A stretch of 64,000 nucleotides of DNA from Bacteroidales bacterium (GTDB taxonomy: Bacteria; Bacteroidota; Bacteroidia; Bacteroidales; Paludibacteraceae), in the NCBI GenBank assembly GCA_012517575.1, contig JAAYUQ010000097.1, positions 1 through 64,000 on the forward strand, given 5' to 3'. Under the pieces are notes generated by a model that was not told the DNA's origin, searched no databases, and saw only the letters and a list, made by a program, of their open reading frames with translations. Below, in pieces: positions 1-64,000 of the stretch (its first letter is position 1; the number at the start of each line of letters is the position of its first letter). Both the position numbers and the translations under genes were made by a program.

Positions 1-12
1 TATTTCATATTA

Positions 13-60
13 TGAAAAAAATCTCCTCTTGAAAGTGTTATTTCAAAAGGAGATTTTTTT
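13..60. terminator. bidirectional rho-independent terminator
   Basis: A 16-bp inverted repeat (19-34 with 41-56, one mismatch, 6-nt loop) is flanked by an A run on the left and a T run on the right, so it can terminate in both directions. It closes the PUL transcription unit arriving on the minus strand and probably also a plus-strand gene lying left of the window. Confidence 0.85.
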
Positions 61-84
61 AACGCAATAAAGCTTGATTCTTTC

Positions 85-837
85 TTAAGAGAAGAAAATA
101 CCACCGTTGATATCTATATTTGTCCCTGTGATATAATCGGAATCATCAGAAACCAAAAATAATACAAGGTCGGCTATGTCTCCAGCATCGCCTTCTCGTC
201 GAAGCGGATAAATTGCTTTCATTTTTTCCCTGTTTTCAGGCGTATTGAACCTGTCGTGGAAAGAAGTAGCAATTGTTCCCGGAGCAACGGCATTTACACG
301 AATTCCTTTTGGACCTAATTCTTTAGCCATGGAACGAGTAAAAGTCATAACAGCTCCTTTAGCCGAGGCATATATGGAGGCGCCTTGTCCGCCACCGTCT
401 CTGGCTGCAAGTGATGAAAAGTTTACAATTGCGCCGCCGTTTGTCATGTGAGGAACGACTTCGCGAGTACAAAGCCAGCAACTTTTCATGTTTACATCCA
501 TTAAGAGGTTATACCATGCTTCATCCTGTTCGGTAATTTCTTTTCTTCCAAAAATGCCACCCACCACGTTGACTAAAATGTCAATTCTATCTCCAAACGC
601 AGCAATACCGGCAGCAAATAAATTTTTTACTTCCTCTGCTTTTGTCATGTCGCCTTGTGCAATTATGGCTTCACCACCATTTTCTTGTATCATTTTCAAA
701 GTTTCCTTGGCATCTTCGGGATTATCAAAATAATTTACAACAACTTTTGCTCCTTCAGAAGCCAATTTAATTGATACCGCTCTTCCTAAATCTCGAGCTC
801 CACCGGTTACGATGGCAACTTTTCCTTTTAATTTCAT
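85..837 (-). CDS. SDR family oxidoreductase, probable DEH (4-deoxy-5-hexoseulose uronate) reductase
   Basis: A 250-residue classical short-chain dehydrogenase. The cofactor motif TGGARDLG is at residues 11-18, the catalytic serine is at 141/142 and YASAK is at 156-160 (Tyr156, Lys160). The usual NNAG motif after the fourth strand reads NVVGG (90-94), a variant. The C-terminus ends in the GGIFFS type common in this family. SDRs at this place in alginate loci reduce DEH, the product of exolytic alginate lyases, to 2-keto-3-deoxygluconate with NAD(P)H in the cytoplasm. Here it is the last gene of a unit with PL17 lyase, KdgF-like cupin and uronate transporter, which supports that role. A KduD-like 5-keto-4-deoxyuronate reduction is the main alternative; family membership is certain, substrate is inferred from context. 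Confidence 0.85.
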   Translation of the reverse strand: MKLKGKVAIVTGGARDLGRAVSIKLASEGAKVVVNYFDNPEDAKETLKMIQENGGEAIIAQGDMTKAEEVKNLFAAGIAAFGDRIDILVNVVGGIFGRKEITEQDEAWYNLLMDVNMKSCWLCTREVVPHMTNGGAIVNFSSLAARDGGGQGASIYASAKGAVMTFTRSMAKELGPKGIRVNAVAPGTIATSFHDRFNTPENREKMKAIYPLRREGDAGDIADLVLFLVSDDSDYITGTNIDINGGIFFS

Positions 838-858
838 AATTATAGTATTTTTAATTGA

Positions 859-2322
859 TTATTTTATGTGTTCTATTTTTCCTACCGTTAAAAATATTGA
901 TCCTAACGACAATGGTACCAACGCCGCCAGCAAACCGAAAAGTAATGGCCAGCTGGTAATTTGGGCAGAAAATAAAATGGCTAAAATGGTTCCAAGAACC
1001 GCTGCCGCCCCACCCAACCCTGCTAAAGAACCAACTGATGGGCCACTGTGTAAATCACTTGGAATTGTTTGAATGTTGGTCATGGTAAATTGGAAACCTC
1101 CCAAAACGAAGGCCATTAGAACGACTGCCAATATTGCATTGGAAACTAATACAGAAGCTATTACGGAAGGAATAATTATTAATCCCCCGACTATCATTGC
1201 CGTTTTTCGTGCCCTATCTACTGTTTTTCCAGATCGAATCAAGTACCCTGAAAACCAACCACCGGTGAGGCTTCCGATCATAGCTCCGAAATAGGGTACC
1301 CATGCTGAGAAAGCAAGTTCTGTGATATTCAGATTGAATTGTTCTACCAAGTAAAGAGGAAGGTACGTTACAAACATCCACCAGATGGGATCGAGAAAGA
1401 AACGACCTAAAATAACAGAATAATTTTTTTTATTTGACAGTAATTCTTTCCAGCTTTTCTCTTTTTCGTTTACGTGTTGAGCTTCTGGCTGGCCGGTAAG
1501 AATGTAATCACGTTCTTTTTCTGTAATCCATGGATGATCTTTTGGTCCCTTTTTATTGATAATCAGCCATGGAATAATCCAGATAAGTCCCAATGAACCG
1601 ACAATCAAAAATGTCAGTCTCCATCCCAGCAACAAGTAAAGCATTAAAATAATAATAGGAGCAAGGATTGATCCTGCAGAAGCGGCAGCATTAAAAAGTC
1701 CTTGTGCAAAAGCTCTCTCCTTTTGAGGAAACCACTCTGCATTGCTTTTTACTGCTCCCGGCCACGGACCAGCTTCTCCCAATCCAAGCATCATTCTGAA
1801 AGCAGTAAGAGAGAATCTCCCTTTTGCCAGAGAAGTTAACGCATCGGCCAATCCCCAAATAGCAGCTGAAATGACAAATCCCTTTCGCGTTCCAATTTTG
1901 TCGTACAGTTTACCGGAGAATAGTTGGCTTACTCCATAAGCAATCATAAAAAATATGGTAATAGTTCCTAAAATTCCTTTTGCTTTTTTTGATGCTTCGT
2001 CCGGTGTGGTATTTTTATCAATAATGCCTAAATCATAAGCTATTCCCTCTCTGTTTATCACTACTTTTTTATCTTCTTTCTGCAATACGTGAGATGCAGC
2101 CAATTCCTTTGTTTCTCCCTTTTTGTTTTTCAGCTGATAAATGTTTTTTTCTTTCAAAAAAATGGCTTCGTTGTTTTTGGCTTTGGACGAAAATTCGTCG
2201 ACGATGGAATATTCTACATTCGTTACCCACATGTAATTTAATGTACCTCTATCCAGATAGTTAATAATGGTAATGAGCATTATCAATCCGATAATCCACC
2301 ATCGTAATCCTTTGATTTTCAT
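859..2322 (-). CDS. MFS uronate transporter, ACS family (ExuT-like) with a loop insert
   Basis: A 487-residue inner-membrane major facilitator protein. The opening IKGLRWWIIGLIMLITIINYLDR, the segment with EWFPQKERAFAQGLFNAAAS, and the central ITEKERDYILTG are characteristic of anion:cation symporters such as ExuT hexuronate permease. Between TM1 (about 8-25) and TM2 (about 117-137) lies a charged, lysine-rich stretch of roughly 75-80 residues where ExuT has a short loop. The start overlaps the stop of the upstream cupin gene in an ATGA, which implies translational coupling. It probably imports unsaturated monouronate or DEH from periplasm to cytoplasm for the SDR that follows. Substrate is inferred from context. 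Confidence 0.88.
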   Translation of the reverse strand: MKIKGLRWWIIGLIMLITIINYLDRGTLNYMWVTNVEYSIVDEFSSKAKNNEAIFLKEKNIYQLKNKKGETKELAASHVLQKEDKKVVINREGIAYDLGIIDKNTTPDEASKKAKGILGTITIFFMIAYGVSQLFSGKLYDKIGTRKGFVISAAIWGLADALTSLAKGRFSLTAFRMMLGLGEAGPWPGAVKSNAEWFPQKERAFAQGLFNAAASAGSILAPIIILMLYLLLGWRLTFLIVGSLGLIWIIPWLIINKKGPKDHPWITEKERDYILTGQPEAQHVNEKEKSWKELLSNKKNYSVILGRFFLDPIWWMFVTYLPLYLVEQFNLNITELAFSAWVPYFGAMIGSLTGGWFSGYLIRSGKTVDRARKTAMIVGGLIIIPSVIASVLVSNAILAVVLMAFVLGGFQFTMTNIQTIPSDLHSGPSVGSLAGLGGAAAVLGTILAILFSAQITSWPLLFGLLAALVPLSLGSIFLTVGKIEHIK

Positions 2323-2672
2323 ATATCTACATTTTTTAAGAAATCCATTCTCATTGGGCTGAAAACGTCAATCAAAATTCCATCTTCCAGACAAACTGCT
2401 CCATGTGGAGCATCCGGTTCGATATAGTAGCCATCTCCTGCTTCCAAAATCTGTTTTTCGCCGTTTATGGAAACTTCAAATTTTCCACTTGCAACATAGG
2501 TTGTTTGTGAATGAAAATGTTCGTGAATATAACCAATAGCTCCTTTTTTAAAATGAACTTTTACCATCATGATTTGACCGTCGTATCCCAATATTTGTCT
2601 TGAAACACCTTCGCCTGTGATTTCCGGTTCAATTTGTGATGCGTGTAAAAAATTTAAACTTCTTGTTTTCAT
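2319..2672 (-). CDS. kdgF: KdgF-like cupin, unsaturated uronate linearisation
   Basis: A 117-residue single-domain cupin without signal peptide. Cupin motif 1 is present as G44-x5-H50-x-H52-x3-Q56-x6-G63, with the usual Glu replaced by Gln, and a third metal ligand is His90 in the second motif (DAPHG). The His-His-Gln-His set matches KdgF, which converts 4,5-unsaturated monouronates from alginate or pectin into the linear keto form. It sits 11 nt after the PL17 lyase that makes this monomer and overlaps the transporter gene by 4 nt. Other small cupins share the fold, so the name rests on the ligand set together with the context. Confidence 0.78.
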   Translation of the reverse strand: MKTRSLNFLHASQIEPEITGEGVSRQILGYDGQIMMVKVHFKKGAIGYIHEHFHSQTTYVASGKFEVSINGEKQILEAGDGYYIEPDAPHGAVCLEDGILIDVFSPMRMDFLKNVDI

Positions 2673-2683
2673 ATCAGTAAAAT

Positions 2684-4903
2684 TTACTTTGTTAATTCAG
2701 TGAAATAATAATTGCCTTTGAACCGAACTGTCTGATTATTTATATCCAATAAATGTTCGCTGTCATTATTAAAATCTTTGTTTCGCGTAATCAGGAGAAA
2801 TGAATTGTTTGTAACAGTCGATATTTTTACGGCCGAATATTCTTCATTATCAGTCAAAATTTCAACATTTTTTATTGAGGTTTCAAAATTTTCCGTAATT
2901 TCCTTGTTTTCATCATAAAATCCATGAGGTTCTATTATAGAGACGAATGTTTGATTTTTCACGTTTGGTTGGCGAATCATAAATGCAGTTTCATTTCTGA
3001 GATTAAAATTAGGATCGTCTGCTCCTGTTCGGGTCATTAGATATTCCGTGTTGGAATTACCTGTTGTTGAGATTGTATAAAACCTATTCCCATCAACCCA
3101 TGTAAAATGAGTAACTGGCTTCTCGTTTTTTCCGAACGCATCGACCCATAGGTGTTGATAACCATTTTTCGTTCCCAATGGATTTAATTGAGCGGTGAAT
3201 TTTTGATATTGAAAGTTAACAGATACCATTTGACCTCTATAATAAAAAGGTAAATCGTAGGTATGCGTAGAATCGGAGACATTTCTATAAATATCTACGA
3301 CAATTGGATACGAAAATGTTTTGTTCTCAAGTACAGCAACTGTTCGCTGCATTTTTACATTTTTATAGGCATTGGTTTCGCAACCTGAAATGATTTGTAT
3401 TTTATTATTTTTAAAGTCATAATATTGAATATCAGAATGATGATTGGAAGAAATTTTGATATTTCCCTTAAAATTACTTGTTTCATCAACTGTTACCGTA
3501 TTGTGGGCTATGGTTTGTGCAGCCCATGAGTGATTTTCTTTTGCATAATTTCCCCCGCTTTTCGGCTCGATATTCAGAAAACGCACTGCTCCGTAATCGG
3601 GCAAAACAAAATTTCCTCCATCGTACATCGAAATAGACAGTTTATCGTAATGACCATGTGATAATCCGTGAGAAGTAGCTTTAAAAGTAAGGCACATTTG
3701 TGTCTTGTCTTTCTTCCCTGCTCTGATGATGCCTAATCCGCCTGCATCACCATTTGCACCGTCTCGTAAAAATACCGAATGGAATTCAAATGGCTCATAT
3801 TTAATATTGTGTAATGATTTTGCCGTAGCAATTCCTGCATCTGATACTATAAAAGATTTTTGTTGTTGTGCAATATCGAGCAGAAAAGTATTTTCTGGAT
3901 TGTTTTTGTAGGCAATATCAACGGCATAAACAATTTCCTGCGTTTTGTAATTCTTCTTTAAGGCATCGTTCAGATAAAAAAATTCTCCATTGTACGCACA
4001 TTGGATCAAGGTATTGGTTGCTTTCAACAAAATGCTATCTCTGTAACTAAAAATGTTCAGTTCGGGCTGATTGTTTTGAATTACTTGTGCAAAAACCATA
4101 AACGGCCAAATAGCATATCGCTGATAATAAGGTCCTTCCGTATAATATCCATCCGGCGAGAATAAGACATCCAGCTGATGAATAAATCCGGATTTTTTGT
4201 CTTTGTTTGAACCGTATAATGCTTGTTCAACCAAATTTTTATCGCCCATTACATATCCAATCATACCTACAGATGCCGTTGCCCAAGTGGCGTGATTGTG
4301 CATCTTATTGAATACGGCATAATTGGCCTGGCTTCCGTTAGAGATAAATTCTGCCATCGGACGAAAGAGATTTTTCTCGATGTATGCTTTATCGGTGGTA
4401 TTGAGATAATCGTAAACACAGTCGTAGGCGAGAGCGGTATGGAACAACCAGACACAATCATTCAGTAATTGCCAGAATATTTTTCCTGGCGTGTCTGACC
4501 TTTTCGAAGGATGTAATCCTAAAGTCGTATATAATTCCGAATATTTCAACAACATTTTTCGAACAAATTCAGCATACTCTTTTTTCCCTGTAATTTGGTA
4601 CATTGTTCCGGCTGCATTCATTTCGTAATAATTATTTTTATGCTTTTCGTGTGTATAACCTCCACCTTCGTTCACTGGAATTGGAACTACAATTTCAGAT
4701 TTCAAAGCTTTGTCGGCAATGATTTTTAATTCATTTACAGAATTGTCAAAATCCGAAATTTTTCCCATTGACGATTTTATTTCGTTTACTCCCTGTTTTG
4801 TTAACAATAAACTGGGATGCGAATGAGCAAATGATAATTCCATAAATAAAAATGAAAAAATCAGGCAAGAGAATAAACTTTTAATTATTAGGTTTTTATT
4901 CAT
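2684..4903 (-). CDS. PL17 family oligoalginate lyase (heparinase II/III superfamily)
   Basis: A 739-residue protein with a signal peptide (about 1-26), an alpha/alpha-toroid N-terminal half and a beta-sandwich heparinase II/III C-terminal half. PL17 signatures are visible: NHATWATA (Asn203-His204), EGPYYQRYA (Tyr259/260) and SHGLSHGHYDKL (His416/418). These correspond to the catalytic Asn/His, Tyr and His of characterised PL17 exolyases, which release unsaturated monouronate from alginate oligomers in the periplasm. The frame is open upstream to a TTG at 4930, but that start lies inside the operator; the ATG at 4903 gives a clean signal peptide and follows the promoter, so I use it. It heads unit 3: lyase, cupin, transporter, SDR. 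Confidence 0.9.
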   Translation of the reverse strand: MNKNLIIKSLFSCLIFSFLFMELSFAHSHPSLLLTKQGVNEIKSSMGKISDFDNSVNELKIIADKALKSEIVVPIPVNEGGGYTHEKHKNNYYEMNAAGTMYQITGKKEYAEFVRKMLLKYSELYTTLGLHPSKRSDTPGKIFWQLLNDCVWLFHTALAYDCVYDYLNTTDKAYIEKNLFRPMAEFISNGSQANYAVFNKMHNHATWATASVGMIGYVMGDKNLVEQALYGSNKDKKSGFIHQLDVLFSPDGYYTEGPYYQRYAIWPFMVFAQVIQNNQPELNIFSYRDSILLKATNTLIQCAYNGEFFYLNDALKKNYKTQEIVYAVDIAYKNNPENTFLLDIAQQQKSFIVSDAGIATAKSLHNIKYEPFEFHSVFLRDGANGDAGGLGIIRAGKKDKTQMCLTFKATSHGLSHGHYDKLSISMYDGGNFVLPDYGAVRFLNIEPKSGGNYAKENHSWAAQTIAHNTVTVDETSNFKGNIKISSNHHSDIQYYDFKNNKIQIISGCETNAYKNVKMQRTVAVLENKTFSYPIVVDIYRNVSDSTHTYDLPFYYRGQMVSVNFQYQKFTAQLNPLGTKNGYQHLWVDAFGKNEKPVTHFTWVDGNRFYTISTTGNSNTEYLMTRTGADDPNFNLRNETAFMIRQPNVKNQTFVSIIEPHGFYDENKEITENFETSIKNVEILTDNEEYSAVKISTVTNNSFLLITRNKDFNNDSEHLLDINNQTVRFKGNYYFTELTK

Positions 4904-4916
4904 GCTGTTTGTTATA

Positions 4917-4932
4917 AATTGGTCGACCAATT
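4917..4932. promoter_or_regulatory. GntR-family operator (site O1), PL17 unit
   Basis: A perfect 16-bp palindrome, AATTGGTCGACCAATT, placed just downstream of the predicted transcription start (about +5 to +20). Its core TTGGTCGACCAA recurs upstream of the other PUL units and of the regulator gene. The T-G-G-T...A-C-C-A arrangement fits FadR-type GntR operators. Binding here would block initiation or early elongation. Confidence 0.8.
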
Positions 4933-4941
4933 ACGGTCTTA

Positions 4942-4973
4942 CAAAAATACAATTAAAAATGTTATACTACAAA
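4942..4973 (-). promoter_or_regulatory. Bacteroidetes-type promoter of the PL17 unit
   Basis: On the minus strand a -33 box TTTG (4970-4973) is followed after 20 nt by TATTTTTG (4942-4949), a perfect match to the TAnnTTTG -7 consensus of the Bacteroidetes primary sigma factor. The start would fall near 4936, directly before the operator at 4917-4932. Confidence 0.75.
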
Positions 4974-4998
4974 GTTTTCAACATAAATATCAAAATAA

Positions 4999-6741
4999 TT
5001 AAAGAATTATTTTCTCAACAAATTTCGCTTGTGGAGTATAAAACAGTATTAAATAGTTTCCCTTCTGAAATGTATAAATTTGCTTTTCAGAATTTGCAGG
5101 AATGAAAACATTGTTCAGTATTTTCCCTGACAAGTCCAACAGGTAAAATCTTCCGGTTTCTTTGGAACTGAAGTTGATATGAGATGAGCAGATACTAAAA
5201 ACATAAGGCTTTACTACGGAAAAATTATCGATTATTCCTGTATTTGGATTGTTATAAAAAGTTGCACCCACTAATGTTTTAACGGGCATGGTTGAAGTAA
5301 CAGTCCCATTTATTTCACTTGCACCCGGCAGTTTTGCCGAAATGTTTCTATCCCTGCCTCTTATGTCTTTTGCGATTTCCGGATAATCGTTTGTTGCATA
5401 ATTTATTAATTCTGAACCGATTGTTGGTTCAAACATGGGAATTGGAGTTACTGAAGAAATCATTTTAGCATCTTTGCCAGTGATAATTTGGGTTTCATTA
5501 AAGGAGAAATTTGTATATTTCCCGATATTCATCAAATTGTTTTTCCAAGTTACATCCATTCCCTCAGAATTCGTCAAATCGATGCTGACGTTATAATAGG
5601 ATGTTGAAGCGTTGAACACATGATTATGAGCGATTACGGTTTTAATTGGCGGCATGGTAAGTGAAGAGCTACTATTGTAATTGATTCTGAATGCCTGTGA
5701 ACAATTGACAAACGTATTGAAAGCAATGGCTGCATTTTTCACTTGAAAATACTCGTTAAGAGCTGAGTTTTCTTTTCCACGCACGATGCAAAGAGCTGCC
5801 CGATAATTTGTACCCCGCAGATTCTCAAAGTAATTGTTATAGACTTTATGATTTTCTCCGATAATTCTCACACCTCCTGTATCAGAAATTCCATTTCCAA
5901 AAAAGTAATTTCCATTCACTGTGCAACCATTTCCATGACGTAGTGTGAGCATGCCCTTACATTCAAAAAAAAGATTATTGTAATAGGTGTTTCCACACGA
6001 TTTATTGGAAATCGTTTCGATTTCGCCATTACAATGTTCGAAGAAATTGTTCTTGACAGTTACTGCCGCCGTAGTCATAGAAGTAGAACTGTCGCCTATG
6101 CGGATAATTTCCTGTCCGTTCAACTCATCTCCATTTGCATCAAGATTTGCCTTGCGATATCCAAAATAATTATCTGAAATTTCATGATTTACAGTTATGC
6201 CATTTATCAACCAAACAACCATAAGAGTGCCGGAGTTAGTTTTATTTACAAAAGAACAGTGATCCACTTTATTGTTTTTTCCATAAATGGACACCCATTT
6301 GCTGTCAACGGTACTGTCCAATGGATTGTAATTTTCTATTACTGTATTGGTTAATTTGCAATTTTCGGCAAGTTGAGAAGAAGAAGTCCTGAATGAAATG
6401 ACATCCGATCCACTCAATGTACCGTCTTTGAAATAAAGTCCACTCACAATCACATATTTACCGGAAAATTGAAGTTTTGAAGTTCCGTCCAATATCACGT
6501 TCCCCGGAGTTTCTGCCATTAGTACGATTGGTTGAAATTCATTACCGGTACCTCTGAAAGATATGGATTGATTGTTCCATGTGCCGTTTTTCATAACAAT
6601 TGTGTCACCCGCCGACCAACTACCGCTGTTGATTGCCGAAGCTGAAGCAACTATTGTTTGCCGTGCATTTACGATAGCACAACTCATTAAGAAAGCTATT
6701 ATTAAAGAAAGTCTGACAGTTGTGTTTGAAGTTAAAATCAT
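4999..6741 (-). CDS. PL6 family alginate lyase with T9SS sorting domain
   Basis: 580 residues: signal peptide (1-26), one right-handed parallel beta-helix (about 28-450) and a type A C-terminal T9SS sorting domain (about 500-580, ending in KFVEKIIL). PL6 (chondroitinase B-like) active-site strands are seen as NGEIETISNKS with Lys247 and LTLRHGN with Arg268, the expected catalytic Lys/Arg pair, with nearby glutamates as calcium ligands or activators. It is therefore predicted to be exported to the surface or medium and to cleave alginate endolytically or exolytically; PL6 members differ and the sequence does not decide. Last gene of unit 2. An intercistronic hairpin precedes it. Confidence 0.9.
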   Translation of the reverse strand: MILTSNTTVRLSLIIAFLMSCAIVNARQTIVASASAINSGSWSAGDTIVMKNGTWNNQSISFRGTGNEFQPIVLMAETPGNVILDGTSKLQFSGKYVIVSGLYFKDGTLSGSDVISFRTSSSQLAENCKLTNTVIENYNPLDSTVDSKWVSIYGKNNKVDHCSFVNKTNSGTLMVVWLINGITVNHEISDNYFGYRKANLDANGDELNGQEIIRIGDSSTSMTTAAVTVKNNFFEHCNGEIETISNKSCGNTYYNNLFFECKGMLTLRHGNGCTVNGNYFFGNGISDTGGVRIIGENHKVYNNYFENLRGTNYRAALCIVRGKENSALNEYFQVKNAAIAFNTFVNCSQAFRINYNSSSSLTMPPIKTVIAHNHVFNASTSYYNVSIDLTNSEGMDVTWKNNLMNIGKYTNFSFNETQIITGKDAKMISSVTPIPMFEPTIGSELINYATNDYPEIAKDIRGRDRNISAKLPGASEINGTVTSTMPVKTLVGATFYNNPNTGIIDNFSVVKPYVFSICSSHINFSSKETGRFYLLDLSGKILNNVFIPANSEKQIYTFQKGNYLILFYTPQAKFVEKIIL

Positions 6742-6758
6742 GAAATTTAAATTTTTTC

Positions 6759-6797
6759 ATCAGGGAAAGTAGAAAAAATCAATCTGCTTTCCCTGAT
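6759..6797 (-). other. intercistronic RNA hairpin
   Basis: A 15-bp stem with one G-U pair (6759-6773 with 6783-6797) and a 9-nt A-rich loop lies between two co-oriented secreted-protein genes. No T run follows in the direction of transcription, so it looks like an mRNA stability or partial attenuation element and not a terminator. Confidence 0.6.
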
Positions 6798-6818
6798 AAA
6801 ATGATTGGTGAATTGAAA

Positions 6819-7847
6819 TCAGTTCAATGAAATTTTTGATACCGTGGTTTTTCCATCAACATTGTTAAACCGAACGATATATAAACCTTTTGACAGATTG
6901 GTTGTCAAGCAGCCATCCGTTTTAGCTGAAATCAATTCTGCTCCGGTAAGATTAAATATCTTTATTGTTCCTTTATTATTGGTCATAATATTTTTACCGC
7001 TTGTCCAGATGGTTGTACTACCATTCTTAGGTGTATTGACAGCATTAGGAATATCCAAGAGAACTTTATCCCATGATTTTCCAACACGGATACCACCAAC
7101 TTGAGCACCAATTCCTCGTTGACGCAAATTGATACCCAAACCAGCAGTGGCACTATAATCTGTTTGGCTATCTGTAGCAACCAGTTTGTTGGTTTGTTCG
7201 GCTTCGGATTTTGTTAAATCCGGATCGATATACAGGGTGATTATATCATTACTGCTCCCATCGATTGTTTCATAAACCAATACAAATAGATGATTTACGT
7301 CCGGATATAATGTCAATCCAGGTATAGAAGACGATTCAACATATTCTGAGGATGAGTTTTTGGTTACGGCAATAAAAAGTTCGGAACCATCTGTACTCAC
7401 TTTTGCAAAAACTCTTCCACGCGTCATACTGGAAGTTTTTGATCCTTCGTAAGTAAAGAAATCACGATAAGAGCGATAACTGTGGCTGGAAATATTAGCC
7501 AGAAAAGCTGCGTAAATTTTTTCTCCAACTACCGCTTTTAAGGTATCGCTACCAAATTTTACAATTTTAGTTGAGATTCGTTGTGTGGCGCTTGTAGCTC
7601 CTACAACAGAATCAAGAACAGCAACATTCCCAATGTTAGAGCCTGCATAACCGGTGTAAAACAATGCCCCTTCAGCAATTTTTGGACTCACGCCATTGGC
7701 TTCCGAAGATTTCAATGAAACATACCAATCATTGTAGCCTTCCAAATTGCCACCAATTGGTGCAGTTTGAAAGTACTCTGTAAAGATTTGTGCATTTGCC
7801 GTAAAAATGGCAACACAGAGCGAAAGTAGTAAAATTAACTTTTTCAT
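6819..7847 (-). CDS. secreted lectin-like (concanavalin/LamG-type) protein with T9SS sorting domain
   Basis: 342 residues: signal peptide ending ANAQ (1-19), one beta-sandwich-like domain (about 20-262) and a T9SS type A sorting domain (about 270-342, with KGLYIVRFNN near the end). The beta domain resembles the N-terminal domain of the protein encoded at 11476-13572: both begin with E-T/Y-F...G..L...GW, carry GE/TxxYAAFL in the middle, IYI(D/N)P about 80 residues later, and end with an (I/V)RI/V..SW segment. No catalytic motif is recognised. I infer a surface or released carbohydrate-binding accessory protein; it could also be an unrecognised lyase of the jelly-roll type. Confidence 0.6.
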   Translation of the reverse strand: MKKLILLLSLCVAIFTANAQIFTEYFQTAPIGGNLEGYNDWYVSLKSSEANGVSPKIAEGALFYTGYAGSNIGNVAVLDSVVGATSATQRISTKIVKFGSDTLKAVVGEKIYAAFLANISSHSYRSYRDFFTYEGSKTSSMTRGRVFAKVSTDGSELFIAVTKNSSSEYVESSSIPGLTLYPDVNHLFVLVYETIDGSSNDIITLYIDPDLTKSEAEQTNKLVATDSQTDYSATAGLGINLRQRGIGAQVGGIRVGKSWDKVLLDIPNAVNTPKNGSTTIWTSGKNIMTNNKGTIKIFNLTGAELISAKTDGCLTTNLSKGLYIVRFNNVDGKTTVSKISLN

Positions 7848-7884
7848 AATGTAAAAATTTAAAGGTGAAACATTAAAATTTATT

Positions 7885-9063
7885 TTAGTAAATCAAATAA
7901 TTCAAGTCTTTTCTTTTGTTAGGCAAATATTTGGAATAAATATCTTTATAATTATCCATTCCGGTCAGTATATCCGCTCTTTTCAATACCCAACAAAAAT
8001 TTGACTGCTCCTTATCCCAGTCTTGAATTTGCTGATAAGGAAATTCGGAAGAAGGTTTTCCAACGTAAGGAATTAAAAAATCAATTGCTTTAACAATACT
8101 TCTCCCATCCGAAGAAACGGCATGAAAAATATCCTGATTCATGGATTTTGCTAGGAAAGCCATATCCATAAAATGTGTCAGGTTATAGACTGAATAGCCA
8201 AACGCTTTTGTCCGTTGAAGTTCGTACGTTTGAGCACCGTTAGGCTCTATTTGAGTAAAAATTCTCCTTTCAGGAAAGTCTTTTACAAATTTGTCAGCAA
8301 CTTCTTTATTTCCTGTAAACAAAGCGTATCTCACCACCTGCACATCAAAAGCAGTTCCATGATTGTTTTTGGCGTTATATTCTTCCTGTCCAATTTCGGA
8401 AGTCAGCATCCAATTCAAGTACGCTGAGAACCAATCTTTCAAAGCTGCTTGATCTTCCATTGTAAATTTGTTGGAAGATTTCAGTAATTCAACCGCATCC
8501 AGCATCTCGACGAACGAATAACTATCCAAAACTCCTTCTCCACGTCCTTTTCCATTATTGCGTCTTGGAATAGTTTGCCCGAAATTCATGTTTGGATTCA
8601 TTTTCGTTTTTTTATCGAGAAACCAAGTTTTTAAATTCTCCACTGCTTTCTGGGCATATTCATCTTTATTCGTTAAATGATAGGCAAGCGAAAGAATCAC
8701 GACACTTCGAGCCATTTTGGAAAGTGAATTTCTATCCAATTTTTCAAGTTCAGGATTGGAAACTCCGTCTCTACGAATGTATGGCAATCCATCTTTCGTA
8801 TTCGGATTAGGCCACCAGTAACGTCCCATACTCATGTAATCATGTTTGTCCCCACTTGCCGGAGTCAATGGTTTATCCATAACAGTAGCAATTGTTGCAG
8901 TCAGATGTTTGTCGGCTTCCCCAATCACAGCATTCACCACTTCCAAATTGGAATTTTTAGCACTGTTTATTTGATTCAAATTCCATGTTCTTGGCTGAGC
9001 ATGTAAAGAAAAAACTGAAACAAAAATCAACATTTCTATCAAACAAGGAAATAACTTTTTCAT
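7885..9063 (-). CDS. alginate lyase-superfamily protein, probable PL38
   Basis: 392 residues with signal peptide (1-22) and an all-helical alginate_lyase-type (alpha/alpha) toroid. Motifs seen are YMSMGRYWWPNP (76-87), RRNNGKGRGEG (167-177) and NNHGTAFD (233-240), with Asn234-His235 in the place of the catalytic pair of this superfamily. YWWPNP plus NNHG is typical of the PF05426 group that includes PL5 and PL38; PL38 members of gut Bacteroides act together with PL6 and PL17 on alginate, and others cut glucuronan. There is no sorting domain, so it is probably periplasmic. The start overlaps the upstream esterase stop by 4 nt (ATGA). Confidence 0.75.
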   Translation of the reverse strand: MKKLFPCLIEMLIFVSVFSLHAQPRTWNLNQINSAKNSNLEVVNAVIGEADKHLTATIATVMDKPLTPASGDKHDYMSMGRYWWPNPNTKDGLPYIRRDGVSNPELEKLDRNSLSKMARSVVILSLAYHLTNKDEYAQKAVENLKTWFLDKKTKMNPNMNFGQTIPRRNNGKGRGEGVLDSYSFVEMLDAVELLKSSNKFTMEDQAALKDWFSAYLNWMLTSEIGQEEYNAKNNHGTAFDVQVVRYALFTGNKEVADKFVKDFPERRIFTQIEPNGAQTYELQRTKAFGYSVYNLTHFMDMAFLAKSMNQDIFHAVSSDGRSIVKAIDFLIPYVGKPSSEFPYQQIQDWDKEQSNFCWVLKRADILTGMDNYKDIYSKYLPNKRKDLNYLIY

Positions 9064-11411
9064 TTTACTATTAATTTTGAAACAAATTTTTCGTTCTCTT
9101 TTTCAACAGTTAACAAGTAAATACCTTTATCAGGCAAAGCAATATTTTTATCATCTGTTCTTATAATATTTTTCCCAATAAAATCGTACACATTCGTCCA
9201 TGTTTTTGCTTCTATATGAATAACAATGTTTCTACCTGAAATCGAAAAAAAAGTATTTTTGTTTCTGTCAATATTTTTCACTCCGTTTGTTGAATTATTT
9301 TCCACTTCAGTAAGAAATGCCGTAATCTCATTTTCCATTTGAGTATTGTAAGTATCCGAAAAGCCTCCATGACCACCACCTGGAACGGTTGTAAATTGAT
9401 TCTTGACACCCGCTGCATCCAAAGAATTATGAAGTGTTACCGATTGGCTGTAAGGAACTGTAGGATCAGCATCACCGTGAATTATGTAGGTAGGTGGAGT
9501 GTATAAGTCTACATAATGAATCGGTGAAATTGAATTGATAAAGTCCTGATCTGACGCGTGCGTTCCCAACCAATTTACCAGTGAGGTGTAAAACATAAAG
9601 TTATTCAAATCTGCAGGTCCATATTTATCGATTACAGCCATTATTTTATAATTCCCGCCATAAAGTACACAATCATTATCGAATAAAGGATTATTCCCAA
9701 GATAACCACTAATCAAGGCTAAATGACCACCGGCGGAACCACCCTGAAATATAATTTTCATCGGATCGATATTCAATTCTTTTGCATGATTTAGCAAATA
9801 CATCATCGCTCCGCGAACATCTTCCACAGCCGCAGGTGCAGTTGCTTCTCCCGTCATTCGATACTCTACATTGGCAACCGCATAACTCCTATTGAAATAA
9901 AGATTAAAACCTCCCTGATCTTCTTTGTACCCGTGATTCCATCCACCTCCATGCATATTTATTACAACCGGAACGGGTGCTTTCGGATTTAATGGATAAT
10001 AGATATCCATGCGTGTATTTTCGCTGTTTACGTTTTTATAGACTACATCAGTCAATCCATTATAGCTGGAAGGATAAGCCACTGATTTCAAAGTTTCAAA
10101 ATGTACTGTGATCATTTTCGATTGATTTGTAGCATTTCCCACTTCAACAAATGAACCCGCCGATACAATTAACGTATAAACTTTATTAACTCCGGGTGTC
10201 GTAGTAAATGTCACAGGAATGGAAACAACGTTGTTAACGATTTGGCAATTTTTCAAAAGAATTGAAACTCCATTTAAAAGTATAGTTCCTGTTCCAATAC
10301 TTATATTTCTATTGAATGTCAGCATTATATTCTTTTTTAGATTCGAATAAACTACTTCCCCTTCGGAAGGAGAAGAACTGCGTAAGGTCAATTCTGTCGC
10401 TTCCTGATATGTGCGGGATACAATTTTATAAATATACAATCCACTGCCGGTATTGTTGGCTATTCTCAGTTTGGTTGTGCTGTTTCTCAAAAGTGGAATA
10501 ACATATATGCTGTCAGGCGTTTTACGCGTAGTGTAAGTACCTAATACCTGCCATTCACTATTCACTTGTTCTTCCAATCGAAAACTCATGGCATCCGTTC
10601 CCGTTGCCGCATGAATTTCCAATTCACCAACTGTATTTAATGCAGGAAATTCAACGGCTGCTCCTAGGGAGCTTTTATCCAGCAAAATACGGTTCACATG
10701 TTTTTCACCTGTAACACAAGTTACAGAACCGGTATACAAGTAAGACCTCACTAAATTAAAGCCATTGAGAATCGAACTAGGATAACTTCCTGAAGAGTAA
10801 GGCGTTGTTGCAATCGTACCCCAAGTCCCATCTCCAAAATCGGTCTGGATTTTATCTATAGCCTGTTCAACGGGTGGATTCATACTACCTGTATATTTCG
10901 TAAGTTCAATGTCGTCAACCACAAACCAACCCGCATTTACGTAATTTGGATCAGTGGAAGCAATAGCGTAAAAAATAATTTTAAATGTTCCGGCATCTTT
11001 GATTGGTAAAATTATTTTTGAAAAACCGGGATTAGAAGATTTATTAGGAAAAGTAAAAGCATCGTAAGTTTGAAGAATAGTTGTATCATTTCCAATCACT
11101 TTTCCAACATACAAAGTCATATACGTGGCATTTGCATTTTTTGAAACATAAAACGATAAAGTATCTGCTCCTACAATTTGAGGACTAATCAGATTTTTAT
11201 TGTATCTTCCCGAACCTGCTGCATCAAACTTGGCAGCATAACTTCCTGAAAAGGTCAAACCCGTATGATTAAGCGAGCTAGTTGAACTGCATAGACGAAT
11301 CCATCCATCAGGTGTAGTTATAGAAAATCCTTCCTGAAATTGATAATCGGCTGCGTTCACTATTAAAATACCTATCAGAGAAAAAAGTAATACACTGAAT
11401 GTTTTTATCAT
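9060..11411 (-). CDS. multidomain secreted alpha/beta-hydrolase esterase with binding modules and T9SS signal
   Basis: 783 residues: signal peptide (1-20); jelly-roll-like domain (22-175); a module of unknown family (183-335) shared with the neighbouring protein; Ig-like Big_5-type domain (343-440); esterase domain (448-703); T9SS sorting domain (712-783). The esterase has the oxyanion motif HGGGWNHG (487-494), nucleophile Ser559 in GGSAGG, Asp649 in HGDADPTVP and His681 in GGGHGGF, as in acetyl xylan/feruloyl esterases of the BD-FAE type. It should deacylate the polysaccharide outside the cell. The esterase domain closely resembles the stand-alone esterase encoded at 16755-17648, so one probably arose from the other. 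Confidence 0.82.
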   Translation of the reverse strand: MIKTFSVLLFSLIGILIVNAADYQFQEGFSITTPDGWIRLCSSTSSLNHTGLTFSGSYAAKFDAAGSGRYNKNLISPQIVGADTLSFYVSKNANATYMTLYVGKVIGNDTTILQTYDAFTFPNKSSNPGFSKIILPIKDAGTFKIIFYAIASTDPNYVNAGWFVVDDIELTKYTGSMNPPVEQAIDKIQTDFGDGTWGTIATTPYSSGSYPSSILNGFNLVRSYLYTGSVTCVTGEKHVNRILLDKSSLGAAVEFPALNTVGELEIHAATGTDAMSFRLEEQVNSEWQVLGTYTTRKTPDSIYVIPLLRNSTTKLRIANNTGSGLYIYKIVSRTYQEATELTLRSSSPSEGEVVYSNLKKNIMLTFNRNISIGTGTILLNGVSILLKNCQIVNNVVSIPVTFTTTPGVNKVYTLIVSAGSFVEVGNATNQSKMITVHFETLKSVAYPSSYNGLTDVVYKNVNSENTRMDIYYPLNPKAPVPVVINMHGGGWNHGYKEDQGGFNLYFNRSYAVANVEYRMTGEATAPAAVEDVRGAMMYLLNHAKELNIDPMKIIFQGGSAGGHLALISGYLGNNPLFDNDCVLYGGNYKIMAVIDKYGPADLNNFMFYTSLVNWLGTHASDQDFINSISPIHYVDLYTPPTYIIHGDADPTVPYSQSVTLHNSLDAAGVKNQFTTVPGGGHGGFSDTYNTQMENEITAFLTEVENNSTNGVKNIDRNKNTFFSISGRNIVIHIEAKTWTNVYDFIGKNIIRTDDKNIALPDKGIYLLTVEKENEKFVSKLIVK

Positions 11412-11424
11412 AAATTTTATGTTT

Positions 11425-11466
11425 CAAGAATCATATCTGCATTTTTTCATGTAGATATGATTCTTG
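11425..11466 (-). other. intercistronic RNA hairpin
   Basis: A perfect 14-bp stem (11425-11438 with 11453-11466), extendable to 17 bp with one G-U pair, lies in the 64-nt gap between two secreted-protein genes. It lacks a downstream T run on the minus strand. It is comparable in position and size to the hairpin at 6759-6797. Confidence 0.6.
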
Positions 11467-11475
11467 GTGAATAAT

Positions 11476-13572
11476 TTACTGAATAGTGATTTTTTGGATT
11501 TTGGTTTCGCCGTTTTGATTGCTAAATTTAACAATATAAATTCCTGAAGGCAGATTTGTTTGTACGGTTTTAACATTTCTTGCTGATTCTATCAAGCCAC
11601 CTTGTATATTGAAAATACGCATATCACCCATTTTGGGACAAATTATTTTTTTATTTACTACGGTGATATTCAGATTGCTTTTTAAATTATCCATTCCAGT
11701 AATCAGCGTTATAAATTCAATTGCAGAAGAAAGAAATGAATCGCAATAATTTATATCCCCATCGCCAATGGCTTGAACCTTGTAAGAATATGTTGTAGAT
11801 GCAACCAAATTCATTATATCAAAACTGTTAATGGTTTGCCCATTCACGCTAAATGGTGCACCATCAATTAACGTTGATCCTTGATAAACATAAATTTTAT
11901 AGCCTGTTGCATTTTCTACCGGAGTCCAATTAGCTGTAGCTCCTGACGAGGTAACATTGGATGCATCCAAAACAACCGGTTTAGCCAACAAAACGGGATT
12001 GGTATTGCGAGTAATAATTTGCCAAATATAAATCACTCCATTGGTGGGATTTTCAATTCTGAGTTTAGTCGGTGAAGTTTTTTCCAAAGAAATAATATAA
12101 ATGGAATCGGTGCCTGCAGCTTTCGAATTGGCATCATAAACGTAAGGAGAACCAATAGCCGACCACGAATTGGTACTTGGATTGAATTCTTTTAACTGGA
12201 AGCCGTTTCCTGCAGTACCAGCCGTAGCGTGAATTTCAATTTGTTTGAAAGCATTGACCGTTGGAAGAGCTACATTCCCACCATTAGCCAATTTATCGAT
12301 TGCGATCCTATTGACATGCGATTCTCCTTTGATTCCTCTCATTGAACCTACACACAAGGTAGCAGCCGTTAGATTAAATCCATTTACCGAATAGGTTGGA
12401 TAAGAACCTGAAGACGGGGTACTACTTGCAATTTCTCCCCATGTGCCATCATCGAAATCGGTATGAATAGCATCGGTGGCATAAGGATCGAGGGTTGTAA
12501 TTTCAGAAGAAGAAGCTGAAGGATCAGAATCGCTATAAGCTACACCGTCTCCTTTGGCAACAACTTGATAAGTGTAAGTCATTCCTGACATTAAGCCCGT
12601 TATCTCAACACTTGAAGTAGACTGCCCGCTAACAATAATGGTGCTAATTAAATTAGGCCCCAAATAAACTTTTACATCATATCCTATTGCGTTTTCAACC
12701 GGCGACCAATTAGCCGTAAACCCATTAGCTGTGGCATCGGAAGGAGTACCAACCGATGGGGCAGGAAGTGGGTTGGCTGTTGATTGCGCTGCTACTGCTT
12801 CTGACCAAGTTGAACAAATTCTAACATTACCTAATTTGTATATTTCCTTACTTGCACCTTGTACTTTAAATTGCAATGTCTGTAATGAGGTTTTTGTACT
12901 GCTTGTGGAAATTGCGTCACTTGCATCAGCAATTGGTTCTGATGCAGACCCAATGGTAGGATTGATATAAATATACGATACTTTATTGTCTAAATCATAT
13001 TTAAGAACAATAAAAAAAGTAGCAGTTAAATCAGAATATTCTGTTGTTGTCCATTTTATGTCAGCCCCAGTTGTACTGCCTCTTGTTGTACCAAATCGGA
13101 AATATGAAGTATTAACTGCACCTTTCCCAACCCAAACTTGGACTCCGGTATTCGAGCTTGGAGTACTTAAACTTATAATTGGAGATTGACTTTGTGTTTG
13201 AGAAACTGAATTAGGAGTGTACAAAAATGCGGCATAAACAGTTCCAGTAGTTAATGCTGATGAATTAAAATTTTTATAAACGCAATAATTAGAGGAATTA
13301 GGAGAATAATTCCCTAAATAATTACATACCATAGATTTCCCCTGACCAGATAGAATATATGTGCCACCTGAATTAGAATAAGTTAATATAGAATTTTCAA
13401 TAACAAAATCGTCCGGCCAACCACCAATTGTTCCATAGGTTGTCCAACCTGAATTATTTTTCAATTTACTCCCCTCTGGATAGTTAAATGTTTCATCTAA
13501 ATAAACAGTTCCATTTGCCATAAGTGTCAAGGCAATCATTGTGAAAAATAAGGTAATTTTTTTCATAATCAT
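11476..13572 (-). CDS. secreted lectin-like/FN3 multidomain protein with T9SS sorting domain
   Basis: 698 residues: signal peptide (1-20), concanavalin-like domain (22-263), FN3 domain 1 (270-361), unknown shared module (365-524), FN3 domain 2 (528-623), T9SS sorting domain (628-698, GIYIVKFSNQ). The two FN3 domains resemble each other (TANWSPVENAIGYDV against TANWTPVENATGYKI). The shared module also occurs in the esterase encoded just downstream. No catalytic residues are recognisable, so a glycan-binding or scaffolding role outside the cell is inferred. Two in-frame ATGs (13572 and 13566) are equally possible starts. Confidence 0.65.
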   Translation of the reverse strand: MIMKKITLFFTMIALTLMANGTVYLDETFNYPEGSKLKNNSGWTTYGTIGGWPDDFVIENSILTYSNSGGTYILSGQGKSMVCNYLGNYSPNSSNYCVYKNFNSSALTTGTVYAAFLYTPNSVSQTQSQSPIISLSTPSSNTGVQVWVGKGAVNTSYFRFGTTRGSTTGADIKWTTTEYSDLTATFFIVLKYDLDNKVSYIYINPTIGSASEPIADASDAISTSSTKTSLQTLQFKVQGASKEIYKLGNVRICSTWSEAVAAQSTANPLPAPSVGTPSDATANGFTANWSPVENAIGYDVKVYLGPNLISTIIVSGQSTSSVEITGLMSGMTYTYQVVAKGDGVAYSDSDPSASSSEITTLDPYATDAIHTDFDDGTWGEIASSTPSSGSYPTYSVNGFNLTAATLCVGSMRGIKGESHVNRIAIDKLANGGNVALPTVNAFKQIEIHATAGTAGNGFQLKEFNPSTNSWSAIGSPYVYDANSKAAGTDSIYIISLEKTSPTKLRIENPTNGVIYIWQIITRNTNPVLLAKPVVLDASNVTSSGATANWTPVENATGYKIYVYQGSTLIDGAPFSVNGQTINSFDIMNLVASTTYSYKVQAIGDGDINYCDSFLSSAIEFITLITGMDNLKSNLNITVVNKKIICPKMGDMRIFNIQGGLIESARNVKTVQTNLPSGIYIVKFSNQNGETKIQKITIQ

Positions 13573-13606
13573 TAAATTTAAATAGTTAAACTTTTAAAGT
13601 GAATTT

Positions 13607-16573
13607 TTATTTAGAAATAAGTTTCAAAACATATGATTTATTTGCTGAAATAATTTGGCAGAATAGCAAACCTTTTTGTTTTGTTGAAATTTTTATTTGT
13701 ATCATTCCTTCGTTTGTTTCTATTTCATTTTGCTGAATTTTTTCCCCCAGTATATTATAAAGTATTACTGTTATTTTCCCTGCTTTTGTATTGGATATCA
13801 TTAATTGTGTACTACCGTTGAAAGGATTAGGCATTACAGAAATTTCATTATTTACAATGTTTTTCCATCCTACAATTTCATTTAGCTCATAGGTATAATT
13901 TTCAGGTGCTTCTGGTCCTGCACTTGTTTCATCCATTGGACCGTTAACGACCGGGAAAGCAATATTGTATTCGTCTGCTCCAATGTCTCTTATTCCAATT
14001 GCCGGTTGTCCTTCAAAATCAGTCGTAACAAAATCATAAGCAGTAGAAGCATTTACAGCAGGACTAGAAACAGTCAATTTATAAAGCGAGAAAGGTAATT
14101 TATTTTCACAATCCTGATCGAAAGCTCTACAATCAGTAACAATCATTTGTGGATCAATATTTTTTACTTGTGTATCGTTGTAACTTGTTAAGCCAATGGT
14201 AGCAGTTTCAGTCGGATACAAAATGTTGTTTACAAAAGATACGCCTGCCAGTGAAGCTGAACTATAATATTTTACCAATGGATTGGCTATGGCCGTAATA
14301 ATATTGTTGGCAATCATACAGTTTATAGGAGGTTTTCTATAAGAACCGTTGTTATCGAAACCAATTTCTATATTCGATACATTGTTGATTAATGTATTGT
14401 TGGTAATGATAATATTTTCAGGTAAAAAATGACTGGACAGACTGGTAGATGAATTGGTTACATCTCCATTAGTAATTGTTAAGGCTGCATCCCATTTGTC
14501 ACCAGTAAGTTCTTCAAAATAATTGTTGAAGATTTTGTGGTTTAATCCATACATCCTTACACCACCACATCCAATAATTCCTCCATTGAAAAGTGCGGTT
14601 TTATTTTCTCCAAACATGAAATTACCCTCCACTACACTACCTCGGCCTTGACGTAAACAAATGGTCCCAAGGCAACGTCGAAAAGTATTGTGCCGAATGG
14701 TATCACAATTGCTTTTTATCGAAATAATTTCAGGATCTCCATCGCAATTTTCAAATAAATTATATTCCACTACCGTATAAGCATTGAGGTTGCTCAAATC
14801 GCTTACACCGATACGGATTGTTTCTTTTTCATTATCCACGCGAGGCGTATTATCTCTAAAAATATTATGATCAATCTTGTCGTGTTGTGAAATAGCAGGA
14901 ACTGTTCCATGACTACCATCAATGACAAGTAACGCTCCTATATCATGTTTGCCTTCAAAAAGATTATGATCAATTCTGTTGTGATGGCTTCTGCAAATTT
15001 CATTCTCCCATATTTCGCCTATTGTTATCCATTTCGAGTTTTTTGTAGCATCAGAATTCATGGTAAACCAGTTTCTAGTAATACGCACATAACTGCAACC
15101 TTCCATTTTGAAAATAGTGCTTACTGGACTGAGTTCAAATTTAAAACCCTCGTAAGTTACATAGCTTTGTCCCTGTGGATTGAAAAAAGAAGTGCCTGTA
15201 ATTTTTGCACCAAAAAGATTTTTCGATTTTATTAAAATTGGTTTTAAAGCTGAGCCTCCACGTGTTATTTTAATGCCACCGAGATTATAAGTTCCATCCA
15301 ACACCAAAATAGTATCACCAGGATTCATATTAGTCAACGCATCCTTGAATTGTGCAACGGTAGATACTATGCGTGTTATGGAAGAAACCTGAATTTCTGA
15401 AACTAATGCACCAATGTTTACTGGTCCCGATACAACAAAAGTAATGGGATTGGTTGTACCACTCAAATCTCCCGTCCAACCGTCAAATTGATAACCTGAC
15501 TGAAGTATTAAAGTAGCTTTTAAAGTAGTTCCTTCGTAATAGGTGGTTTGTTCTGGAGACAAGCTAATGGTAGCACCGATTGGTTGTGTTACTGTTACGG
15601 GATATTGAACAGGAGGATTTGATGGATCTACAACTACTGTTGCTCCAATAGAATAATTTTTATCCACGATAAACGTTTTCGGGTTTTCAGTTCCTGATAA
15701 ATCGCCTGTCCAACCGATAAAAAGGTAATGTTCGGGAACGGAAATAGAAACAGAGACTTCTTCGTTCAATTGATAAACCGATTTAAAAGGGGAAAGCGAA
15801 ATCACTCCGTATACCGGTTGAGTGATACTGATAGTTCGATCGGCAGAAGAAGCCTGAAAAGCTATATCGGAAATTGGTATTGTGCCAATATACATATCTT
15901 CAACAGCAATATCAGCCGTCCCTGCATTCATTGAGAATCGAATGGAATGAAAATCAAACGAAGTAGCGCCTCCCTTTATTTCCCTGAATGCAAATAGTTT
16001 ATTCTGAACAACCCCATCAATGGCATATTGACATTTGGTGCCTGTATTGTCGATTTTTATCGAAATTCTTTTCCATGTATTGGTAGTATAAAGCGGCTGT
16101 ATCGACCAACCAGAGTTACCGTCGTACAATTTTATTTTCCCCGACGGAAGAAATTCGAACATAAAACTACGACTACTGTATGTGCCCAAATCATACCCTG
16201 TAATGCTAAAATTGGCAGTAGGTAGTGATTTAATATTTATCCAGAAATCAATATAAACATCCCCACTTAATGCAGGTATATCGGAAGCATAGGCAATGTA
16301 TTCTGTCTGAAGCGAAGTCCCTTCAGAATAAATGCATAATGCTTGAGCACCGGTCTTTACATAATTTACATCATTGGTAACCAAACCATTCCCTGAGGTA
16401 ACTTTCCACTTGTTTTGATTGTTGATATTTCCCAACACATAACCTTCAGAATTTTCAAATGAAGTGTTCAGCACAATTTGAGCGCTCAGCGGTTCGATGA
16501 GGAGCAGCAGGGATTTCATCAGAATAACAAATCCGATTGCTGTTTTAATTCTATTTTTTGTTAGAACATTCAT
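13607..16573 (-). CDS. multidomain PL6 alginate lyase with LamG-like domain, bacterial repeats and T9SS signal
   Basis: 988 residues, first gene of unit 2. Domains: signal peptide (about 1-31), LamG/heparin lyase-like jelly roll (33-235), two tandem bacterial repeats (about 246-316 and 323-392, each with GWTGDLSGT.NP.TF), PL6 parallel beta-helix (about 400-890) and T9SS sorting domain (about 910-988, starting near SVMPNPFNGST). PL6 catalytic residues appear as GDPEIISIKS (Lys620) and CLRQGRGS (Arg641), slightly divergent from the LRHGN of the other two PL6 proteins, which may mean a different specificity. The added modules suggest attachment to insoluble substrate. Confidence 0.88.
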   Translation of the reverse strand: MNVLTKNRIKTAIGFVILMKSLLLLIEPLSAQIVLNTSFENSEGYVLGNINNQNKWKVTSGNGLVTNDVNYVKTGAQALCIYSEGTSLQTEYIAYASDIPALSGDVYIDFWINIKSLPTANFSITGYDLGTYSSRSFMFEFLPSGKIKLYDGNSGWSIQPLYTTNTWKRISIKIDNTGTKCQYAIDGVVQNKLFAFREIKGGATSFDFHSIRFSMNAGTADIAVEDMYIGTIPISDIAFQASSADRTISITQPVYGVISLSPFKSVYQLNEEVSVSISVPEHYLFIGWTGDLSGTENPKTFIVDKNYSIGATVVVDPSNPPVQYPVTVTQPIGATISLSPEQTTYYEGTTLKATLILQSGYQFDGWTGDLSGTTNPITFVVSGPVNIGALVSEIQVSSITRIVSTVAQFKDALTNMNPGDTILVLDGTYNLGGIKITRGGSALKPILIKSKNLFGAKITGTSFFNPQGQSYVTYEGFKFELSPVSTIFKMEGCSYVRITRNWFTMNSDATKNSKWITIGEIWENEICRSHHNRIDHNLFEGKHDIGALLVIDGSHGTVPAISQHDKIDHNIFRDNTPRVDNEKETIRIGVSDLSNLNAYTVVEYNLFENCDGDPEIISIKSNCDTIRHNTFRRCLGTICLRQGRGSVVEGNFMFGENKTALFNGGIIGCGGVRMYGLNHKIFNNYFEELTGDKWDAALTITNGDVTNSSTSLSSHFLPENIIITNNTLINNVSNIEIGFDNNGSYRKPPINCMIANNIITAIANPLVKYYSSASLAGVSFVNNILYPTETATIGLTSYNDTQVKNIDPQMIVTDCRAFDQDCENKLPFSLYKLTVSSPAVNASTAYDFVTTDFEGQPAIGIRDIGADEYNIAFPVVNGPMDETSAGPEAPENYTYELNEIVGWKNIVNNEISVMPNPFNGSTQLMISNTKAGKITVILYNILGEKIQQNEIETNEGMIQIKISTKQKGLLFCQIISANKSYVLKLISK

Positions 16574-16620
16574 CTGCTTGGAAATTTAGTTAGGTATGAA
16601 TATCCTTCTTAATCCTTTTC

Positions 16621-16636
16621 AATTGGTCAACCAATT
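16621..16636. promoter_or_regulatory. GntR-family operator (site O2), unit 2
   Basis: AATTGGTCAACCAATT, a perfect palindrome apart from its central dinucleotide, lies downstream of the predicted start of unit 2. It is one of a tandem pair with 16639-16650 (2 nt between the cores' flanks), a layout repeated at 31456-31482. Confidence 0.75.
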
Positions 16637-16638
16637 GA

Positions 16639-16650
16639 TTGGTCGACCAA
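16639..16650. promoter_or_regulatory. GntR-family operator (site O3) overlapping the -7 box
   Basis: TTGGTCGACCAA. On the minus strand it continues directly from the -7 box: TATTTTTG shares its last three bases with the operator, so repressor and sigma factor would compete for the same DNA. Confidence 0.8.
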
Positions 16651-16679
16651 AAATAAATCGTTTTTATTTCAAAAACAAA
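16648..16679 (-). promoter_or_regulatory. promoter of PUL unit 2
   Basis: On the minus strand TTTG (16676-16679), a 20-nt spacer and TATTTTTG (16648-16655) match the Bacteroidetes -33/-7 consensus. The predicted start is near 16643, inside operator O3. The distance to the first codon is about 70 nt. Confidence 0.75.
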
Positions 16680-16702
16680 TATTTTGGTAGTTATTTTTCA
16701 AA

Positions 16703-16720
16703 ATATGTTGTAAAACATAG
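16703..16720. promoter_or_regulatory. 18-bp palindrome, candidate activator site (P1)
   Basis: ATATGTTGTAAAACATAG forms an inverted repeat of ATATGTT with AACATAG around 4 nt. Its centre is about 69 bp upstream of the predicted start of unit 2. A nearly identical element stands at the same distance in front of susC (31535-31552). It differs from the GntR operator, so a second regulator is inferred. Confidence 0.5.
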
Positions 16721-16722
16721 AA

Positions 16723-16734
16723 TTGGTTGACCAA
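16723..16734. promoter_or_regulatory. GntR-family operator (site O4), upstream copy
   Basis: TTGGTTGACCAA, again preceded on the minus strand by TATTTTTG (16732-16739), but no -33 TTTG is found at the right spacing. It lies about 85 bp upstream of the predicted unit 2 start and just after the stop of the esterase gene. It could permit DNA looping between repressor dimers or mark a secondary promoter. Confidence 0.65.
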
Positions 16735-16754
16735 AAATAAAAAATATTTTTTGA

Positions 16755-17648
16755 CTATTTTTGAAAAACGGTTTTTGAAAGAAATTCCATCAACGCACGG
16801 TTAATTTCAGTTTTCTTTTCCTTATCAAAGCCACCATGCCCACCACCATCTACGGTAATAAACACGTTGTAAACGCCACACTGATCAAGTTTCTCATGTA
16901 AAGCAACCGATTGCTGATAAGGAACAATAGGATCGGCATTCCCATGCACAATGAATACGGGAGAGCTTGTTTTATTCACATATGTCAAAGGAGAAACTGA
17001 AGTGCGAAAAGATTGGTTGTCAACTTTATCTCCCAACCAGTTAGCGAGTGATTTCCATTTTTTAGCATCAATATTGTTTCCCGAAAAATCGGTTGGTGCA
17101 TAATTACTGACAATGGCAGCCACTCTCATATCAATGTTACTGGGACAATTAGTATCAAACTTGCGATCGTTTTCCAGCAAACCCGCCATCAGAGCCAAAT
17201 GTGCTCCGGCTGAACTTCCATCCACAACAATTTTATCGGGATTGATATTCAATTCTTTGGCATGAGTTTTTACATAAGTCAAGGCACAACGAACATCTTC
17301 GATAGCTGCAGGAGCCGGAGCTACCTGAACCAGTCTGTATTCTACATTTATTACTGCAAATCCGGCTTTAAACCAAGAGCCAAAGCCTGTTTGACTTTCT
17401 TTTGTGCCATGATTCCATCCGCCGCCATGGATATGAATTACAGCAGGTGTGGGCGAAACACTGGTTGGATTGTAATAAATGTCCATACGACCTTCCCAAT
17501 TGTTTACTCGGGTATATACAACATCCAATTTCGATTGATAATTTTCCGGAAACTTCACTTTTTTAATTTGCTCGCTTGGATTTTCTTGAGCGAAAATTCC
17601 AAAAATAATTGTCGAGAACAACAAGGTGGATAAAAGTACCTTTTTCAT
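16755..17648 (-). CDS. alpha/beta-hydrolase esterase (BD-FAE-like), secreted to periplasm
   Basis: 297 residues from the chosen ATG, which begins a signal peptide (1-20); an ATG 24 nt upstream would add MPFKNNLK and weaken it. Oxyanion motif HGGGWNHG (74-81), nucleophile Ser146 in GSSAG, Asp239 in HGNADPIVP and His271 in GGGHGGF make a complete triad. The family includes acetyl xylan and feruloyl esterases and tributyrin-active carboxylesterases. There is no sorting domain, so it likely acts in the periplasm on imported acylated oligosaccharides. It is the last gene of unit 1 and a close relative of the esterase domain encoded at 9060-11411. Confidence 0.8.
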   Translation of the reverse strand: MKKVLLSTLLFSTIIFGIFAQENPSEQIKKVKFPENYQSKLDVVYTRVNNWEGRMDIYYNPTSVSPTPAVIHIHGGGWNHGTKESQTGFGSWFKAGFAVINVEYRLVQVAPAPAAIEDVRCALTYVKTHAKELNINPDKIVVDGSSAGAHLALMAGLLENDRKFDTNCPSNIDMRVAAIVSNYAPTDFSGNNIDAKKWKSLANWLGDKVDNQSFRTSVSPLTYVNKTSSPVFIVHGNADPIVPYQQSVALHEKLDQCGVYNVFITVDGGGHGGFDKEKKTEINRALMEFLSKTVFQK

Positions 17649-17680
17649 TTTTAAATTGTTTTTAAATGGCATTTAATTCT

Positions 17681-19954
17681 TTATTTTATTTTACAAGTGA
17701 TTTTTTCACCCGGATTGAAAGGAGTTGAATTTCCAATTGTTTTTTCATTCATACTATTTGAAATACTCCCAGAAATATTCATCAGCACTTGCTGACAACC
17801 TAATGCAGAAATCAACACCGCATTTTCTTTCTCCTGTATAAAAATATCAGTCTCTTTTGAAAAGGTAAGTATTAAATTTTTTAGTGCTATTTTTTTGACA
17901 TTCAGCAAATAAGAATTTTGCGAATTACTGATAGAACAGAATCGATTCCCTTCGGCTGCAAACGAAAGCTGATTGACTTTCCAGCCTTTCAAATCCGGTT
18001 GAACTTCAAATTCGTTGATTCGATTGCCGTAGCCGTTGAAAGGAAAAATGACCGTTACAAAATTGAAGTCTTTTTCATCGTTTTTTTCAACAATGCTCCA
18101 CTGTTTACCTCTTGCACCCGATTGAGAAACTTGGCTGACAGGCAGCAATTGCAAAATATCACACCCCATTGCATCCGGGAAAACAGAACGGAGCAATTCA
18201 GGCTTTTTCTCAATCGTATAATGTCCCTGCCAAACTTGTTTGTAAGTGTGCAATTTATCAGAGGAAAAATTGTCTTTTATAATCCAGAAATCGTTTTTTA
18301 CAAAAATAACCTGACGCGAATAATCGACTCCTACATTTTTAAAACCATCATGGCTGCCAACAAAAATGTCATAGTTTTTATTGCTTTGCCAAAGAATGGT
18401 TTGAGGCTTGGGTAAAATGCCAAACTTTCCAAAACCTGTTTTTCCTTTGTTCGGAGTCCATTCTTTGCCTTGAAGCTCATTGTCTACCAAAGCCACATTT
18501 TTTACTAAAGAATTTTTAAATAATTCAAAATCAGGCAATTCGTAATAGACTTGATAATTTGGTAAAATAATTTTTCCGTTTGCCATCGCCTGCACGCCAA
18601 GCATGTCGCCATGTTGATGGTCGGGTTTGTTCGGGTCCAAACCTGCACTGATAATCATCATTTTGTCGTTTTTGTTCCAGCCTTGCCTCATAACATAATA
18701 GCGTGTATCGGGAAACGAAAGGGAGCTAAAAGAAGGTTTTTTCTTTTCAATAGCATTCAAAAGATTTAACTGTTTGTCTTGAAGGAACCAAAACATTCCA
18801 GCTTCAACCCGATTTTGTGCAAAATAGCCCAATTCAGGATCGTTAAAAAGCAAATATCCGAGCGTCATAGTTTCAGAAATATCTTCGGATTCCGCCCAAG
18901 TTCTGTCGGTGCAATCCTGCAATACAGGAGCCGACTTGTCGGGATAAGCAATTTTGGCAAGTGTCGTAAAAAGTGATTGTAATTTGTTTTTCCACACTTG
19001 ATTGACTTGAATTTGACTGATTTGTGCGAGTTGATATACATAAAAATAATTTTCAATATCACCCATGTGATAATGAACAGTGCGTTCAAACTGGAAACCA
19101 TCTGGATTCACTTCCCTTGTCAAATGTTCTTCCAAAATGCTCATTGAACGCTGATACCATAAATCAGTTCCCTTAAAGTCGCGTAAAAGAATGGATAGCA
19201 TTGCCAATGAAGACATTCCGCGTGTTTGATGATTTCCGGGACGATATTTCGGATTGTTTTCATACAAATTTTCACCGTGCTGTAATAATGTTGCAATGGT
19301 AACAAGTTGATCGTGGTCACTGTAATTTTTTTCTCCCAAAAACAGATTGTGAACGGTTAACCAATTCAAGACACGATATCCGGTTATGAAAACTTCAAAA
19401 ACGCCGTTTCCGCCTTCCACTTTTTCATATTTCCCGGACTTTAATGCATCAATCAGTGAATTACGCTGATTAATAAAGTATTGAAGATAAACCGGATTTT
19501 TCTGATCATAAAAATAGGCAAATCCAACGTCTACCATTTTATGCTGTCGGGCAAGATGTTGAAAAGGATGTGGTTTTACCGCTTCGCCGTTAGGATGATT
19601 GAAAGGTAATAGCCAGGAAGTTGTCGCTGAAAAGTCGGTCATCAGTTCCTTAGCACGGCTTAAATGACCGGACTCGTTATCATACAATTGCCTGTACTGT
19701 TGAAAACGAGACGGAACGGAATGCCAATCGTAAAAGAAACGTTCCGCAAACTTTTGCCGAAAGTATTCCGTTAACACAGTTTCAGTGATTTTCCCGTTTT
19801 TCGACAGTTTGTTTTTCACACTGTCATTCAGGTATTGAGCCAAATTTTCAGGAGAAATAACCACATCTGACGGAATTCGTTGTTGTGCAAAAAGGAATGA
19901 TCCGCAAAAAAAGCAAATGGCGGAAGTTAAAATTTTCAACTTATCAAAATTCAT
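17681..19954 (-). CDS. heparinase II/III family polysaccharide lyase, subfamily undetermined
   Basis: 757 residues with signal peptide (1-23), helical toroid and C-terminal beta-sheet domains of the heparinase II/III superfamily. Candidate catalytic segments are RPGNHQTRG (Asn241-His242), FQFERTVHYHMG (His294, Tyr295, His296) and PDHQHGDMLGVQA (His447/His449). It differs clearly from the PL17 protein encoded at 2684-4903, without NHATWATA or GPYYQRYA. Families with this architecture include PL12, PL15, PL21 and PL39; PL15 and PL39 contain alginate lyases, so one of these is plausible. No sorting domain: probably periplasmic. Confidence 0.75.
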   Translation of the reverse strand: MNFDKLKILTSAICFFCGSFLFAQQRIPSDVVISPENLAQYLNDSVKNKLSKNGKITETVLTEYFRQKFAERFFYDWHSVPSRFQQYRQLYDNESGHLSRAKELMTDFSATTSWLLPFNHPNGEAVKPHPFQHLARQHKMVDVGFAYFYDQKNPVYLQYFINQRNSLIDALKSGKYEKVEGGNGVFEVFITGYRVLNWLTVHNLFLGEKNYSDHDQLVTIATLLQHGENLYENNPKYRPGNHQTRGMSSLAMLSILLRDFKGTDLWYQRSMSILEEHLTREVNPDGFQFERTVHYHMGDIENYFYVYQLAQISQIQVNQVWKNKLQSLFTTLAKIAYPDKSAPVLQDCTDRTWAESEDISETMTLGYLLFNDPELGYFAQNRVEAGMFWFLQDKQLNLLNAIEKKKPSFSSLSFPDTRYYVMRQGWNKNDKMMIISAGLDPNKPDHQHGDMLGVQAMANGKIILPNYQVYYELPDFELFKNSLVKNVALVDNELQGKEWTPNKGKTGFGKFGILPKPQTILWQSNKNYDIFVGSHDGFKNVGVDYSRQVIFVKNDFWIIKDNFSSDKLHTYKQVWQGHYTIEKKPELLRSVFPDAMGCDILQLLPVSQVSQSGARGKQWSIVEKNDEKDFNFVTVIFPFNGYGNRINEFEVQPDLKGWKVNQLSFAAEGNRFCSISNSQNSYLLNVKKIALKNLILTFSKETDIFIQEKENAVLISALGCQQVLMNISGSISNSMNEKTIGNSTPFNPGEKITCKIK

Positions 19955-19992
19955 TTGTTTGAGTTTTACTTTTCAAATTAACGTTAAATCAT

Positions 19993-20943
19993 TTATGCTT
20001 CTTCCCAAAGTTGTTGAATGGTTTTCAAATCTTTTGTCATAACATCAAATACCACCTGCGGATAAACCGATATTTTTCTATTTCCCTTTTCTGCTCCTCC
20101 CAAATCGTATTCGCAATGCAATGAGATGGGAACGTTGATACGATATTTTTTCAAAAGCTTGAAGTAATTTTTAAAATCAACCATTCCTTCGCCAATCGGA
20201 GTGTTAATTATTTGCCATTTTCCATTTATCTTTCCCCATTTATAATCTTTCAGTACAATAGTTTTTATTTGAGGTCGTATCAACTCAAAGCCATTGATCC
20301 ACGAATTGGCTCCTTCGACCATTGCATGCCGAATGTCGTATTGCACGCCAAAATAATCCTTGTTTACTTTTTCGAGTATTTTATAAACTTCCCACAGAGA
20401 AGCGCCAACCAGTGTCCCAGCATGATTTTGATAGCAACCAACAATTCCCAGTTTTCGGTTCAATTCGCTGAGTTCTTTCAAATTTGAAGCATACATTTCC
20501 AATGCTTCCGGTTGCGATTTATCGACCGGATATTTGAACCAGTTGGTGCGATAAAAAGGAATTTTGCATTTAGCGGCAGTTTCTATTACATTTCGATCCT
20601 GTTCGTTATGAACATTTTCTATTGTTGTCGACAACATTACGCAAGTTGAGCCTCCTTTTCTTATTTCGTTGACAGCTTTTGGCAAATCCGTTTCTACAGT
20701 AGCAGGTTCTACATGACCATTCTTACGAACGGTTAAATCTAAACCGGCAAAACCCATTTCAGCTGTTTTTTCTCCTAACGATTGCCAATCGAGAAATTGA
20801 AGATGCTTGGAAAAAATGCAAACCGGCAATTTTTCGGGAACACTTCCCATTGCCCACAATTTCTCATTTATTCCTAACAGTGGAATAGAACCGACTGTCA
20901 ACAGGCTTCTTTTTAAAAATTCTCTTCTTGTTATGCTTTCCAT
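19993..20943 (-). CDS. sugar phosphate isomerase/epimerase-like TIM barrel with Tat signal
   Basis: 316 residues. The N-terminus ITRREFLKRSLLTVGS carries a twin-arginine motif (Arg6-Arg7) followed by a hydrophobic stretch, so it is predicted to be exported folded by the Tat system. The rest matches the xylose isomerase-like/AP endonuclease 2 TIM barrel: FAGLDLTVRKNGHV (early strand), QNHAG near the middle, YDIRHAM, VLKDYKWG and HCEYDLGG, which supply the metal-binding His/Glu/Asp residues typical of the fold. The substrate is not deducible; such proteins act on sugars or cyclitols and often occur in PULs. Confidence 0.7.
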   Translation of the reverse strand: MESITRREFLKRSLLTVGSIPLLGINEKLWAMGSVPEKLPVCIFSKHLQFLDWQSLGEKTAEMGFAGLDLTVRKNGHVEPATVETDLPKAVNEIRKGGSTCVMLSTTIENVHNEQDRNVIETAAKCKIPFYRTNWFKYPVDKSQPEALEMYASNLKELSELNRKLGIVGCYQNHAGTLVGASLWEVYKILEKVNKDYFGVQYDIRHAMVEGANSWINGFELIRPQIKTIVLKDYKWGKINGKWQIINTPIGEGMVDFKNYFKLLKKYRINVPISLHCEYDLGGAEKGNRKISVYPQVVFDVMTKDLKTIQQLWEEA

Positions 20944-21072
20944 AATACGCAGTAAGTTGATGAAAGTTCGACAGATGAATTCTTTTCAGAAGTTTTTTAT
21001 TAAGTTGTAATAATCTTGCTTTTTCTTGACTTTCGGGTATTAAGAAAAAATTTTAATATAGTGTCTGCTTTT

Positions 21073-22176
21073 CTAAGGTTGAATAAGCAGTTTTTTCGAG
21101 ATAATGCCGAAAGAAGTTTTCATATTTAAAAGATATATACCTGCCGACATATTTCCTAAGTCCAATTGTGCTTGATGATCTCCAGCCGGTAAATTATTAT
21201 AAGAGGAAAATTCTTTTACCGCTTGACCATTAAGCAACATACAACTAAATGTCACATCTGAAGGTTCGTTTAAGTTGAAGTTGACTTTTAATTTTTTGTT
21301 TTTTGAATCATTAAAGAAAAAGAATTTGGTGCTTTCTAAAACTTGGTTATTTAAATTTGTCGAATGAACTTCTTCTATCGAGAAATCGGCAAAGCGTACG
21401 GATTCATCCCTTAAATCTTGACTGGATAAAAGACTTCTGTAAATTCCCCATTTGGGACGAATAAAATTATTGTCAGGTCGAATGGTTAACAATTTATTAT
21501 TTTCATAACTGAGCAATAGGGAATTATCGCCAACTCTTTTTATTGACATGGAGTAAGTTCCGGTTACCGAATCAATTTTTATTTTTTCTGTAACTTCAAC
21601 CCATGAATTTTCCAACCAAGAGAGATAGATAGTTTTTAATTTGATAGCGCTCTGATTGGAACTTTCGTAATAATTCAGTTCCAATTTGTTGGGATTTCCT
21701 TTCCTTGCTGTTAGAGCAAAGATGGGCGTATCTTCATCTCCGCCGACTGGTTTAATTTGATGAAGATGGGTGAAATTGGATGAAGGTTGAAATCCCGCAG
21801 GAATTTTAAAAAGCCATTTGTAAATTACTGTTTCGCCACTTATTCCTTTCAAATTGTCCGGTGACGGTTCATACGTTTTAATTTCTACCCGTTGCCGGTC
21901 AAAATTGATACAACGGTCATTATCAGGAGTTACATGGAGGTAAAATTCAAAAACATATTTCTGTAAATCAGCATCCCAAACTTCGACAATATGACGACCA
22001 AACTCAGGATGAGCACAATCGGGGGTTTCAACCACATTACCGCCATTTGGGGCAAAAACGCTGTTAATCAATTCGTAGGTATTTCCCGGCCCATCTGCTT
22101 CCAATAAAATCTGAGATTTTATAGAAAAGACGGAAAAAATGATAAACATTAGAATAATGAGATATTTATTTTTCAT
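21073..22176 (-). CDS. secreted jelly-roll polysaccharide lyase-like protein with T9SS sorting domain
   Basis: 367 residues: signal peptide (1-21), a beta-jelly-roll domain (about 22-275) and a T9SS sorting domain (about 285-367, SAGIYLLNMKTSFG). The jelly roll has RQRVEIK (94-100), HLHQIK (137-142) and RPKWGIYRS (about 243-251), the set of conserved Arg/Gln/His strand residues found in heparin lyase-like and glucuronan lyase (PL20-like, PL13-like) folds. I read it as a candidate lyase; a non-catalytic carbohydrate-binding role remains possible. Codes between the GH88 and the Tat protein in unit 1. Confidence 0.62.
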   Translation of the reverse strand: MKNKYLIILMFIIFSVFSIKSQILLEADGPGNTYELINSVFAPNGGNVVETPDCAHPEFGRHIVEVWDADLQKYVFEFYLHVTPDNDRCINFDRQRVEIKTYEPSPDNLKGISGETVIYKWLFKIPAGFQPSSNFTHLHQIKPVGGDEDTPIFALTARKGNPNKLELNYYESSNQSAIKLKTIYLSWLENSWVEVTEKIKIDSVTGTYSMSIKRVGDNSLLLSYENNKLLTIRPDNNFIRPKWGIYRSLLSSQDLRDESVRFADFSIEEVHSTNLNNQVLESTKFFFFNDSKNKKLKVNFNLNEPSDVTFSCMLLNGQAVKEFSSYNNLPAGDHQAQLDLGNMSAGIYLLNMKTSFGIISKKLLIQP

Positions 22177-22270
22177 TGCTTACTTTTCTCTATTTTTAAA
22201 TTTATTCAGCAAGAAAGAATTATCTTTTGAATGTTGAAAAAATAAAAATGCTTTTCAATAAATTTAAAGA

Positions 22271-23452
22271 TTATTTTTTGTATTTGATGTATCGCTGCAA
22301 GGCTTCTAAAAAATAATAATCGGCGTAGGAAAGCGGAACATCAATTTCACTTTTAGCCGGATAGTTGCCCGTAGAATGCTTTAGAATAAACAATCCGTTT
22401 TCTCCTTTTTTTGCAAGATATTTATCCGACGATAAATTTTTTAAAATAAGAGCAGCAGTATTGAAATATTCTGAATTATTTGAAAAACTACACAATTCAA
22501 TTAAAGCAGAAGCCATAATAGTGGCAGCGGATACATCTCTTGGTTCATTTGGAATATTGGGTGCATCATAATCCCAATATGGTATCTTGTCTTTCGGTAA
22601 ACGAGGATGATTTAATAAAAAAGAAGCAATTTTTTCTGCTTGATGTAAATACTCAACTTTTCCCGTTTCACGATACATCATGGTAAAACCATATAGCGCC
22701 CATGATTGTCCCCTTGCCCACGAAGAATTATCGCTAAAACCTTGAACGGTTTGCTTATGTAGAACATTTCCCGAAATGCTGTCATAATCCACTAAATGGA
22801 AACAACTGAAATCGGAACGGAAATGATTTTTCATCGTTTTGTTGGAATGAGAAATTGCAGCATTCATCATCAATGAGTTGTTCGTCATTTTTCCGACATT
22901 CATCAAAAATTCCAAATTCATCATGTTATCAATGATAACCGGATATTGCCAATTGCCGAAATCCCAAGATTTGATGCATCCAACTTTGGAATTAAACCGT
23001 CTAATCAATGAATTTGCTCCATTTATCAAAACCGTTTTATATTCTGGATTTTGTGTGATTCGAAAACCATTTCCATAACTGCAATTTAAAATAAAACCTA
23101 AATCATGTGTGTTTGTTCGAAATTGAGCATTGCTCACAAAAGTTGTAAAATGTTTAGCCGCATTTTCAAATTTTTTATCCCCTGTTAATTCAAATAAATA
23201 CCACAGACTTCCCGGGAAAAAACCACTTGTCCAATCTTTATAAGATACCAAAATGACTTTACCATTTTCATATGTTCTGGGATTTTTATTGGAATCATTG
23301 AACTGTTTTATGGCAGCTGAAAGTTGAACTTCCGACCTTGTAATTGCTTTTTGTAACCATTTCTCTCTCATCGGATTTTTTGGTGAGAGAGAAAATGGGA
23401 ACAAAAAAATGAATAACAATAAAGAAATCAAAAATCGCTTAACTTTTATCAT
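22271..23452 (-). CDS. GH88 unsaturated beta-glucuronyl hydrolase
   Basis: 393 residues, N-terminal signal peptide or anchor (about 6-23), then an (alpha/alpha)6 barrel. GH88 signatures are intact: DWTSGFFPGSLWY (73-85), THDLGF with Asp117, IIDNMMNLE with Asp175, SSWARGQSW and DVSAATIMASAL. Asp117 and Asp175 correspond to the two catalytic aspartates of characterised unsaturated glucuronyl hydrolases, which hydrate the 4,5-unsaturated non-reducing uronate left by lyases on glycosaminoglycans and related glycans. This enzyme is not required for plain alginate, so its presence in the operon bears on the true substrate. Confidence 0.88.
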   Translation of the reverse strand: MIKVKRFLISLLLFIFLFPFSLSPKNPMREKWLQKAITRSEVQLSAAIKQFNDSNKNPRTYENGKVILVSYKDWTSGFFPGSLWYLFELTGDKKFENAAKHFTTFVSNAQFRTNTHDLGFILNCSYGNGFRITQNPEYKTVLINGANSLIRRFNSKVGCIKSWDFGNWQYPVIIDNMMNLEFLMNVGKMTNNSLMMNAAISHSNKTMKNHFRSDFSCFHLVDYDSISGNVLHKQTVQGFSDNSSWARGQSWALYGFTMMYRETGKVEYLHQAEKIASFLLNHPRLPKDKIPYWDYDAPNIPNEPRDVSAATIMASALIELCSFSNNSEYFNTAALILKNLSSDKYLAKKGENGLFILKHSTGNYPAKSEIDVPLSYADYYFLEALQRYIKYKK

Positions 23453-23481
23453 GTTGAATAATTTTCTTGAAGCAGGATTGT

Positions 23482-25869
23482 TTATTTCAAACCAATATTT
23501 CCCCCATCAGTAGCTTTACCTATTAATGAGGACTTTTTGGAAAGGAGAAAACTATTTTTCTCGAATCGTGGATTATCGAAATAAAGATTCTGTGAAACTG
23601 CTCCGTTTTCTACTTTTGGCGCCGGAGAATTGTAAAAACAGCAGTTTTGAATTAAGTTTTTACTCCCCGAAAGTTTAACACTTGTTTTTGCCATTGAGTT
23701 GGAAAAAATGGAATTGGCAATGGAAACATTTACTATACCATTTAATTTTAATATAGACTGTTTTTCATCTTCTCCGATATTGTTAAAAACGCAATGATTT
23801 ACAAAAAGAGAACCTCCTAAAGTTGATTCGTCATTTCCACCTCGATAATAATCCAAAGCGTGTTGACTGAAGTTGTCGAAAACACAATTTTCAAATTTCA
23901 CTATTTCTGCATTGTAAGTACCTTTGTCATCTTTTTCTTCACTCAGACTAAATCCACGAAAACAATCTTTCATTAAAGAATTGGTTACTACAATAGAATC
24001 TGCATACGAACCTTTGTAAGCGCGATAAATGCTGCCTGTTTTAACTTTGAAGTCTGAGATTTCGCATTGATTCAGCATTAAGGAAAAATGTGCAGCACCT
24101 TCGCGAGAAGAAATAAAGGCATATTTGGTCGGAAAATTTGATTCGCTGTTACCATCAATTTTTACACCTTCAAGTTGTAATTTTACATTATTTGAAATTT
24201 CAAAAATGTAAGCATTTTCTTTGTCGGCTTTCAAAATAATAATTGGCTTTACCTTATTGTCAGCTGATCTGATAACCAAATTTTGGTTAATAGTCATTTT
24301 TTTTGTAACCACATGTTCACCGGGCATCAATAACAAGGTGTCGTTATCGCCGGCATTTTTTACGGATTTTAAAAGTAGATCCACTCCGGCTTCAATTACT
24401 TTGAGTTTCCCGGTGCGTTTCGCCAACTGCTTTGGTTCAGTCATCCTATTTTCATACTCTGTTGGTCCGCAATTTTGCATGGTTGCCATTTCATTGGTTA
24501 TTTTTTCTGCTTTGTTTTGAAATGCGCCAATGACCGGAACTGTTCTGGGTTGTCCCACAATATCTTCTTTTACAAAAGCAATTTTTTTTGCAGCAATAGT
24601 AGTATATATAATTTCCAAATCATTCAGTTTTGACTGAAGAATTTCACCTTTTACCGTTCCTTTTATTTCCAAGTTTCCCTTGTTATTTATCAGAATATTG
24701 TTGTCCAGCATTATCCCGTCTGTCTGATCGTAATATTTAATCAATTCATCGGTATTTGGACAATAAACCAAATTATTTAATAACAAGGTGTTCTCCGGCT
24801 TCGCAATACGGTTACGAAATCCAATTCCTACTCCAAATGACCAAGGGGATGTACAATCATAATACGTATTATTGGCAACAATTACATTTTTTACGGGAGC
24901 ATAACCATTAGCTGGTGAATTTGGTATTCCATTCATAATTGCCAAACTTGAACGAAAATCATCGCCTGCTAAACGAAAAAAATAATTATTGAAAATCTTG
25001 TGTCCTTCATTGATAACTCTCACACCTCCAGTATTTGGTTTTTTATTGCCGATAAACCAGTTACCGGAAACAGTGGCATTGTTTCCATGACGAAGTACCA
25101 AACTGCCTTCGCATTCATAAAAGGTATTGTTGATAAATACATTATCGCACGACTTGTTCGAAATAATTTCTGTTTCACCATTACAATGTTCAAAATAATT
25201 GCCTTTCACAATTGTTCCTGAACTGTTCATGCAAACCTCACTGGTGCCAATGCGGATGGTTTCTCCACCGTTGGAACCCAGTCGAGGCCGAAATCCAAAA
25301 TAATTTCTATAAATTAAATGCTGATTGTTGATAGAATTCTCGTCATCGGGACAAACGATTAATGTAGTTCCCAGATTTGTTTTGCCCGCAAAATAACAAT
25401 TTTTTATCGTGTTTTTTTGTCCATAAAGTGCAACCCAATGGTCGGTAGAATCTTTCACTTCCTGATTGTATTGGTCAATGACACATTCGGTTAAAACTGA
25501 ATTAAAGGCATATTCTTTGGAACCTGTTCTAAACTCAATTACTGTCTTTCTTGGAGTGTGACCATTTCGGAATACAAGACCGGAAACATACAACCAGTTT
25601 CCCGACATTCTCAAGCACGATTCTCCTTCCAAACTCACTTTACCCGGATTTTCAGCCAGAAGATAGATGTATTTGTTTTTCTCCCCATTTCCCTTGAACA
25701 CCAACTGCCCATCTTTCCATATTCCATTGCTCAGAATAATGCTGTCGCCGGGTAATAGCAATTTTGATTTTTCATTAAATTGGTACACGTTCATGACTTT
25801 ATAACTTGTTCCCAAAATCACCGAAAAGGGGAGAAGCATGAACAATAAAATACCGATTGTTTTTTTCAT
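23482..25869 (-). CDS. PL6 family alginate lyase, two beta-helix domains, periplasmic
   Basis: 795 residues with signal peptide (1-20). The first parallel beta-helix (about 22-450) has NGETEIISNKS with catalytic Lys239 and LVLRHGNN with Arg260, textbook PL6. A second beta-helix (about 505-790) follows, as in the two-domain PL6 enzymes such as AlyGC-type exolyases. There is no T9SS sorting domain, unlike the two PL6 proteins of unit 2, so it probably works in the periplasm on imported oligosaccharides. Position between the SGBP-like lipoprotein and GH88 in unit 1 fits this. Confidence 0.88.
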   Translation of the reverse strand: MKKTIGILLFMLLPFSVILGTSYKVMNVYQFNEKSKLLLPGDSIILSNGIWKDGQLVFKGNGEKNKYIYLLAENPGKVSLEGESCLRMSGNWLYVSGLVFRNGHTPRKTVIEFRTGSKEYAFNSVLTECVIDQYNQEVKDSTDHWVALYGQKNTIKNCYFAGKTNLGTTLIVCPDDENSINNQHLIYRNYFGFRPRLGSNGGETIRIGTSEVCMNSSGTIVKGNYFEHCNGETEIISNKSCDNVFINNTFYECEGSLVLRHGNNATVSGNWFIGNKKPNTGGVRVINEGHKIFNNYFFRLAGDDFRSSLAIMNGIPNSPANGYAPVKNVIVANNTYYDCTSPWSFGVGIGFRNRIAKPENTLLLNNLVYCPNTDELIKYYDQTDGIMLDNNILINNKGNLEIKGTVKGEILQSKLNDLEIIYTTIAAKKIAFVKEDIVGQPRTVPVIGAFQNKAEKITNEMATMQNCGPTEYENRMTEPKQLAKRTGKLKVIEAGVDLLLKSVKNAGDNDTLLLMPGEHVVTKKMTINQNLVIRSADNKVKPIIILKADKENAYIFEISNNVKLQLEGVKIDGNSESNFPTKYAFISSREGAAHFSLMLNQCEISDFKVKTGSIYRAYKGSYADSIVVTNSLMKDCFRGFSLSEEKDDKGTYNAEIVKFENCVFDNFSQHALDYYRGGNDESTLGGSLFVNHCVFNNIGEDEKQSILKLNGIVNVSIANSIFSNSMAKTSVKLSGSKNLIQNCCFYNSPAPKVENGAVSQNLYFDNPRFEKNSFLLSKKSSLIGKATDGGNIGLK

Positions 25870-25912
25870 TAAAATTTATCTTAAAATAAAACCGTTTTGG
25901 TTAAGTTGATAT

Positions 25913-26518
25913 TTACTTGATAATGGAAGCTAAAAAATTATTTTTTGCTTCCTCCAATTTTTGTATCGCTTCCTGTACTTGTCTTTCGATAGTATAAGAA
26001 GAATCGCGTACTCTCTTGGCAGCTGTGATAGCATCTGAGAACGCAGTCGCAGCTTCGCTTGAAACTTGTCCCGTTTCGGTGCCTATGGATGTGGCTGCCA
26101 ACAAATTTTGAGCTGCAACGATAGCGTCATTTAGTGGACGTCTATCTGAAATCCATAGGTTGCTATTAAATTGTTTGCCGGGATCAGCTAAAGTTTCATT
26201 TGCATTAACAATATCGGCAATGGTTAAGTCGGTTTTTGCCAATACTGCTTCGGCAGCGAGTAATGTATTTAAATAATTGTCCTTCAGTGCATTGAAGTTC
26301 GTCGGATCACTTGAGTATTTAAAATCTCCCTTGTTGTAACCCATTACGCAATTTTGAACTTTGGTCTTTTCTGCCAACACAAATTGACCAAGATCTTGCT
26401 TATATTGTTCCAAAGTTTTTGGAACAATCTCATTTTTATCTTCGTTCGAGCAGGAATTCATTACTGCAATAATTCCAATTAATGCGAAAAATTGGAACAC
26501 TTTTTTTATTTTTTTCAT
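25913..26518 (-). CDS. SGBP-like lipoprotein, helical, FIVAR-like
   Basis: 201 residues. The signal peptide ends in a lipobox (VMNSC, Cys23) followed by SNED, which would export it to the outer surface. The mature part is predicted all-helical with alternating Ala-rich helices (NETLADPG, DAIVAAQNLLAAT, AFSDAITAAKRV), reminiscent of FIVAR or DUF4972-type domains of Bacteroidetes lipoproteins. Encoded directly after SusD, the usual place of a surface glycan-binding protein. No sequence family is recognised with certainty; the binding role is inferred from position. Confidence 0.6.
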   Translation of the reverse strand: MKKIKKVFQFFALIGIIAVMNSCSNEDKNEIVPKTLEQYKQDLGQFVLAEKTKVQNCVMGYNKGDFKYSSDPTNFNALKDNYLNTLLAAEAVLAKTDLTIADIVNANETLADPGKQFNSNLWISDRRPLNDAIVAAQNLLAATSIGTETGQVSSEAATAFSDAITAAKRVRDSSYTIERQVQEAIQKLEEAKNNFLASIIK

Positions 26519-26533
26519 AACATTATGATTTTT

Positions 26534-28072
26534 TTAATATGAAAGATTTTGTGGAATTTTCATTTCGTTGTTGGTGTCAATTTCAGCTTGAGGAATCGGG
26601 AGCAACAATCTTTCCTTTATATAAAATCTTTTTTCAGGCGGTTGCATTGGATTGTATTTCGAATAAAGCACAGCCCAATCTTTTTCAAAAGTATGCTTCC
26701 TTAAAATCTCCATCGGTTTGTCCGGATTGTCATACGATTTAGCCATGCGAAGCAAATCAAACCAACGCTGATTTTCAAAAGCAAGCTCCAAACGCCTTTC
26801 GGCATAAACCGAATCCAAAGCTTCTTCTTTTGACCCAAAAGGCCCAATTCCATCTAATCCGGCTCTATCTCTAACATCATTAAGCGGATTGTGCGCATTA
26901 GCAAAATTTCCATCCTGAGCCAAAATTTCGGCATAAAGTAGTTTTATATCGGCAAAACGCAAAATAATCCAGTCATTTTCACCTTGCAGGGGTTGTGTCA
27001 TCGAAGCGTCTATGTATTTTGATATATAAGGAACGGAAACGGTTGATGATTTTTTCCATACTCTAAAACACGCATCCTTACGAGTATCGTTGGGATTAGC
27101 ATTAAACAAGTTCATCAACTCATAGGTAGGATTATTATATCCAAGTGGCGTTCCTATTTTCAAAAACATATTTGCGGAACCCAAAGGTGCAAAAGTGCCC
27201 CAGAAAGGTGAACCAATGCCGGAACTACCTCCTTTGTATCGTACAGCAAAAATAATTTCCTTGTTCATTTCATTGGTAATACTGAAAATATTGGAATAGG
27301 CATTGGCACCTGTTAATAAACCATGAGGCGATAGTGTTAAAATATCTTCCAATTCTTTTTTAGCCAAAGATAAATTATTTGTTCCTCCCATCATCATATA
27401 AGCTTTGGCCAACATTCCTTTGGCAGCCCATTTGGTGGCTCTTCCCAAGTCTGTTGCTGAGTAGGTGGAAGGTAATTCTTCAACTGCCTTTTTCAAATCG
27501 GGAATGATAATTTCATTATAGATTTCAGAAACCGGCGAACGAGGAATTTTTTTTGCTTCATTGGGCCCAATTACTTTGGTTATTTTAAACATGTCGCCAA
27601 ATAAGTTTACCAATGTGTAATAATGATAACCTCTCAAAAACAAAAGTTCACCTTCATATTGTGCTCTGAGTGATTCATTTGAAACATAACTATTATCTTT
27701 TACAGAAGGAAGTACTGCGTTAATATTGGAAATATTCTGGAAAATTTTATACCAATAATCACGTAAGGCAGGTAAACTTGGAGAAAGTCTAAAAGAAGCT
27801 ATATCGGTTTGATCGATTCTAATTGTTGCACTCGAGCCTGTTTCACTTTGGCACGAATTATCGCTTCTAAGTTCGGTATACATCCATTCATCTTTCTGTA
27901 TGTTCGCGAGTCCGGCATAGCAGCCTATTACTCCCTGATTAATTCGTGTAGGAGTTGTGTAAAAATCAACCTGTGTAAGTACTGATTCGGGTTTGTCGGT
28001 CAGAAAATCTTCACAACCTGTGAAAAAGAATCCACACAGAAGAATTGCATTTATAAATATTTTATTTTTCAT
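26534..28072 (-). CDS. susD: RagB/SusD family outer-membrane glycan-binding lipoprotein
   Basis: 512 residues; lipobox FTGC in the first 20 residues, then the SusD N-terminal opening EDFLTDKPESVLTQVDFYTTP. TPR-like helices and the C-terminal SusD signature (NDVRDRAGL, YAERRLELAFENQRWFDLLRM, LLLPIPQAEIDTN) are complete. It forms the lid of the SusC pore and delivers oligosaccharide to it. Begins 36 nt after the susC stop, in the same operon. Confidence 0.93.
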   Translation of the reverse strand: MKNKIFINAILLCGFFFTGCEDFLTDKPESVLTQVDFYTTPTRINQGVIGCYAGLANIQKDEWMYTELRSDNSCQSETGSSATIRIDQTDIASFRLSPSLPALRDYWYKIFQNISNINAVLPSVKDNSYVSNESLRAQYEGELLFLRGYHYYTLVNLFGDMFKITKVIGPNEAKKIPRSPVSEIYNEIIIPDLKKAVEELPSTYSATDLGRATKWAAKGMLAKAYMMMGGTNNLSLAKKELEDILTLSPHGLLTGANAYSNIFSITNEMNKEIIFAVRYKGGSSGIGSPFWGTFAPLGSANMFLKIGTPLGYNNPTYELMNLFNANPNDTRKDACFRVWKKSSTVSVPYISKYIDASMTQPLQGENDWIILRFADIKLLYAEILAQDGNFANAHNPLNDVRDRAGLDGIGPFGSKEEALDSVYAERRLELAFENQRWFDLLRMAKSYDNPDKPMEILRKHTFEKDWAVLYSKYNPMQPPEKRFYIKERLLLPIPQAEIDTNNEMKIPQNLSY

Positions 28073-28108
28073 GTCTCTATTTTTAAATATTATAAAAAAT
28101 TTCCTTGT

Positions 28109-31100
28109 TTAAAAAGTAATGTCTAATCCACCTGTAATGGTACGATTCAAAGGGAAAGCACCACGTTGATAACCATCTACCAATGGGCTGGTGTAGTTGC
28201 TTGCTGTTCTTCTTGCTTCAGGATTAATGCCTCTATAACTCGGCGCCATGATATAAACCAAATTTTCGGCAGAAAAATATACTCTTAAATTTCTTAATTT
28301 CAATGATTTCAATAAATTTTGAGGTAAAGTATAACCCAAAGTAAAATCACGAATTGCACCATAAGAACCATCTTCTATGCAGTAGTCCGTCAACATTAAA
28401 TCGCTACCGGAAGTAGTATTGGAATAAACGGTTTTTCCATCACCAGGAAACATGGGACTCACATATCGATTGTCGGTGTAGGCCTTGTTGTAGCGCAGTT
28501 GTTCATTATAATTTACATTACCATTGATAATGTCAATACCTTGAACGCCCTGAATCAGAAAGCTTAAATCAAAGTTTTTGTAAGTGAAAGTATTGGTTAT
28601 TCCCCAAGTAAAATCGGGGAATGGATCTCCTAATACAGTTCGGTCTTCAGTGTCAATTTTATTATCGCCATTGATATTCACCACTTTTATTCCTCCTACA
28701 ATCGGAGCAAATTTCGTGTAAGTAAACGGATTGCCATTTTCATCTTTAAGTGCTTTTGCTGCGGCTACTTCTTCAAAAGAAGTATATACGCCATCAGTTT
28801 TATAACCGTAATACTGGATGGCCGGTTGCCCCACAATGGCACGATAGACTTCACTTCTTTCTCCGAAATTGTCTTCATATTCCTTGTCTCCGTAATTTAA
28901 GAGCTTATTTTTGTTGGTGGCAAAATTCGCTGTTGTTTTCCATGTAAATTTTTTATTGGTGATATTGGTTGTATTGAGTTCTATTTCGATTCCTTTGTTG
29001 TTTACCTTCCCAATATTGTTCCAATATGATTGATGTCCGGTAATATACATGGCGGGTTGTTGAAGCAGCAATTGAATAGTGTTGGAATTGTAGTATTCTA
29101 TTGTAAAGTTAATTTTGCTATTCAAAATTCCAAAATCTATTCCGTAATTGGCTTCAGATGTTTGTTCCCACGTAATATCGGGATTTCCTAATGAAGAACT
29201 GTTAGAAACCATTCCTTGTACCAATGTTCCATTTCCTGAACCCAGTACGTAATTGCTTGTGTTAATGGTATTCATGTAGGCATATTGAGGAATGTTGTTA
29301 TTTCCTGTCAATCCATAACTGAAGCGTAATTTCAAATTGGATAACCATTCAAAATTCTTCATGAATTTTTCTTCAGATGCACGCCAACCGGCTGAGAATG
29401 CTGGGAAAGTGCCCCATTTGTTTCCCTTGTAAAACTTTGAGCTTCCATCTGCCCTGAAACTGGCAGACATCATATATTTGCCCAGATAAGAATAATTAAG
29501 TCGACCCAGGAGAGAAACCAGCGATTCGGTATAATAAAAAGAGGTTGTTCCATCAATAGAAGGGCTGTCTAATAAAATTTGAGAAGCAAGGTTGAAAGAA
29601 AGAATTTGTTCGTCGGGGAAATTTGTTCCTACCATTCTGTTGTAATTGTCATTGGTTTGCTGCATGGTAAAACCCAATAATGCATCAAATTCATGATTGC
29701 TGATTTTCTTATTATAGTTTAGCGTATTTTCTGAAAGTAATTCCCTATGTGTTGTCAATTGTCGGGTAAGTGAATTTGGATTTCCAGCTTTGTTGGCAGA
29801 AGTTTGTTCTTTTTTGTTGTATTCCCTGAATAATAGATATGCGCCATTGGATGTTTTAAACTGTAAACCGGGTAAAAGATTCAAAGTCAAATAGATATTT
29901 CCCTGAAATCTATAATCGTCAGTAAATATACTGGTACGTTCCCTAATAGAAACTGGATTTTGATTACTTGAATTCCAAACCGAAACTCCTGGTAAGCTCC
30001 ACACTTCATCATCATAACCTATGCCACTGATATTTATCCCGTTAAAGTCGCTTGGTTGTGCATAGTCTCCGGCAACTTTACCGGTTAAAGCAGCGGTTGC
30101 TTCATTGTGCCTGATTGGTAACCATGAAGGGAACCGCATATAATCGGTCAAGTCAACTGCCGGTCGTTCTTGGCGACTATAAGTTGGAGCAAGATTAATT
30201 CCTAAGGTGGCAATTTTTGATAACTTGGCATCTAATTTGGCTCTAAAGGTAAATTTGTCATAGGTACTGTTCAACATAATGCCGTCTTCATTGACATAAT
30301 TTCCAGAAACAAAATACTTTAAATTCTTGTCTCCTCCCGAAGCGCTCAACTGGTAATTCTGCATGGTTCCACGATCTCTCAACCCTTCATCAAGCCAGTC
30401 GGTTGGTTGATCATCCAAATATTTCATAATCAAATATCCGGCTTTTTCGGGTTCGGTTATTTTATTAAATGCCATTGTTTCGGTAGAAATTCCATTAACG
30501 GCAGGGTCCTGCTTTCTCATGGCTGCTTCCCGGTAGAGAAGAGCTACATAATCTTCTGTGCTTAGCATATCTGGAAGTTTCAATGCATTGCGAAAACCTG
30601 AATACATTTTGAAATTGTATTTGGGTTTATTGGTCTCTCCACTTTTAGTGGTGATTAGTATTACTCCTCCTGCAGCTCTTGAACCATAAAGGGCAGCAGA
30701 AGAAGCATCTTTCAGAACTTCAACCGATTGAACATCTGCCATACTGATCATAGATAAGCCATCGGGGACAGGAAAACCATCTATTACTATGAGAGGATCG
30801 CTACTTGCACTGATCGATCCCAAGCCACGAACACGAATTTTTGGTGCAGCTCCGGCTTCGGGATTTACATTGTTGATTTGAACTCCGGCAATTTTACCCT
30901 GTAGTGCCTGATCTACTCTGGAAACCGGAATTTCATCCATTTTCTCGTTTTTCAAAGAAGAAACAGCTCCCGTTAAATGCGATTTTTTCTGAGTACCGTA
31001 AGCAACTACAACTACTTCGTCAATGGTTTGGGTTTCTTCTTCCATTACTACATTGAGTTGTCCACTGGCAGGTATTGTTTTTTCTATTGTTTTGTAACCA

Positions 31101-31348
31101 ATGTAAGAAAATACCAATATGGATTGCCTGTTTGGTACTTCAATATTAAATTTTCCATTGAAATCGGAAATTGTTCCTGTTTTGGAGCCTTTTACTGTTA
31201 TATTGACGCCAATTAAAGGCTCACTTTTATTGTCCAATACAGTTCCCGTAACTTTAATTTGAGAAAATGCACTGATTGTACTAATAAATAAAGCTATTAA
31301 TACAAGAAACTCTCTTTTTAAGATTTTTGGTTTTTTTGTTCTTTTCAT
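28109..31348 (-). CDS. susC: SusC/RagA family TonB-dependent oligosaccharide transporter
   Basis: About 1079 residues from the ATG chosen because it starts a standard signal peptide (MKRTKKPKILKREFLVLIALF); the frame stays open 66 nt upstream. Order: carboxypeptidase-regulatory-like domain (KVTGTVLDNKSEPLIGVNITVKG), TonB-box region (DEVVVVAYGTQKK), plug domain (SVEVLKDASSAALYGSRAAGGVILITTK) and a 22-strand barrel ending in LNRTITGGLDITF. It imports lyase products across the outer membrane with energy from TonB. First gene of unit 1; the 5' UTR from the predicted start at about 31475 is near 125 nt. Confidence 0.95.
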   Translation of the reverse strand: MKRTKKPKILKREFLVLIALFISTISAFSQIKVTGTVLDNKSEPLIGVNITVKGSKTGTISDFNGKFNIEVPNRQSILVFSYIGYKTIEKTIPASGQLNVVMEEETQTIDEVVVVAYGTQKKSHLTGAVSSLKNEKMDEIPVSRVDQALQGKIAGVQINNVNPEAGAAPKIRVRGLGSISASSDPLIVIDGFPVPDGLSMISMADVQSVEVLKDASSAALYGSRAAGGVILITTKSGETNKPKYNFKMYSGFRNALKLPDMLSTEDYVALLYREAAMRKQDPAVNGISTETMAFNKITEPEKAGYLIMKYLDDQPTDWLDEGLRDRGTMQNYQLSASGGDKNLKYFVSGNYVNEDGIMLNSTYDKFTFRAKLDAKLSKIATLGINLAPTYSRQERPAVDLTDYMRFPSWLPIRHNEATAALTGKVAGDYAQPSDFNGINISGIGYDDEVWSLPGVSVWNSSNQNPVSIRERTSIFTDDYRFQGNIYLTLNLLPGLQFKTSNGAYLLFREYNKKEQTSANKAGNPNSLTRQLTTHRELLSENTLNYNKKISNHEFDALLGFTMQQTNDNYNRMVGTNFPDEQILSFNLASQILLDSPSIDGTTSFYYTESLVSLLGRLNYSYLGKYMMSASFRADGSSKFYKGNKWGTFPAFSAGWRASEEKFMKNFEWLSNLKLRFSYGLTGNNNIPQYAYMNTINTSNYVLGSGNGTLVQGMVSNSSSLGNPDITWEQTSEANYGIDFGILNSKINFTIEYYNSNTIQLLLQQPAMYITGHQSYWNNIGKVNNKGIEIELNTTNITNKKFTWKTTANFATNKNKLLNYGDKEYEDNFGERSEVYRAIVGQPAIQYYGYKTDGVYTSFEEVAAAKALKDENGNPFTYTKFAPIVGGIKVVNINGDNKIDTEDRTVLGDPFPDFTWGITNTFTYKNFDLSFLIQGVQGIDIINGNVNYNEQLRYNKAYTDNRYVSPMFPGDGKTVYSNTTSGSDLMLTDYCIEDGSYGAIRDFTLGYTLPQNLLKSLKLRNLRVYFSAENLVYIMAPSYRGINPEARRTASNYTSPLVDGYQRGAFPLNRTITGGLDITF

Positions 31349-31455
31349 GTTTTTATGGTTTTTAATTTTCAAATTGTTCTGCATTAAATACTTAAATATA
31401 TAACAAGGAATCAATAAATTGCTTTTATTTAGCTATGAACTTAATAAGAAAAAAA

Positions 31456-31467
31456 TTGGTCAACCAA
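31456..31467. promoter_or_regulatory. GntR-family operator (site O5), unit 1
   Basis: TTGGTCAACCAA within a run of the form AATTGGTCAACCAATT, downstream of the predicted susC start; first of a tandem pair matching the pair at 16621-16650. Confidence 0.75.
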
Positions 31468-31470
31468 TTA

Positions 31471-31482
31471 TTGGTCGACCAA
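31471..31482. promoter_or_regulatory. GntR-family operator (site O6) overlapping the susC -7 box
   Basis: TTGGTCGACCAA, fused on the minus strand to TATTTTTG (31480-31487): the two share TTG. The -33 position 20 nt upstream reads TTTT, not TTTG, so the promoter is weaker than at units 2 and 3 and may need activation. Confidence 0.75.
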
Positions 31483-31487
31483 AAATA
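31480..31487 (-). promoter_or_regulatory. -7 box of the susC promoter
   Basis: TATTTTTG on the minus strand, a perfect TAnnTTTG. No clear -33 TTTG accompanies it. Confidence 0.6.
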
Positions 31488-31534
31488 CGGTGTTTTTATA
31501 ATAAAAAAAAATTTTTTTCAAGTTATTTTACGAA

Positions 31535-31552
31535 ATATGTTGCAAAACATAT
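31535..31552. promoter_or_regulatory. 18-bp palindrome, candidate activator site (P2)
   Basis: ATATGTTGCAAAACATAT: perfect 7-bp arms around GCAA. Centre about 69 bp upstream of the predicted susC start, the same distance as P1 at 16703-16720. Location suits a class I activator. Confidence 0.5.
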
Positions 31553-31571
31553 TTTCAAACTTGTTGAGAAT

Positions 31572-31608
31572 AAAAAAAGCTGCCTTTTTAACAATTAGAA
31601 AGCAGCTT
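31572..31608 (-). terminator. rho-independent terminator of the gntR gene
   Basis: On the minus strand a stem AAGCTGC...GCAGCTT is followed by a T run (TTTTTTTATT). It sits between the gntR stop and the susC promoter, so the regulator is transcribed alone and not with the PUL. Confidence 0.85.
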
Positions 31609-31659
31609 CATTTCCTTTTAAGTAAAAGAATAGGAAATATGGTTTAGAAATATTAGATT

Positions 31660-32406
31660 TCAGGCAATACTCAAGCTTTTTATTTTTAAGTTCTCCAATT
31701 TCGTCCGAGCGAGAGTCATCACTCCTTGCAAATGCTGATAAAGCAATGATGAGGCCAATTCTTCATTTTGCATTTTCACTGCCTCTATCATTTCAGCGTG
31801 TTCCCTAATTACGACAAAAGGGTCGGTATTACATACCCGTTCCTTATTGTATATGATAAGAATATCTGGAATTATAATCATAAGCATGGATTTAATGACC
31901 GGATTGTGGCTGCCTTCTGCTATGGTGCGGTGAAAAGCGAAGTCGTAACTGACACGTAAAATTTCATCATTATGGAATTTTACAAAATTTTGATGCGCTT
32001 TTTCCATAGCTTCTATGTCTTCTTCGGTACGTCTTTCGGCGCAAAGCCGAATGGCATTCATTTCAAGAATGCATCTGGTTTCAACCAACGAATAAAAATC
32101 GTAATTCTGAAGGTTGAGCACATCGGAAAGCAAACCATTCAAAGAATTTATATCCAACCCGTTAAGAATAGTTCCACTTTGTGGCAGTGTTTTTACAATT
32201 CCGTAAAATTCGAGTTTTTGCAAAGCCTCGCGGATATGTGTCCTTCCAAAACCAAAATCGCTCGCCAGTTTTCTTTCGGCAGGTAGGCGGTCTCCTGGTT
32301 TTAGTTCTCCTGATTCAATTAGTTCCTTAATTTTGTTGATTACTTCATCTGCCGGCGATTTTTGCCGGGTTTTCATCAATCGGATAAAATTTTCTTCCAT
32401 CATCAT
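31660..32406 (-). CDS. GntR family, FadR-subfamily transcriptional repressor of the PUL
   Basis: 248 residues. Winged helix at 15-85 with the GntR recognition region LPAERKLASDFGFGRTHIREALQKLE (41-66) followed by an FCD effector domain (about 100-235). The FCD metal site is complete: Asp155, His159 (DFAFH), His203 (REHAE) and His225 (LYQHL). FadR-type GntR proteins with this set bind carboxylate-bearing sugar ligands and regulate uronate or alginate use, for example the alginate regulator of Zobellia. TTGGTYRACCAA sites occur at its own promoter and at all three PUL units, so I infer an autoregulated repressor released by an unsaturated uronate such as DEH. Confidence 0.88.
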   Translation of the reverse strand: MMMEENFIRLMKTRQKSPADEVINKIKELIESGELKPGDRLPAERKLASDFGFGRTHIREALQKLEFYGIVKTLPQSGTILNGLDINSLNGLLSDVLNLQNYDFYSLVETRCILEMNAIRLCAERRTEEDIEAMEKAHQNFVKFHNDEILRVSYDFAFHRTIAEGSHNPVIKSMLMIIIPDILIIYNKERVCNTDPFVVIREHAEMIEAVKMQNEELASSLLYQHLQGVMTLARTKLENLKIKSLSIA

Positions 32407-32506
32407 GTTTTGTAATTTTTCTATTTACTTATAAGGCTCAAATATTTTTCCTCCGAAAAAGGGGGAAATTTTAAAACTAAATCTCATTTATCTTTGGCCG
32501 GTTTAA

Positions 32507-32518
32507 TTGGTTGACCAA
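32507..32518. promoter_or_regulatory. GntR-family operator (site O7), autoregulatory
   Basis: TTGGTTGACCAA directly in front of the gntR gene, sharing TTG with its -7 box. This predicts negative autoregulation. Confidence 0.78.
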
Positions 32519-32545
32519 AATTACACAAAATTTTTTAACTTCAAA
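32516..32545 (-). promoter_or_regulatory. promoter of the gntR gene
   Basis: On the minus strand TAATTTTG (32516-32523) is a perfect TAnnTTTG; a TTTG (32542-32545) lies 18 nt upstream, slightly short of the usual 19-21. The predicted start falls inside operator O7, leaving a leader of about 105 nt. Confidence 0.6.
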
Positions 32546-32662
32546 ATTTTTTCCAATAATTAGTTCCTTTGTTTTAAATTTCTTTCCTCCAATCCTAAAA
32601 ATCAATGGTTTTCAAAGCCGATATTCAACAATAGGAGGATAAATTCTTATTGTTTGACTTTT

Positions 32663-32684
32663 TATGTTGCAGAATAAACATAAT
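32663..32684. promoter_or_regulatory. inverted repeat TTATGTT-8-AACATAA
   Basis: Perfect 7-bp arms, 8-nt spacer, about 16 nt upstream of the -7 box of the sigma-54-type regulator gene. The half-site ATGTT is the same as in palindromes P1 and P2 but the spacing is longer by 4, so relation to them is uncertain. Confidence 0.3.
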
Positions 32685-32699
32685 TCTATTATTTTCATT

Positions 32700-32707
32700 A
32701 ATTTTGT
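32700..32707 (+). promoter_or_regulatory. -7 box for the sigma-54 activator/lptE/secG operon
   Basis: TAATTTTG matches TAnnTTTG and stands 42 nt before the first ATG. No -33 TTTG at the right distance. The 343-nt gap left of it otherwise holds the divergent gntR promoter. Confidence 0.5.
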
Positions 32708-32749
32708 CAGATATTTATGTCATTATTGCAGTAAATTATTGTTAGAAAC

Positions 32750-34045
32750 ATGCAACCATCAGAAATACAAGCCGTAAAACAACGTTTCGGGATTATTGGC
32801 AATTCAGAATTGTTAAATCGCGCTATCGACGTGGCCGTTCAGGTAGCACCAACCGATTTGTCGGTATTGATTACCGGCGAAAGTGGTGTAGGAAAGGAAA
32901 ATTTTCCTCAAATTATTCATTATTACAGTCATCGCAAACACGGGCCTTATATAGCTGTCAATTGTGGTGCAATACCGGAAGGAACGATTGATTCCGAATT
33001 ATTTGGACATGAAAAAGGATCATTTACGGGTGCCATGGCAGATAGAAAAGGCTATTTTGAAGTAGCAGACGGTGGTACCATTTTTTTGGATGAAGTTGGC
33101 GAGTTGCCACTTTCCACTCAGGTTCGCTTATTACGTGTGCTCGAAACAGGTGAATTTATCAAGGTCGGTTCCTCAAAAATTCTGAAAACTAATGTCCGCG
33201 TTATAGCTGCAACCAATTTAAATATGGCACAGGCTGTCCGTGATGGGCGTTTCCGTGAAGATTTGTATTATCGTTTGAATACCGTTCCTATTTTTGTGCC
33301 GCCTTTGAGGGAAAGAAAAGAAGATATTGTTTTGTTGTTCAGAAAATTTGCTGCCGACTTTGCTGAAAAATACAACATGCCGCCCATCAAACTTACTGAG
33401 GATGCAAAAAAACTGCTTACCGAGTATTATTGGAATGGCAATGTCCGACAACTTAAAAATATTACCGAGCAGATTTCTGTTATCGAACAGCAACGTGAAA
33501 TTACTGCGGATATTTTAAAACAATATTTGCCGAAAGAAGAATTGGAGCGTTTTCCGGTTTTGTTGTCCAACCATCGAAGCGATCAGAAAACGTTTACTTC
33601 CGAAAGAGAAATTCTTTATCAGGTACTTTTCGATATGAAACAAGATATGATTGAACTGAAGAAACTGGTTTACAATCTGATGAATGCTCAGGAAAATCAG
33701 GAATTGATGCAAAAAGATATTACTTTATCACCTTCTTTTGCCGCTCCGCATGAAACTTTTATTCCCGCTACACCGTCTCCGGTTGAAGTGATTAAACCCG
33801 CAAATAATTTGGGACGTGAATCAAATCAATTTCCCGGTTCAAAAAAACAAAATTCTTTTGAAGAAGCTGCAGAATTCCAAGAGATTGAAGATGTGCAAGA
33901 ACCTATGACACTGGAAGATATGGAACGACAAATGATAAAAAAGACGCTCGAAAAGCACAAAGGCAAAAGGAAAGCAGCCGCCGAAGAATTAAAAATTTCA
34001 GAACGTACTTTGTACCGCAAAATTAAGGAATATGGAATTGAATAA
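32750..34045 (+). CDS. sigma-54-interacting AAA+ transcriptional activator without receiver domain
   Basis: 431 residues. The AAA+ domain starts almost at the N-terminus: Walker A GESGVGKE (43-50), GSFTGA loop (90-95, the sigma-54 contact, with Ser for the usual Ala), Walker B TIFLDE (110-115), and arginine fingers in the DGRFREDLYYRLN segment. A low-complexity linker (about 270-390) leads to a C-terminal Fis-type helix-turn-helix (last 40 residues, KRKAAAEELKISERTLYRKI). No sensory or phospho-acceptor domain is present, so activity is controlled otherwise. First gene of a run with lptE, a conserved gene and secG; it overlaps lptE by 14 nt. Confidence 0.9.
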   Translation: MQPSEIQAVKQRFGIIGNSELLNRAIDVAVQVAPTDLSVLITGESGVGKENFPQIIHYYSHRKHGPYIAVNCGAIPEGTIDSELFGHEKGSFTGAMADRKGYFEVADGGTIFLDEVGELPLSTQVRLLRVLETGEFIKVGSSKILKTNVRVIAATNLNMAQAVRDGRFREDLYYRLNTVPIFVPPLRERKEDIVLLFRKFAADFAEKYNMPPIKLTEDAKKLLTEYYWNGNVRQLKNITEQISVIEQQREITADILKQYLPKEELERFPVLLSNHRSDQKTFTSEREILYQVLFDMKQDMIELKKLVYNLMNAQENQELMQKDITLSPSFAAPHETFIPATPSPVEVIKPANNLGRESNQFPGSKKQNSFEEAAEFQEIEDVQEPMTLEDMERQMIKKTLEKHKGKRKAAAEELKISERTLYRKIKEYGIE

Positions 34046-34592
34046 AGAACTGAAAAACCCAATTTTTAAAAGAAAGAAAAAACCAATAAAACTGTTTTTT
34101 GCCCTTTTTTGTGTAGTTTTTCTTTTTTTGGCTTCCTGTTCCATTTCTTACAAATTCAATGGGGCTTCTATCGATTACACCAAAATCAAAACCATTTCTA
34201 TTGCCGACTTTCCAAATGTTTCCGAATTGGTTTATCCTCCGTTGTCTCAGCAATTTTCAGAAGAACTTCGCGATATTTACACCAAACAGACACAGCTCCG
34301 GCTTGTTCGTCAAAATGGAGATTTGAATCTCGAGGGCGAGATTGTTGGTTATCAACTTACGCCCATGTCCATAAGCGCCGATACTTATGCTTCCGAAACC
34401 AAACTGACGGTAACCGTTAAGGTTCGTTTTACCAATAAAGTGAATCCGGTAGATGATTTTGAAAAAACATACTCCGCTTTTCAGGTTTTCGACAGTTCCA
34501 AAATGTTGAATGATGTGCAGGAAGAATTGGTGAAGGAGATTATTAAAGAAATCACTGAGAACATTTACAACGACACGGTTGCCAAATGGTAG
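34032..34592 (+). CDS. lptE: LptE family LPS-assembly lipoprotein
   Basis: 186 residues; hydrophobic segment followed by lipobox LASC (Cys36). The mature sequence (SYKFNGASIDYTKIKTISIADFPN, then LRLVRQNGDLNLEGEIVGYQLTP) matches the Bacteroidetes LptE group, which plugs the LptD barrel and completes LPS transport at the outer membrane. The unusually long n-region (about 20 residues, lysine-rich) suggests a later start is possible, but no nearby ATG follows. Overlaps the preceding regulator gene. Confidence 0.85.
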   Translation: MELNKELKNPIFKRKKKPIKLFFALFCVVFLFLASCSISYKFNGASIDYTKIKTISIADFPNVSELVYPPLSQQFSEELRDIYTKQTQLRLVRQNGDLNLEGEIVGYQLTPMSISADTYASETKLTVTVKVRFTNKVNPVDDFEKTYSAFQVFDSSKMLNDVQEELVKEIIKEITENIYNDTVAKW

Positions 34593-34631
34593 GCAAAAAC
34601 TTTTCTTGTTTTTTGAAAATAAGAACGAAAA

Positions 34632-35288
34632 ATGACACAGGCCGATTTTATATCACTTTTGCAGCATCCCGAGAGCATTCAATCGGAGCAGATCTCTGAA
34701 CTCAAAGATTTGGTGGAAAACTATCCTTTTTTTTCGCAGGCAAGGATGCTTTATCTGAAAGCGCTGCAGGTGTCCGGTAGCATTCATTTTGAAAAAGCCA
34801 TAAAAACGGCAGCCGTTTATACTTCTCAGCGTCGTTGGCTTTACCATTTTCTTTATCCGGAAATTTTTGCTAAGGAAGTTTATCGCCGTTCCGAAAAGGG
34901 CAAACTTACAGGTTCTTATTTCGACTTGTTGGATGTGGTTGAAAAAGAAGGTGGCGATTCAGGTCAAACATTGAAAAATCTGGCTGATCAGTTGAAAAAA
35001 GCTCGGGCTATGGTGATGGAAAATTCATCTGCGTCAGAAAAAGATGAACTTGTTGTAAAGAAAGAATCCATCCAATCTGCGGAAGTTCAACCGGAATATT
35101 TTGCCTCAGAAATGATCTCAGAACAGGAAATTTCGGAAGAATCGGTTAAACAGTTAATTAAGAATAAAAAATATCCAGAAGCATTGGAGATTTTAAAAAA
35201 ATTAAATTTGAATAATCCGAAAAAAAGTGTTTACTTTGCAGACCAAATTCGTTTCTTGGAAAAAGTAATAGAAAATTTAAAAATTTAA
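34632..35288 (+). CDS. conserved Bacteroidetes hypothetical protein
   Basis: 218 residues, no signal peptide, mostly helical. The N-terminal part (LLQHPESIQSEQISELKDLVENYPFFSQARMLYLKAL) and the C-terminal repeat-like helices (QLIKNKKYPEALEILKKLNLNNPKKSVYFADQIRFLEKVI) look like TPR-type helices joined by an acidic linker. It lies between lptE (39 nt) and secG (13 nt) and is co-transcribed with them, which suggests an envelope-assembly role, but no function is known to me. Confidence 0.75.
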   Translation: MTQADFISLLQHPESIQSEQISELKDLVENYPFFSQARMLYLKALQVSGSIHFEKAIKTAAVYTSQRRWLYHFLYPEIFAKEVYRRSEKGKLTGSYFDLLDVVEKEGGDSGQTLKNLADQLKKARAMVMENSSASEKDELVVKKESIQSAEVQPEYFASEMISEQEISEESVKQLIKNKKYPEALEILKKLNLNNPKKSVYFADQIRFLEKVIENLKI

Positions 35289-35301
35289 ATATTATACTTT
35301 T

Positions 35302-35724
35302 ATGTACCTCTTGTTTACCATTTTAATTATAATTGCTTCCATTCTTCTGATACTTATTGTTTTGGTACAAAACTCGAAAGGTGGCGGACTGGCAGCAGGT
35401 TTTTCTTCTTCCAATCAGTACATGGGAGTTCGCAAGACAGCCGATTTTCTCGAAAAGGCTACGTGGGGATTAATTGCTTTTATTGTAGTACTGTCCATTG
35501 GTGCCACGGGGATTCAATCCAATCAAAAATCGGGTGGAAGCGATTCCGAAATAAAAGAACAATATCAAAAAGCTCAGGAAGAATTACCGGGCGTTGTTGC
35601 TCCAGACTTTGGTGAAACGCAGGGAGCGGGAACCAATCAAAATCAAGGCAATAACGGCGAACAGCAAAATAACGGGAATCAACAGAAAGCTCCTCAAAAA
35701 TTGCCTGTTGTTCCTGCAAAATAA
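35302..35724 (+). CDS. secG: preprotein translocase subunit SecG
   Basis: 140 residues with two transmembrane helices (about 1-22 and 52-70) around the conserved loop VLVQNSKGGGLAAGFSSSNQYMGVRKTADFLEKATW, characteristic of SecG. A Gln/Asn-rich hydrophilic tail of about 60 residues is typical of Bacteroidetes members. It helps SecYE translocation. Last gene of its operon; a terminator follows at 35756-35790. Confidence 0.95.
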   Translation: MYLLFTILIIIASILLILIVLVQNSKGGGLAAGFSSSNQYMGVRKTADFLEKATWGLIAFIVVLSIGATGIQSNQKSGGSDSEIKEQYQKAQEELPGVVAPDFGETQGAGTNQNQGNNGEQQNNGNQQKAPQKLPVVPAK

Positions 35725-35755
35725 TTCAAAGAAGTAGATAATTTTAAAATTTACA

Positions 35756-35790
35756 GAAAGCACGTTGGATAATTCGATGTGCTTTTTTGT
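35756..35790 (+). terminator. rho-independent terminator after secG
   Basis: AAAGCAC (35757-35763) pairs with GTGCTTT (35779-35785) and is followed by a T run on the plus strand. Confidence 0.75.
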
Positions 35791-35803
35791 TGTTCAATAA
35801 CCA

Positions 35804-35837
35804 TAAAAAAACAGACAGGAAACTTTTCCCATCTGTT
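35804..35837 (-). terminator. terminator of the minus-strand barrel-protein gene
   Basis: AACAGA...GGAAA/TTTTCC...TCTGTT hairpin; on the minus strand it ends in a run of seven Ts. It separates convergent transcription from secG. Confidence 0.75.
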
Positions 35838-35864
35838 CTTTCTTTTTTGTATAAATCGATTTTT

Positions 35865-36329
35865 TTAGAAATTATATCTCACACCCAGTGCAATTCCGTC
35901 CCAAGCTCCTCCGTAGCTGGAAGGTAATACATACCAACCGGGACGGTAATCCAGTGAAAGTTGCAAGGGAATATTGAAATTAAATTCAATACCGATTTGT
36001 CCAACAATTCCCAATGCCAGCCCATCATAGTCTTTGTTGTCCTGATTATGCCAACTACCAATTTGAGGCCCCAATCCTACATACCAGTTAAAACCGGGAG
36101 AAAGTTCTGACAAGTCAAAAACCCATTGATAAACGCCTGCCAAATTGAAACCATGATCGTAATAAAATCCCAAATCACCTTCGATTCGGTTCTGGCTGCT
36201 CAATGGATGCTGATAGGAAACTTCACCGCCGTACCCCAGCCTCACACCAAGTGCCTGACCTTTGACCTGCGCATTTAAGCCAATAAAAGATGCTGAAGCA
36301 AGTAACAAAACAATTAATTTTTCTTTCAT
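35865..36329 (-). CDS. small outer-membrane beta-barrel-like protein
   Basis: 154 residues: signal peptide (1-20, ends LNAQ), then alternating short amphipathic strands with aromatic girdles (GEVSYQHPLSSQNRIEGDLGFYYDHGF, GFNWYVGLGPQIGSWH, LQLSLDYRPGWYV) and a C-terminal strand ending in ALGVRYNF, with the aromatic last residue typical for outer-membrane proteins. It resembles 8-strand OmpA/OmpW-like barrels. Function unknown. Confidence 0.7.
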   Translation of the reverse strand: MKEKLIVLLLASASFIGLNAQVKGQALGVRLGYGGEVSYQHPLSSQNRIEGDLGFYYDHGFNLAGVYQWVFDLSELSPGFNWYVGLGPQIGSWHNQDNKDYDGLALGIVGQIGIEFNFNIPLQLSLDYRPGWYVLPSSYGGAWDGIALGVRYNF

Positions 36330-36382
36330 ATTTTCATTTTTTTTGGTTATTAATAAATATAGAAAAAATTCGAAGTACAGAA

Positions 36383-38176
36383 TTAAGAATTGGGTTCTGT
36401 CCAGTCGCCATTTATTTTAATGAGTTCGATCAATTTTTCCACCGCTTCTTCTTCAGGAATATTTTTCTCAACACAATCCTTTTTCTTGTACAAACTAACT
36501 TTACCTCGCCCTGCTCCAACATATCCATAATCGGCATCCGCCATTTCTCCTATTCCGTTGACAATACAACCCATGATGCCGATTTTTAATCCTTTTAAGT
36601 GGGAAGTTCTTGATTTTATTCGGGAAACAACAGTCTGAAGGTCGAACATTGTTCTGCCGCATCCCGGGCAGGAAATAAATTCGGTTTTTGAAATTCTTGC
36701 TCTTGTTGCCTGCAAAATTCCAAACGCTATGGAATTAATTTTTTCAGATGAAATTGTTCCCTCGTTTTTTAGTGAAATTCCGTCGCCAAAGCCTTCAACA
36801 AATAACATACCAAAATCTACTCCGGCTTTTATTTCCAAGTCTTCTTCCATGTTTTCTTGGTAGCTCTGTGCAACTATAACTGGCACTGTACAGTCTTCAT
36901 TCATAAGTGAATGAAAAAAAGCTTTTTGTTCTGCCGGTGCATTTTTATGATAACTTTCGAGGATAATCACTGTGTCTTTCCTGCTTTTCAGAAAGTGTAA
37001 ATTTTCTTTTGTCAGCTGAGGAAAAGACATTTTTAAAAACTTGATGGGGGAAGGATTTTTTGTTAATTCCTCTTTTTCATTTACTTCGTAAATTGGAAAA
37101 ATCTCATTGAGGCTGTTTGTTATCTGATTTTCGGCAAAATAATAATCGGGAGTTATTGCGTAATTTGTTTTTGTAGCGGCTATCACTATAGGAACATTAT
37201 TCCCTCCAATATTTTCCACAGCATGTGTTGTCCGGCGACGGTACTCGAAGGGAGAATGTTTTTGGTTTTTTTCTGCCAATATTGGTTCATGAATTTTTTT
37301 CTCATCGATATAGGAAATCAGTTTTCGAGCCACAGGAATTTCTGCTTCCGGATCTTCACTCAACGAAACTCTTATGGTATCGCCAATTCCTTCAGAAAGT
37401 AAGGTGCCAATTCCCACTGCCGATTTGATGCGACCTTCATCTTCGTTTCCCGCTTCTGTAACGCCCAGATGCAGCGGATAATGAAAATTCTCAATTTCCA
37501 TCCTCTCCACCAGCATTCTAACGGAATGAATCATGGTGAGGGTGTTGGAAGCTTTCATTGAAATGACTACGTTTTGAAAATTTTCTTCTTGACAAATTCG
37601 CAGGAATTCCATGCAAGATTCTACCATCCCTTCGGCCGTATCGCCATAACGATTCATAATTCGTTCACTCAACGAACCATGATTGACGCCAATTCTCAGA
37701 GCGGTCTGATGTTTTTTGCAAATATTCAGTAATTCTACAAAACGTTGTTTTATCCTTTCATACTCGGCTGCATATACTTCATCCGAATCATTTGAAGAAA
37801 TATTTCCCCGATTATTTCCCAAATAATTTCCTGGATTGATACGTACTTTTTCTACATATTGAGCAACAACGTCGGCTACGTTGGCATTAAAGTGAACATC
37901 GGCCGACAATGGAGTTTGATATCCTTTTTTCCGCAACAAATCATGAATTTTTTTTAAACTTTCTGCTTCTCTGTTCCCTTGCGTTGTAAAACGAACCAAC
38001 TCGGCTCCGGCATGAATCAGACGAATGCATTGCTGCAACGAAGCTTCTATGTCGTTGGTGTCGGTATTGGTCATCGATTGAATCCTAACGGGCTGAGTGC
38101 CTCCCATTAGAAGTTGGCCGATACGGACTTCGATGCTCGGTCGTCGTTGATAATTGAAAGGATCTATTTTCCACAT
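36383..38176 (-). CDS. ispG: IspG, 4-hydroxy-3-methylbut-2-enyl diphosphate synthase, long form
   Basis: 597 residues. It converts MEcPP to HMBPP in the non-mevalonate isoprenoid pathway with a [4Fe-4S] cluster. The N-terminal TIM barrel opens with RRPSIEVRIGQLLMGGTQPVRIQSMTNTDT; the C-terminal cluster domain has the CPGCGR motif and GIMGCIVNGIGEMADADYG (third Cys and adjacent Glu ligand). Bacterial enzymes such as E. coli IspG have about 370 residues; the extra central domain (about 270-480) is the insert known from Bacteroidetes, Chlamydiae and plants. Confidence 0.96.
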   Translation of the reverse strand: MWKIDPFNYQRRPSIEVRIGQLLMGGTQPVRIQSMTNTDTNDIEASLQQCIRLIHAGAELVRFTTQGNREAESLKKIHDLLRKKGYQTPLSADVHFNANVADVVAQYVEKVRINPGNYLGNNRGNISSNDSDEVYAAEYERIKQRFVELLNICKKHQTALRIGVNHGSLSERIMNRYGDTAEGMVESCMEFLRICQEENFQNVVISMKASNTLTMIHSVRMLVERMEIENFHYPLHLGVTEAGNEDEGRIKSAVGIGTLLSEGIGDTIRVSLSEDPEAEIPVARKLISYIDEKKIHEPILAEKNQKHSPFEYRRRTTHAVENIGGNNVPIVIAATKTNYAITPDYYFAENQITNSLNEIFPIYEVNEKEELTKNPSPIKFLKMSFPQLTKENLHFLKSRKDTVIILESYHKNAPAEQKAFFHSLMNEDCTVPVIVAQSYQENMEEDLEIKAGVDFGMLFVEGFGDGISLKNEGTISSEKINSIAFGILQATRARISKTEFISCPGCGRTMFDLQTVVSRIKSRTSHLKGLKIGIMGCIVNGIGEMADADYGYVGAGRGKVSLYKKKDCVEKNIPEEEAVEKLIELIKINGDWTEPNS

Positions 38177-38195
38177 GGTGCAATGAATTTTTTTG

Positions 38196-38203
38196 CAAAA
38201 GTA
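38196..38203 (-). promoter_or_regulatory. -7 box of ispG
   Basis: TACTTTTG on the minus strand matches TAnnTTTG and ends about 20 nt before the ispG ATG. No clear -33 TTTG. Confidence 0.5.
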
Positions 38204-38344
38204 CGTATTATTTTTTTTTCTGAATTTCCCTTTTATAACAATTTAGTGTCCCGATAAAAACATTAAAAATAATTTAAAAAAAATAATTATTATCAATATG
38301 CGAAAAAAAAGGTAATTTCGTATGTGAATTACGACTGAAAAATG

Positions 38345-38352
38345 TATTTTTG
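38345..38352 (+). promoter_or_regulatory. -7 box of the coiled-coil/zapA operon
   Basis: TATTTTTG, perfect TAnnTTTG. It lies inside the longest reading of the following gene, which argues that translation begins at the ATG at 38372 and not 38342. Confidence 0.55.
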
Positions 38353-38371
38353 TATAGATTTTTTTGATAAA

Positions 38372-38668
38372 ATGACGCATTCTTATGATGATTTGGTAGC
38401 AACTTTTGAATCTAATCTGCGAAAGCTGATGGATGATTTCAAGTCATTGCAGGAGGAAAATTCGCTGTTGAGAGAAAGGTTGAGCAATAAAGAACAAGAT
38501 GTTGAACTCTTAAAAGCCAAGTTTTCCGAACTTCAAAAAAATTATGACCATTTGCGAATTGCTAAAACTTTGGCGTTATCCGATGAAGAGCGGAACAGGT
38601 CAAAGCAGCAAATCAACAAATTGGTGCGAGAAATAGATAAGTGTTTGGCTCTTTTGTTAAATGATTAG
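38372..38668 (+). CDS. coiled-coil protein encoded upstream of ZapA (ZapB-like)
   Basis: 98 residues from the chosen ATG (MTHSYDDLVATFESNL), placed after the -7 box; an upstream in-frame ATG adds ten hydrophobic residues. The whole protein is a charged heptad-type coiled coil (KSLQEENSLLRERLSNKEQDVELLKAKFSELQ). It overlaps or abuts zapA. Small coiled coils beside zapA act in cell division in other bacteria (ZapB); sequence similarity is not assignable by eye, so the name is only a suggestion. Confidence 0.65.
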   Translation: MTHSYDDLVATFESNLRKLMDDFKSLQEENSLLRERLSNKEQDVELLKAKFSELQKNYDHLRIAKTLALSDEERNRSKQQINKLVREIDKCLALLLND

Positions 38669-38675
38669 AGCAGTT

Positions 38676-38972
38676 ATGAACGAAAACGATACTTTTTTAA
38701 TCAATGTTCAGGTAGGCGGTTACAGGTTGCCGTTGAGAATCGAACGGAAAGAAGAGGAGTTGTACCGCTTGGCAGAAAAAGTTCTGGGAAAATATCTGGA
38801 AGTTTATCAAAAGAAATACAGTCATCGGTCGGAAGAAGAAGTTTTTATTTTTGTAGCCTACGAACTTGCAGTAATGCTCGTTAAAAAAATGATGCAGCAG
38901 GATACTGTACCCCTGGCGGAAAAATTAACTTCTCTAAATCAGGAAGTAGAAAAATTATTGGCTGAAAAATAA
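38676..38972 (+). CDS. zapA: cell division protein ZapA
   Basis: 98 residues from MNENDTF; an ATG at 38661 would add five residues and overlap the previous gene by 8 nt. The ZapA fold is visible: beta-hairpin LINVQVGGYRLPLRIERKEEELYRLAEKVL, then a helix and a long coiled coil (SLNQEVEKLLAEK). ZapA tetramers bundle FtsZ filaments at mid-cell. Confidence 0.85.
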   Translation: MNENDTFLINVQVGGYRLPLRIERKEEELYRLAEKVLGKYLEVYQKKYSHRSEEEVFIFVAYELAVMLVKKMMQQDTVPLAEKLTSLNQEVEKLLAEK

Positions 38973-39005
38973 TTTTCTAAGTATCATTTTTCAAACTTAT
39001 TTTCT

Positions 39006-39072
39006 CGCATTACGTTGTTTTTTGGTTAACTAAATTTTTAACCTTTTGTTGGCAGCGTCAATGCGTTTTTTT
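39006..39072 (+). terminator. structured RNA/terminator-like element between zapA and rny
   Basis: CGCATT (39006-39011) pairs with AATGCG (39060-39065) and is followed by seven Ts; an inner hairpin GGTTAA...TTAACC is enclosed. It fits a terminator of the zapA operon. The large 48-nt enclosed region with a nested stem could also be an attenuator for rny. Confidence 0.5.
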
Positions 39073-39118
39073 ATTATAAAATTTAAATTATTGTTTATCA
39101 AATAAATATCTATAAGAA

Positions 39119-40639
39119 ATGAATTTAATTATTGCCATAATAATATCTTTTGGTGTTGGTGTGGGCGGTAGTTTCATTTACTTCAAGCGCAATCATAAAA
39201 AGGCTTTGAAAGAACTTGAAGCCGAAGCGGAGTTGATCAAAAAAAACAACCTGATTGAAGTAAAAGAAAAGTTTATTGCCCTGAAAGCCGAACACGAACA
39301 GCAGGTTCAGCAAAGAAATGCCAAAATTCAGGCAGCTGAAACCCGCATTCAGCAACGTGAAATGCAACTCAACCAAAAACAAGGAGAATTGCAACGGAAA
39401 ATGAATGAAGTGGATGTGATGAAAGAAAATCTGGAAAGCCAGTTTCTGACAGTCGAAAACAAGAAAAAAGAACTCGAACATTTTATCCGTCAAGCGCAGG
39501 AACAATTGGAAACAGTTTCCGGTCTTTCTTCCGAGCAGGCCAAAGAGCGGCTTATCGAATCATTGAAAGAAGAAGCCAAAACCGAAGCTATGGCTTATGT
39601 CAACGATATTATGGATGAAGCCAAGATGACTGCCAACAAGGAAGCCAAGAGAATTGTCATTCAAAGTATTCAACGGCTGGCTACTGAGACGGCCATGGAA
39701 AATTCGGTTACAGTGTTCCACATCGAATCCGATGAAATTAAAGGTCGCATTATTGGCCGTGAGGGAAGGAATATCCGAGCCTTGGAGGCTGCAACGGGAG
39801 TAGAAATCATTGTGGACGATACGCCAGAAGCCATCGTGCTGTCGGCTTTTGATCCGGTTCGGCGTGAAATTGCCCGGCTTTCACTTCATCAGTTGGTTAC
39901 CGATGGACGTATTCACCCGGCGCGCATAGAAGAAGTGGTTAATAAAGTCCGTAAGCAGTTGGAAGAAGAAATTATTGAAGTGGGTAAACGTACCACCATC
40001 GATTTGGGTATTCATGGTCTTCACCCCGAACTCATTCGTTTGGTAGGAAAAATGAAATATCGTTCTTCTTATGGACAAAATCTGTTGCAACATGCGCGGG
40101 AAACAGCCAATTTGTGTGCTACGATGGCTGCCGAGTTGGGATTGAACGTGAAAAAAGCCAAAAGAGCAGGCTTATTGCATGATATTGGTAAAGTTCCGGA
40201 TGATGAACCGGAATTGCCACATGCAATACTTGGCATGAAACTTGCCGAAAAATACAAGGAAAAGCCCGATATTTGCAATGCAATTGGAGCTCATCACGAT
40301 GAAATTGAAATGGAAACGCTTATTGCTCCTATTGTGCAGGTTTGCGACGCTATATCCGGTGCCCGTCCGGGAGCCAGACGTGAAGTTGTGGAAGCTTACA
40401 TTAAGCGGTTGAAAGACATGGAAGATTTGGCACTTTCTTATCCGGGGGTTCTCAAGACTTATGCCATTCAGGCAGGAAGAGAATTGCGGGTAATAGTAGG
40501 CGCCGATAAAATGGATGACAAGGAAGCAGAATTGCTTTCATTCGATATAGCAAAACGCATTCAGGATGAAATGACGTATCCGGGTCAGGTTAAAATTACT
40601 GTTATTAGGGAAACAAGAGCAGTAAGTTATGCTAAGTAA
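39119..40639 (+). CDS. rny: ribonuclease Y
   Basis: 506 residues: N-terminal membrane anchor (3-20), long coiled coil (about 25-180), KH domain with GREGRNIR (213-220) and HD domain with catalytic His354-Asp355 ([11 protein letters not shown]). The order TM-coiled coil-KH-HD and the length match RNase Y, the membrane-bound endonuclease that starts mRNA decay. It immediately precedes the tmRNA gene on the same strand. Confidence 0.96.
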
Positions 40640-40655
40640 AGATCTTTGAAATTAT

Positions 40656-41052
40656 GGGGCTGCATGGATTTGACAACGTGTAGAAAAGGTATGTAAGCAT
40701 GCCGAGCGCTGAGTTTACGGCTCGTTAATCCCGAATCTCAAAAAATTATCTGGCGAAACTAATTACGCTCTCGCTGCTTAATTGAAGTATAGTAGATTAA
40801 GCTTTATCCCTGCACAAGGTGCGGGGACGAGACATCTCCCAAGCGCCCTCTCCTCGAGGCTGCTTGATATGGAGGTGCAGCAAAATCGAGGATAGTTGCA
40901 TTTTGCCTTGAAAATGCAATGAAAAACTCAAAGGATAAGGTACAGGTTGGTAGCTTCGGCCTTGCCTGTACACGAAAAACCAAGCGAAGCTAAGCATGTA
41001 GAAAGCATATTGTTTCCATGTTTGGACGAGGGTTCAACTCCCTCCAGCTCCA
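40656..41052 (+). ncRNA. ssrA: tmRNA (SsrA)
   Basis: About 397 nt. The 5' end GGGGCUG pairs with CAGCUCC at the 3' end to form the acceptor stem, with a G3-U wobble, the identity element for alanyl-tRNA synthetase. The 5' part GGGGCTGCATGGATTTGACA and the T-arm GGGTTCAACTCCC are conserved tmRNA features. The CCA is not encoded (ACAA follows the discriminator A). The resume reading frame encodes GETNYALAA and a stop. A -7-like GATCTTTG ends 8 nt before the 5' end. It rescues stalled ribosomes. Confidence 0.95.
40752..40781 (+). CDS. tmRNA proteolysis tag ORF
   Basis: GGC GAA ACT AAT TAC GCT CTC GCT GCT TAA within the tmRNA, giving tag GETNYALAA (with a preceding Ala from the charged tmRNA). 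The ALAA ending marks proteins for ClpXP-type degradation; similar tags are known from Bacteroides and Porphyromonas. Confidence 0.9.
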   Translation, partial: GETNYALAA

Positions 41053-41075
41053 CAATAAACTTAAAGGAACAATTA

Positions 41076-41117
41076 AAAGCCTGTTGGATAGAGAAATTTC
41101 AGCAGGCTTTTTATTTT
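41076..41117 (+). terminator. rho-independent terminator of ssrA
   Basis: AGCCTGTT...AGCAGGCT hairpin followed by TTTTTATTTTT, starting 24 nt after the tmRNA 3' end. Confidence 0.85.
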
Positions 41118-41230
41118 TCTGCGTCAAGCAAAATGACTTCAGAAAAGATTCAGAAAAGCGAACTACCTACAAAAAATTTTAGGTAAAAGTTGAATTTTAA
41201 TTTGACGCATGCAAGTTCGGATCTTTTCTT

Positions 41231-43180
41231 TTATTTTGCACGTTTAATGCGCATTTTACTGTCTGTATTCACAATAAGCGGGACAGCTTCTACCAGCACA
41301 TTACTGGTGTCCAACCCATAGGCGCCTGTTTCGGAAATTCCAAGTTTTCTGAAGACATTGTAAAAATTCATCGAAAAACGTTCCCAGAAGCCAAAACCTT
41401 GATCCTGATTGTAAACTCTATGAATAACAATAAATCTGAAATCGCCATCAATATTATACTTCCGCAAGGATGGATAATTACTGAGGAGATCAAATTCCTT
41501 GCTGCTTGCCAATTCATCAATGATTTGGCGAAAATACATGCTGATGAACGGTTGAACCTTGAAACCTATACGTAAATCAACCCTGAACAATGTATTGGGA
41601 ATAAGTTTTTCGAAAGTATATTCAAAGGTATTTGGCTCGTCTACGTGGTCAACATGAAGTAACCAATAGTAATCAGCGCGCTTGGGTTGTTTGTTAATGA
41701 TCGAATAAATAATTTTACTTTCGATATCGGTTCGATAATTGGCTTTGGTCAGATATACCAAATTGGTTGCATATTTTGGAACGGTTTTATCTTCTTTCAA
41801 ATCTGAAATTATAGAAAAATAAGGTCTTATTTTCAGAAACAGCGAATATTTATTTTTGATCTTACGGGCATTGTACCATACAACCATAATAAAAACAAGG
41901 CACGAAGCTATCAGGATGGTTACCCAACCACCATGAAGAAACTTGAACATGTTTGCTACCAGGAACGAGAACTCAATAATGGAAAAAACTGTAACCATAG
42001 GGACAATGAAAACCATTTTAACATGTTTGGTTTTCAAATAAACCGAAAGTAGTATAGTGGTCATCAACATGGTTATGGTGATGGAGAGTCCGTAAGCTCC
42101 TTCCATATTGCTTGAGCTTTGGAAAAGGAGAATAACCAGTACACAGCACACAAACAAAAAGCTGTTGACAAAGGGGATGTACATTTGTCCTTTCAGTTTG
42201 GCTGGATATTTTATCAGCTGCCGCGGCCAGAAGTTCAGACTCATGGCTTCACTAAAAATAGAGTAGGACCCGCTGATAAGTGCCTGACTGGCAATAACGG
42301 CGGCCATTGTTGCCAGTATGATTCCCGGAAGTAAGAATTTTTGCGGCATGATAGCAAAGAAAGGGTTAACTGACCCGTCCAACGTATTTAAGTGATTAAT
42401 CACCCATGCCCCTTGCCCCAAATAATTGAGAAGCAGTGTGGTTTTTACATAAGCCCAGCTTACGCGAATATTTTTTATTCCGCAGTGTCCCAAATCTGAA
42501 TACAATGCTTCGGCTCCAGTGGTACAAAGAAATACTGCTCCCAAAATAAGGAACCAGTTTGGATAATCTATCAATAATTTGATGGCATAATAGGGATTGA
42601 ATGCCTTAAGAATAGAAGGGAATTCGATTATCTGAGTAAATCCGAGAATACCGAGTGTTGTAAACCAAATTAACATGATAGGTCCGAATGACCTTCCGAT
42701 AGCATGGGTACCAAATTGTTGAATAAAAAACAGGACTGTAATGATTGTGATGCTTATCGGAACAACCGGTGTGTCGGGCTGTATTGCTTTCAATCCTTCT
42801 ATGGCCGAAACAACTGTGATAGAAGGAGTAATAATTCCATCGGCTATCAGTGTACTTGCCCCTATTATGGCGATAACATAAAGCCATTTTTTCTTGTTTT
42901 TACGTATTAGTGCGTAAAGTGCAAGAATTCCTCCCTCTCCTTTATTATCTGCCCTGAGGGTGATAAGAACGTATTTGACGGTGGTCTGTAAGGTGAGAGT
43001 CCAAATTATGCAAGAGATGGCCCCAATAATGTAATTCTGGTCGATTCCGGTATTTGCCCCAAGAATGGCTTTCATTACGTAAAGCGGTGAAGTGCCAATA
43101 TCACCGTAAACAATGCCCAGCGTTACAATAACACCCAACAAATTGAAGGCGTTGTACCTGGACGAATTTTCTTTATTCAT
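41231..43180 (-). CDS. kup: Kup family potassium uptake protein
   Basis: 649 residues. The KUP opening GVIVTLGIVYGDIGTSPLYVMKAIL with the conserved GDIGTSPLY motif is intact, followed by about 12 transmembrane helices to residue 440 and a cytoplasmic C-terminal domain of about 200 residues. It is a H+/K+ symporter in the inner membrane. It lies 107 nt downstream of nuoN on the same strand, so read-through from the complex I operon is possible. Confidence 0.95.
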   Translation of the reverse strand: MNKENSSRYNAFNLLGVIVTLGIVYGDIGTSPLYVMKAILGANTGIDQNYIIGAISCIIWTLTLQTTVKYVLITLRADNKGEGGILALYALIRKNKKKWLYVIAIIGASTLIADGIITPSITVVSAIEGLKAIQPDTPVVPISITIITVLFFIQQFGTHAIGRSFGPIMLIWFTTLGILGFTQIIEFPSILKAFNPYYAIKLLIDYPNWFLILGAVFLCTTGAEALYSDLGHCGIKNIRVSWAYVKTTLLLNYLGQGAWVINHLNTLDGSVNPFFAIMPQKFLLPGIILATMAAVIASQALISGSYSIFSEAMSLNFWPRQLIKYPAKLKGQMYIPFVNSFLFVCCVLVILLFQSSSNMEGAYGLSITITMLMTTILLSVYLKTKHVKMVFIVPMVTVFSIIEFSFLVANMFKFLHGGWVTILIASCLVFIMVVWYNARKIKNKYSLFLKIRPYFSIISDLKEDKTVPKYATNLVYLTKANYRTDIESKIIYSIINKQPKRADYYWLLHVDHVDEPNTFEYTFEKLIPNTLFRVDLRIGFKVQPFISMYFRQIIDELASSKEFDLLSNYPSLRKYNIDGDFRFIVIHRVYNQDQGFGFWERFSMNFYNVFRKLGISETGAYGLDTSNVLVEAVPLIVNTDSKMRIKRAK

Positions 43181-43287
43181 ACATGAGCATGTAAATTAAA
43201 ATCTTTTGATTTCATAAGAAAAATATGTTTATCAGGTACAGAAAAAAGATTTTTCCGAATTTCAACAGTACTTTAAAACTGGAAATA

Positions 43288-44709
43288 TCACATACCAAAA
43301 CTAATCAGATGTATCTGATCGTAAATTGGACTGATAAATCCAATGGCAATTATGGCCAGGGTGCAAACAGCAAAGCTGACTCTTGCAAAAAAATCGCTTT
43401 TAATTGGTTCAATCGGATGATCACTTTTGTTCAGAAACATTGCTTTAATGATAAGCAAATAGTAATAAAGTGAAATAATGGTATTAAGCAGTGCAATGAA
43501 CACCAGCACATAAAAACCTTGTGAAGCGGCTGCCGAAAATACAAAGAATTTGCTGAAAAATCCTGCAAATGGAGGAATTCCTGCCAACGAAAACAAGGAA
43601 AGCATCATCACAAAGCTTAAATTTGGATTTGTTTGGTAGAGACCATCATAATCTTGAATGTTAATTTTTCCCGTGCGTTCTTCAATTACAGATATTACCC
43701 CAAATGCTGCCAGATTGGAAAATATGTAAACCAATACATAGTAAACGAGTGAAGACATTCCTATTGCCGAACCACTGATAATAGCCAACAAAATGTAACC
43801 GGCTTGAGAGATAGACGAAAAGGCAAGAAATCGTTTCAGATTTTTTTGCCGAATGGCAAATAAATTAGCAATGGTAATACTTAACACTGCCAATATCCAT
43901 AAGATGGGTTGCCACTCAGTAATCAGGCTTGCAAAAACTTTCACTAACAAGGTGAACAATACAAATACTGCCGAACCTTTGGAAATAACCGACAGATATG
44001 AGGTAATGTTGGTTTGAGCTCCTTCGTACACGTCCGCTGCCCATAAGTGAAAAGGAACCAGTGAAATTTTGAAGAACAAGCCTACAGCAAAAAACACAAA
44101 TGCCAAAATTTGAAGAGGCGTTCCGGTGATTAGTGCCGGAAGATCGTTAAAATATAATGTCCCTGTCGATCCATAAATCAAAGAAATGCCGAATAACGAA
44201 ATGCTTGATGCGAAGACGGCCAAAAGAATATATTTTGCTCCAGCTTCTGCAGCTTTGTTGTTGTATTTGTCGAATGCAACCAATGCAGCCATGGGAACAG
44301 AAGCGGTTTCAAGTCCGAGATAAAATACCAGAAAATTTCCGGCCGAAATCATAAAATACATTCCCAACAAGGTAGAGAGCGTCAAAAAATAAAATTCTCC
44401 CCGTTTTATCCTGTTGGCATCCTCATTCAAAAATTTGTGCGCCTGTAGGAAAACGATAAGCGTACCTATATTTAAAAAAGTCTTGATATAACTGTGAATG
44501 GGTAAGTATTCATACATGCCACCGGAAACCTGAAATGTTTCTCTCGGCACGCAGTTAAGCACGATGTGTACTAAAAACAGTACTATGGCTATCGGCTGAA
44601 AATATTTTAAATACTTTTCGCTTGCAAATATATCGTATAATAAAAGAATGATCATTACCCCCAACAGGGAAAATTCTTCATGCATTTGTAAAAAACTACT
44701 GTAATCCAT
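43288..44709 (-). CDS. nuoN: NADH-quinone oxidoreductase subunit N
   Basis: 473 residues, 13-14 transmembrane helices, one of the three antiporter-like proton-channel subunits of complex I. Typical segments are [19 protein letters not shown] (lysine/glutamate channel region), [33 protein letters not shown] and [19 protein letters not shown]. Last gene of the nuo cluster in transcription order. Confidence 0.95.
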
Positions 44710-44766
44710 AGTTCTGTATTTTGTCTAAAAAATCTTTTTTAATTATTTCCGGTTGTCGAAGTAGAA

Positions 44767-46248
44767 TTATCTTATAAACTGAGAAATAAGTGGTAAAACA
44801 CTGTCCCCAATCATGGACGAAATCCAGCCTGGGAACATTCCAATACCAAAAATTGCCGCAGTCAGAACAATTACCGGTATTCTTTCATACATTACCGCAT
44901 CGGTCAACGTTTCATGGTGTTTGTCCTGCATGGGTCCAAAAATTACTTTACCGACCACTCTCAAAATATACACCGTCGTTATTACAATCGAAGCACAGGC
45001 TCCAATGGTCAAAATTCGGTGAAAAGTATCGGCGTACTGGAAAGAACCTACAAAAACTGTCATTTCTGCTACGAAACCGCTCAGTCCTGGTAATCCCAAC
45101 GAAGCCATACCTGCTATGACATAACTTACTCCCAAAAATGGAATTACTTTCATCAGTCCTCCCATCAATCTTATGTCGCGTGTGTGGGTACGTCCGTAAA
45201 TCATTCCGATCAATGCAAAGAAAAGAGCCGTAATCAAACCGTGTGAAACCATTTGCAAAATAGCACCTGTTGTTGCGGTCTGATTCATCATTAACAAGGC
45301 AAACAGCACTAAACCGCAATGACTAACGGAAGAATAGGCGTTGATATATTTTAAATCCGTTTGATGAATTGCTCCGAAAGCTCCATAAACAACACTGATT
45401 CCGGTCAGAATAAGGAAAATCCATGCCATTTCGTGAGCAGCTTCCGGCATTAAAAACATGGCAACACGAAAACATCCGTAACCCCCAAGTTTCATCAATA
45501 CTCCGGCGTGTAACATAGAAACGGCTGTTGGGGCTGAAGAGTGACCGTCTGGCGACCATGTATGAAATGGGAACAATGCTCCGAGTACTCCAAAACCCAT
45601 AAAAGTGAGCGGGAAAAAGTAACGTTGCATTTCAAGCGGCACTTTCAGTTTGGAAAGTTCGAGAATATTCATGGTGCTGCCGCCGGTAGTAAAATAGATA
45701 CCAAGAATACCTACCAGCAACAAAGCTGAACCTCCCATCAACATAAGAGTCAGTTTCATGGCAGAATATTCCTTTTTCCCAGTTCCCCAAACTCCAATTA
45801 GCAAGTACATCGGGATAAGGGCAACTTCGTAATACATAAACATGGTAAACAGGTCGATGGAAATGAAAAAGCCAAATACTCCTATAGCAAGTAAACAAAA
45901 CCATAGGAAAAATTCTTTGGGCATGGGGTCAATTTTCCAAGAAACCAAAACGCCCGTAAATACAATTATCGACGAAAGCATCAGCATGGCAACCGAAATG
46001 CCATCTACACCAACTGAGTAATGGATGTTGAATGGAGTATACCAGACCGAATCGGCTCTGAAGAGCATTTCAGCCGTGTTGCCGGCTGCGCGTTCGGTGA
46101 GATATAAATAGGTCAGCGCTCCTGACAGCAGCAGTAAAAACGATGCTCCCGTTATCATAATTATTTGAATTTGTTTCCTCGATTTGGAAAGGAACAAACC
46201 CATCATCATCAAAACAAGTATGAGAATGTACAAGGATAAAAAGTTCAT
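44767..46248 (-). CDS. nuoM: NADH-quinone oxidoreductase subunit M
   Basis: 493 residues, multi-pass proton-pumping subunit. Signatures: YYEVALIPMYLLIGVWG (channel glutamate), FPFHTWSPDGHSSAPTAVSMLHAGVLMKLGGYG and SVSHCGLVLFALL. Between nuoL (42-nt gap) and nuoN (57-nt gap). Confidence 0.95.
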   Translation of the reverse strand: MNFLSLYILILVLMMMGLFLSKSRKQIQIIMITGASFLLLLSGALTYLYLTERAAGNTAEMLFRADSVWYTPFNIHYSVGVDGISVAMLMLSSIIVFTGVLVSWKIDPMPKEFFLWFCLLAIGVFGFFISIDLFTMFMYYEVALIPMYLLIGVWGTGKKEYSAMKLTLMLMGGSALLLVGILGIYFTTGGSTMNILELSKLKVPLEMQRYFFPLTFMGFGVLGALFPFHTWSPDGHSSAPTAVSMLHAGVLMKLGGYGCFRVAMFLMPEAAHEMAWIFLILTGISVVYGAFGAIHQTDLKYINAYSSVSHCGLVLFALLMMNQTATTGAILQMVSHGLITALFFALIGMIYGRTHTRDIRLMGGLMKVIPFLGVSYVIAGMASLGLPGLSGFVAEMTVFVGSFQYADTFHRILTIGACASIVITTVYILRVVGKVIFGPMQDKHHETLTDAVMYERIPVIVLTAAIFGIGMFPGWISSMIGDSVLPLISQFIR

Positions 46249-46290
46249 ATCTTATTTTTTTATCTGATTATTTGTAACTATCAATTTTAA

Positions 46291-48225
46291 TTAAATTAGA
46301 AAAATTACTAGTGCGGCAACAAGTAATGTTCCCAAAAGGAAAACATAAGCATACTGTTGAATTTGACCCGACTGGAACCCTTTTATTTTTACTGCAACCC
46401 ACTGAGTGGAACTGGCAATTCCGTTCATCGTTCCATCTATCACATGACGGTCGAACCAGGCAATGGGACGAGCTATATTGTTGAAAATAATTTTCTTGGT
46501 ACTAAACAAATAAACTTCGTCAATATAAAATCGGTGAGAAGCTGCCTTATAAAACCCGTCGAAAGTTTTGGCAAGCTTTTCGGGAATTTCATTTTCCTTT
46601 CGATATAGATAAGTTGCAATAATAATTCCCACAAGTGCAACGATTATGCTTACAGAAGCCACTGTCAGGTTGATATGAATATCATAGGGTACGCCATCGG
46701 AAGTAATAAAGTGTCCGAACGGAATAAGCCCTGCAACACACGTAACTGCTCCCAAAAACACCAAAGCCGACGACATGGAGAATGGAGATTCGTGTGGTGT
46801 GTTTCCGTGTCCGTGATAATTTTCGCTTTGAGTTGCCGGTTTGAATTCTTTTCCCCAAAAAATGTTGTAATATAGACGAAACATGTAAAATGCAGTTAAT
46901 CCTGCAATAAAAGTCATGATTCCACCCATTGCAGGGCTGAACGAATAGCTGGCTGAAAGAATTTCATCTTTGCTGAAGAATCCCGAGAAAGGAGGAATTC
47001 CAGCAATTGCCAGGCAGGCAATCAAAAAAGTCCAGTTAGTTATCGGCATATATTTGCGAAGTCCACCCATGTCTTTCATTTCGTTACTGTGAACAGCATG
47101 AATCACCGATCCTGCTCCCAGGAACAACAATGATTTAAAGAAAGCATGTGTGAATAAATGAAACATGGACGACATGTAGCCAACTCCTTCGTGTCCCCCA
47201 TAACCGGAAACACCCAAGCCAACCATCATGAATCCGATTTGAGAAATGGTGGAAAAAGCCAGCACACGCTTTATGTCGGTCTGAACACAGGCAATTATTG
47301 CTGAAAACAAAGCGGTAAAGGCGCCAACATAAGCAATTCCGTGCAAAACCTCAGGCGTGAAAACGACATAAACCGGAAACAGACGAGCTACCAGAAATAC
47401 TCCGGCAACCACCATTGTGGCTGCATGAATCAGGGCAGATACGGGCGTAGGGCCTTCCATTGCATCCGGCAACCAAATGTGCAACGGAAACATGGCCGAT
47501 TTTCCTGCACCACCAATAAATATCAATGCCATTGCCCAGCTGAGCATCGAAAATCCCATAAAGGTTTTGCTTGTTGCTTCAGCAAAAACATTTGCATTGC
47601 TTGAAGTAAGAATACCAAAATCGAATGTCTTTGTAAAATAGGAAAGAAGCAGAATTCCTATCAGGAAAAACAAATCGGCAAAACGCGTTACGATAAATGC
47701 TTTTTTAGCTGCTGCCACTGCTGCCGGACGAGTGTAGTAAAATCCGATCAGCAAATAGGAAGAAACACCTACCAGCTCCCAAAAAATATACATCTGGAAA
47801 ATGTTGGTTGCCATCACCAATCCAAGCATGGAGAATGCAAATAATGAGAGGAATGCATAGTAGCGTTGAAATCCCTTTTCACCTTTCATGTAACCCAGAC
47901 TGTACAAATTCACCATAAATGATACGGTCGTGATGACAATCATCATCATAACAGAAATTGGATCCAAAAGAATGCCCAGATTTATATGAAGTAAATCGTT
48001 GAAACGTAGCCATTCATAGTCGAAAGCAATAACTTTCTGGTATACTCCGTCAACTTTATATTGAGTAAAATATTGCCAAGCAGCAAAATAGGAAAGTATG
48101 GTAATTATTCCCAAAATGGTTGTTCCAATAGTTCCGGCAACTTTAGGTTTCCATTTCGCATCCACCAGGCCTAAAACTGCAAAGCTCAAAAGTGGAAGCG
48201 CTAAAATCAATAAAGTATATTGCAT
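46291..48225 (-). CDS. nuoL: NADH-quinone oxidoreductase subunit L
   Basis: 644 residues, the largest antiporter-like subunit with the C-terminal lateral helix. Signatures: FWELVGVSSYLLIGFYYTR, SAMFPLHIWLPDAMEGPTPVSALIHAATMV and AIAGIPPFSGFFSKDEIL. Distal membrane-arm subunit of complex I. 21-nt gap from nuoK. Confidence 0.95.
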   Translation of the reverse strand: MQYTLLILALPLLSFAVLGLVDAKWKPKVAGTIGTTILGIITILSYFAAWQYFTQYKVDGVYQKVIAFDYEWLRFNDLLHINLGILLDPISVMMMIVITTVSFMVNLYSLGYMKGEKGFQRYYAFLSLFAFSMLGLVMATNIFQMYIFWELVGVSSYLLIGFYYTRPAAVAAAKKAFIVTRFADLFFLIGILLLSYFTKTFDFGILTSSNANVFAEATSKTFMGFSMLSWAMALIFIGGAGKSAMFPLHIWLPDAMEGPTPVSALIHAATMVVAGVFLVARLFPVYVVFTPEVLHGIAYVGAFTALFSAIIACVQTDIKRVLAFSTISQIGFMMVGLGVSGYGGHEGVGYMSSMFHLFTHAFFKSLLFLGAGSVIHAVHSNEMKDMGGLRKYMPITNWTFLIACLAIAGIPPFSGFFSKDEILSASYSFSPAMGGIMTFIAGLTAFYMFRLYYNIFWGKEFKPATQSENYHGHGNTPHESPFSMSSALVFLGAVTCVAGLIPFGHFITSDGVPYDIHINLTVASVSIIVALVGIIIATYLYRKENEIPEKLAKTFDGFYKAASHRFYIDEVYLFSTKKIIFNNIARPIAWFDRHVIDGTMNGIASSTQWVAVKIKGFQSGQIQQYAYVFLLGTLLVAALVIFLI

Positions 48226-48246
48226 AATTTCTGCTTATCAATAAGT

Positions 48247-48588
48247 TTATTCTTTCATTTGGTTTAAATTATCCACCTCAACACTTTTCAAATTTCGATA
48301 AATGTTGATAATAATGGCAATGGCCACCGCTGTTTCGCAAGCTGCAATTGCAATGGTAAAAAGTGAAAAATAGAATCCTTCTAGTTGTCCGGGATACAAA
48401 TAGCGATTGAACACTGCAAAATTTATATCGGCAGCGTTAAGCATTAGCTCTACCGATATTAGTATCATTAACATGTTTTTACGTGTCAAAAAACCATATA
48501 CACCACAAAAAAACATGATGAGCGACAGTCCGAGATAAGCCTCGATGGGAACTGTTCCGGTAAAAAAGTTTGTCAATATATCACCCAT
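48247..48588 (-). CDS. nuoK: NADH-quinone oxidoreductase subunit K
   Basis: 113 residues, three transmembrane helices. The intramembrane glutamates needed for proton transfer are present in SVELMLNAADINFAVF and IAIAACETAVAIAIII. Small membrane-arm subunit. Confidence 0.95.
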   Translation of the reverse strand: MGDILTNFFTGTVPIEAYLGLSLIMFFCGVYGFLTRKNMLMILISVELMLNAADINFAVFNRYLYPGQLEGFYFSLFTIAIAACETAVAIAIIINIYRNLKSVEVDNLNQMKE

Positions 48589-48640
48589 ATATTTGTTTAT
48601 TTTTTAAGCGAATGAAATAATAATCACTCTCACTCTTTTG

Positions 48641-49144
48641 TTATCTTTTTCTTGCAATCATAACCGCGCCCACAATGCAGGCGAGCAACAGAATACTGAT
48701 CAGTTCGAAAGGCAACAGATATTGATATTTTTCTGTCCCCATTAATGTTTCTCCTAATTTCTGTGGAGAAAGATTGTACTGTTGAACCAAAACGGTAACT
48801 TTTCTTATGTTGCGATAAATAATGTAGCCGCAAAATACAACTCCCGCAGCTGCCGTTGTTCCTGCAATTAATTTTCTGACAGGCACTTCACCATGTACCT
48901 TTTCGCCGGGACGGTTGGTGAACGAAATAGCGAAAATAAAAAGTACCATTACACCACCGGCATAGACTGCAATTTGTACAGCAAACAAGTAATTATAGCC
49001 CAGTAAAAGATATAAACCGGCTGTGGCAATTAAGACAAACAACAAATAAGTTGCTGAGCGGATTATTTGTTTTGAAGTTACCGCCATAATGGAAAAAATG
49101 GCAATAATTGCACCTAAAATGTAAAATATTATTTTTTCTGCCAT
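48641..49144 (-). CDS. nuoJ: NADH-quinone oxidoreductase subunit J
   Basis: 167 residues, five transmembrane helices, with the conserved YAGGVMVLFIFAISF segment including the pi-bulge helix of this subunit. Between nuoI (46-nt gap) and nuoK. Confidence 0.94.
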   Translation of the reverse strand: MAEKIIFYILGAIIAIFSIMAVTSKQIIRSATYLLFVLIATAGLYLLLGYNYLFAVQIAVYAGGVMVLFIFAISFTNRPGEKVHGEVPVRKLIAGTTAAAGVVFCGYIIYRNIRKVTVLVQQYNLSPQKLGETLMGTEKYQYLLPFELISILLLACIVGAVMIARKR

Positions 49145-49190
49145 AATTAAATTTGTAAGTCTAATGTCTTAACAAAATAAGTTGTAAGTG

Positions 49191-49694
49191 TTACTCTGCT
49201 TTGGATTCGGCAGGTTTTACCTCTTTTTTCTTTTCCCGAAGTTTTGATCCTTCATTATTCAGTCTGTGAATAAGCTTCCGTCTGTTAAAAACCGAATTTT
49301 CAAAATTGTTTTCAAATTTTATTGCGCTCGAAGGACAAGTAATTACACATAAATTGCAAAAGGTGCACATGCCCTGATCCCACGTGTAAACATCAAGTAT
49401 TTTTTTCTTTTTCCCATCTTCTGTTTCTATCATTTTTGATTGTACATCAATGGTGCCATTTGGGCAGTTCATTTGGCATATTCCGCAAGCTGTGCAGGCG
49501 TGTTCGTTGTTTTCGTCATGCGGCATTGTCAGCTCACATCTGAAGCGATCAGAAACTACCAGTGTTTTTCTGTTTTCAGGATATTGCTGTGTTACTTTTT
49601 TTGTCCATAGCTCTTTCCAAGTTACAGACATTCCCACCAGCAGAGACTTAACTCCGGTATATATGCCTAAAAAATATTTTGATAAAGAATTCAT
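49191..49694 (-). CDS. nuoI: NADH-quinone oxidoreductase subunit I
   Basis: 167 residues with two 4Fe-4S ferredoxin motifs, CTACGICQMNCPNG and CTFCNLCVITCPSS, binding clusters N6a and N6b that pass electrons towards NuoB. N-terminal amphipathic helix (KYFLGIYTGVKSLLVGMSVTWKELW) for membrane attachment. A Lys/Glu-rich tail ends the protein. Confidence 0.95.
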   Translation of the reverse strand: MNSLSKYFLGIYTGVKSLLVGMSVTWKELWTKKVTQQYPENRKTLVVSDRFRCELTMPHDENNEHACTACGICQMNCPNGTIDVQSKMIETEDGKKKKILDVYTWDQGMCTFCNLCVITCPSSAIKFENNFENSVFNRRKLIHRLNNEGSKLREKKKEVKPAESKAE

Positions 49695-49716
49695 TGTTTA
49701 TACAATTTATAGCAGC

Positions 49717-50853
49717 TTATAAAATTCCGAACAAATCTTTCAAAGTCAGACCTGTCAGTACAAGTAAAACCATCAACACGATGTTAAGAAGGTTAATGGG
49801 TAAAAGATATTTCCATTCAAGATTCAGCAACTGGTCGATACGTAAACGTGGAAATGACCAGCGAACCCACAAACTTAGGAAAATGAGAACAAATGTTTTT
49901 CCAAAGAACCAAACATACGAAGGAATATAGTTCATAATTTGATTAAAACCGTCCCAACCTTGTATCTCGAAAGGTAAATATCCACCCAGAAAAACAGTGG
50001 TTGCTATGGATGCAATGACAAACATGTTCAGATATTCGGCCAAGTAGTAGTAGCCAAACATAATTCCAGAATATTCGGTATGATAGCCGGCAGTAAGTTC
50101 AGATTCAGCTTCCGGCAAGTCGAAAGGGCCGCGATTTGTTTCTGCATGACCCGAAATGAGATAAATGACGAAAGCAATGAGAGAAGAAATATGTCCGTTA
50201 AAAATATTCCAACAGTAGCGTTGACCTTCAATCATTTCAGAAAATTGCATGGTTCCCGAAAGAACAACAATGGTCATCAGAGCAAATCCTGCCGACAATT
50301 CGTAGCTCACAAACTGTGCTCCACTGCGCATGGCACCAATCATTGAATATTTGTTGTTACTCGACCATCCGGCCAGAAAAACGCCTATAATTCCGAGAGA
50401 AGAAATAGCAATTACGTAAAGAACGCCAATGTTGAAGTCGATGGCATGGAGCGATTGTCCGAAAGGAATGGCAGCGAATGTGGCAAAAGAAGCTACAATC
50501 ATAAAGAATGGAGCAGCAAAAAACAAGAATCTGTCGGAGCGTGAAATCTTTATAATTTCCTTCAACAGAATTTTTATCATATCAGCCGGACTCTGAAGCA
50601 AGCCCCATTTCCCTGCACGGTTTGGTCCGATTCGAGCCTGAAAAAATGCTGTAATTTTCCGTTCGGCATAGATAAGCAGTAAGGCAACAACCACATAAAC
50701 GGCAAGTAAAGCCAGTGCTACTACCACAAACTCTATCAGCAAAGTCCAAAATTCAGGTAAACTGGCACGGAGCAGATTATCAAACCATTTTATCAGCTTT
50801 GTTAATTCCAGCGGTTGCGAATAATTTAATAACATCATATATAAATTTCTCAA
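49717..50853 (-). CDS. nuoH: NADH-quinone oxidoreductase subunit H
   Basis: 378 residues, eight transmembrane helices, forming part of the quinone chamber. Conserved: [33 protein letters not shown], and [24 protein letters not shown] with its acidic loop residues. An N-terminal extension of about 30 residues before the first helix is seen. Confidence 0.95.
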
Positions 50854-50937
50854 ATTTAATACCTGTAATACGAAATTGCTGTCTTCTTATCAATCATGTT
50901 CTTTTTTCATGATGAATTGTCAATCCTCAGTATAGTT

Positions 50938-52569
50938 TTACCGGTCAATATCGGGAATTACATAGTCCATTGAACCTCCAATACCGATAAAGTCGGCTAT
51001 TTTTTCTCCCTTGCAAATGAGCGGCATGGCCGATACCAATTGCATGGAAGGAGAGCGGAATTTCAGTCGGTAGGGGAATTTATCTCCTCTGCTTTCAATG
51101 AAGACTCCAAATTCTCCACGAGCAGCTTCAACTCGCGCATGATATTCTCCTTCAGGTAATCTGATGATAGGTTTCGTTTTGGCACAAATCTCACCTTCGG
51201 GGATGTTGTCTATCAATTGTTCGATAATACACAACGATTGTTCAATTTCATCCAGCCTGTTCAAATATCGAGCATAAGAATCTCCTTCGGTACGAATCAC
51301 TTCTTTGAAATTTACCTGATCGTAAAGGGCATAAGGAATATGTTTACGTATGTCGCACGACCAACCAGAAGCGCGCCCTGCAGGGCCTGTAACGCCATAA
51401 GCTATTGCATTTTCTTTAGAAAGATGTCCGATATTTACCATACGACCTAAAGCTATCACATTGTGAGAAAAAAATCGGTCGTATTCGGCCAGTTTTTCGC
51501 GCATGTATGGGATAAATGCCTTTACATCTTTCTGAAAATCTTTATAGATATCGAACATGACGCCGCCAACCACATTTTGGTTGATAATCAGACGACCGCC
51601 ACATGTTTTTTCAAAAATTTGAAGAATAACTTCTCGCTCGCGCATTCCGTAAATAAATGCAGTTGTTGCACCCAAATCGTTGGTGTGAGTTGCCCATGCC
51701 AAGCAGTGGGAATCGATTCGATTCAGCTCATCCATAATGGTGCGAATGTATTGTGCTCTCAAAGGAACTTCAATTTCCGCAGCTTGTTCAATGCACATGC
51801 ACAAGGCATGGCGATTCATATTGGCAGAAAGATAATCCAAACGATCGGTAAAGTGTAAGATTTGCGGGTAAGTGAGACTTTCGCTCAGTTTTTCGATGCC
51901 GCGGTGTATGTAGCCGCTGTGAACATCTATTTTTTTAATATTTTCTCCATCCAGCGAAACTCTGAAATGCATTACTCCATGTGTGGAAGGATGCTGAGGC
52001 CCGATGTTTATAACATAATCGTCGTCTTCAAAAACTTTCACAGTTTCTTCCAGTAACTGACCTTCTTCTGTTTCCATAATTCTTGGAGCTATGTCCTGAA
52101 TTTCTTTGCTCTCAATCGAAACAGGATTAATATCGGGGTTGGTATCATAATCTTTTCGCAGAGGAAATCCTTTCCAATCGCTGTTCAGGAAAAATTTCCT
52201 CATATCGGGATTATTGATAAAACGAATCCCCAGCAATGCATATACTTCGCGTTCACTGTAATGCGCCGATTCGTAAATATCCGTAACAGTGTATAACAGC
52301 GGATTTTCGCGATTGGTAGTACTGGTTTTAAGAACTATTTCTTTTGAAAGGTCTTTTGATGAACAGATCAGATAATTAACGCCTAATTCTTCACCGCGAT
52401 CCACACCGATGAGATTTACAAGAAAATCGAAAGGTAAATCTTTGTTGTTGCGCAGCGTTTTTGCCAGCAGTGGCAACTTTGTCCATTCAACCGTTACGGT
52501 GAGTTTTTGCTTTTCTTCAATAACTGCGTCTTTAACAGTATCGAGTATGAGCTTTTTTATATCTTCCAT
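50938..52569 (-). CDS. nuoCD: fused NADH-quinone oxidoreductase subunit C/D
   Basis: 543 residues. The NuoC (30 kDa) part occupies about 1-165 (DIYESAHYSEREVYALLGIRF, then FPLRKDYDTNPDIN) and the NuoD (49 kDa) part about 185-543 (NIGPQHPSTHGVMHF, with the quinone-site His; DRLDYLSANMNRHA). The fusion also occurs in other Bacteroidetes and in some proteobacteria. It forms the quinone-binding cavity with NuoB and NuoH. Confidence 0.95.
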   Translation of the reverse strand: MEDIKKLILDTVKDAVIEEKQKLTVTVEWTKLPLLAKTLRNNKDLPFDFLVNLIGVDRGEELGVNYLICSSKDLSKEIVLKTSTTNRENPLLYTVTDIYESAHYSEREVYALLGIRFINNPDMRKFFLNSDWKGFPLRKDYDTNPDINPVSIESKEIQDIAPRIMETEEGQLLEETVKVFEDDDYVINIGPQHPSTHGVMHFRVSLDGENIKKIDVHSGYIHRGIEKLSESLTYPQILHFTDRLDYLSANMNRHALCMCIEQAAEIEVPLRAQYIRTIMDELNRIDSHCLAWATHTNDLGATTAFIYGMREREVILQIFEKTCGGRLIINQNVVGGVMFDIYKDFQKDVKAFIPYMREKLAEYDRFFSHNVIALGRMVNIGHLSKENAIAYGVTGPAGRASGWSCDIRKHIPYALYDQVNFKEVIRTEGDSYARYLNRLDEIEQSLCIIEQLIDNIPEGEICAKTKPIIRLPEGEYHARVEAARGEFGVFIESRGDKFPYRLKFRSPSMQLVSAMPLICKGEKIADFIGIGGSMDYVIPDIDR

Positions 52570-52639
52570 TTTTTCTTTGATGTCTTGCGATCGAATTCAA
52601 ATTTTCTTGATTTCTTTTGAATCTCGTTTTACCTGCTGT

Positions 52640-53209
52640 TTAATGTAATCTTTCTTTGTTTCCTAAAAATTTTTCAGCCTTTATTTTGCGCTGGAGTTGT
52701 AACAATCCGTAAAACAAGGATTCCGGTCGCGGAGGACAGCCAGGTATATATACATCTACCGGAATAATTTGATCGATTCCTTTTACCACGTGGTAGGAAT
52801 TCACAAACGGGCCACCAGAAATTGCGCAGGCGCCCATTGCTACCACATATTTCGGTTCGGCCATTTGATCGTAAACACGCTTGATAAGCGGAGCCATTTT
52901 ATGAACTATCGTGCCGGCCACAATCATCAGATCGGCTTGACGAGGACTGTTACGGGTAACTTCCATGCCGAAGCGAGAAATATCGTGATGAGCTGCGGCT
53001 GCGGACATGAACTCGATTCCACAGCAACTTGTTGCAAAAATCAGTGGCCACACCGAATTTGAACGTCCCCAGTTAATGAGATCGTCGAGTTTGCTTAAAA
53101 CGACGTTGACACCACCGGCTTCGAGTTCTTTCAAATAGGCTTCCAGCGTCTCATTATCTTTGAATTCCTCTGTGGGAATTCCTTTTATTTTGATTTTATT
53201 TATATCCAT
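52640..53209 (-). CDS. nuoB: NADH-quinone oxidoreductase subunit B
   Basis: 189 residues from MDINKIK; an in-frame ATG seven codons earlier overlaps nuoA further. Ligands of the terminal 4Fe-4S cluster N2 are present in TSCCGIEF (adjacent Cys pair), [11 protein letters not shown] and IPGCPPRPE. The start overlaps the end of nuoA by about 10 nt. NuoB hands electrons to quinone. Confidence 0.94.
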
Positions 53210-53553
53210 TTTAAAATATCTTTTCTCCAAGCATAAGCAAGTCCCAGTCCGAGTATGAGAATAAAAAATACTATACTAATCAGGCCTTGTAAACCCAAAG
53301 TCCTCACGACAGTTGACCACGGAAACAAAAAGATTGCTTCCACATCGAACATTAAATATAAAATAGCATAAAGATAATAGCCGGCTTTAAAGTGCATCCA
53401 CGAAGTGCCTCGGGTAGGAATACCGCACTCATAAGGTTCTCCTTTTTGGGGATTGTCGGATTTTGGAGCCAGTAATAAAGCAATGCCCAACCCACCAATT
53501 ACAAGGATAATTCCGGTAATAATTACGGTTAGAAATATAGATAAAGTGTTCAT
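53200..53553 (-). CDS. nuoA: NADH-quinone oxidoreductase subunit A
   Basis: 117 residues, three transmembrane helices. Conserved [42 protein letters not shown] with the Cys-containing loop and the Asp/Glu of TM2. First gene of the cluster; no nuoE, nuoF or nuoG is found up- or downstream. Confidence 0.94.
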
Positions 53554-54046
53554 TTTTAACTTTAAATTTTAGGCTGAAAAAAACGGTGCAAAGGAACTAC
53601 AAAAATTCCAATTTTCATAGTTTTTTGTCAATTTTTTTCCATTTACCTTCAACTGGTTAATAATTTAAAATTATTTTAATTTATCTATTTAAATCGTTGA
53701 AAAACAATATATTGATTCTTGCCATTTTTATAATTTTAAAACAATATCAATATGTTTATTGAATTTTAACTTTATTGTTTAAAAATTTCAATCAAATTGA
53801 AAAAGTGATAAAATAAAACATTTTTTACATAGCCTAATTCAAATGTTCATAAATTTGTTGTAAATATTTACAGACCGGTAAATTTTATCCAGATAAAGTT
53901 ACAACTTAGTTTTTCCAAGAAAGTTTCGACAAATTATTAGCTGTTTTTAAGGTTTGATTTTTATTAACTGTCCGTTTTTTCTGAAAGCCCATAAATTCGT
54001 TTAATTTTGTACTATAATTTTTCTTTTTCTGATAAACGTTGATAAA
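53554..54046. other. AT-rich divergent intergenic region between nuoA and MFS gene
   Basis: 493 nt without a supported gene. On the minus strand TTCCTTTG (53589-53596) is a one-mismatch -7 box for nuoA. The middle is very AT-rich with poly-T/A tracts and short inverted repeats; no RNA gene or operator is recognised. Confidence 0.5.
54002..54009 (+). promoter_or_regulatory. -7 box of the MFS exporter gene
   Basis: TAATTTTG, perfect TAnnTTTG, about 38 nt before the GTG start; the -33 region is a T run instead of TTTG. Confidence 0.45.
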
Positions 54047-55291
54047 GTGAAGTTTGTAAAATTTGAGGAAAAGATTTTTTCATCGTTTCCCGCCCTCAGA
54101 CATAGGAATTTTCGATTGTTCTGGTTTGGACAATGTATTTCGCTGATAGGCACATGGATGCAAAACATTGGTCAAGCCTGGCTTGTACTGAAACTTACCA
54201 ATTCACCTTTTCTGTTGGGATTGATCACCACTTTGCAGACTTTACCGGTGCTGATTTTTGCTCTTTTTGCCGGCGTTTTTGTCGACCGTTTTCCCAAACA
54301 GAAATTGGTCGTGTTTTCCCAAGCAGGGTTGATGGTGATTGCTCTTGCTTTATCTGCTCTTACGTTTACTGGCAAAGTAAAATACTGGCATGTAGCGGTT
54401 CTTGCCACGTTACTTGGGATGCTCAATACTATCGACAATCCTTCAAGACAGTCGCTAATGATTGAGTTGGTAGGGAAAGATGATTTAATGAACGCCATTG
54501 CTTTAAATTCATCCATATTTAATCTGGCAAGAATTATTGGACCTGCGATAGCCGGAATTCTTATTGGTTATCTGGGCATCGGTTTATGTTTTCTGTTAAA
54601 CGGAATTTCGTTTATTGCCGTTATTGCTGGTTTGTTGATGATGGATGTGAAGGAAGATAATCGGAGTAAAGAAAGCAAAGTTTCTTCGGGCGTAATGAAA
54701 GAAATGGCTGAAGGGTTGAAGTATGTGTTTAAAACTCCGAATATTTATACGCCAATTTTGCTGATGCTATTTATAAATGTTTTTGCCATGAATTTTAATG
54801 TGCTGGTTCCGGTATTTACAAAAATGGAATTGGGGATGGAAGCTTCACAATACGGACTTTTGATGGCTGCTATGGGAACAGGTGCTTTACTGGGTGCATT
54901 AATTCTTGCCACCAGAGTTCATGCCGAACCGAAAATGAAATATCTTTTTGCAGGAGCTTTTGGCCTTTCCTTGTTTCAGGGTATGGCAGGTTTGACTCAC
55001 AATTATTATTTGGTTATGATTTTTCTGTGCCTGACCGGATTTTGTATGATTATATTCACTGCCATGTGCAACACGACAATTCAAATCAATGCTGAAAATT
55101 ATATTCGTGGCAGGGTGATGAGTCTTTACAGTCTCGTATTTATCGGAATGACAACGGTCGGTTCGCTTTATACCGGCAGTTTGTCGGAATACAGTGGAGC
55201 AGGTACAACTTTTATTGTGTCCGCAATTATTGGTATGGTTTCGTGTGTTGTTTTGTATTTTTTTGGAAGAAAAAGCTCCGTGAAATTTTGA
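54047..55291 (+). CDS. MFS_3/EntS-like exporter
   Basis: 414 residues, 12 transmembrane helices. The start FPALRHRNFRLFWFGQCISLIGTWMQNIGQAWLVLKLTNSP and the loop DRFPKQKLVVFSQ are typical of the transmembrane secretion effector (MFS_3) group that includes enterobactin exporter EntS. It begins with GTG, followed by MKFVKFEEK; the -7 box upstream supports this start. Substrate unknown. Stand-alone gene between divergent nuo and argS. Confidence 0.8.
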   Translation: MKFVKFEEKIFSSFPALRHRNFRLFWFGQCISLIGTWMQNIGQAWLVLKLTNSPFLLGLITTLQTLPVLIFALFAGVFVDRFPKQKLVVFSQAGLMVIALALSALTFTGKVKYWHVAVLATLLGMLNTIDNPSRQSLMIELVGKDDLMNAIALNSSIFNLARIIGPAIAGILIGYLGIGLCFLLNGISFIAVIAGLLMMDVKEDNRSKESKVSSGVMKEMAEGLKYVFKTPNIYTPILLMLFINVFAMNFNVLVPVFTKMELGMEASQYGLLMAAMGTGALLGALILATRVHAEPKMKYLFAGAFGLSLFQGMAGLTHNYYLVMIFLCLTGFCMIIFTAMCNTTIQINAENYIRGRVMSLYSLVFIGMTTVGSLYTGSLSEYSGAGTTFIVSAIIGMVSCVVLYFFGRKSSVKF

Positions 55292-55437
55292 ATTGAATGT
55301 TTTCAAAACTTTTAAGGGCTCTTCCTTCTTTCAATTACTTTACTCGCTCCTGATTATTCATCTCTCAGCTTGATTGATTTTGATAAATTGTTCAATTTCC
55401 TCAGTTTGACGTTTTTTTCTCTTGCTTTATTTTTTTG

Positions 55438-55445
55438 TAACTTTG
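55438..55445 (+). promoter_or_regulatory. -7 box of argS
   Basis: TAACTTTG, a perfect and typical Bacteroidetes -7 box, 26 nt before the ATG at 55472. It lies inside the longest open frame, which rules out the upstream ATG at 55370 as the start. Confidence 0.6.
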
Positions 55446-55471
55446 TGTCCCAAATTTCAAAACAATTGAAA

Positions 55472-57265
55472 ATGAATTTAGAACAGACTATTCTACTGCT
55501 GGTTGAACAAGCTTTACAACATTTATACGGGGAAGAAATTTATCAAAATCCTTTGCAGGTTCAGAAAACACGAAAGGAATTTGAAGGTGATATGACGGTT
55601 GTGCTTTTCCCGTTGGTAAAGTCACTGCGCAAGTCTCCCGAGCAGATCGGAAAAGAAATTGGTGATTATTTATTAAACAGTTCATCCGTAATAGAATCTT
55701 ATAATGTAGTGAAAGGATTTCTAAATCTGAAAATTGGCGTTCAATACTGGCTCGAAAAATTAAACGAGATTTTTCAACAGAAAGATTTTTGGAAAGTTAT
55801 CCCGGATGAAAATGCTGACCTGATGATGATAGAATATTCTTCACCCAACACCAACAAACCCTTACATTTGGGACATGTGCGGAACAATTTGCTGGGGTGG
55901 AGTATTGCGCAAATTCAGGAAGCCAATGGATGGAAAGTTGTTAAGACAAATCTGGTCAACGATAGGGGTATTCATATATGTAAATCGATGCTTGCATGGA
56001 AATTGTTTGGCAATGGCGAAACGCCTCAAAGTTCAGGTTTAAAGGGCGATCATCTGGTGGGGAAATATTATGTGCTTTTTGATCAGGCTTATAAGCAACA
56101 GGTGAAGGAACTCGTAGAAAAAGGATGGAACGAAGAAGAAGCCAAAAAATCGGCGCCTTTAATGCAGGAAGCTCAAAAAATGTTATTGGCATGGGAAAAC
56201 AACGACCCGGAAGTTCGGAAGCTATGGGAAACCATGAATGGGTGGGTGTATGAAGGATTCAATGAAACTTATCGTAAATTGGGAATTAATTTTGATAAAA
56301 TTTATTACGAATCCGAAACTTATCTGGTGGGCAAAAAGATAGTGGAAGAGGGATTGGCCAACGGTATTTTTTATCGTCGTCCCGATGGTTCGGTTTGGGC
56401 TGATTTGAGAGAAGAAGGTTTGGACGAAAAATTATTGTTGAGGTCTGATGGCACTTCTGTATATATGACTCAGGATATCGGCACTGCTAAAGTTCGTTAT
56501 GATGATTTTCCGATAAAGAAAATGGTTTATGTGGTAGGGAATGAACAAAATTATCATTTTCAGGTTCTTTCCATTTTACTTGATAAGTTGGGATTTGAAT
56601 GGGGAAAAAGTCTGGTACATTTTTCTTACGGGATGGTTGAATTGCCTGACGGGAAAATGAAAAGTCGCGAGGGAACAGTGGTAGATGCAGATGATTTAAT
56701 TGATGAAATGCTTCGGACGGCACGCGATACTTCTGAAGAGCTGGGGAAACTTGATGGTTGTTCGCCTGAAGAAATAGAAAATATTGTTCGTATGGTGGCA
56801 TTGGGCGCTTTAAAATATTTTATACTGAAAGTAGATCCACGAAAGAATATGACTTTCAATCCAAAAGAATCGATAGATTTCAATGGAAATACGGGACCTT
56901 TCATTCAATACACTCATGCACGAATTCGTTCTGTTTTGCGAAAGGCTGACGAGCAGTCAATTTCTTTTGGCAAAGTGAATAACTTACACCTTTTATTATC
57001 TGAAAAGGAACGTTATCTCATTCAGCTACTTACCGAATTTCCCGAAGTGGTGAAGGAAGCTGGCAATGAATTTAATCCTGCTCTCATAGCCAATTTCCTT
57101 TATGAATTAGTAAAAGAGTACAATCAGTTTTATCACGATTATTCTATCTTAAAGGAAGAAAATACCGATTTGCGCAATTTCAGATTGGTTCTTTCATCTG
57201 CTATTGCAGAGGTCATTAAGAATGGTATGGCATTGCTGGGCATAGAAGTTCCTGAAAGAATGTAA
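55472..57265 (+). CDS. argS: arginyl-tRNA synthetase
   Basis: 597 residues from MNLEQTILLLVEQ, chosen because the -7 box precedes it and because the 34 upstream residues are hydrophobic and foreign to ArgS. N-terminal Add-1 domain, HIGH motif as NKPLHLGHVRNN, KMSKS region as DGKMKSREGTVV, and C-terminal anticodon-binding DALR domain ending EVIKNGMALLGIEVPERM. It attaches arginine to tRNA(Arg) in the cytoplasm. Confidence 0.95.
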   Translation: MNLEQTILLLVEQALQHLYGEEIYQNPLQVQKTRKEFEGDMTVVLFPLVKSLRKSPEQIGKEIGDYLLNSSSVIESYNVVKGFLNLKIGVQYWLEKLNEIFQQKDFWKVIPDENADLMMIEYSSPNTNKPLHLGHVRNNLLGWSIAQIQEANGWKVVKTNLVNDRGIHICKSMLAWKLFGNGETPQSSGLKGDHLVGKYYVLFDQAYKQQVKELVEKGWNEEEAKKSAPLMQEAQKMLLAWENNDPEVRKLWETMNGWVYEGFNETYRKLGINFDKIYYESETYLVGKKIVEEGLANGIFYRRPDGSVWADLREEGLDEKLLLRSDGTSVYMTQDIGTAKVRYDDFPIKKMVYVVGNEQNYHFQVLSILLDKLGFEWGKSLVHFSYGMVELPDGKMKSREGTVVDADDLIDEMLRTARDTSEELGKLDGCSPEEIENIVRMVALGALKYFILKVDPRKNMTFNPKESIDFNGNTGPFIQYTHARIRSVLRKADEQSISFGKVNNLHLLLSEKERYLIQLLTEFPEVVKEAGNEFNPALIANFLYELVKEYNQFYHDYSILKEENTDLRNFRLVLSSAIAEVIKNGMALLGIEVPERM

Positions 57266-57564
57266 TAGATTTTTTTAAGCTTCAGTGAAGTAAGTTTTTT
57301 GAAAATTCTGTTTCTACACAAATTTAATTGAAATAAAACCGATGTTGGCAGTCACTACAAGTTCATTCCCGACACAAATATCGATTTTTCTTTTCGGATT
57401 TCTCTATGGATGGAAGTTTTTTAATAAGCAGAGAAGCAAATAGATAACGAATTTTTAAAAAAAATTCAATGATTGCATTGTAAATAAAAAAATTATTTCT
57501 AACTTTGCAACCCGTTTGAATAAGAAAACAAGAACTCAAAAATATTTATACAACTAATAATAAA
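57266..57564 (+). other. intergenic region argS-rpsL with a possible 33-codon ORF
   Basis: 299 nt. A weak CTTC-AGT-GAAG hairpin followed by Ts (57280-57298) may terminate argS. A 33-codon frame (57342-57443) reads MLAVTTSSFPTQISIFLFGFL and then YGWKFFNKQRSK, a possible one-helix membrane microprotein; there is no known homologue to me. The rpsL promoter occupies the right end. Confidence 0.35.
57478..57507 (+). promoter_or_regulatory. promoter of the str/S10 ribosomal operon
   Basis: ATTG/TTG (57478-57480), 19-nt spacer and TAACTTTG (57500-57507) match the Bacteroidetes -33/-7 pattern. The leader before rpsL would be about 50 nt. Confidence 0.65.
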
Positions 57565-57975
57565 ATGCCTACAATTCAACAATTAGTTAGAAAAGGAAGG
57601 ACAGAACTCATTGATAAAAGTAAATCACCTGCTTTGGATTCATGTCCACAACGCAGAGGAGTATGTATCCGTGTTTACACTACTACGCCTAAAAAACCAA
57701 ATTCGGCTTTACGTAAGGTTGCTCGTGTGCGTCTGACAAATCAGAAGGAAGTAAATGCTTATATACCAGGCGAAGGACACAATTTGCAGGAACACTCTAT
57801 CGTATTGGTTCGTGGAGGTCGTGTAAAAGATTTGCCGGGTGTACGTTATCACATTGTTAGAGGTACGCTCGACACGGCAGGCGTAAGTGGTCGGTTGCAG
57901 CGTCGTTCAAAATACGGAGCCAAACGTCCTAAAAAAGGACAGCCGGCAGCTGCTTCAACAGGAAAGAAAAAATAA
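57565..57975 (+). CDS. rpsL: 30S ribosomal protein S12
   Basis: 136 residues with a full S12 core: [33 protein letters not shown] and [31 protein letters not shown]. Both lysines whose mutation gives streptomycin resistance in other bacteria (in PKKPNS and RVKDLP) are wild type. First gene of the operon rpsL-rpsG-fusA. Confidence 0.98.
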
Positions 57976-57980
57976 AATTG

Positions 57981-57998
57981 AACTTCAGAAGTGAAGTT
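57981..57998 (+). other. short hairpin after rpsL
   Basis: AACTTC-AGAAGT-GAAGTT, 6-bp stem with T run after it, in the unusually long (191 nt) gap between rpsL and rpsG. It could act as an attenuator; too short for a confident terminator. Confidence 0.3.
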
Positions 57999-58166
57999 TT
58001 TGCGATAAAAAGGTTATAATTTTTTTTGAATATACAATCAATTCAAGTTTAAACACTTGTTTGAGTTTTTCAGGAAGCGGATGATAGTTGAGTAAATGAC
58101 TTAAAGAAGTCGTTGAAGCATACTAAGAAAGCAACTAAAAACAAAAACGGAAATTTTTAATAAAAA

Positions 58167-58643
58167 ATGAGAAAATCGAAACCTAAAAGAAGGGTCGTAT
58201 TACCTGATCCGATTTTCAATGATCCGATGGTAACAAAATTTGTCAACCATCTAATGTTCGATGGCAAAAAATCCATTGCTTTCGATATTTTTTATTCTGC
58301 ACTCGAGAATGTAAAAAACAAACTCCCCAACGAAGAGAAGTCTTCTCTTGAAATCTGGAAAAAAGCACTTGAAAATGTAACACCTTTGGTCGAAGTTAGA
58401 TCGCGCCGTGTTGGCGGAGCTACTTTCCAGGTTCCTACAGAAATCCGTCCTGAACGGAAAGAATCCATTTCGATGAAAAATTTAATTCTATATGCTCGCA
58501 AACGAGGTGGACATTCTATGTCCGATAAACTGGCTGCCGAAATCGTAGATGCTTTCAACAGTCAGGGTGGAGCTTATAAACGCAAAGAAGATATTCATCG
58601 TATGGCGGAAGCTAATCGTGCGTTTGCGCACTTTAAATTTTAA
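58167..58643 (+). CDS. rpsG: 30S ribosomal protein S7
   Basis: 158 residues; S7 signatures [43 protein letters not shown] and [20 protein letters not shown]. Binds the 3' major domain of 16S rRNA. 19 nt before fusA. Confidence 0.98.
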
Positions 58644-58662
58644 TTGAAGGAATTTTTTTAAA

Positions 58663-60786
58663 ATGGCGAAAGTAGATTTAAGTTATACAAGAAATATTGG
58701 CATCATGGCTCACATTGATGCCGGAAAAACCACTACCTCGGAACGAATCCTGTATTATACCGGTTTGACACATAAAATTGGAGAAGTTCATGATGGCGCT
58801 GCCACTATGGACTGGATGGAACAGGAACAGGAACGAGGCATTACCATTACATCCGCTGCAACTACAACTTTTTGGAATTACAATCAGCATCAATATAAAA
58901 TTAATTTGATTGACACTCCGGGGCACGTTGACTTTACGGTTGAAGTTGAGCGCTCGCTTCGAATTCTCGACGGAGCCGTTGCAACTTTTTGCGCCGTTGG
59001 TGGTGTGGAACCACAATCGGAGACAGTGTGGCGACAGGCTGATAAATATAATGTTCCGCGTATTTGTTTTGTCAATAAAATGGATCGTTCAGGAGCCGAT
59101 TTCTTTGAAGTGGTTCGACAAATCAGAGAAGTTTTAGGCGCTAAACCTTGTGCGATTCAAATTCCTATCGGAGCTGAAGAAAAGTTCAAAGGTGTTATCG
59201 ACTTGATAAAAATGAAAGCAATTTTTTGGCACGACGAAACCATGGGAGCTGAATATTCGGAAGAAGAAATTCCAGCCGATTTGGTGAATGAAGCTCGTGA
59301 ATGGAGAGAAAAAATGCTGGAAATTGTATCAGAATTCGATGATGCTGTAATGGAGAAATTTTTTGATGACCCTTCAGCAATTACTGAAGATGAAATCAAA
59401 GCAGCTATCCGTAAAGGAACGCTGTCAAAAGAAATTAATCCGGTTATTTGCGGTTCTGCATTTAAAAACAAGGGAATACAAACCATGCTTGATGCGGTTT
59501 GTGCTTATCTCCCAAGTCCGCTCGATAATCCTGAGATAGTTGGGAAAGACCCACGCTACGAAGATAAAACAGTGGTTCGTCATCCCGATCCAAATGAACC
59601 TTTGTGTGCATTGGCTTTCAAAATAGCTACTGACCCTTATGTAGGTCGTTTGTGCTATTTCCGTGTTTATTCAGGTAAACTCGAATCCGGTTCTTATGTT
59701 TATAATCCGAGGACCGATAAGAAGGAAAGAATTTCCCGCATTTTTCAAATGCATTCCAATAAGCAAAATCCGATTGATTTGATTTCTGCAGGTGATATCG
59801 GTGCAGGAGTCGGCTTTAAGGATATAAAGACAGGTGATACGCTTTGCGATGAAAATAATCCTATTGTGCTGGAATCGATGGATTTTCCTGAACCGGTCAT
59901 AGGAATCAGTATTGAACCCAAAACGCAAAAAGACCTTGATAAACTTGGTGTGGGATTGTCAAAATTGGCTGAAGAAGATCCAACTTTTACTGTACACACC
60001 GATGAACAGTCAGGTCAAACGATAATAAGTGGAATGGGAGAACTTCATTTGGAAATTATTATCGACCGACTCAGACGTGAGTTTAAGGTAGAATGCAATC
60101 AGGGACGACCGCAGGTAGCCTACAAAGAAGCCATTACACAGCCTGTAGAAATACGCGAAGTGTATAAAAAGCAGACGGGTGGACGTGGTAAATTTGCCGA
60201 TATTATCGTTCGGGTTGAACCTGCCGATAAGGATTTTGAAGGAAATTTGCAGTTTGTTGATATGGTAAAGGGCGGAAACATTCCAAAAGAATACATTCCT
60301 TCCATTCAGAAAGGTTTTCAGTCAGCTATGAAAAATGGCGTGTTGGCGGGGTTCCCTGTCGATAGCTTAAAAGTTACTGTATTGGATGGTTCGTTCCACC
60401 CTGTCGATTCTGACCAGCTTTCGTTTGAAATTTGTGCTCAGATAGCTTTTAAGAATGCTTGTATGAAAGCCAAGCCGGTGTTGCTGGAACCAATCATGAA
60501 AATTGAAGTGGTTACTCCCGAAGAAAGTATGGGCGATGTAATTGCCGACTTGAACAAGCGGAGAGGACAAGTTGAGGGAATGGAATCGAGCCGTACAGGT
60601 GCACGCATTATTAAGGCAAAAGTTCCTTTGGCAGAAATGTTCGGATATGTTACAGCTCTTAGAACCATAACTTCTGGTCGTGCTACTTCTTCAATGGAAT
60701 TTTCACACTATGCCGAAGTTTCCAACTCATTAGCCAGAGAAGTGGTAGCTGAAGCGAAAGGGAAAGTTGAATTATTACATTATTAA
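58663..60786 (+). CDS. fusA: elongation factor G
   Basis: 707 residues. GTPase motifs [53 protein letters not shown] and [10 protein letters not shown]; domain IV-V residues follow to the end ([16 protein letters not shown]). Catalyses translocation on the ribosome. Encoded in the conserved rpsL-rpsG-fusA order. Confidence 0.97.
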
Positions 60787-60856
60787 TGAAATACATTTTT
60801 AATTAGTAAATGACTCTTAATTAAAAATTAAACACACTAAAACAAAATCATCAACG

Positions 60857-61162
60857 ATGAGTCAAAAAATTAGAATTAAATTGAAATCTTACGATTATAA
60901 TCTGGTTGACAAGTCAGCCGAAAAAATCGTAAAAACGGTTAAGGCAACAGGTGCAGTAGTAAGTGGACCTATTCCACTTCCCACACACAAAAGAATTTTT
61001 ACGGTAAACCGATCCACCTTTGTCAACAAAAAGTCGCGCGAACAGTTTGAATTGTCATCCTACAAAAGGTTGATTGACATTTACAGTTCGACCAGCAAAA
61101 CGGTAGATGCTTTGATGAAGTTGGAATTACCCAGCGGAGTGGAAGTTGAAATTAAGGTTTGA
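60857..61162 (+). CDS. rpsJ: 30S ribosomal protein S10
   Basis: 101 residues; S10 signatures [20 protein letters not shown] and [26 protein letters not shown]. Begins the S10 part of the cluster; no tuf gene intervenes between fusA and rpsJ. Confidence 0.97.
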
Positions 61163-61279
61163 AAAATTGCAATGCTAAATTTCAGACTTAATGAATTTGA
61201 AAAAAATATTGAATTAAAAATAAGCAATCAACTTTTCTGACTTTTGTATAAGGAAGGCAGAAAATAACAAACTATTGAA

Positions 61280-61897
61280 ATGCCAGGATTAATAGGGAAA
61301 AAAATCGGAATGACATCCGTTTTCAGTGCTGATGGGAAAAATGTTCCATGCACTGTTATCGAAGCTGGTCCTTGTGTTGTTACTCAAATCAAGAGCATTG
61401 AAACCGACGGTTATGAAGCTATTCAGGTAGGTTTTGAAGAAAAGAAACCAAAACATACCAACAAGCCCGAAGCGGGACATTTTAAAGCTGCAGGAGTAAC
61501 GCCACAACGACACTTGGTTGAGTTCAAAGGATTTGAAGGAGATTTTAAATTGGGTGATCTTATCACAGTTGAAATCTTTGAGAACAGTACTTTTGTCGAT
61601 GTAGTAGGTACTTCGAAAGGAAAAGGATATCAAGGTGTTGTAAAGAGACACAAATTTTCGGGAGTTGGTGAAACAACGCACGGTCAGCACAATCGACAGA
61701 GAGCGCCCGGTTCTTTAGGAGCTTCTTCCTTTCCTTCACGCGTATTTAAAGGTATGAGAATGGCCGGACGCATGGGAGGCGATAAAGTAACCGTTCAAAA
61801 TTTACAGGTATTAAAAATCATTCCGGAACATAATTTATTGCTGGTCAAAGGTTCTGTTCCCGGAACTAAAGGTTCAATCGTAATCATCAATAAATGA
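61280..61897 (+). CDS. rplC: 50S ribosomal protein L3
   Basis: 205 residues; starts [30 protein letters not shown] and contains [14 protein letters not shown] and [14 protein letters not shown]. 117-nt gap before it holds no gene. The stop overlaps the next start. Confidence 0.97.
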
Positions 61898-61899
61898 TC

Positions 61900-62532
61900 A
61901 TGGAATTAAGTGTATTAAATATCAAAGGAGAAGACACTGGCAGAAAAGTGTCATTGAATGAGGCTATTTTCGGCATTGAACCGAACGACCATGCTATTTA
62001 TTTGGATGTTAAGCAATTTTTGGCTAACCGACGTCAGGGAACACACAAAGCCAAAGCCCGCAGCGAAATTTCGGGTAGTACCCGCAAATTGGGGAGACAA
62101 AAAGGCGGAGGTGGTGCTCGTCCCGGTGATATTAAATCTCCGGTAAGAGTGGGCGGTGGACGAGTTTTTGGTCCTGTTCCACGCGATTACAGTTTTAAGT
62201 TGAATAAAAAAGTGAAACAACTGGCTCGTAAATCTGCTCTTTCCTATAAAGCCAAAAATGGAGAAATTACGGTGGTTGAAAATTTTGAATTTGAAGCTCC
62301 AAAAACAAAAAAAATGCTCGAATTGGCTAAAAATTTGCAAGTTGTCGATAAAAAGCCTTTAATTGTTTTATCAAGTGCAAATAAAAACGTATATTTGTCG
62401 GCTCGTAATTTACCTTCAATAGATGTAATAACAACTTCTGAACTAAATACTTACAATGTGCTTAATGCAAAATCTCTTGTATTAACGGAAGGTTCGGTTA
62501 CTGCTTTGGAGCAATTTTTTAACGTAGAATAA
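61900..62532 (+). CDS. rplD: 50S ribosomal protein L4
   Basis: 210 residues from [10 protein letters not shown]; an ATG two codons earlier (61894) overlaps the rplC stop. Conserved [47 protein letters not shown] is the extended loop at the exit tunnel. Confidence 0.96.
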
Positions 62533-62544
62533 GGAGGAATAGAG

Positions 62545-62835
62545 ATGGGAGTTATATTAAAACCATTGGTAACAGAGAAATTGACAAAGCTGGGTGATAA
62601 ATTCAATCGCTATGGCTTTAGAGTACAGAAGGATGCTAATAAGCTGCAAATCAAACAGGCTGTTGAAACCATGTACAACGTAACGGTAGTCGAAGTAAAT
62701 ACTATGATTGTTCCTTCAAAAAAACGGAGCCGCTATACGAAAAGTGGTGTAATCACTGGGAAGAGACCGGCTTATAAAAAAGCGATCGTTACGGTAAAAA
62801 AAGGAGAAGAAATCGATTTTTTTAGCAATATTTAA
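62545..62835 (+). CDS. rplW: 50S ribosomal protein L23
   Basis: 96 residues; L23 core KPLVTEKLTKLGDKFNRYGFRVQKDANKLQIKQAVETMYNVTVVEVNTM. Lies at the tunnel exit and is the docking site for trigger factor and SRP. A good Shine-Dalgarno-like AAGGAGG precedes it, uncommon in this genome. Confidence 0.96.
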   Translation: MGVILKPLVTEKLTKLGDKFNRYGFRVQKDANKLQIKQAVETMYNVTVVEVNTMIVPSKKRSRYTKSGVITGKRPAYKKAIVTVKKGEEIDFFSNI

Positions 62836-62844
62836 AAGACTAAA

Positions 62845-63669
62845 ATGGCTGTACGTAAATTATTGCCCACTACACCAGGGCAGAGAAATAAAATTATTAG
62901 CAAGTTTGACACGATTACGAAGAGTGAACCGGAAAAAGCGCTGGTTTATGGAAAACGTAAAACCGGAGGAAGAAATAACAATGGTAAAATGACCATGCGC
63001 TATATTGGCGGCGGTCATAAAAAGAAATTCAGAGTTATCGATTTTGCCAGAACTAAAGATGGTGTTCCGGCCACAGTCAAAGCTATTGAGTACGATCCCA
63101 ACCGTTCGGCACGTATTGCATTGCTTTATTATGCAGATGGAGAAAAATCATATATTTTGGCTCCCAACGGTTTGCAGGTAGGTCAGAAAATTATATCGGG
63201 CAGCAATGTAGCGCCTGAAGTAGGGAATGCTCTTCCTTTGGAAAATATTCCACTTGGTACGATAGTTCACAATGTAGAACTCCGTCCGGGACAGGGAGCA
63301 GCTATGGCTCGCTCGGCTGGTACTTTTGCTCAGATTGTTTCCCGTGAAGATAAATATGTCATTGTTAAATTGCCTTCGGGAGAAGTCAGAAAAATTTTGG
63401 GTACATGCAAAGCTACTGTTGGTAGCGTTGGAAATTCCGATCATGCGCTTGAGAAATCGGGCAAGGCAGGCCGTTCACGTTGGTTAGGACGACGTCCGCG
63501 CGTGAGAGGAGTTGTAATGAATCCAGTGGATCACCCAATGGGTGGTGGCGAAGGTCGTGCTTCAGGAGGTCATCCGCGTTCGCGCAAGGGACTTTTGGCT
63601 AAAGGATACAAAACACGTCATCCTAAAAAGCAGTCCAGCAAGTACATAATTGAAAGAAGGAAAAAATAA
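62845..63669 (+). CDS. rplB: 50S ribosomal protein L2
   Basis: 274 residues; signatures [23 protein letters not shown], and [26 protein letters not shown] near the peptidyl transferase centre, with the conserved His. Continuous with rplW and rpsS. Confidence 0.98.
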
Positions 63670-63691
63670 TCCAATAATGAAGTAAATCAAT

Positions 63692-63958
63692 ATGAGCCGT
63701 TCATTAAAAAAAGGACCTTATATCAGTCTGAAACTTGAAAAGAAAATACTTGACATGAATGAAAGCGGAAAGAAAACCGTTGTCAAAACATGGGCACGTG
63801 CTTCCATGATTTCTCCTGATTTTGTGGGTCATACTATTGCTGTTCACAATGGAAATAAATTTATTCCCGTATACATCACCGAAAACATGGTTGGACACAA
63901 ATTAGGTGAATTTGCAGTGACCCGTACTTTCCGTGGACATGCAGGGAAGAAAAAATAA
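63692..63958 (+). CDS. rpsS: 30S ribosomal protein S19
   Basis: 88 residues; S19 signatures [42 protein letters not shown] and [25 protein letters not shown]. Ends 42 nt before the window edge; the next gene, expected to be rplV, is not included. Confidence 0.98.
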
Positions 63959-64000
63959 ACCATTGAAGCAGTAAGTTAGAAAATAAAAAAAAATTGGTAA

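Follow-up and report, generated by a model that had tools for sequence, protein, structure and literature searches.

A predicted unsaturated glucuronyl hydrolase of family GH88 in an alginate-type PUL of a Bacteroidales bacterium, and the association of GH88 with PL38

Introduction

Known GH88 enzymes serve glycosaminoglycan (GAG), gellan or xanthan systems, whereas the GH88 gene described here sits in an alginate-type PUL. The nearest GH88s outside its own close set are found in chondroitin- or heparin-type PULs, which differ from the present locus in that their lyases are of the PL8 or heparinase type and, in two cases, are accompanied by sulfatases. The alginate utilisation loci (AULs) of Bacteroides eggerthii and B. 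ovatus CP926 resemble our PUL in the presence of GntR, SusCD, MFS, KdgF, PL6_1 and PL17_2, with PL38 in B. ovatus, and the downstream part of our PUL is close in content to the B. ovatus CP926 locus; however, GH88 is nowhere mentioned in that report (PMC11381880). To the Bacteroides set our PUL adds GH88, two further PL6 genes, a HepC-like lyase, the jelly-roll protein PLjr, a TIM-barrel protein and two esterases. The operon of Verruconatronum alginivorum is similar in combining GH88 with KdgF/KdgA-type genes. It was raised on alginate, in proteomes with one replicate per treatment, and its GH88 was labelled an alginate oligomer hydrolase. It differs from our locus in that the enzyme is described as cytoplasmic and belongs to a non-canonical PUL of Verrucomicrobiota (PMC13274419).

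Results

The GH88 gene is intact and under selection

The window, i.e. the whole stretch of 64,000 nucleotides that was analysed, contains the GH88 gene at the position given in Table 1. The ORF has an ATG start and a stop within these coordinates, and the plus strand of the same interval is full of stops. The protein matched the Pfam profile PF07470 (Glyco_hydro_88) with 47 bits (E 2.3e-12; cut-off 26.6), and none of the NCBIfam models matched it at E 0.001. Among the solved chains, 3wiw_A ('Glycosyl hydrolase family 88') was the closest, aligning over residues 30-393 at E 2.5e-125; it corresponds to the enzyme reported from Pedobacter heparinus as specific for heparin. Seven other solved chains, annotated as unsaturated glucuronyl or chondroitin hydrolases or as gbs1889, followed with E values of 6e-47 to 3e-45. 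The match to the unsaturated glucuronyl hydrolases of the family (3wiw, 2zzr, 1vd5 and related chains) is near full-length, with the catalytic columns kept.

In the alignment of 118 GH88 rows, 57 columns were near-invariant (at least 97% one residue), and the protein keeps 56 of them, the sole departure being S203 for A. H116-D117 and D175 are present. Across the 113 rows that do not belong to the set of our GH88, W74, H116, D117, W163, H219, W245, R247, W251, Y254 and Y376 never vary, and D175 and Q237 are kept in 112; we assume, from the Bacillus and Streptococcus enzymes, that these columns make up the active site. The statement of the initial annotation that both aspartates (D117 and D175) and the GH88 motifs are intact was therefore borne out, and the enzyme itself is, as predicted from its sequence, an ordinary, canonical unsaturated glucuronyl hydrolase. 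The N-terminus, as judged by eye, has a hydrophobic signal-like stretch without cysteine, and therefore the enzyme is probably periplasmic. A plasmid search for GH88 returned 17 records, every one below 60% identity.

It is very improbable that the gene is a leftover passenger without a present role. Such a view could draw on the absence from the window of the PL38-2 and GH2 genes that accompany GH88 in three relatives, and on the 80% identity between the GH88 of the window and its closest relative in locus L033 (L-numbers denote loci of relatives and G-numbers genomes), the second lowest among the 20 genes of the PUL. However, with a dN/dS of 0.086 in this comparison, GH88 falls inside the span of 0.027-0.217 seen for the rest of the PUL, which implies that the gene is maintained, and the catalytic columns are kept. 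GH88 is an intact gene under selection.

The surrounding PUL has the gene content of an alginate utilisation locus

GH88 is one of 20 genes that lie on one strand from 85 to 32406 and form an alginate-type PUL (Table 1). SusC/D are accompanied by PL6, PL17 and PL38 lyases and by GntR, MFS and KdgF-like cupin genes, the cupin being assigned by Pfam only. By its gene content the PUL would be an AUL, and as such it would be induced by alginate and needed for alginate use. PL6a matches the alginate lyase 8bwk with an E value of 7e-116 and chondroitinase B with 2e-24. PL38-1 is a putative member of PL38 through its match to 8bdq/3nfv, chains of that family.

Table 1. Coordinates of the PUL genes in the window and of the one-frame PL38/GH88 fusions in loci of relatives.
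Feature	Coordinates	Strand	Remarks
SDR oxidoreductase	85..837	-	candidate DEH reductase (putative role)
MFS transporter	859..2322	-	
Cupin	2319..2672	-	candidate KdgF (putative role); adjoins MFS as in Bacteroides alginate PULs; Pfam only
PL17	2684..4930	-	oligoalginate lyase
PL6c	4999..6741	-	lyase
Protein of no assigned family	6819..7847	-	T9SS-tail match below cut-off
PL38-1	7885..9063	-	best match 3nfv ('alginate lyase'); clusters with PL38s from alginate operons
EstB	9060..11411	-	BD-FAE esterase; T9SS-tail match at its cut-off
fn3-domain protein	11476..13572	-	T9SS-tail match below cut-off
PL6b	13607..16573	-	PL6 lyase carrying an InlB-type repeat and a T9SS tail
EstA	16755..17672	-	BD-FAE type esterase
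HepC-like lyase	17681..19954	-	heparinase II/III fold
AP_endonuc_2 TIM-barrel protein	19993..20943	-	twin-arginine-like N-terminus (read by eye)
PLjr	21073..22176	-	lyase-like protein with a jelly roll; matches to PF14099 and to a T9SS tail fall below their cut-offs
GH88	22271..23452	-	unsaturated (glucuronyl) hydrolase, 393 aa; Pfam, solved chains, alignment
PL6a	23482..25869	-	two-domain PL6 lyase nearest alginate lyases 8bwk, 7dmk; 29 bp from GH88
Small lipoprotein-like protein	25913..26518	-	adjoins SusD; FIVAR match below cut-off
SusD	26534..28072	-	
SusC	28109..31414	-	TonB-dependent transporter
GntR/FCD regulator	31660..32406	-	
PL38/GH88 fusion	L153:3750-6152		
PL38/GH88 fusion	L154:3924-6332		
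PL38/GH88 fusion	L155:4635-6989		
PL38/GH88 fusion	L156:4642-7056		
PL38/GH88 fusion	L157:5098-7464		
PL38/GH88 fusion	L052:1036-4278		
PL38/GH88 fusion	L083:8663-11095		

According to Pfam, the unit is as the initial annotation had described it: alginate-type, with a second heparinase-fold lyase and a jelly-roll protein, and with no sulfatase gene found within the PUL (85-32406). Three sulfatases are encoded outside the PUL in the genome, whose assembly spans 2.5 Mb, comprises 160 contigs and is 89% complete. The genome also encodes KduI with a neighbouring SDR, both of which would suit glucuronate use, and a GH28 locus with a second GH88-family gene that looks pectin-like. We rejected KduI as proof of glucuronate use, since the pectin-like GH28 locus explains the presence of KduI and the SDR equally well.

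The fn3 and PL6b genes (11476-16573) had dS values of 0.15 and 0.25 against L144/L033, and the other 18 PUL genes ranged from 0.55 to 2.28, which suggests a recent exchange or conversion of this segment. The TIM-barrel protein recurs in the alginate-type loci of L033, G002 and G401 (L171:13633-14577).

Relatives that share the unit

In the FastTree phylogeny of the 118 GH88s, the protein of the window forms one set, with support 100, with those of L033, L034, L035 and G002, all encoded in PULs with PL6a. SusC, SusD, PL6a, PLjr and GH88 are common to the five PULs. L033 matches the unit of the window gene for gene, its alginate part being on the same contig. In G002 the PUL likewise extends from GntR to SDR, but it includes a small number of additional genes and lacks HepC-like and EstA; a T9SS protein and PL38-2 lie just upstream of its GH88, and GH2 lies downstream. 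In L034 and L035, PL38-2 likewise precedes GH88 and GH2 follows it, whereas both genes are absent from the window and L033. PL17 homologues occur in all five genomes, on another contig than the GH88 unit in those of L034 and L035. In the L034 genome the GH88 unit has unrelated genes on both sides, so that it is separate from the alginate part, and in the L035 genome the unit runs near a contig end.

Two of these relatives also bear on the possibility that the substrate of the unit is a uronate glycan, GAG-like or algal, that is both sulfated and branched, the lineage of the window being a derived one without sulfatases. The only sulfatase found in the L034 genome lies directly beside GH88, in a unit with a radical SAM/SPASM protein, a candidate maturase, and a PL7-type alginate lyase, and the L035 contig carries three sulfatases, GH2 and GH29. 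In addition, the next supported GH88 set (97) adds five rows (L036, L067, L096, L112 and L032), and in the first four, which were inspected, GH88 adjoins PL8 and three sulfatases (L036), three sulfatases (L067) or heparinase-type genes (L096 and L112). Against this, sulfatase genes are lacking both in the PUL of the window and on the contigs that carry the PUL in L033 and G002, and PL6a matches an alginate lyase much more closely than it matches chondroitinase B. We regard a sulfated glycan as improbable. At the same time, the argument of the initial annotation that a missing sulfatase speaks against a sulfated GAG is weak: the absence is real in this PUL, but it says little because the orthologous PULs of L034 and L035 carry sulfatases.

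GH88 is associated with PL38

Neighbouring genes were recorded for 80 named loci, the best 80 of 582 GH88 relatives, some without full 10 kb flanks. The genes were labelled with HMMs built in this analysis, and ten out of ten PL6 labels checked in Pfam held. A PL6 HMM also matched a 1688-aa protein in G297 (L142:5918-10984), for which Pfam gives CBM96 only. A separate PL38 gene was present in 24 of the 80 loci, directly adjacent to GH88 on the same strand in 16; this count skipped the GH88 frame itself, so that the fusion in L083 was left out and L052 was counted through its separate PL38. PL6 was found in 4/80 and PL17 in 0/80 of the same loci at the cut used.

Among 295 genomes of the order, that of the window included, a GH88 of the window's group occurred in 55, PL38 in 21 and both in 18. 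PL38 lay within 3 kb of GH88 at 11 of 30 places, compared to 0.13 expected from rounded genome sizes. Moreover, single-frame fusions of PL38 and GH88, with frames read from stop to stop and three checked in Pfam, were detected in seven genomes and in both orders: GH88-PL38 in G064 and G006, and PL38-GH88 in G133, G139, G211, L052 and L083. In the GH88 tree, the group labelled as fused wrongly takes in L006 and omits L052 and L083. In G641 (L175), an alginate operon is followed by PL38 and by a GH88-GH2 fusion of 1184 aa (L175:13396-18174), which is not among the rows of the GH88 tree. G239 (L158) has SusCD, PL6, PL38, GH88, an esterase and PL6, and since its GH88 is on a different branch of the tree than that of the window, the combination of PL38-GH88 with genes of the alginate type seems to have arisen repeatedly.

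PL38 lies beside GH88 in L034, L035 and G002. In the window, GH88 has PL6a as its neighbour, and 13 kb separate GH88 from the single PL38 found. The PL38 tree gives no further guidance: fused and GH88-adjacent PL38s occur on each of its two main branches, and PL38s of alginate operons, together with PL38-1, share one of these. Among the published PL38s, two act on alginate, two on glucuronan and one on hyaluronan (PMC13027841). Because these specificities are mixed, the PL38-GH88 link points to the product of a uronate lyase but does not name the uronate. The association makes a link to another uronate polymer plausible.

The HepC-like lyase and PLjr

The second heparinase-fold lyase had been regarded as a hint of a second polymer, and this hint failed. 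Its homologues were followed in 395 genomes of the phylum, and nine neighbourhoods other than that in the window were fetched: PL17 was present in six, the seventh had PL6 and KdgA/KdgK, the eighth (G536) shares its contig with an alginate operon, and the ninth, near a contig end, had GntR-type genes only; GH88 occurred in one of the nine. A search of the order gave one other match, G117, on an 11.7 kb contig with PL7, PL6 and KdgK-/KdgA-type genes and without GH88. As the homologues sit mostly in alginate operons, the HepC-like lyase belongs with alginate; PL12 is also mentioned for an alginate PUL in a published account (PMC12323373). We considered the HepC-like protein as the lyase that replaces PL38-2 for GH88 and rejected it, its homologues, including that of G117, being mostly in alginate operons without GH88.

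The hint taken from the jelly-roll protein points in both directions. In L102, a locus in which PL6 was not found, PLjr is one gene away from GH88, whereas in G002 it is joined to CBM96 (L116:8030-9928), a family founded on an alginate-binding module (PMC9971899). In eight PLjr neighbourhoods outside the window, PL6 occurred in three, GH88 in two and neither in three. The PF14099 match reached 21 bits, below the cut-off of 29.9. The predicted fold gave tied VIA matches, Z 17.9 for heparin lyase I (3.5 A over 217 residues), 17.8 for GH131 and 17.4 for glucuronan lyase, with PL14, PL36 and PL7 chains about 1.5 to 3 Z below; the fold favours a glucuronan lyase no more than the other two. Clostridial toxin binding domains proposed by Foldseek (15-20 A rmsd) were set aside. 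The affiliation of PLjr, to the alginate or to the GH88 side, is ambiguous.

Discussion

We consider it about 50% probable that GH88 is the surviving hydrolase of a PL38-2/GH88/GH2 glucuronate cassette that was joined to an alginate PUL, and that it acts on a glucuronate polymer. The secreted PL6b and EstB, and perhaps PLjr, would open and deacetylate the uronate polymer outside the cell, SusC/D would import the oligomers, and periplasmic lyases would shorten them. PL17 would release the alginate monomer, and GH88 would take the unsaturated glucuronate cap off oligomers in the periplasm. Its substrate could be a glucuronate-containing polymer, glucuronan-like or mixed and probably acetylated, that is taken up with alginate. 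As the window has neither PL38-2 nor GH2, GH88 would there depend on PL38-1 or on imported oligomers for its substrate.

Unsaturated glucuronate is favoured because the conserved columns match those of glucuronyl hydrolases and the near GH88s outside the set occur in chondroitin- or heparin-type loci. Against it, PL38-2 is missing from the window, a dedicated glucuronate lyase could not be named there, the specificity of PL38 being mixed, and the greater part of the remaining PUL genes speaks for alginate, as does the PL7-type lyase in the L034 unit. The suggestion of the initial annotation that a second uronate polymer is processed is thus plausible through the PL38-GH88 association and draws no support from the HepC-like lyase.

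The same alginate-type features raise a rather unlikely alternative, in which GH88 would act on alginate as a hydrolytic exo-enzyme that removes the unsaturated mannuronate or guluronate cap from oligomers beside PL17. PL6a, which matches alginate lyases, is in all five PULs of the set, and the CBM96 joined to PLjr in G002, the PL7-type lyase of L034 and the GH88 in the alginate-induced operon of V. alginivorum point the same way. The five GH88s also have R112 in common, four residues before H116 and present in less than 8% of the other rows. On the other hand, the unsaturated residue derived from alginate has another configuration at C2 than that derived from glucuronate, and the conserved columns are unchanged from glucuronyl hydrolases. 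Each of the five genomes has PL17 homologues. Around the best 80 of the 582 GH88 relatives, PL17 was not found and PL6 was rare. The initial annotation had held that plain alginate use does not require GH88; the Bacteroides AULs agree with this, but the alginate-induced operon of V. alginivorum (PMC13274419) makes the absence of GH88 from alginate systems less than universal.

A specific form of this alternative, which we judge unlikely, is that the five-member set has exchanged unsaturated glucuronate as its substrate for the C2 epimer, the unsaturated mannuronate of alginate, possibly via R112, and would work as a non-lyase, hydrolytic alginate exo-enzyme. The PL38-GH88 fusions would then be one-polypeptide machines for both chain cutting and cap removal. 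On sequence alone, the substrate of GH88 may be unsaturated glucuronate or the unsaturated mannuronate that alginate itself yields.

The interest of this setting of GH88 lies in its link with PL38 and in a possible role in alginate use. Should PL17 and a glucuronyl hydrolase operate side by side in alginate PULs, loci rich in PL6 and PL17 are not readable as alginate-only, and there would be either a co-degraded glucuronate polymer or a hydrolytic step in alginate breakdown. In the fusions, the GH88 half would name the kind of product that comes from the PL38 half, which would help to assign specificity in this mixed family.

Beyond the PUL, the window carries a tmRNA gene at 40656-41053 with the tag GETNYALAA.
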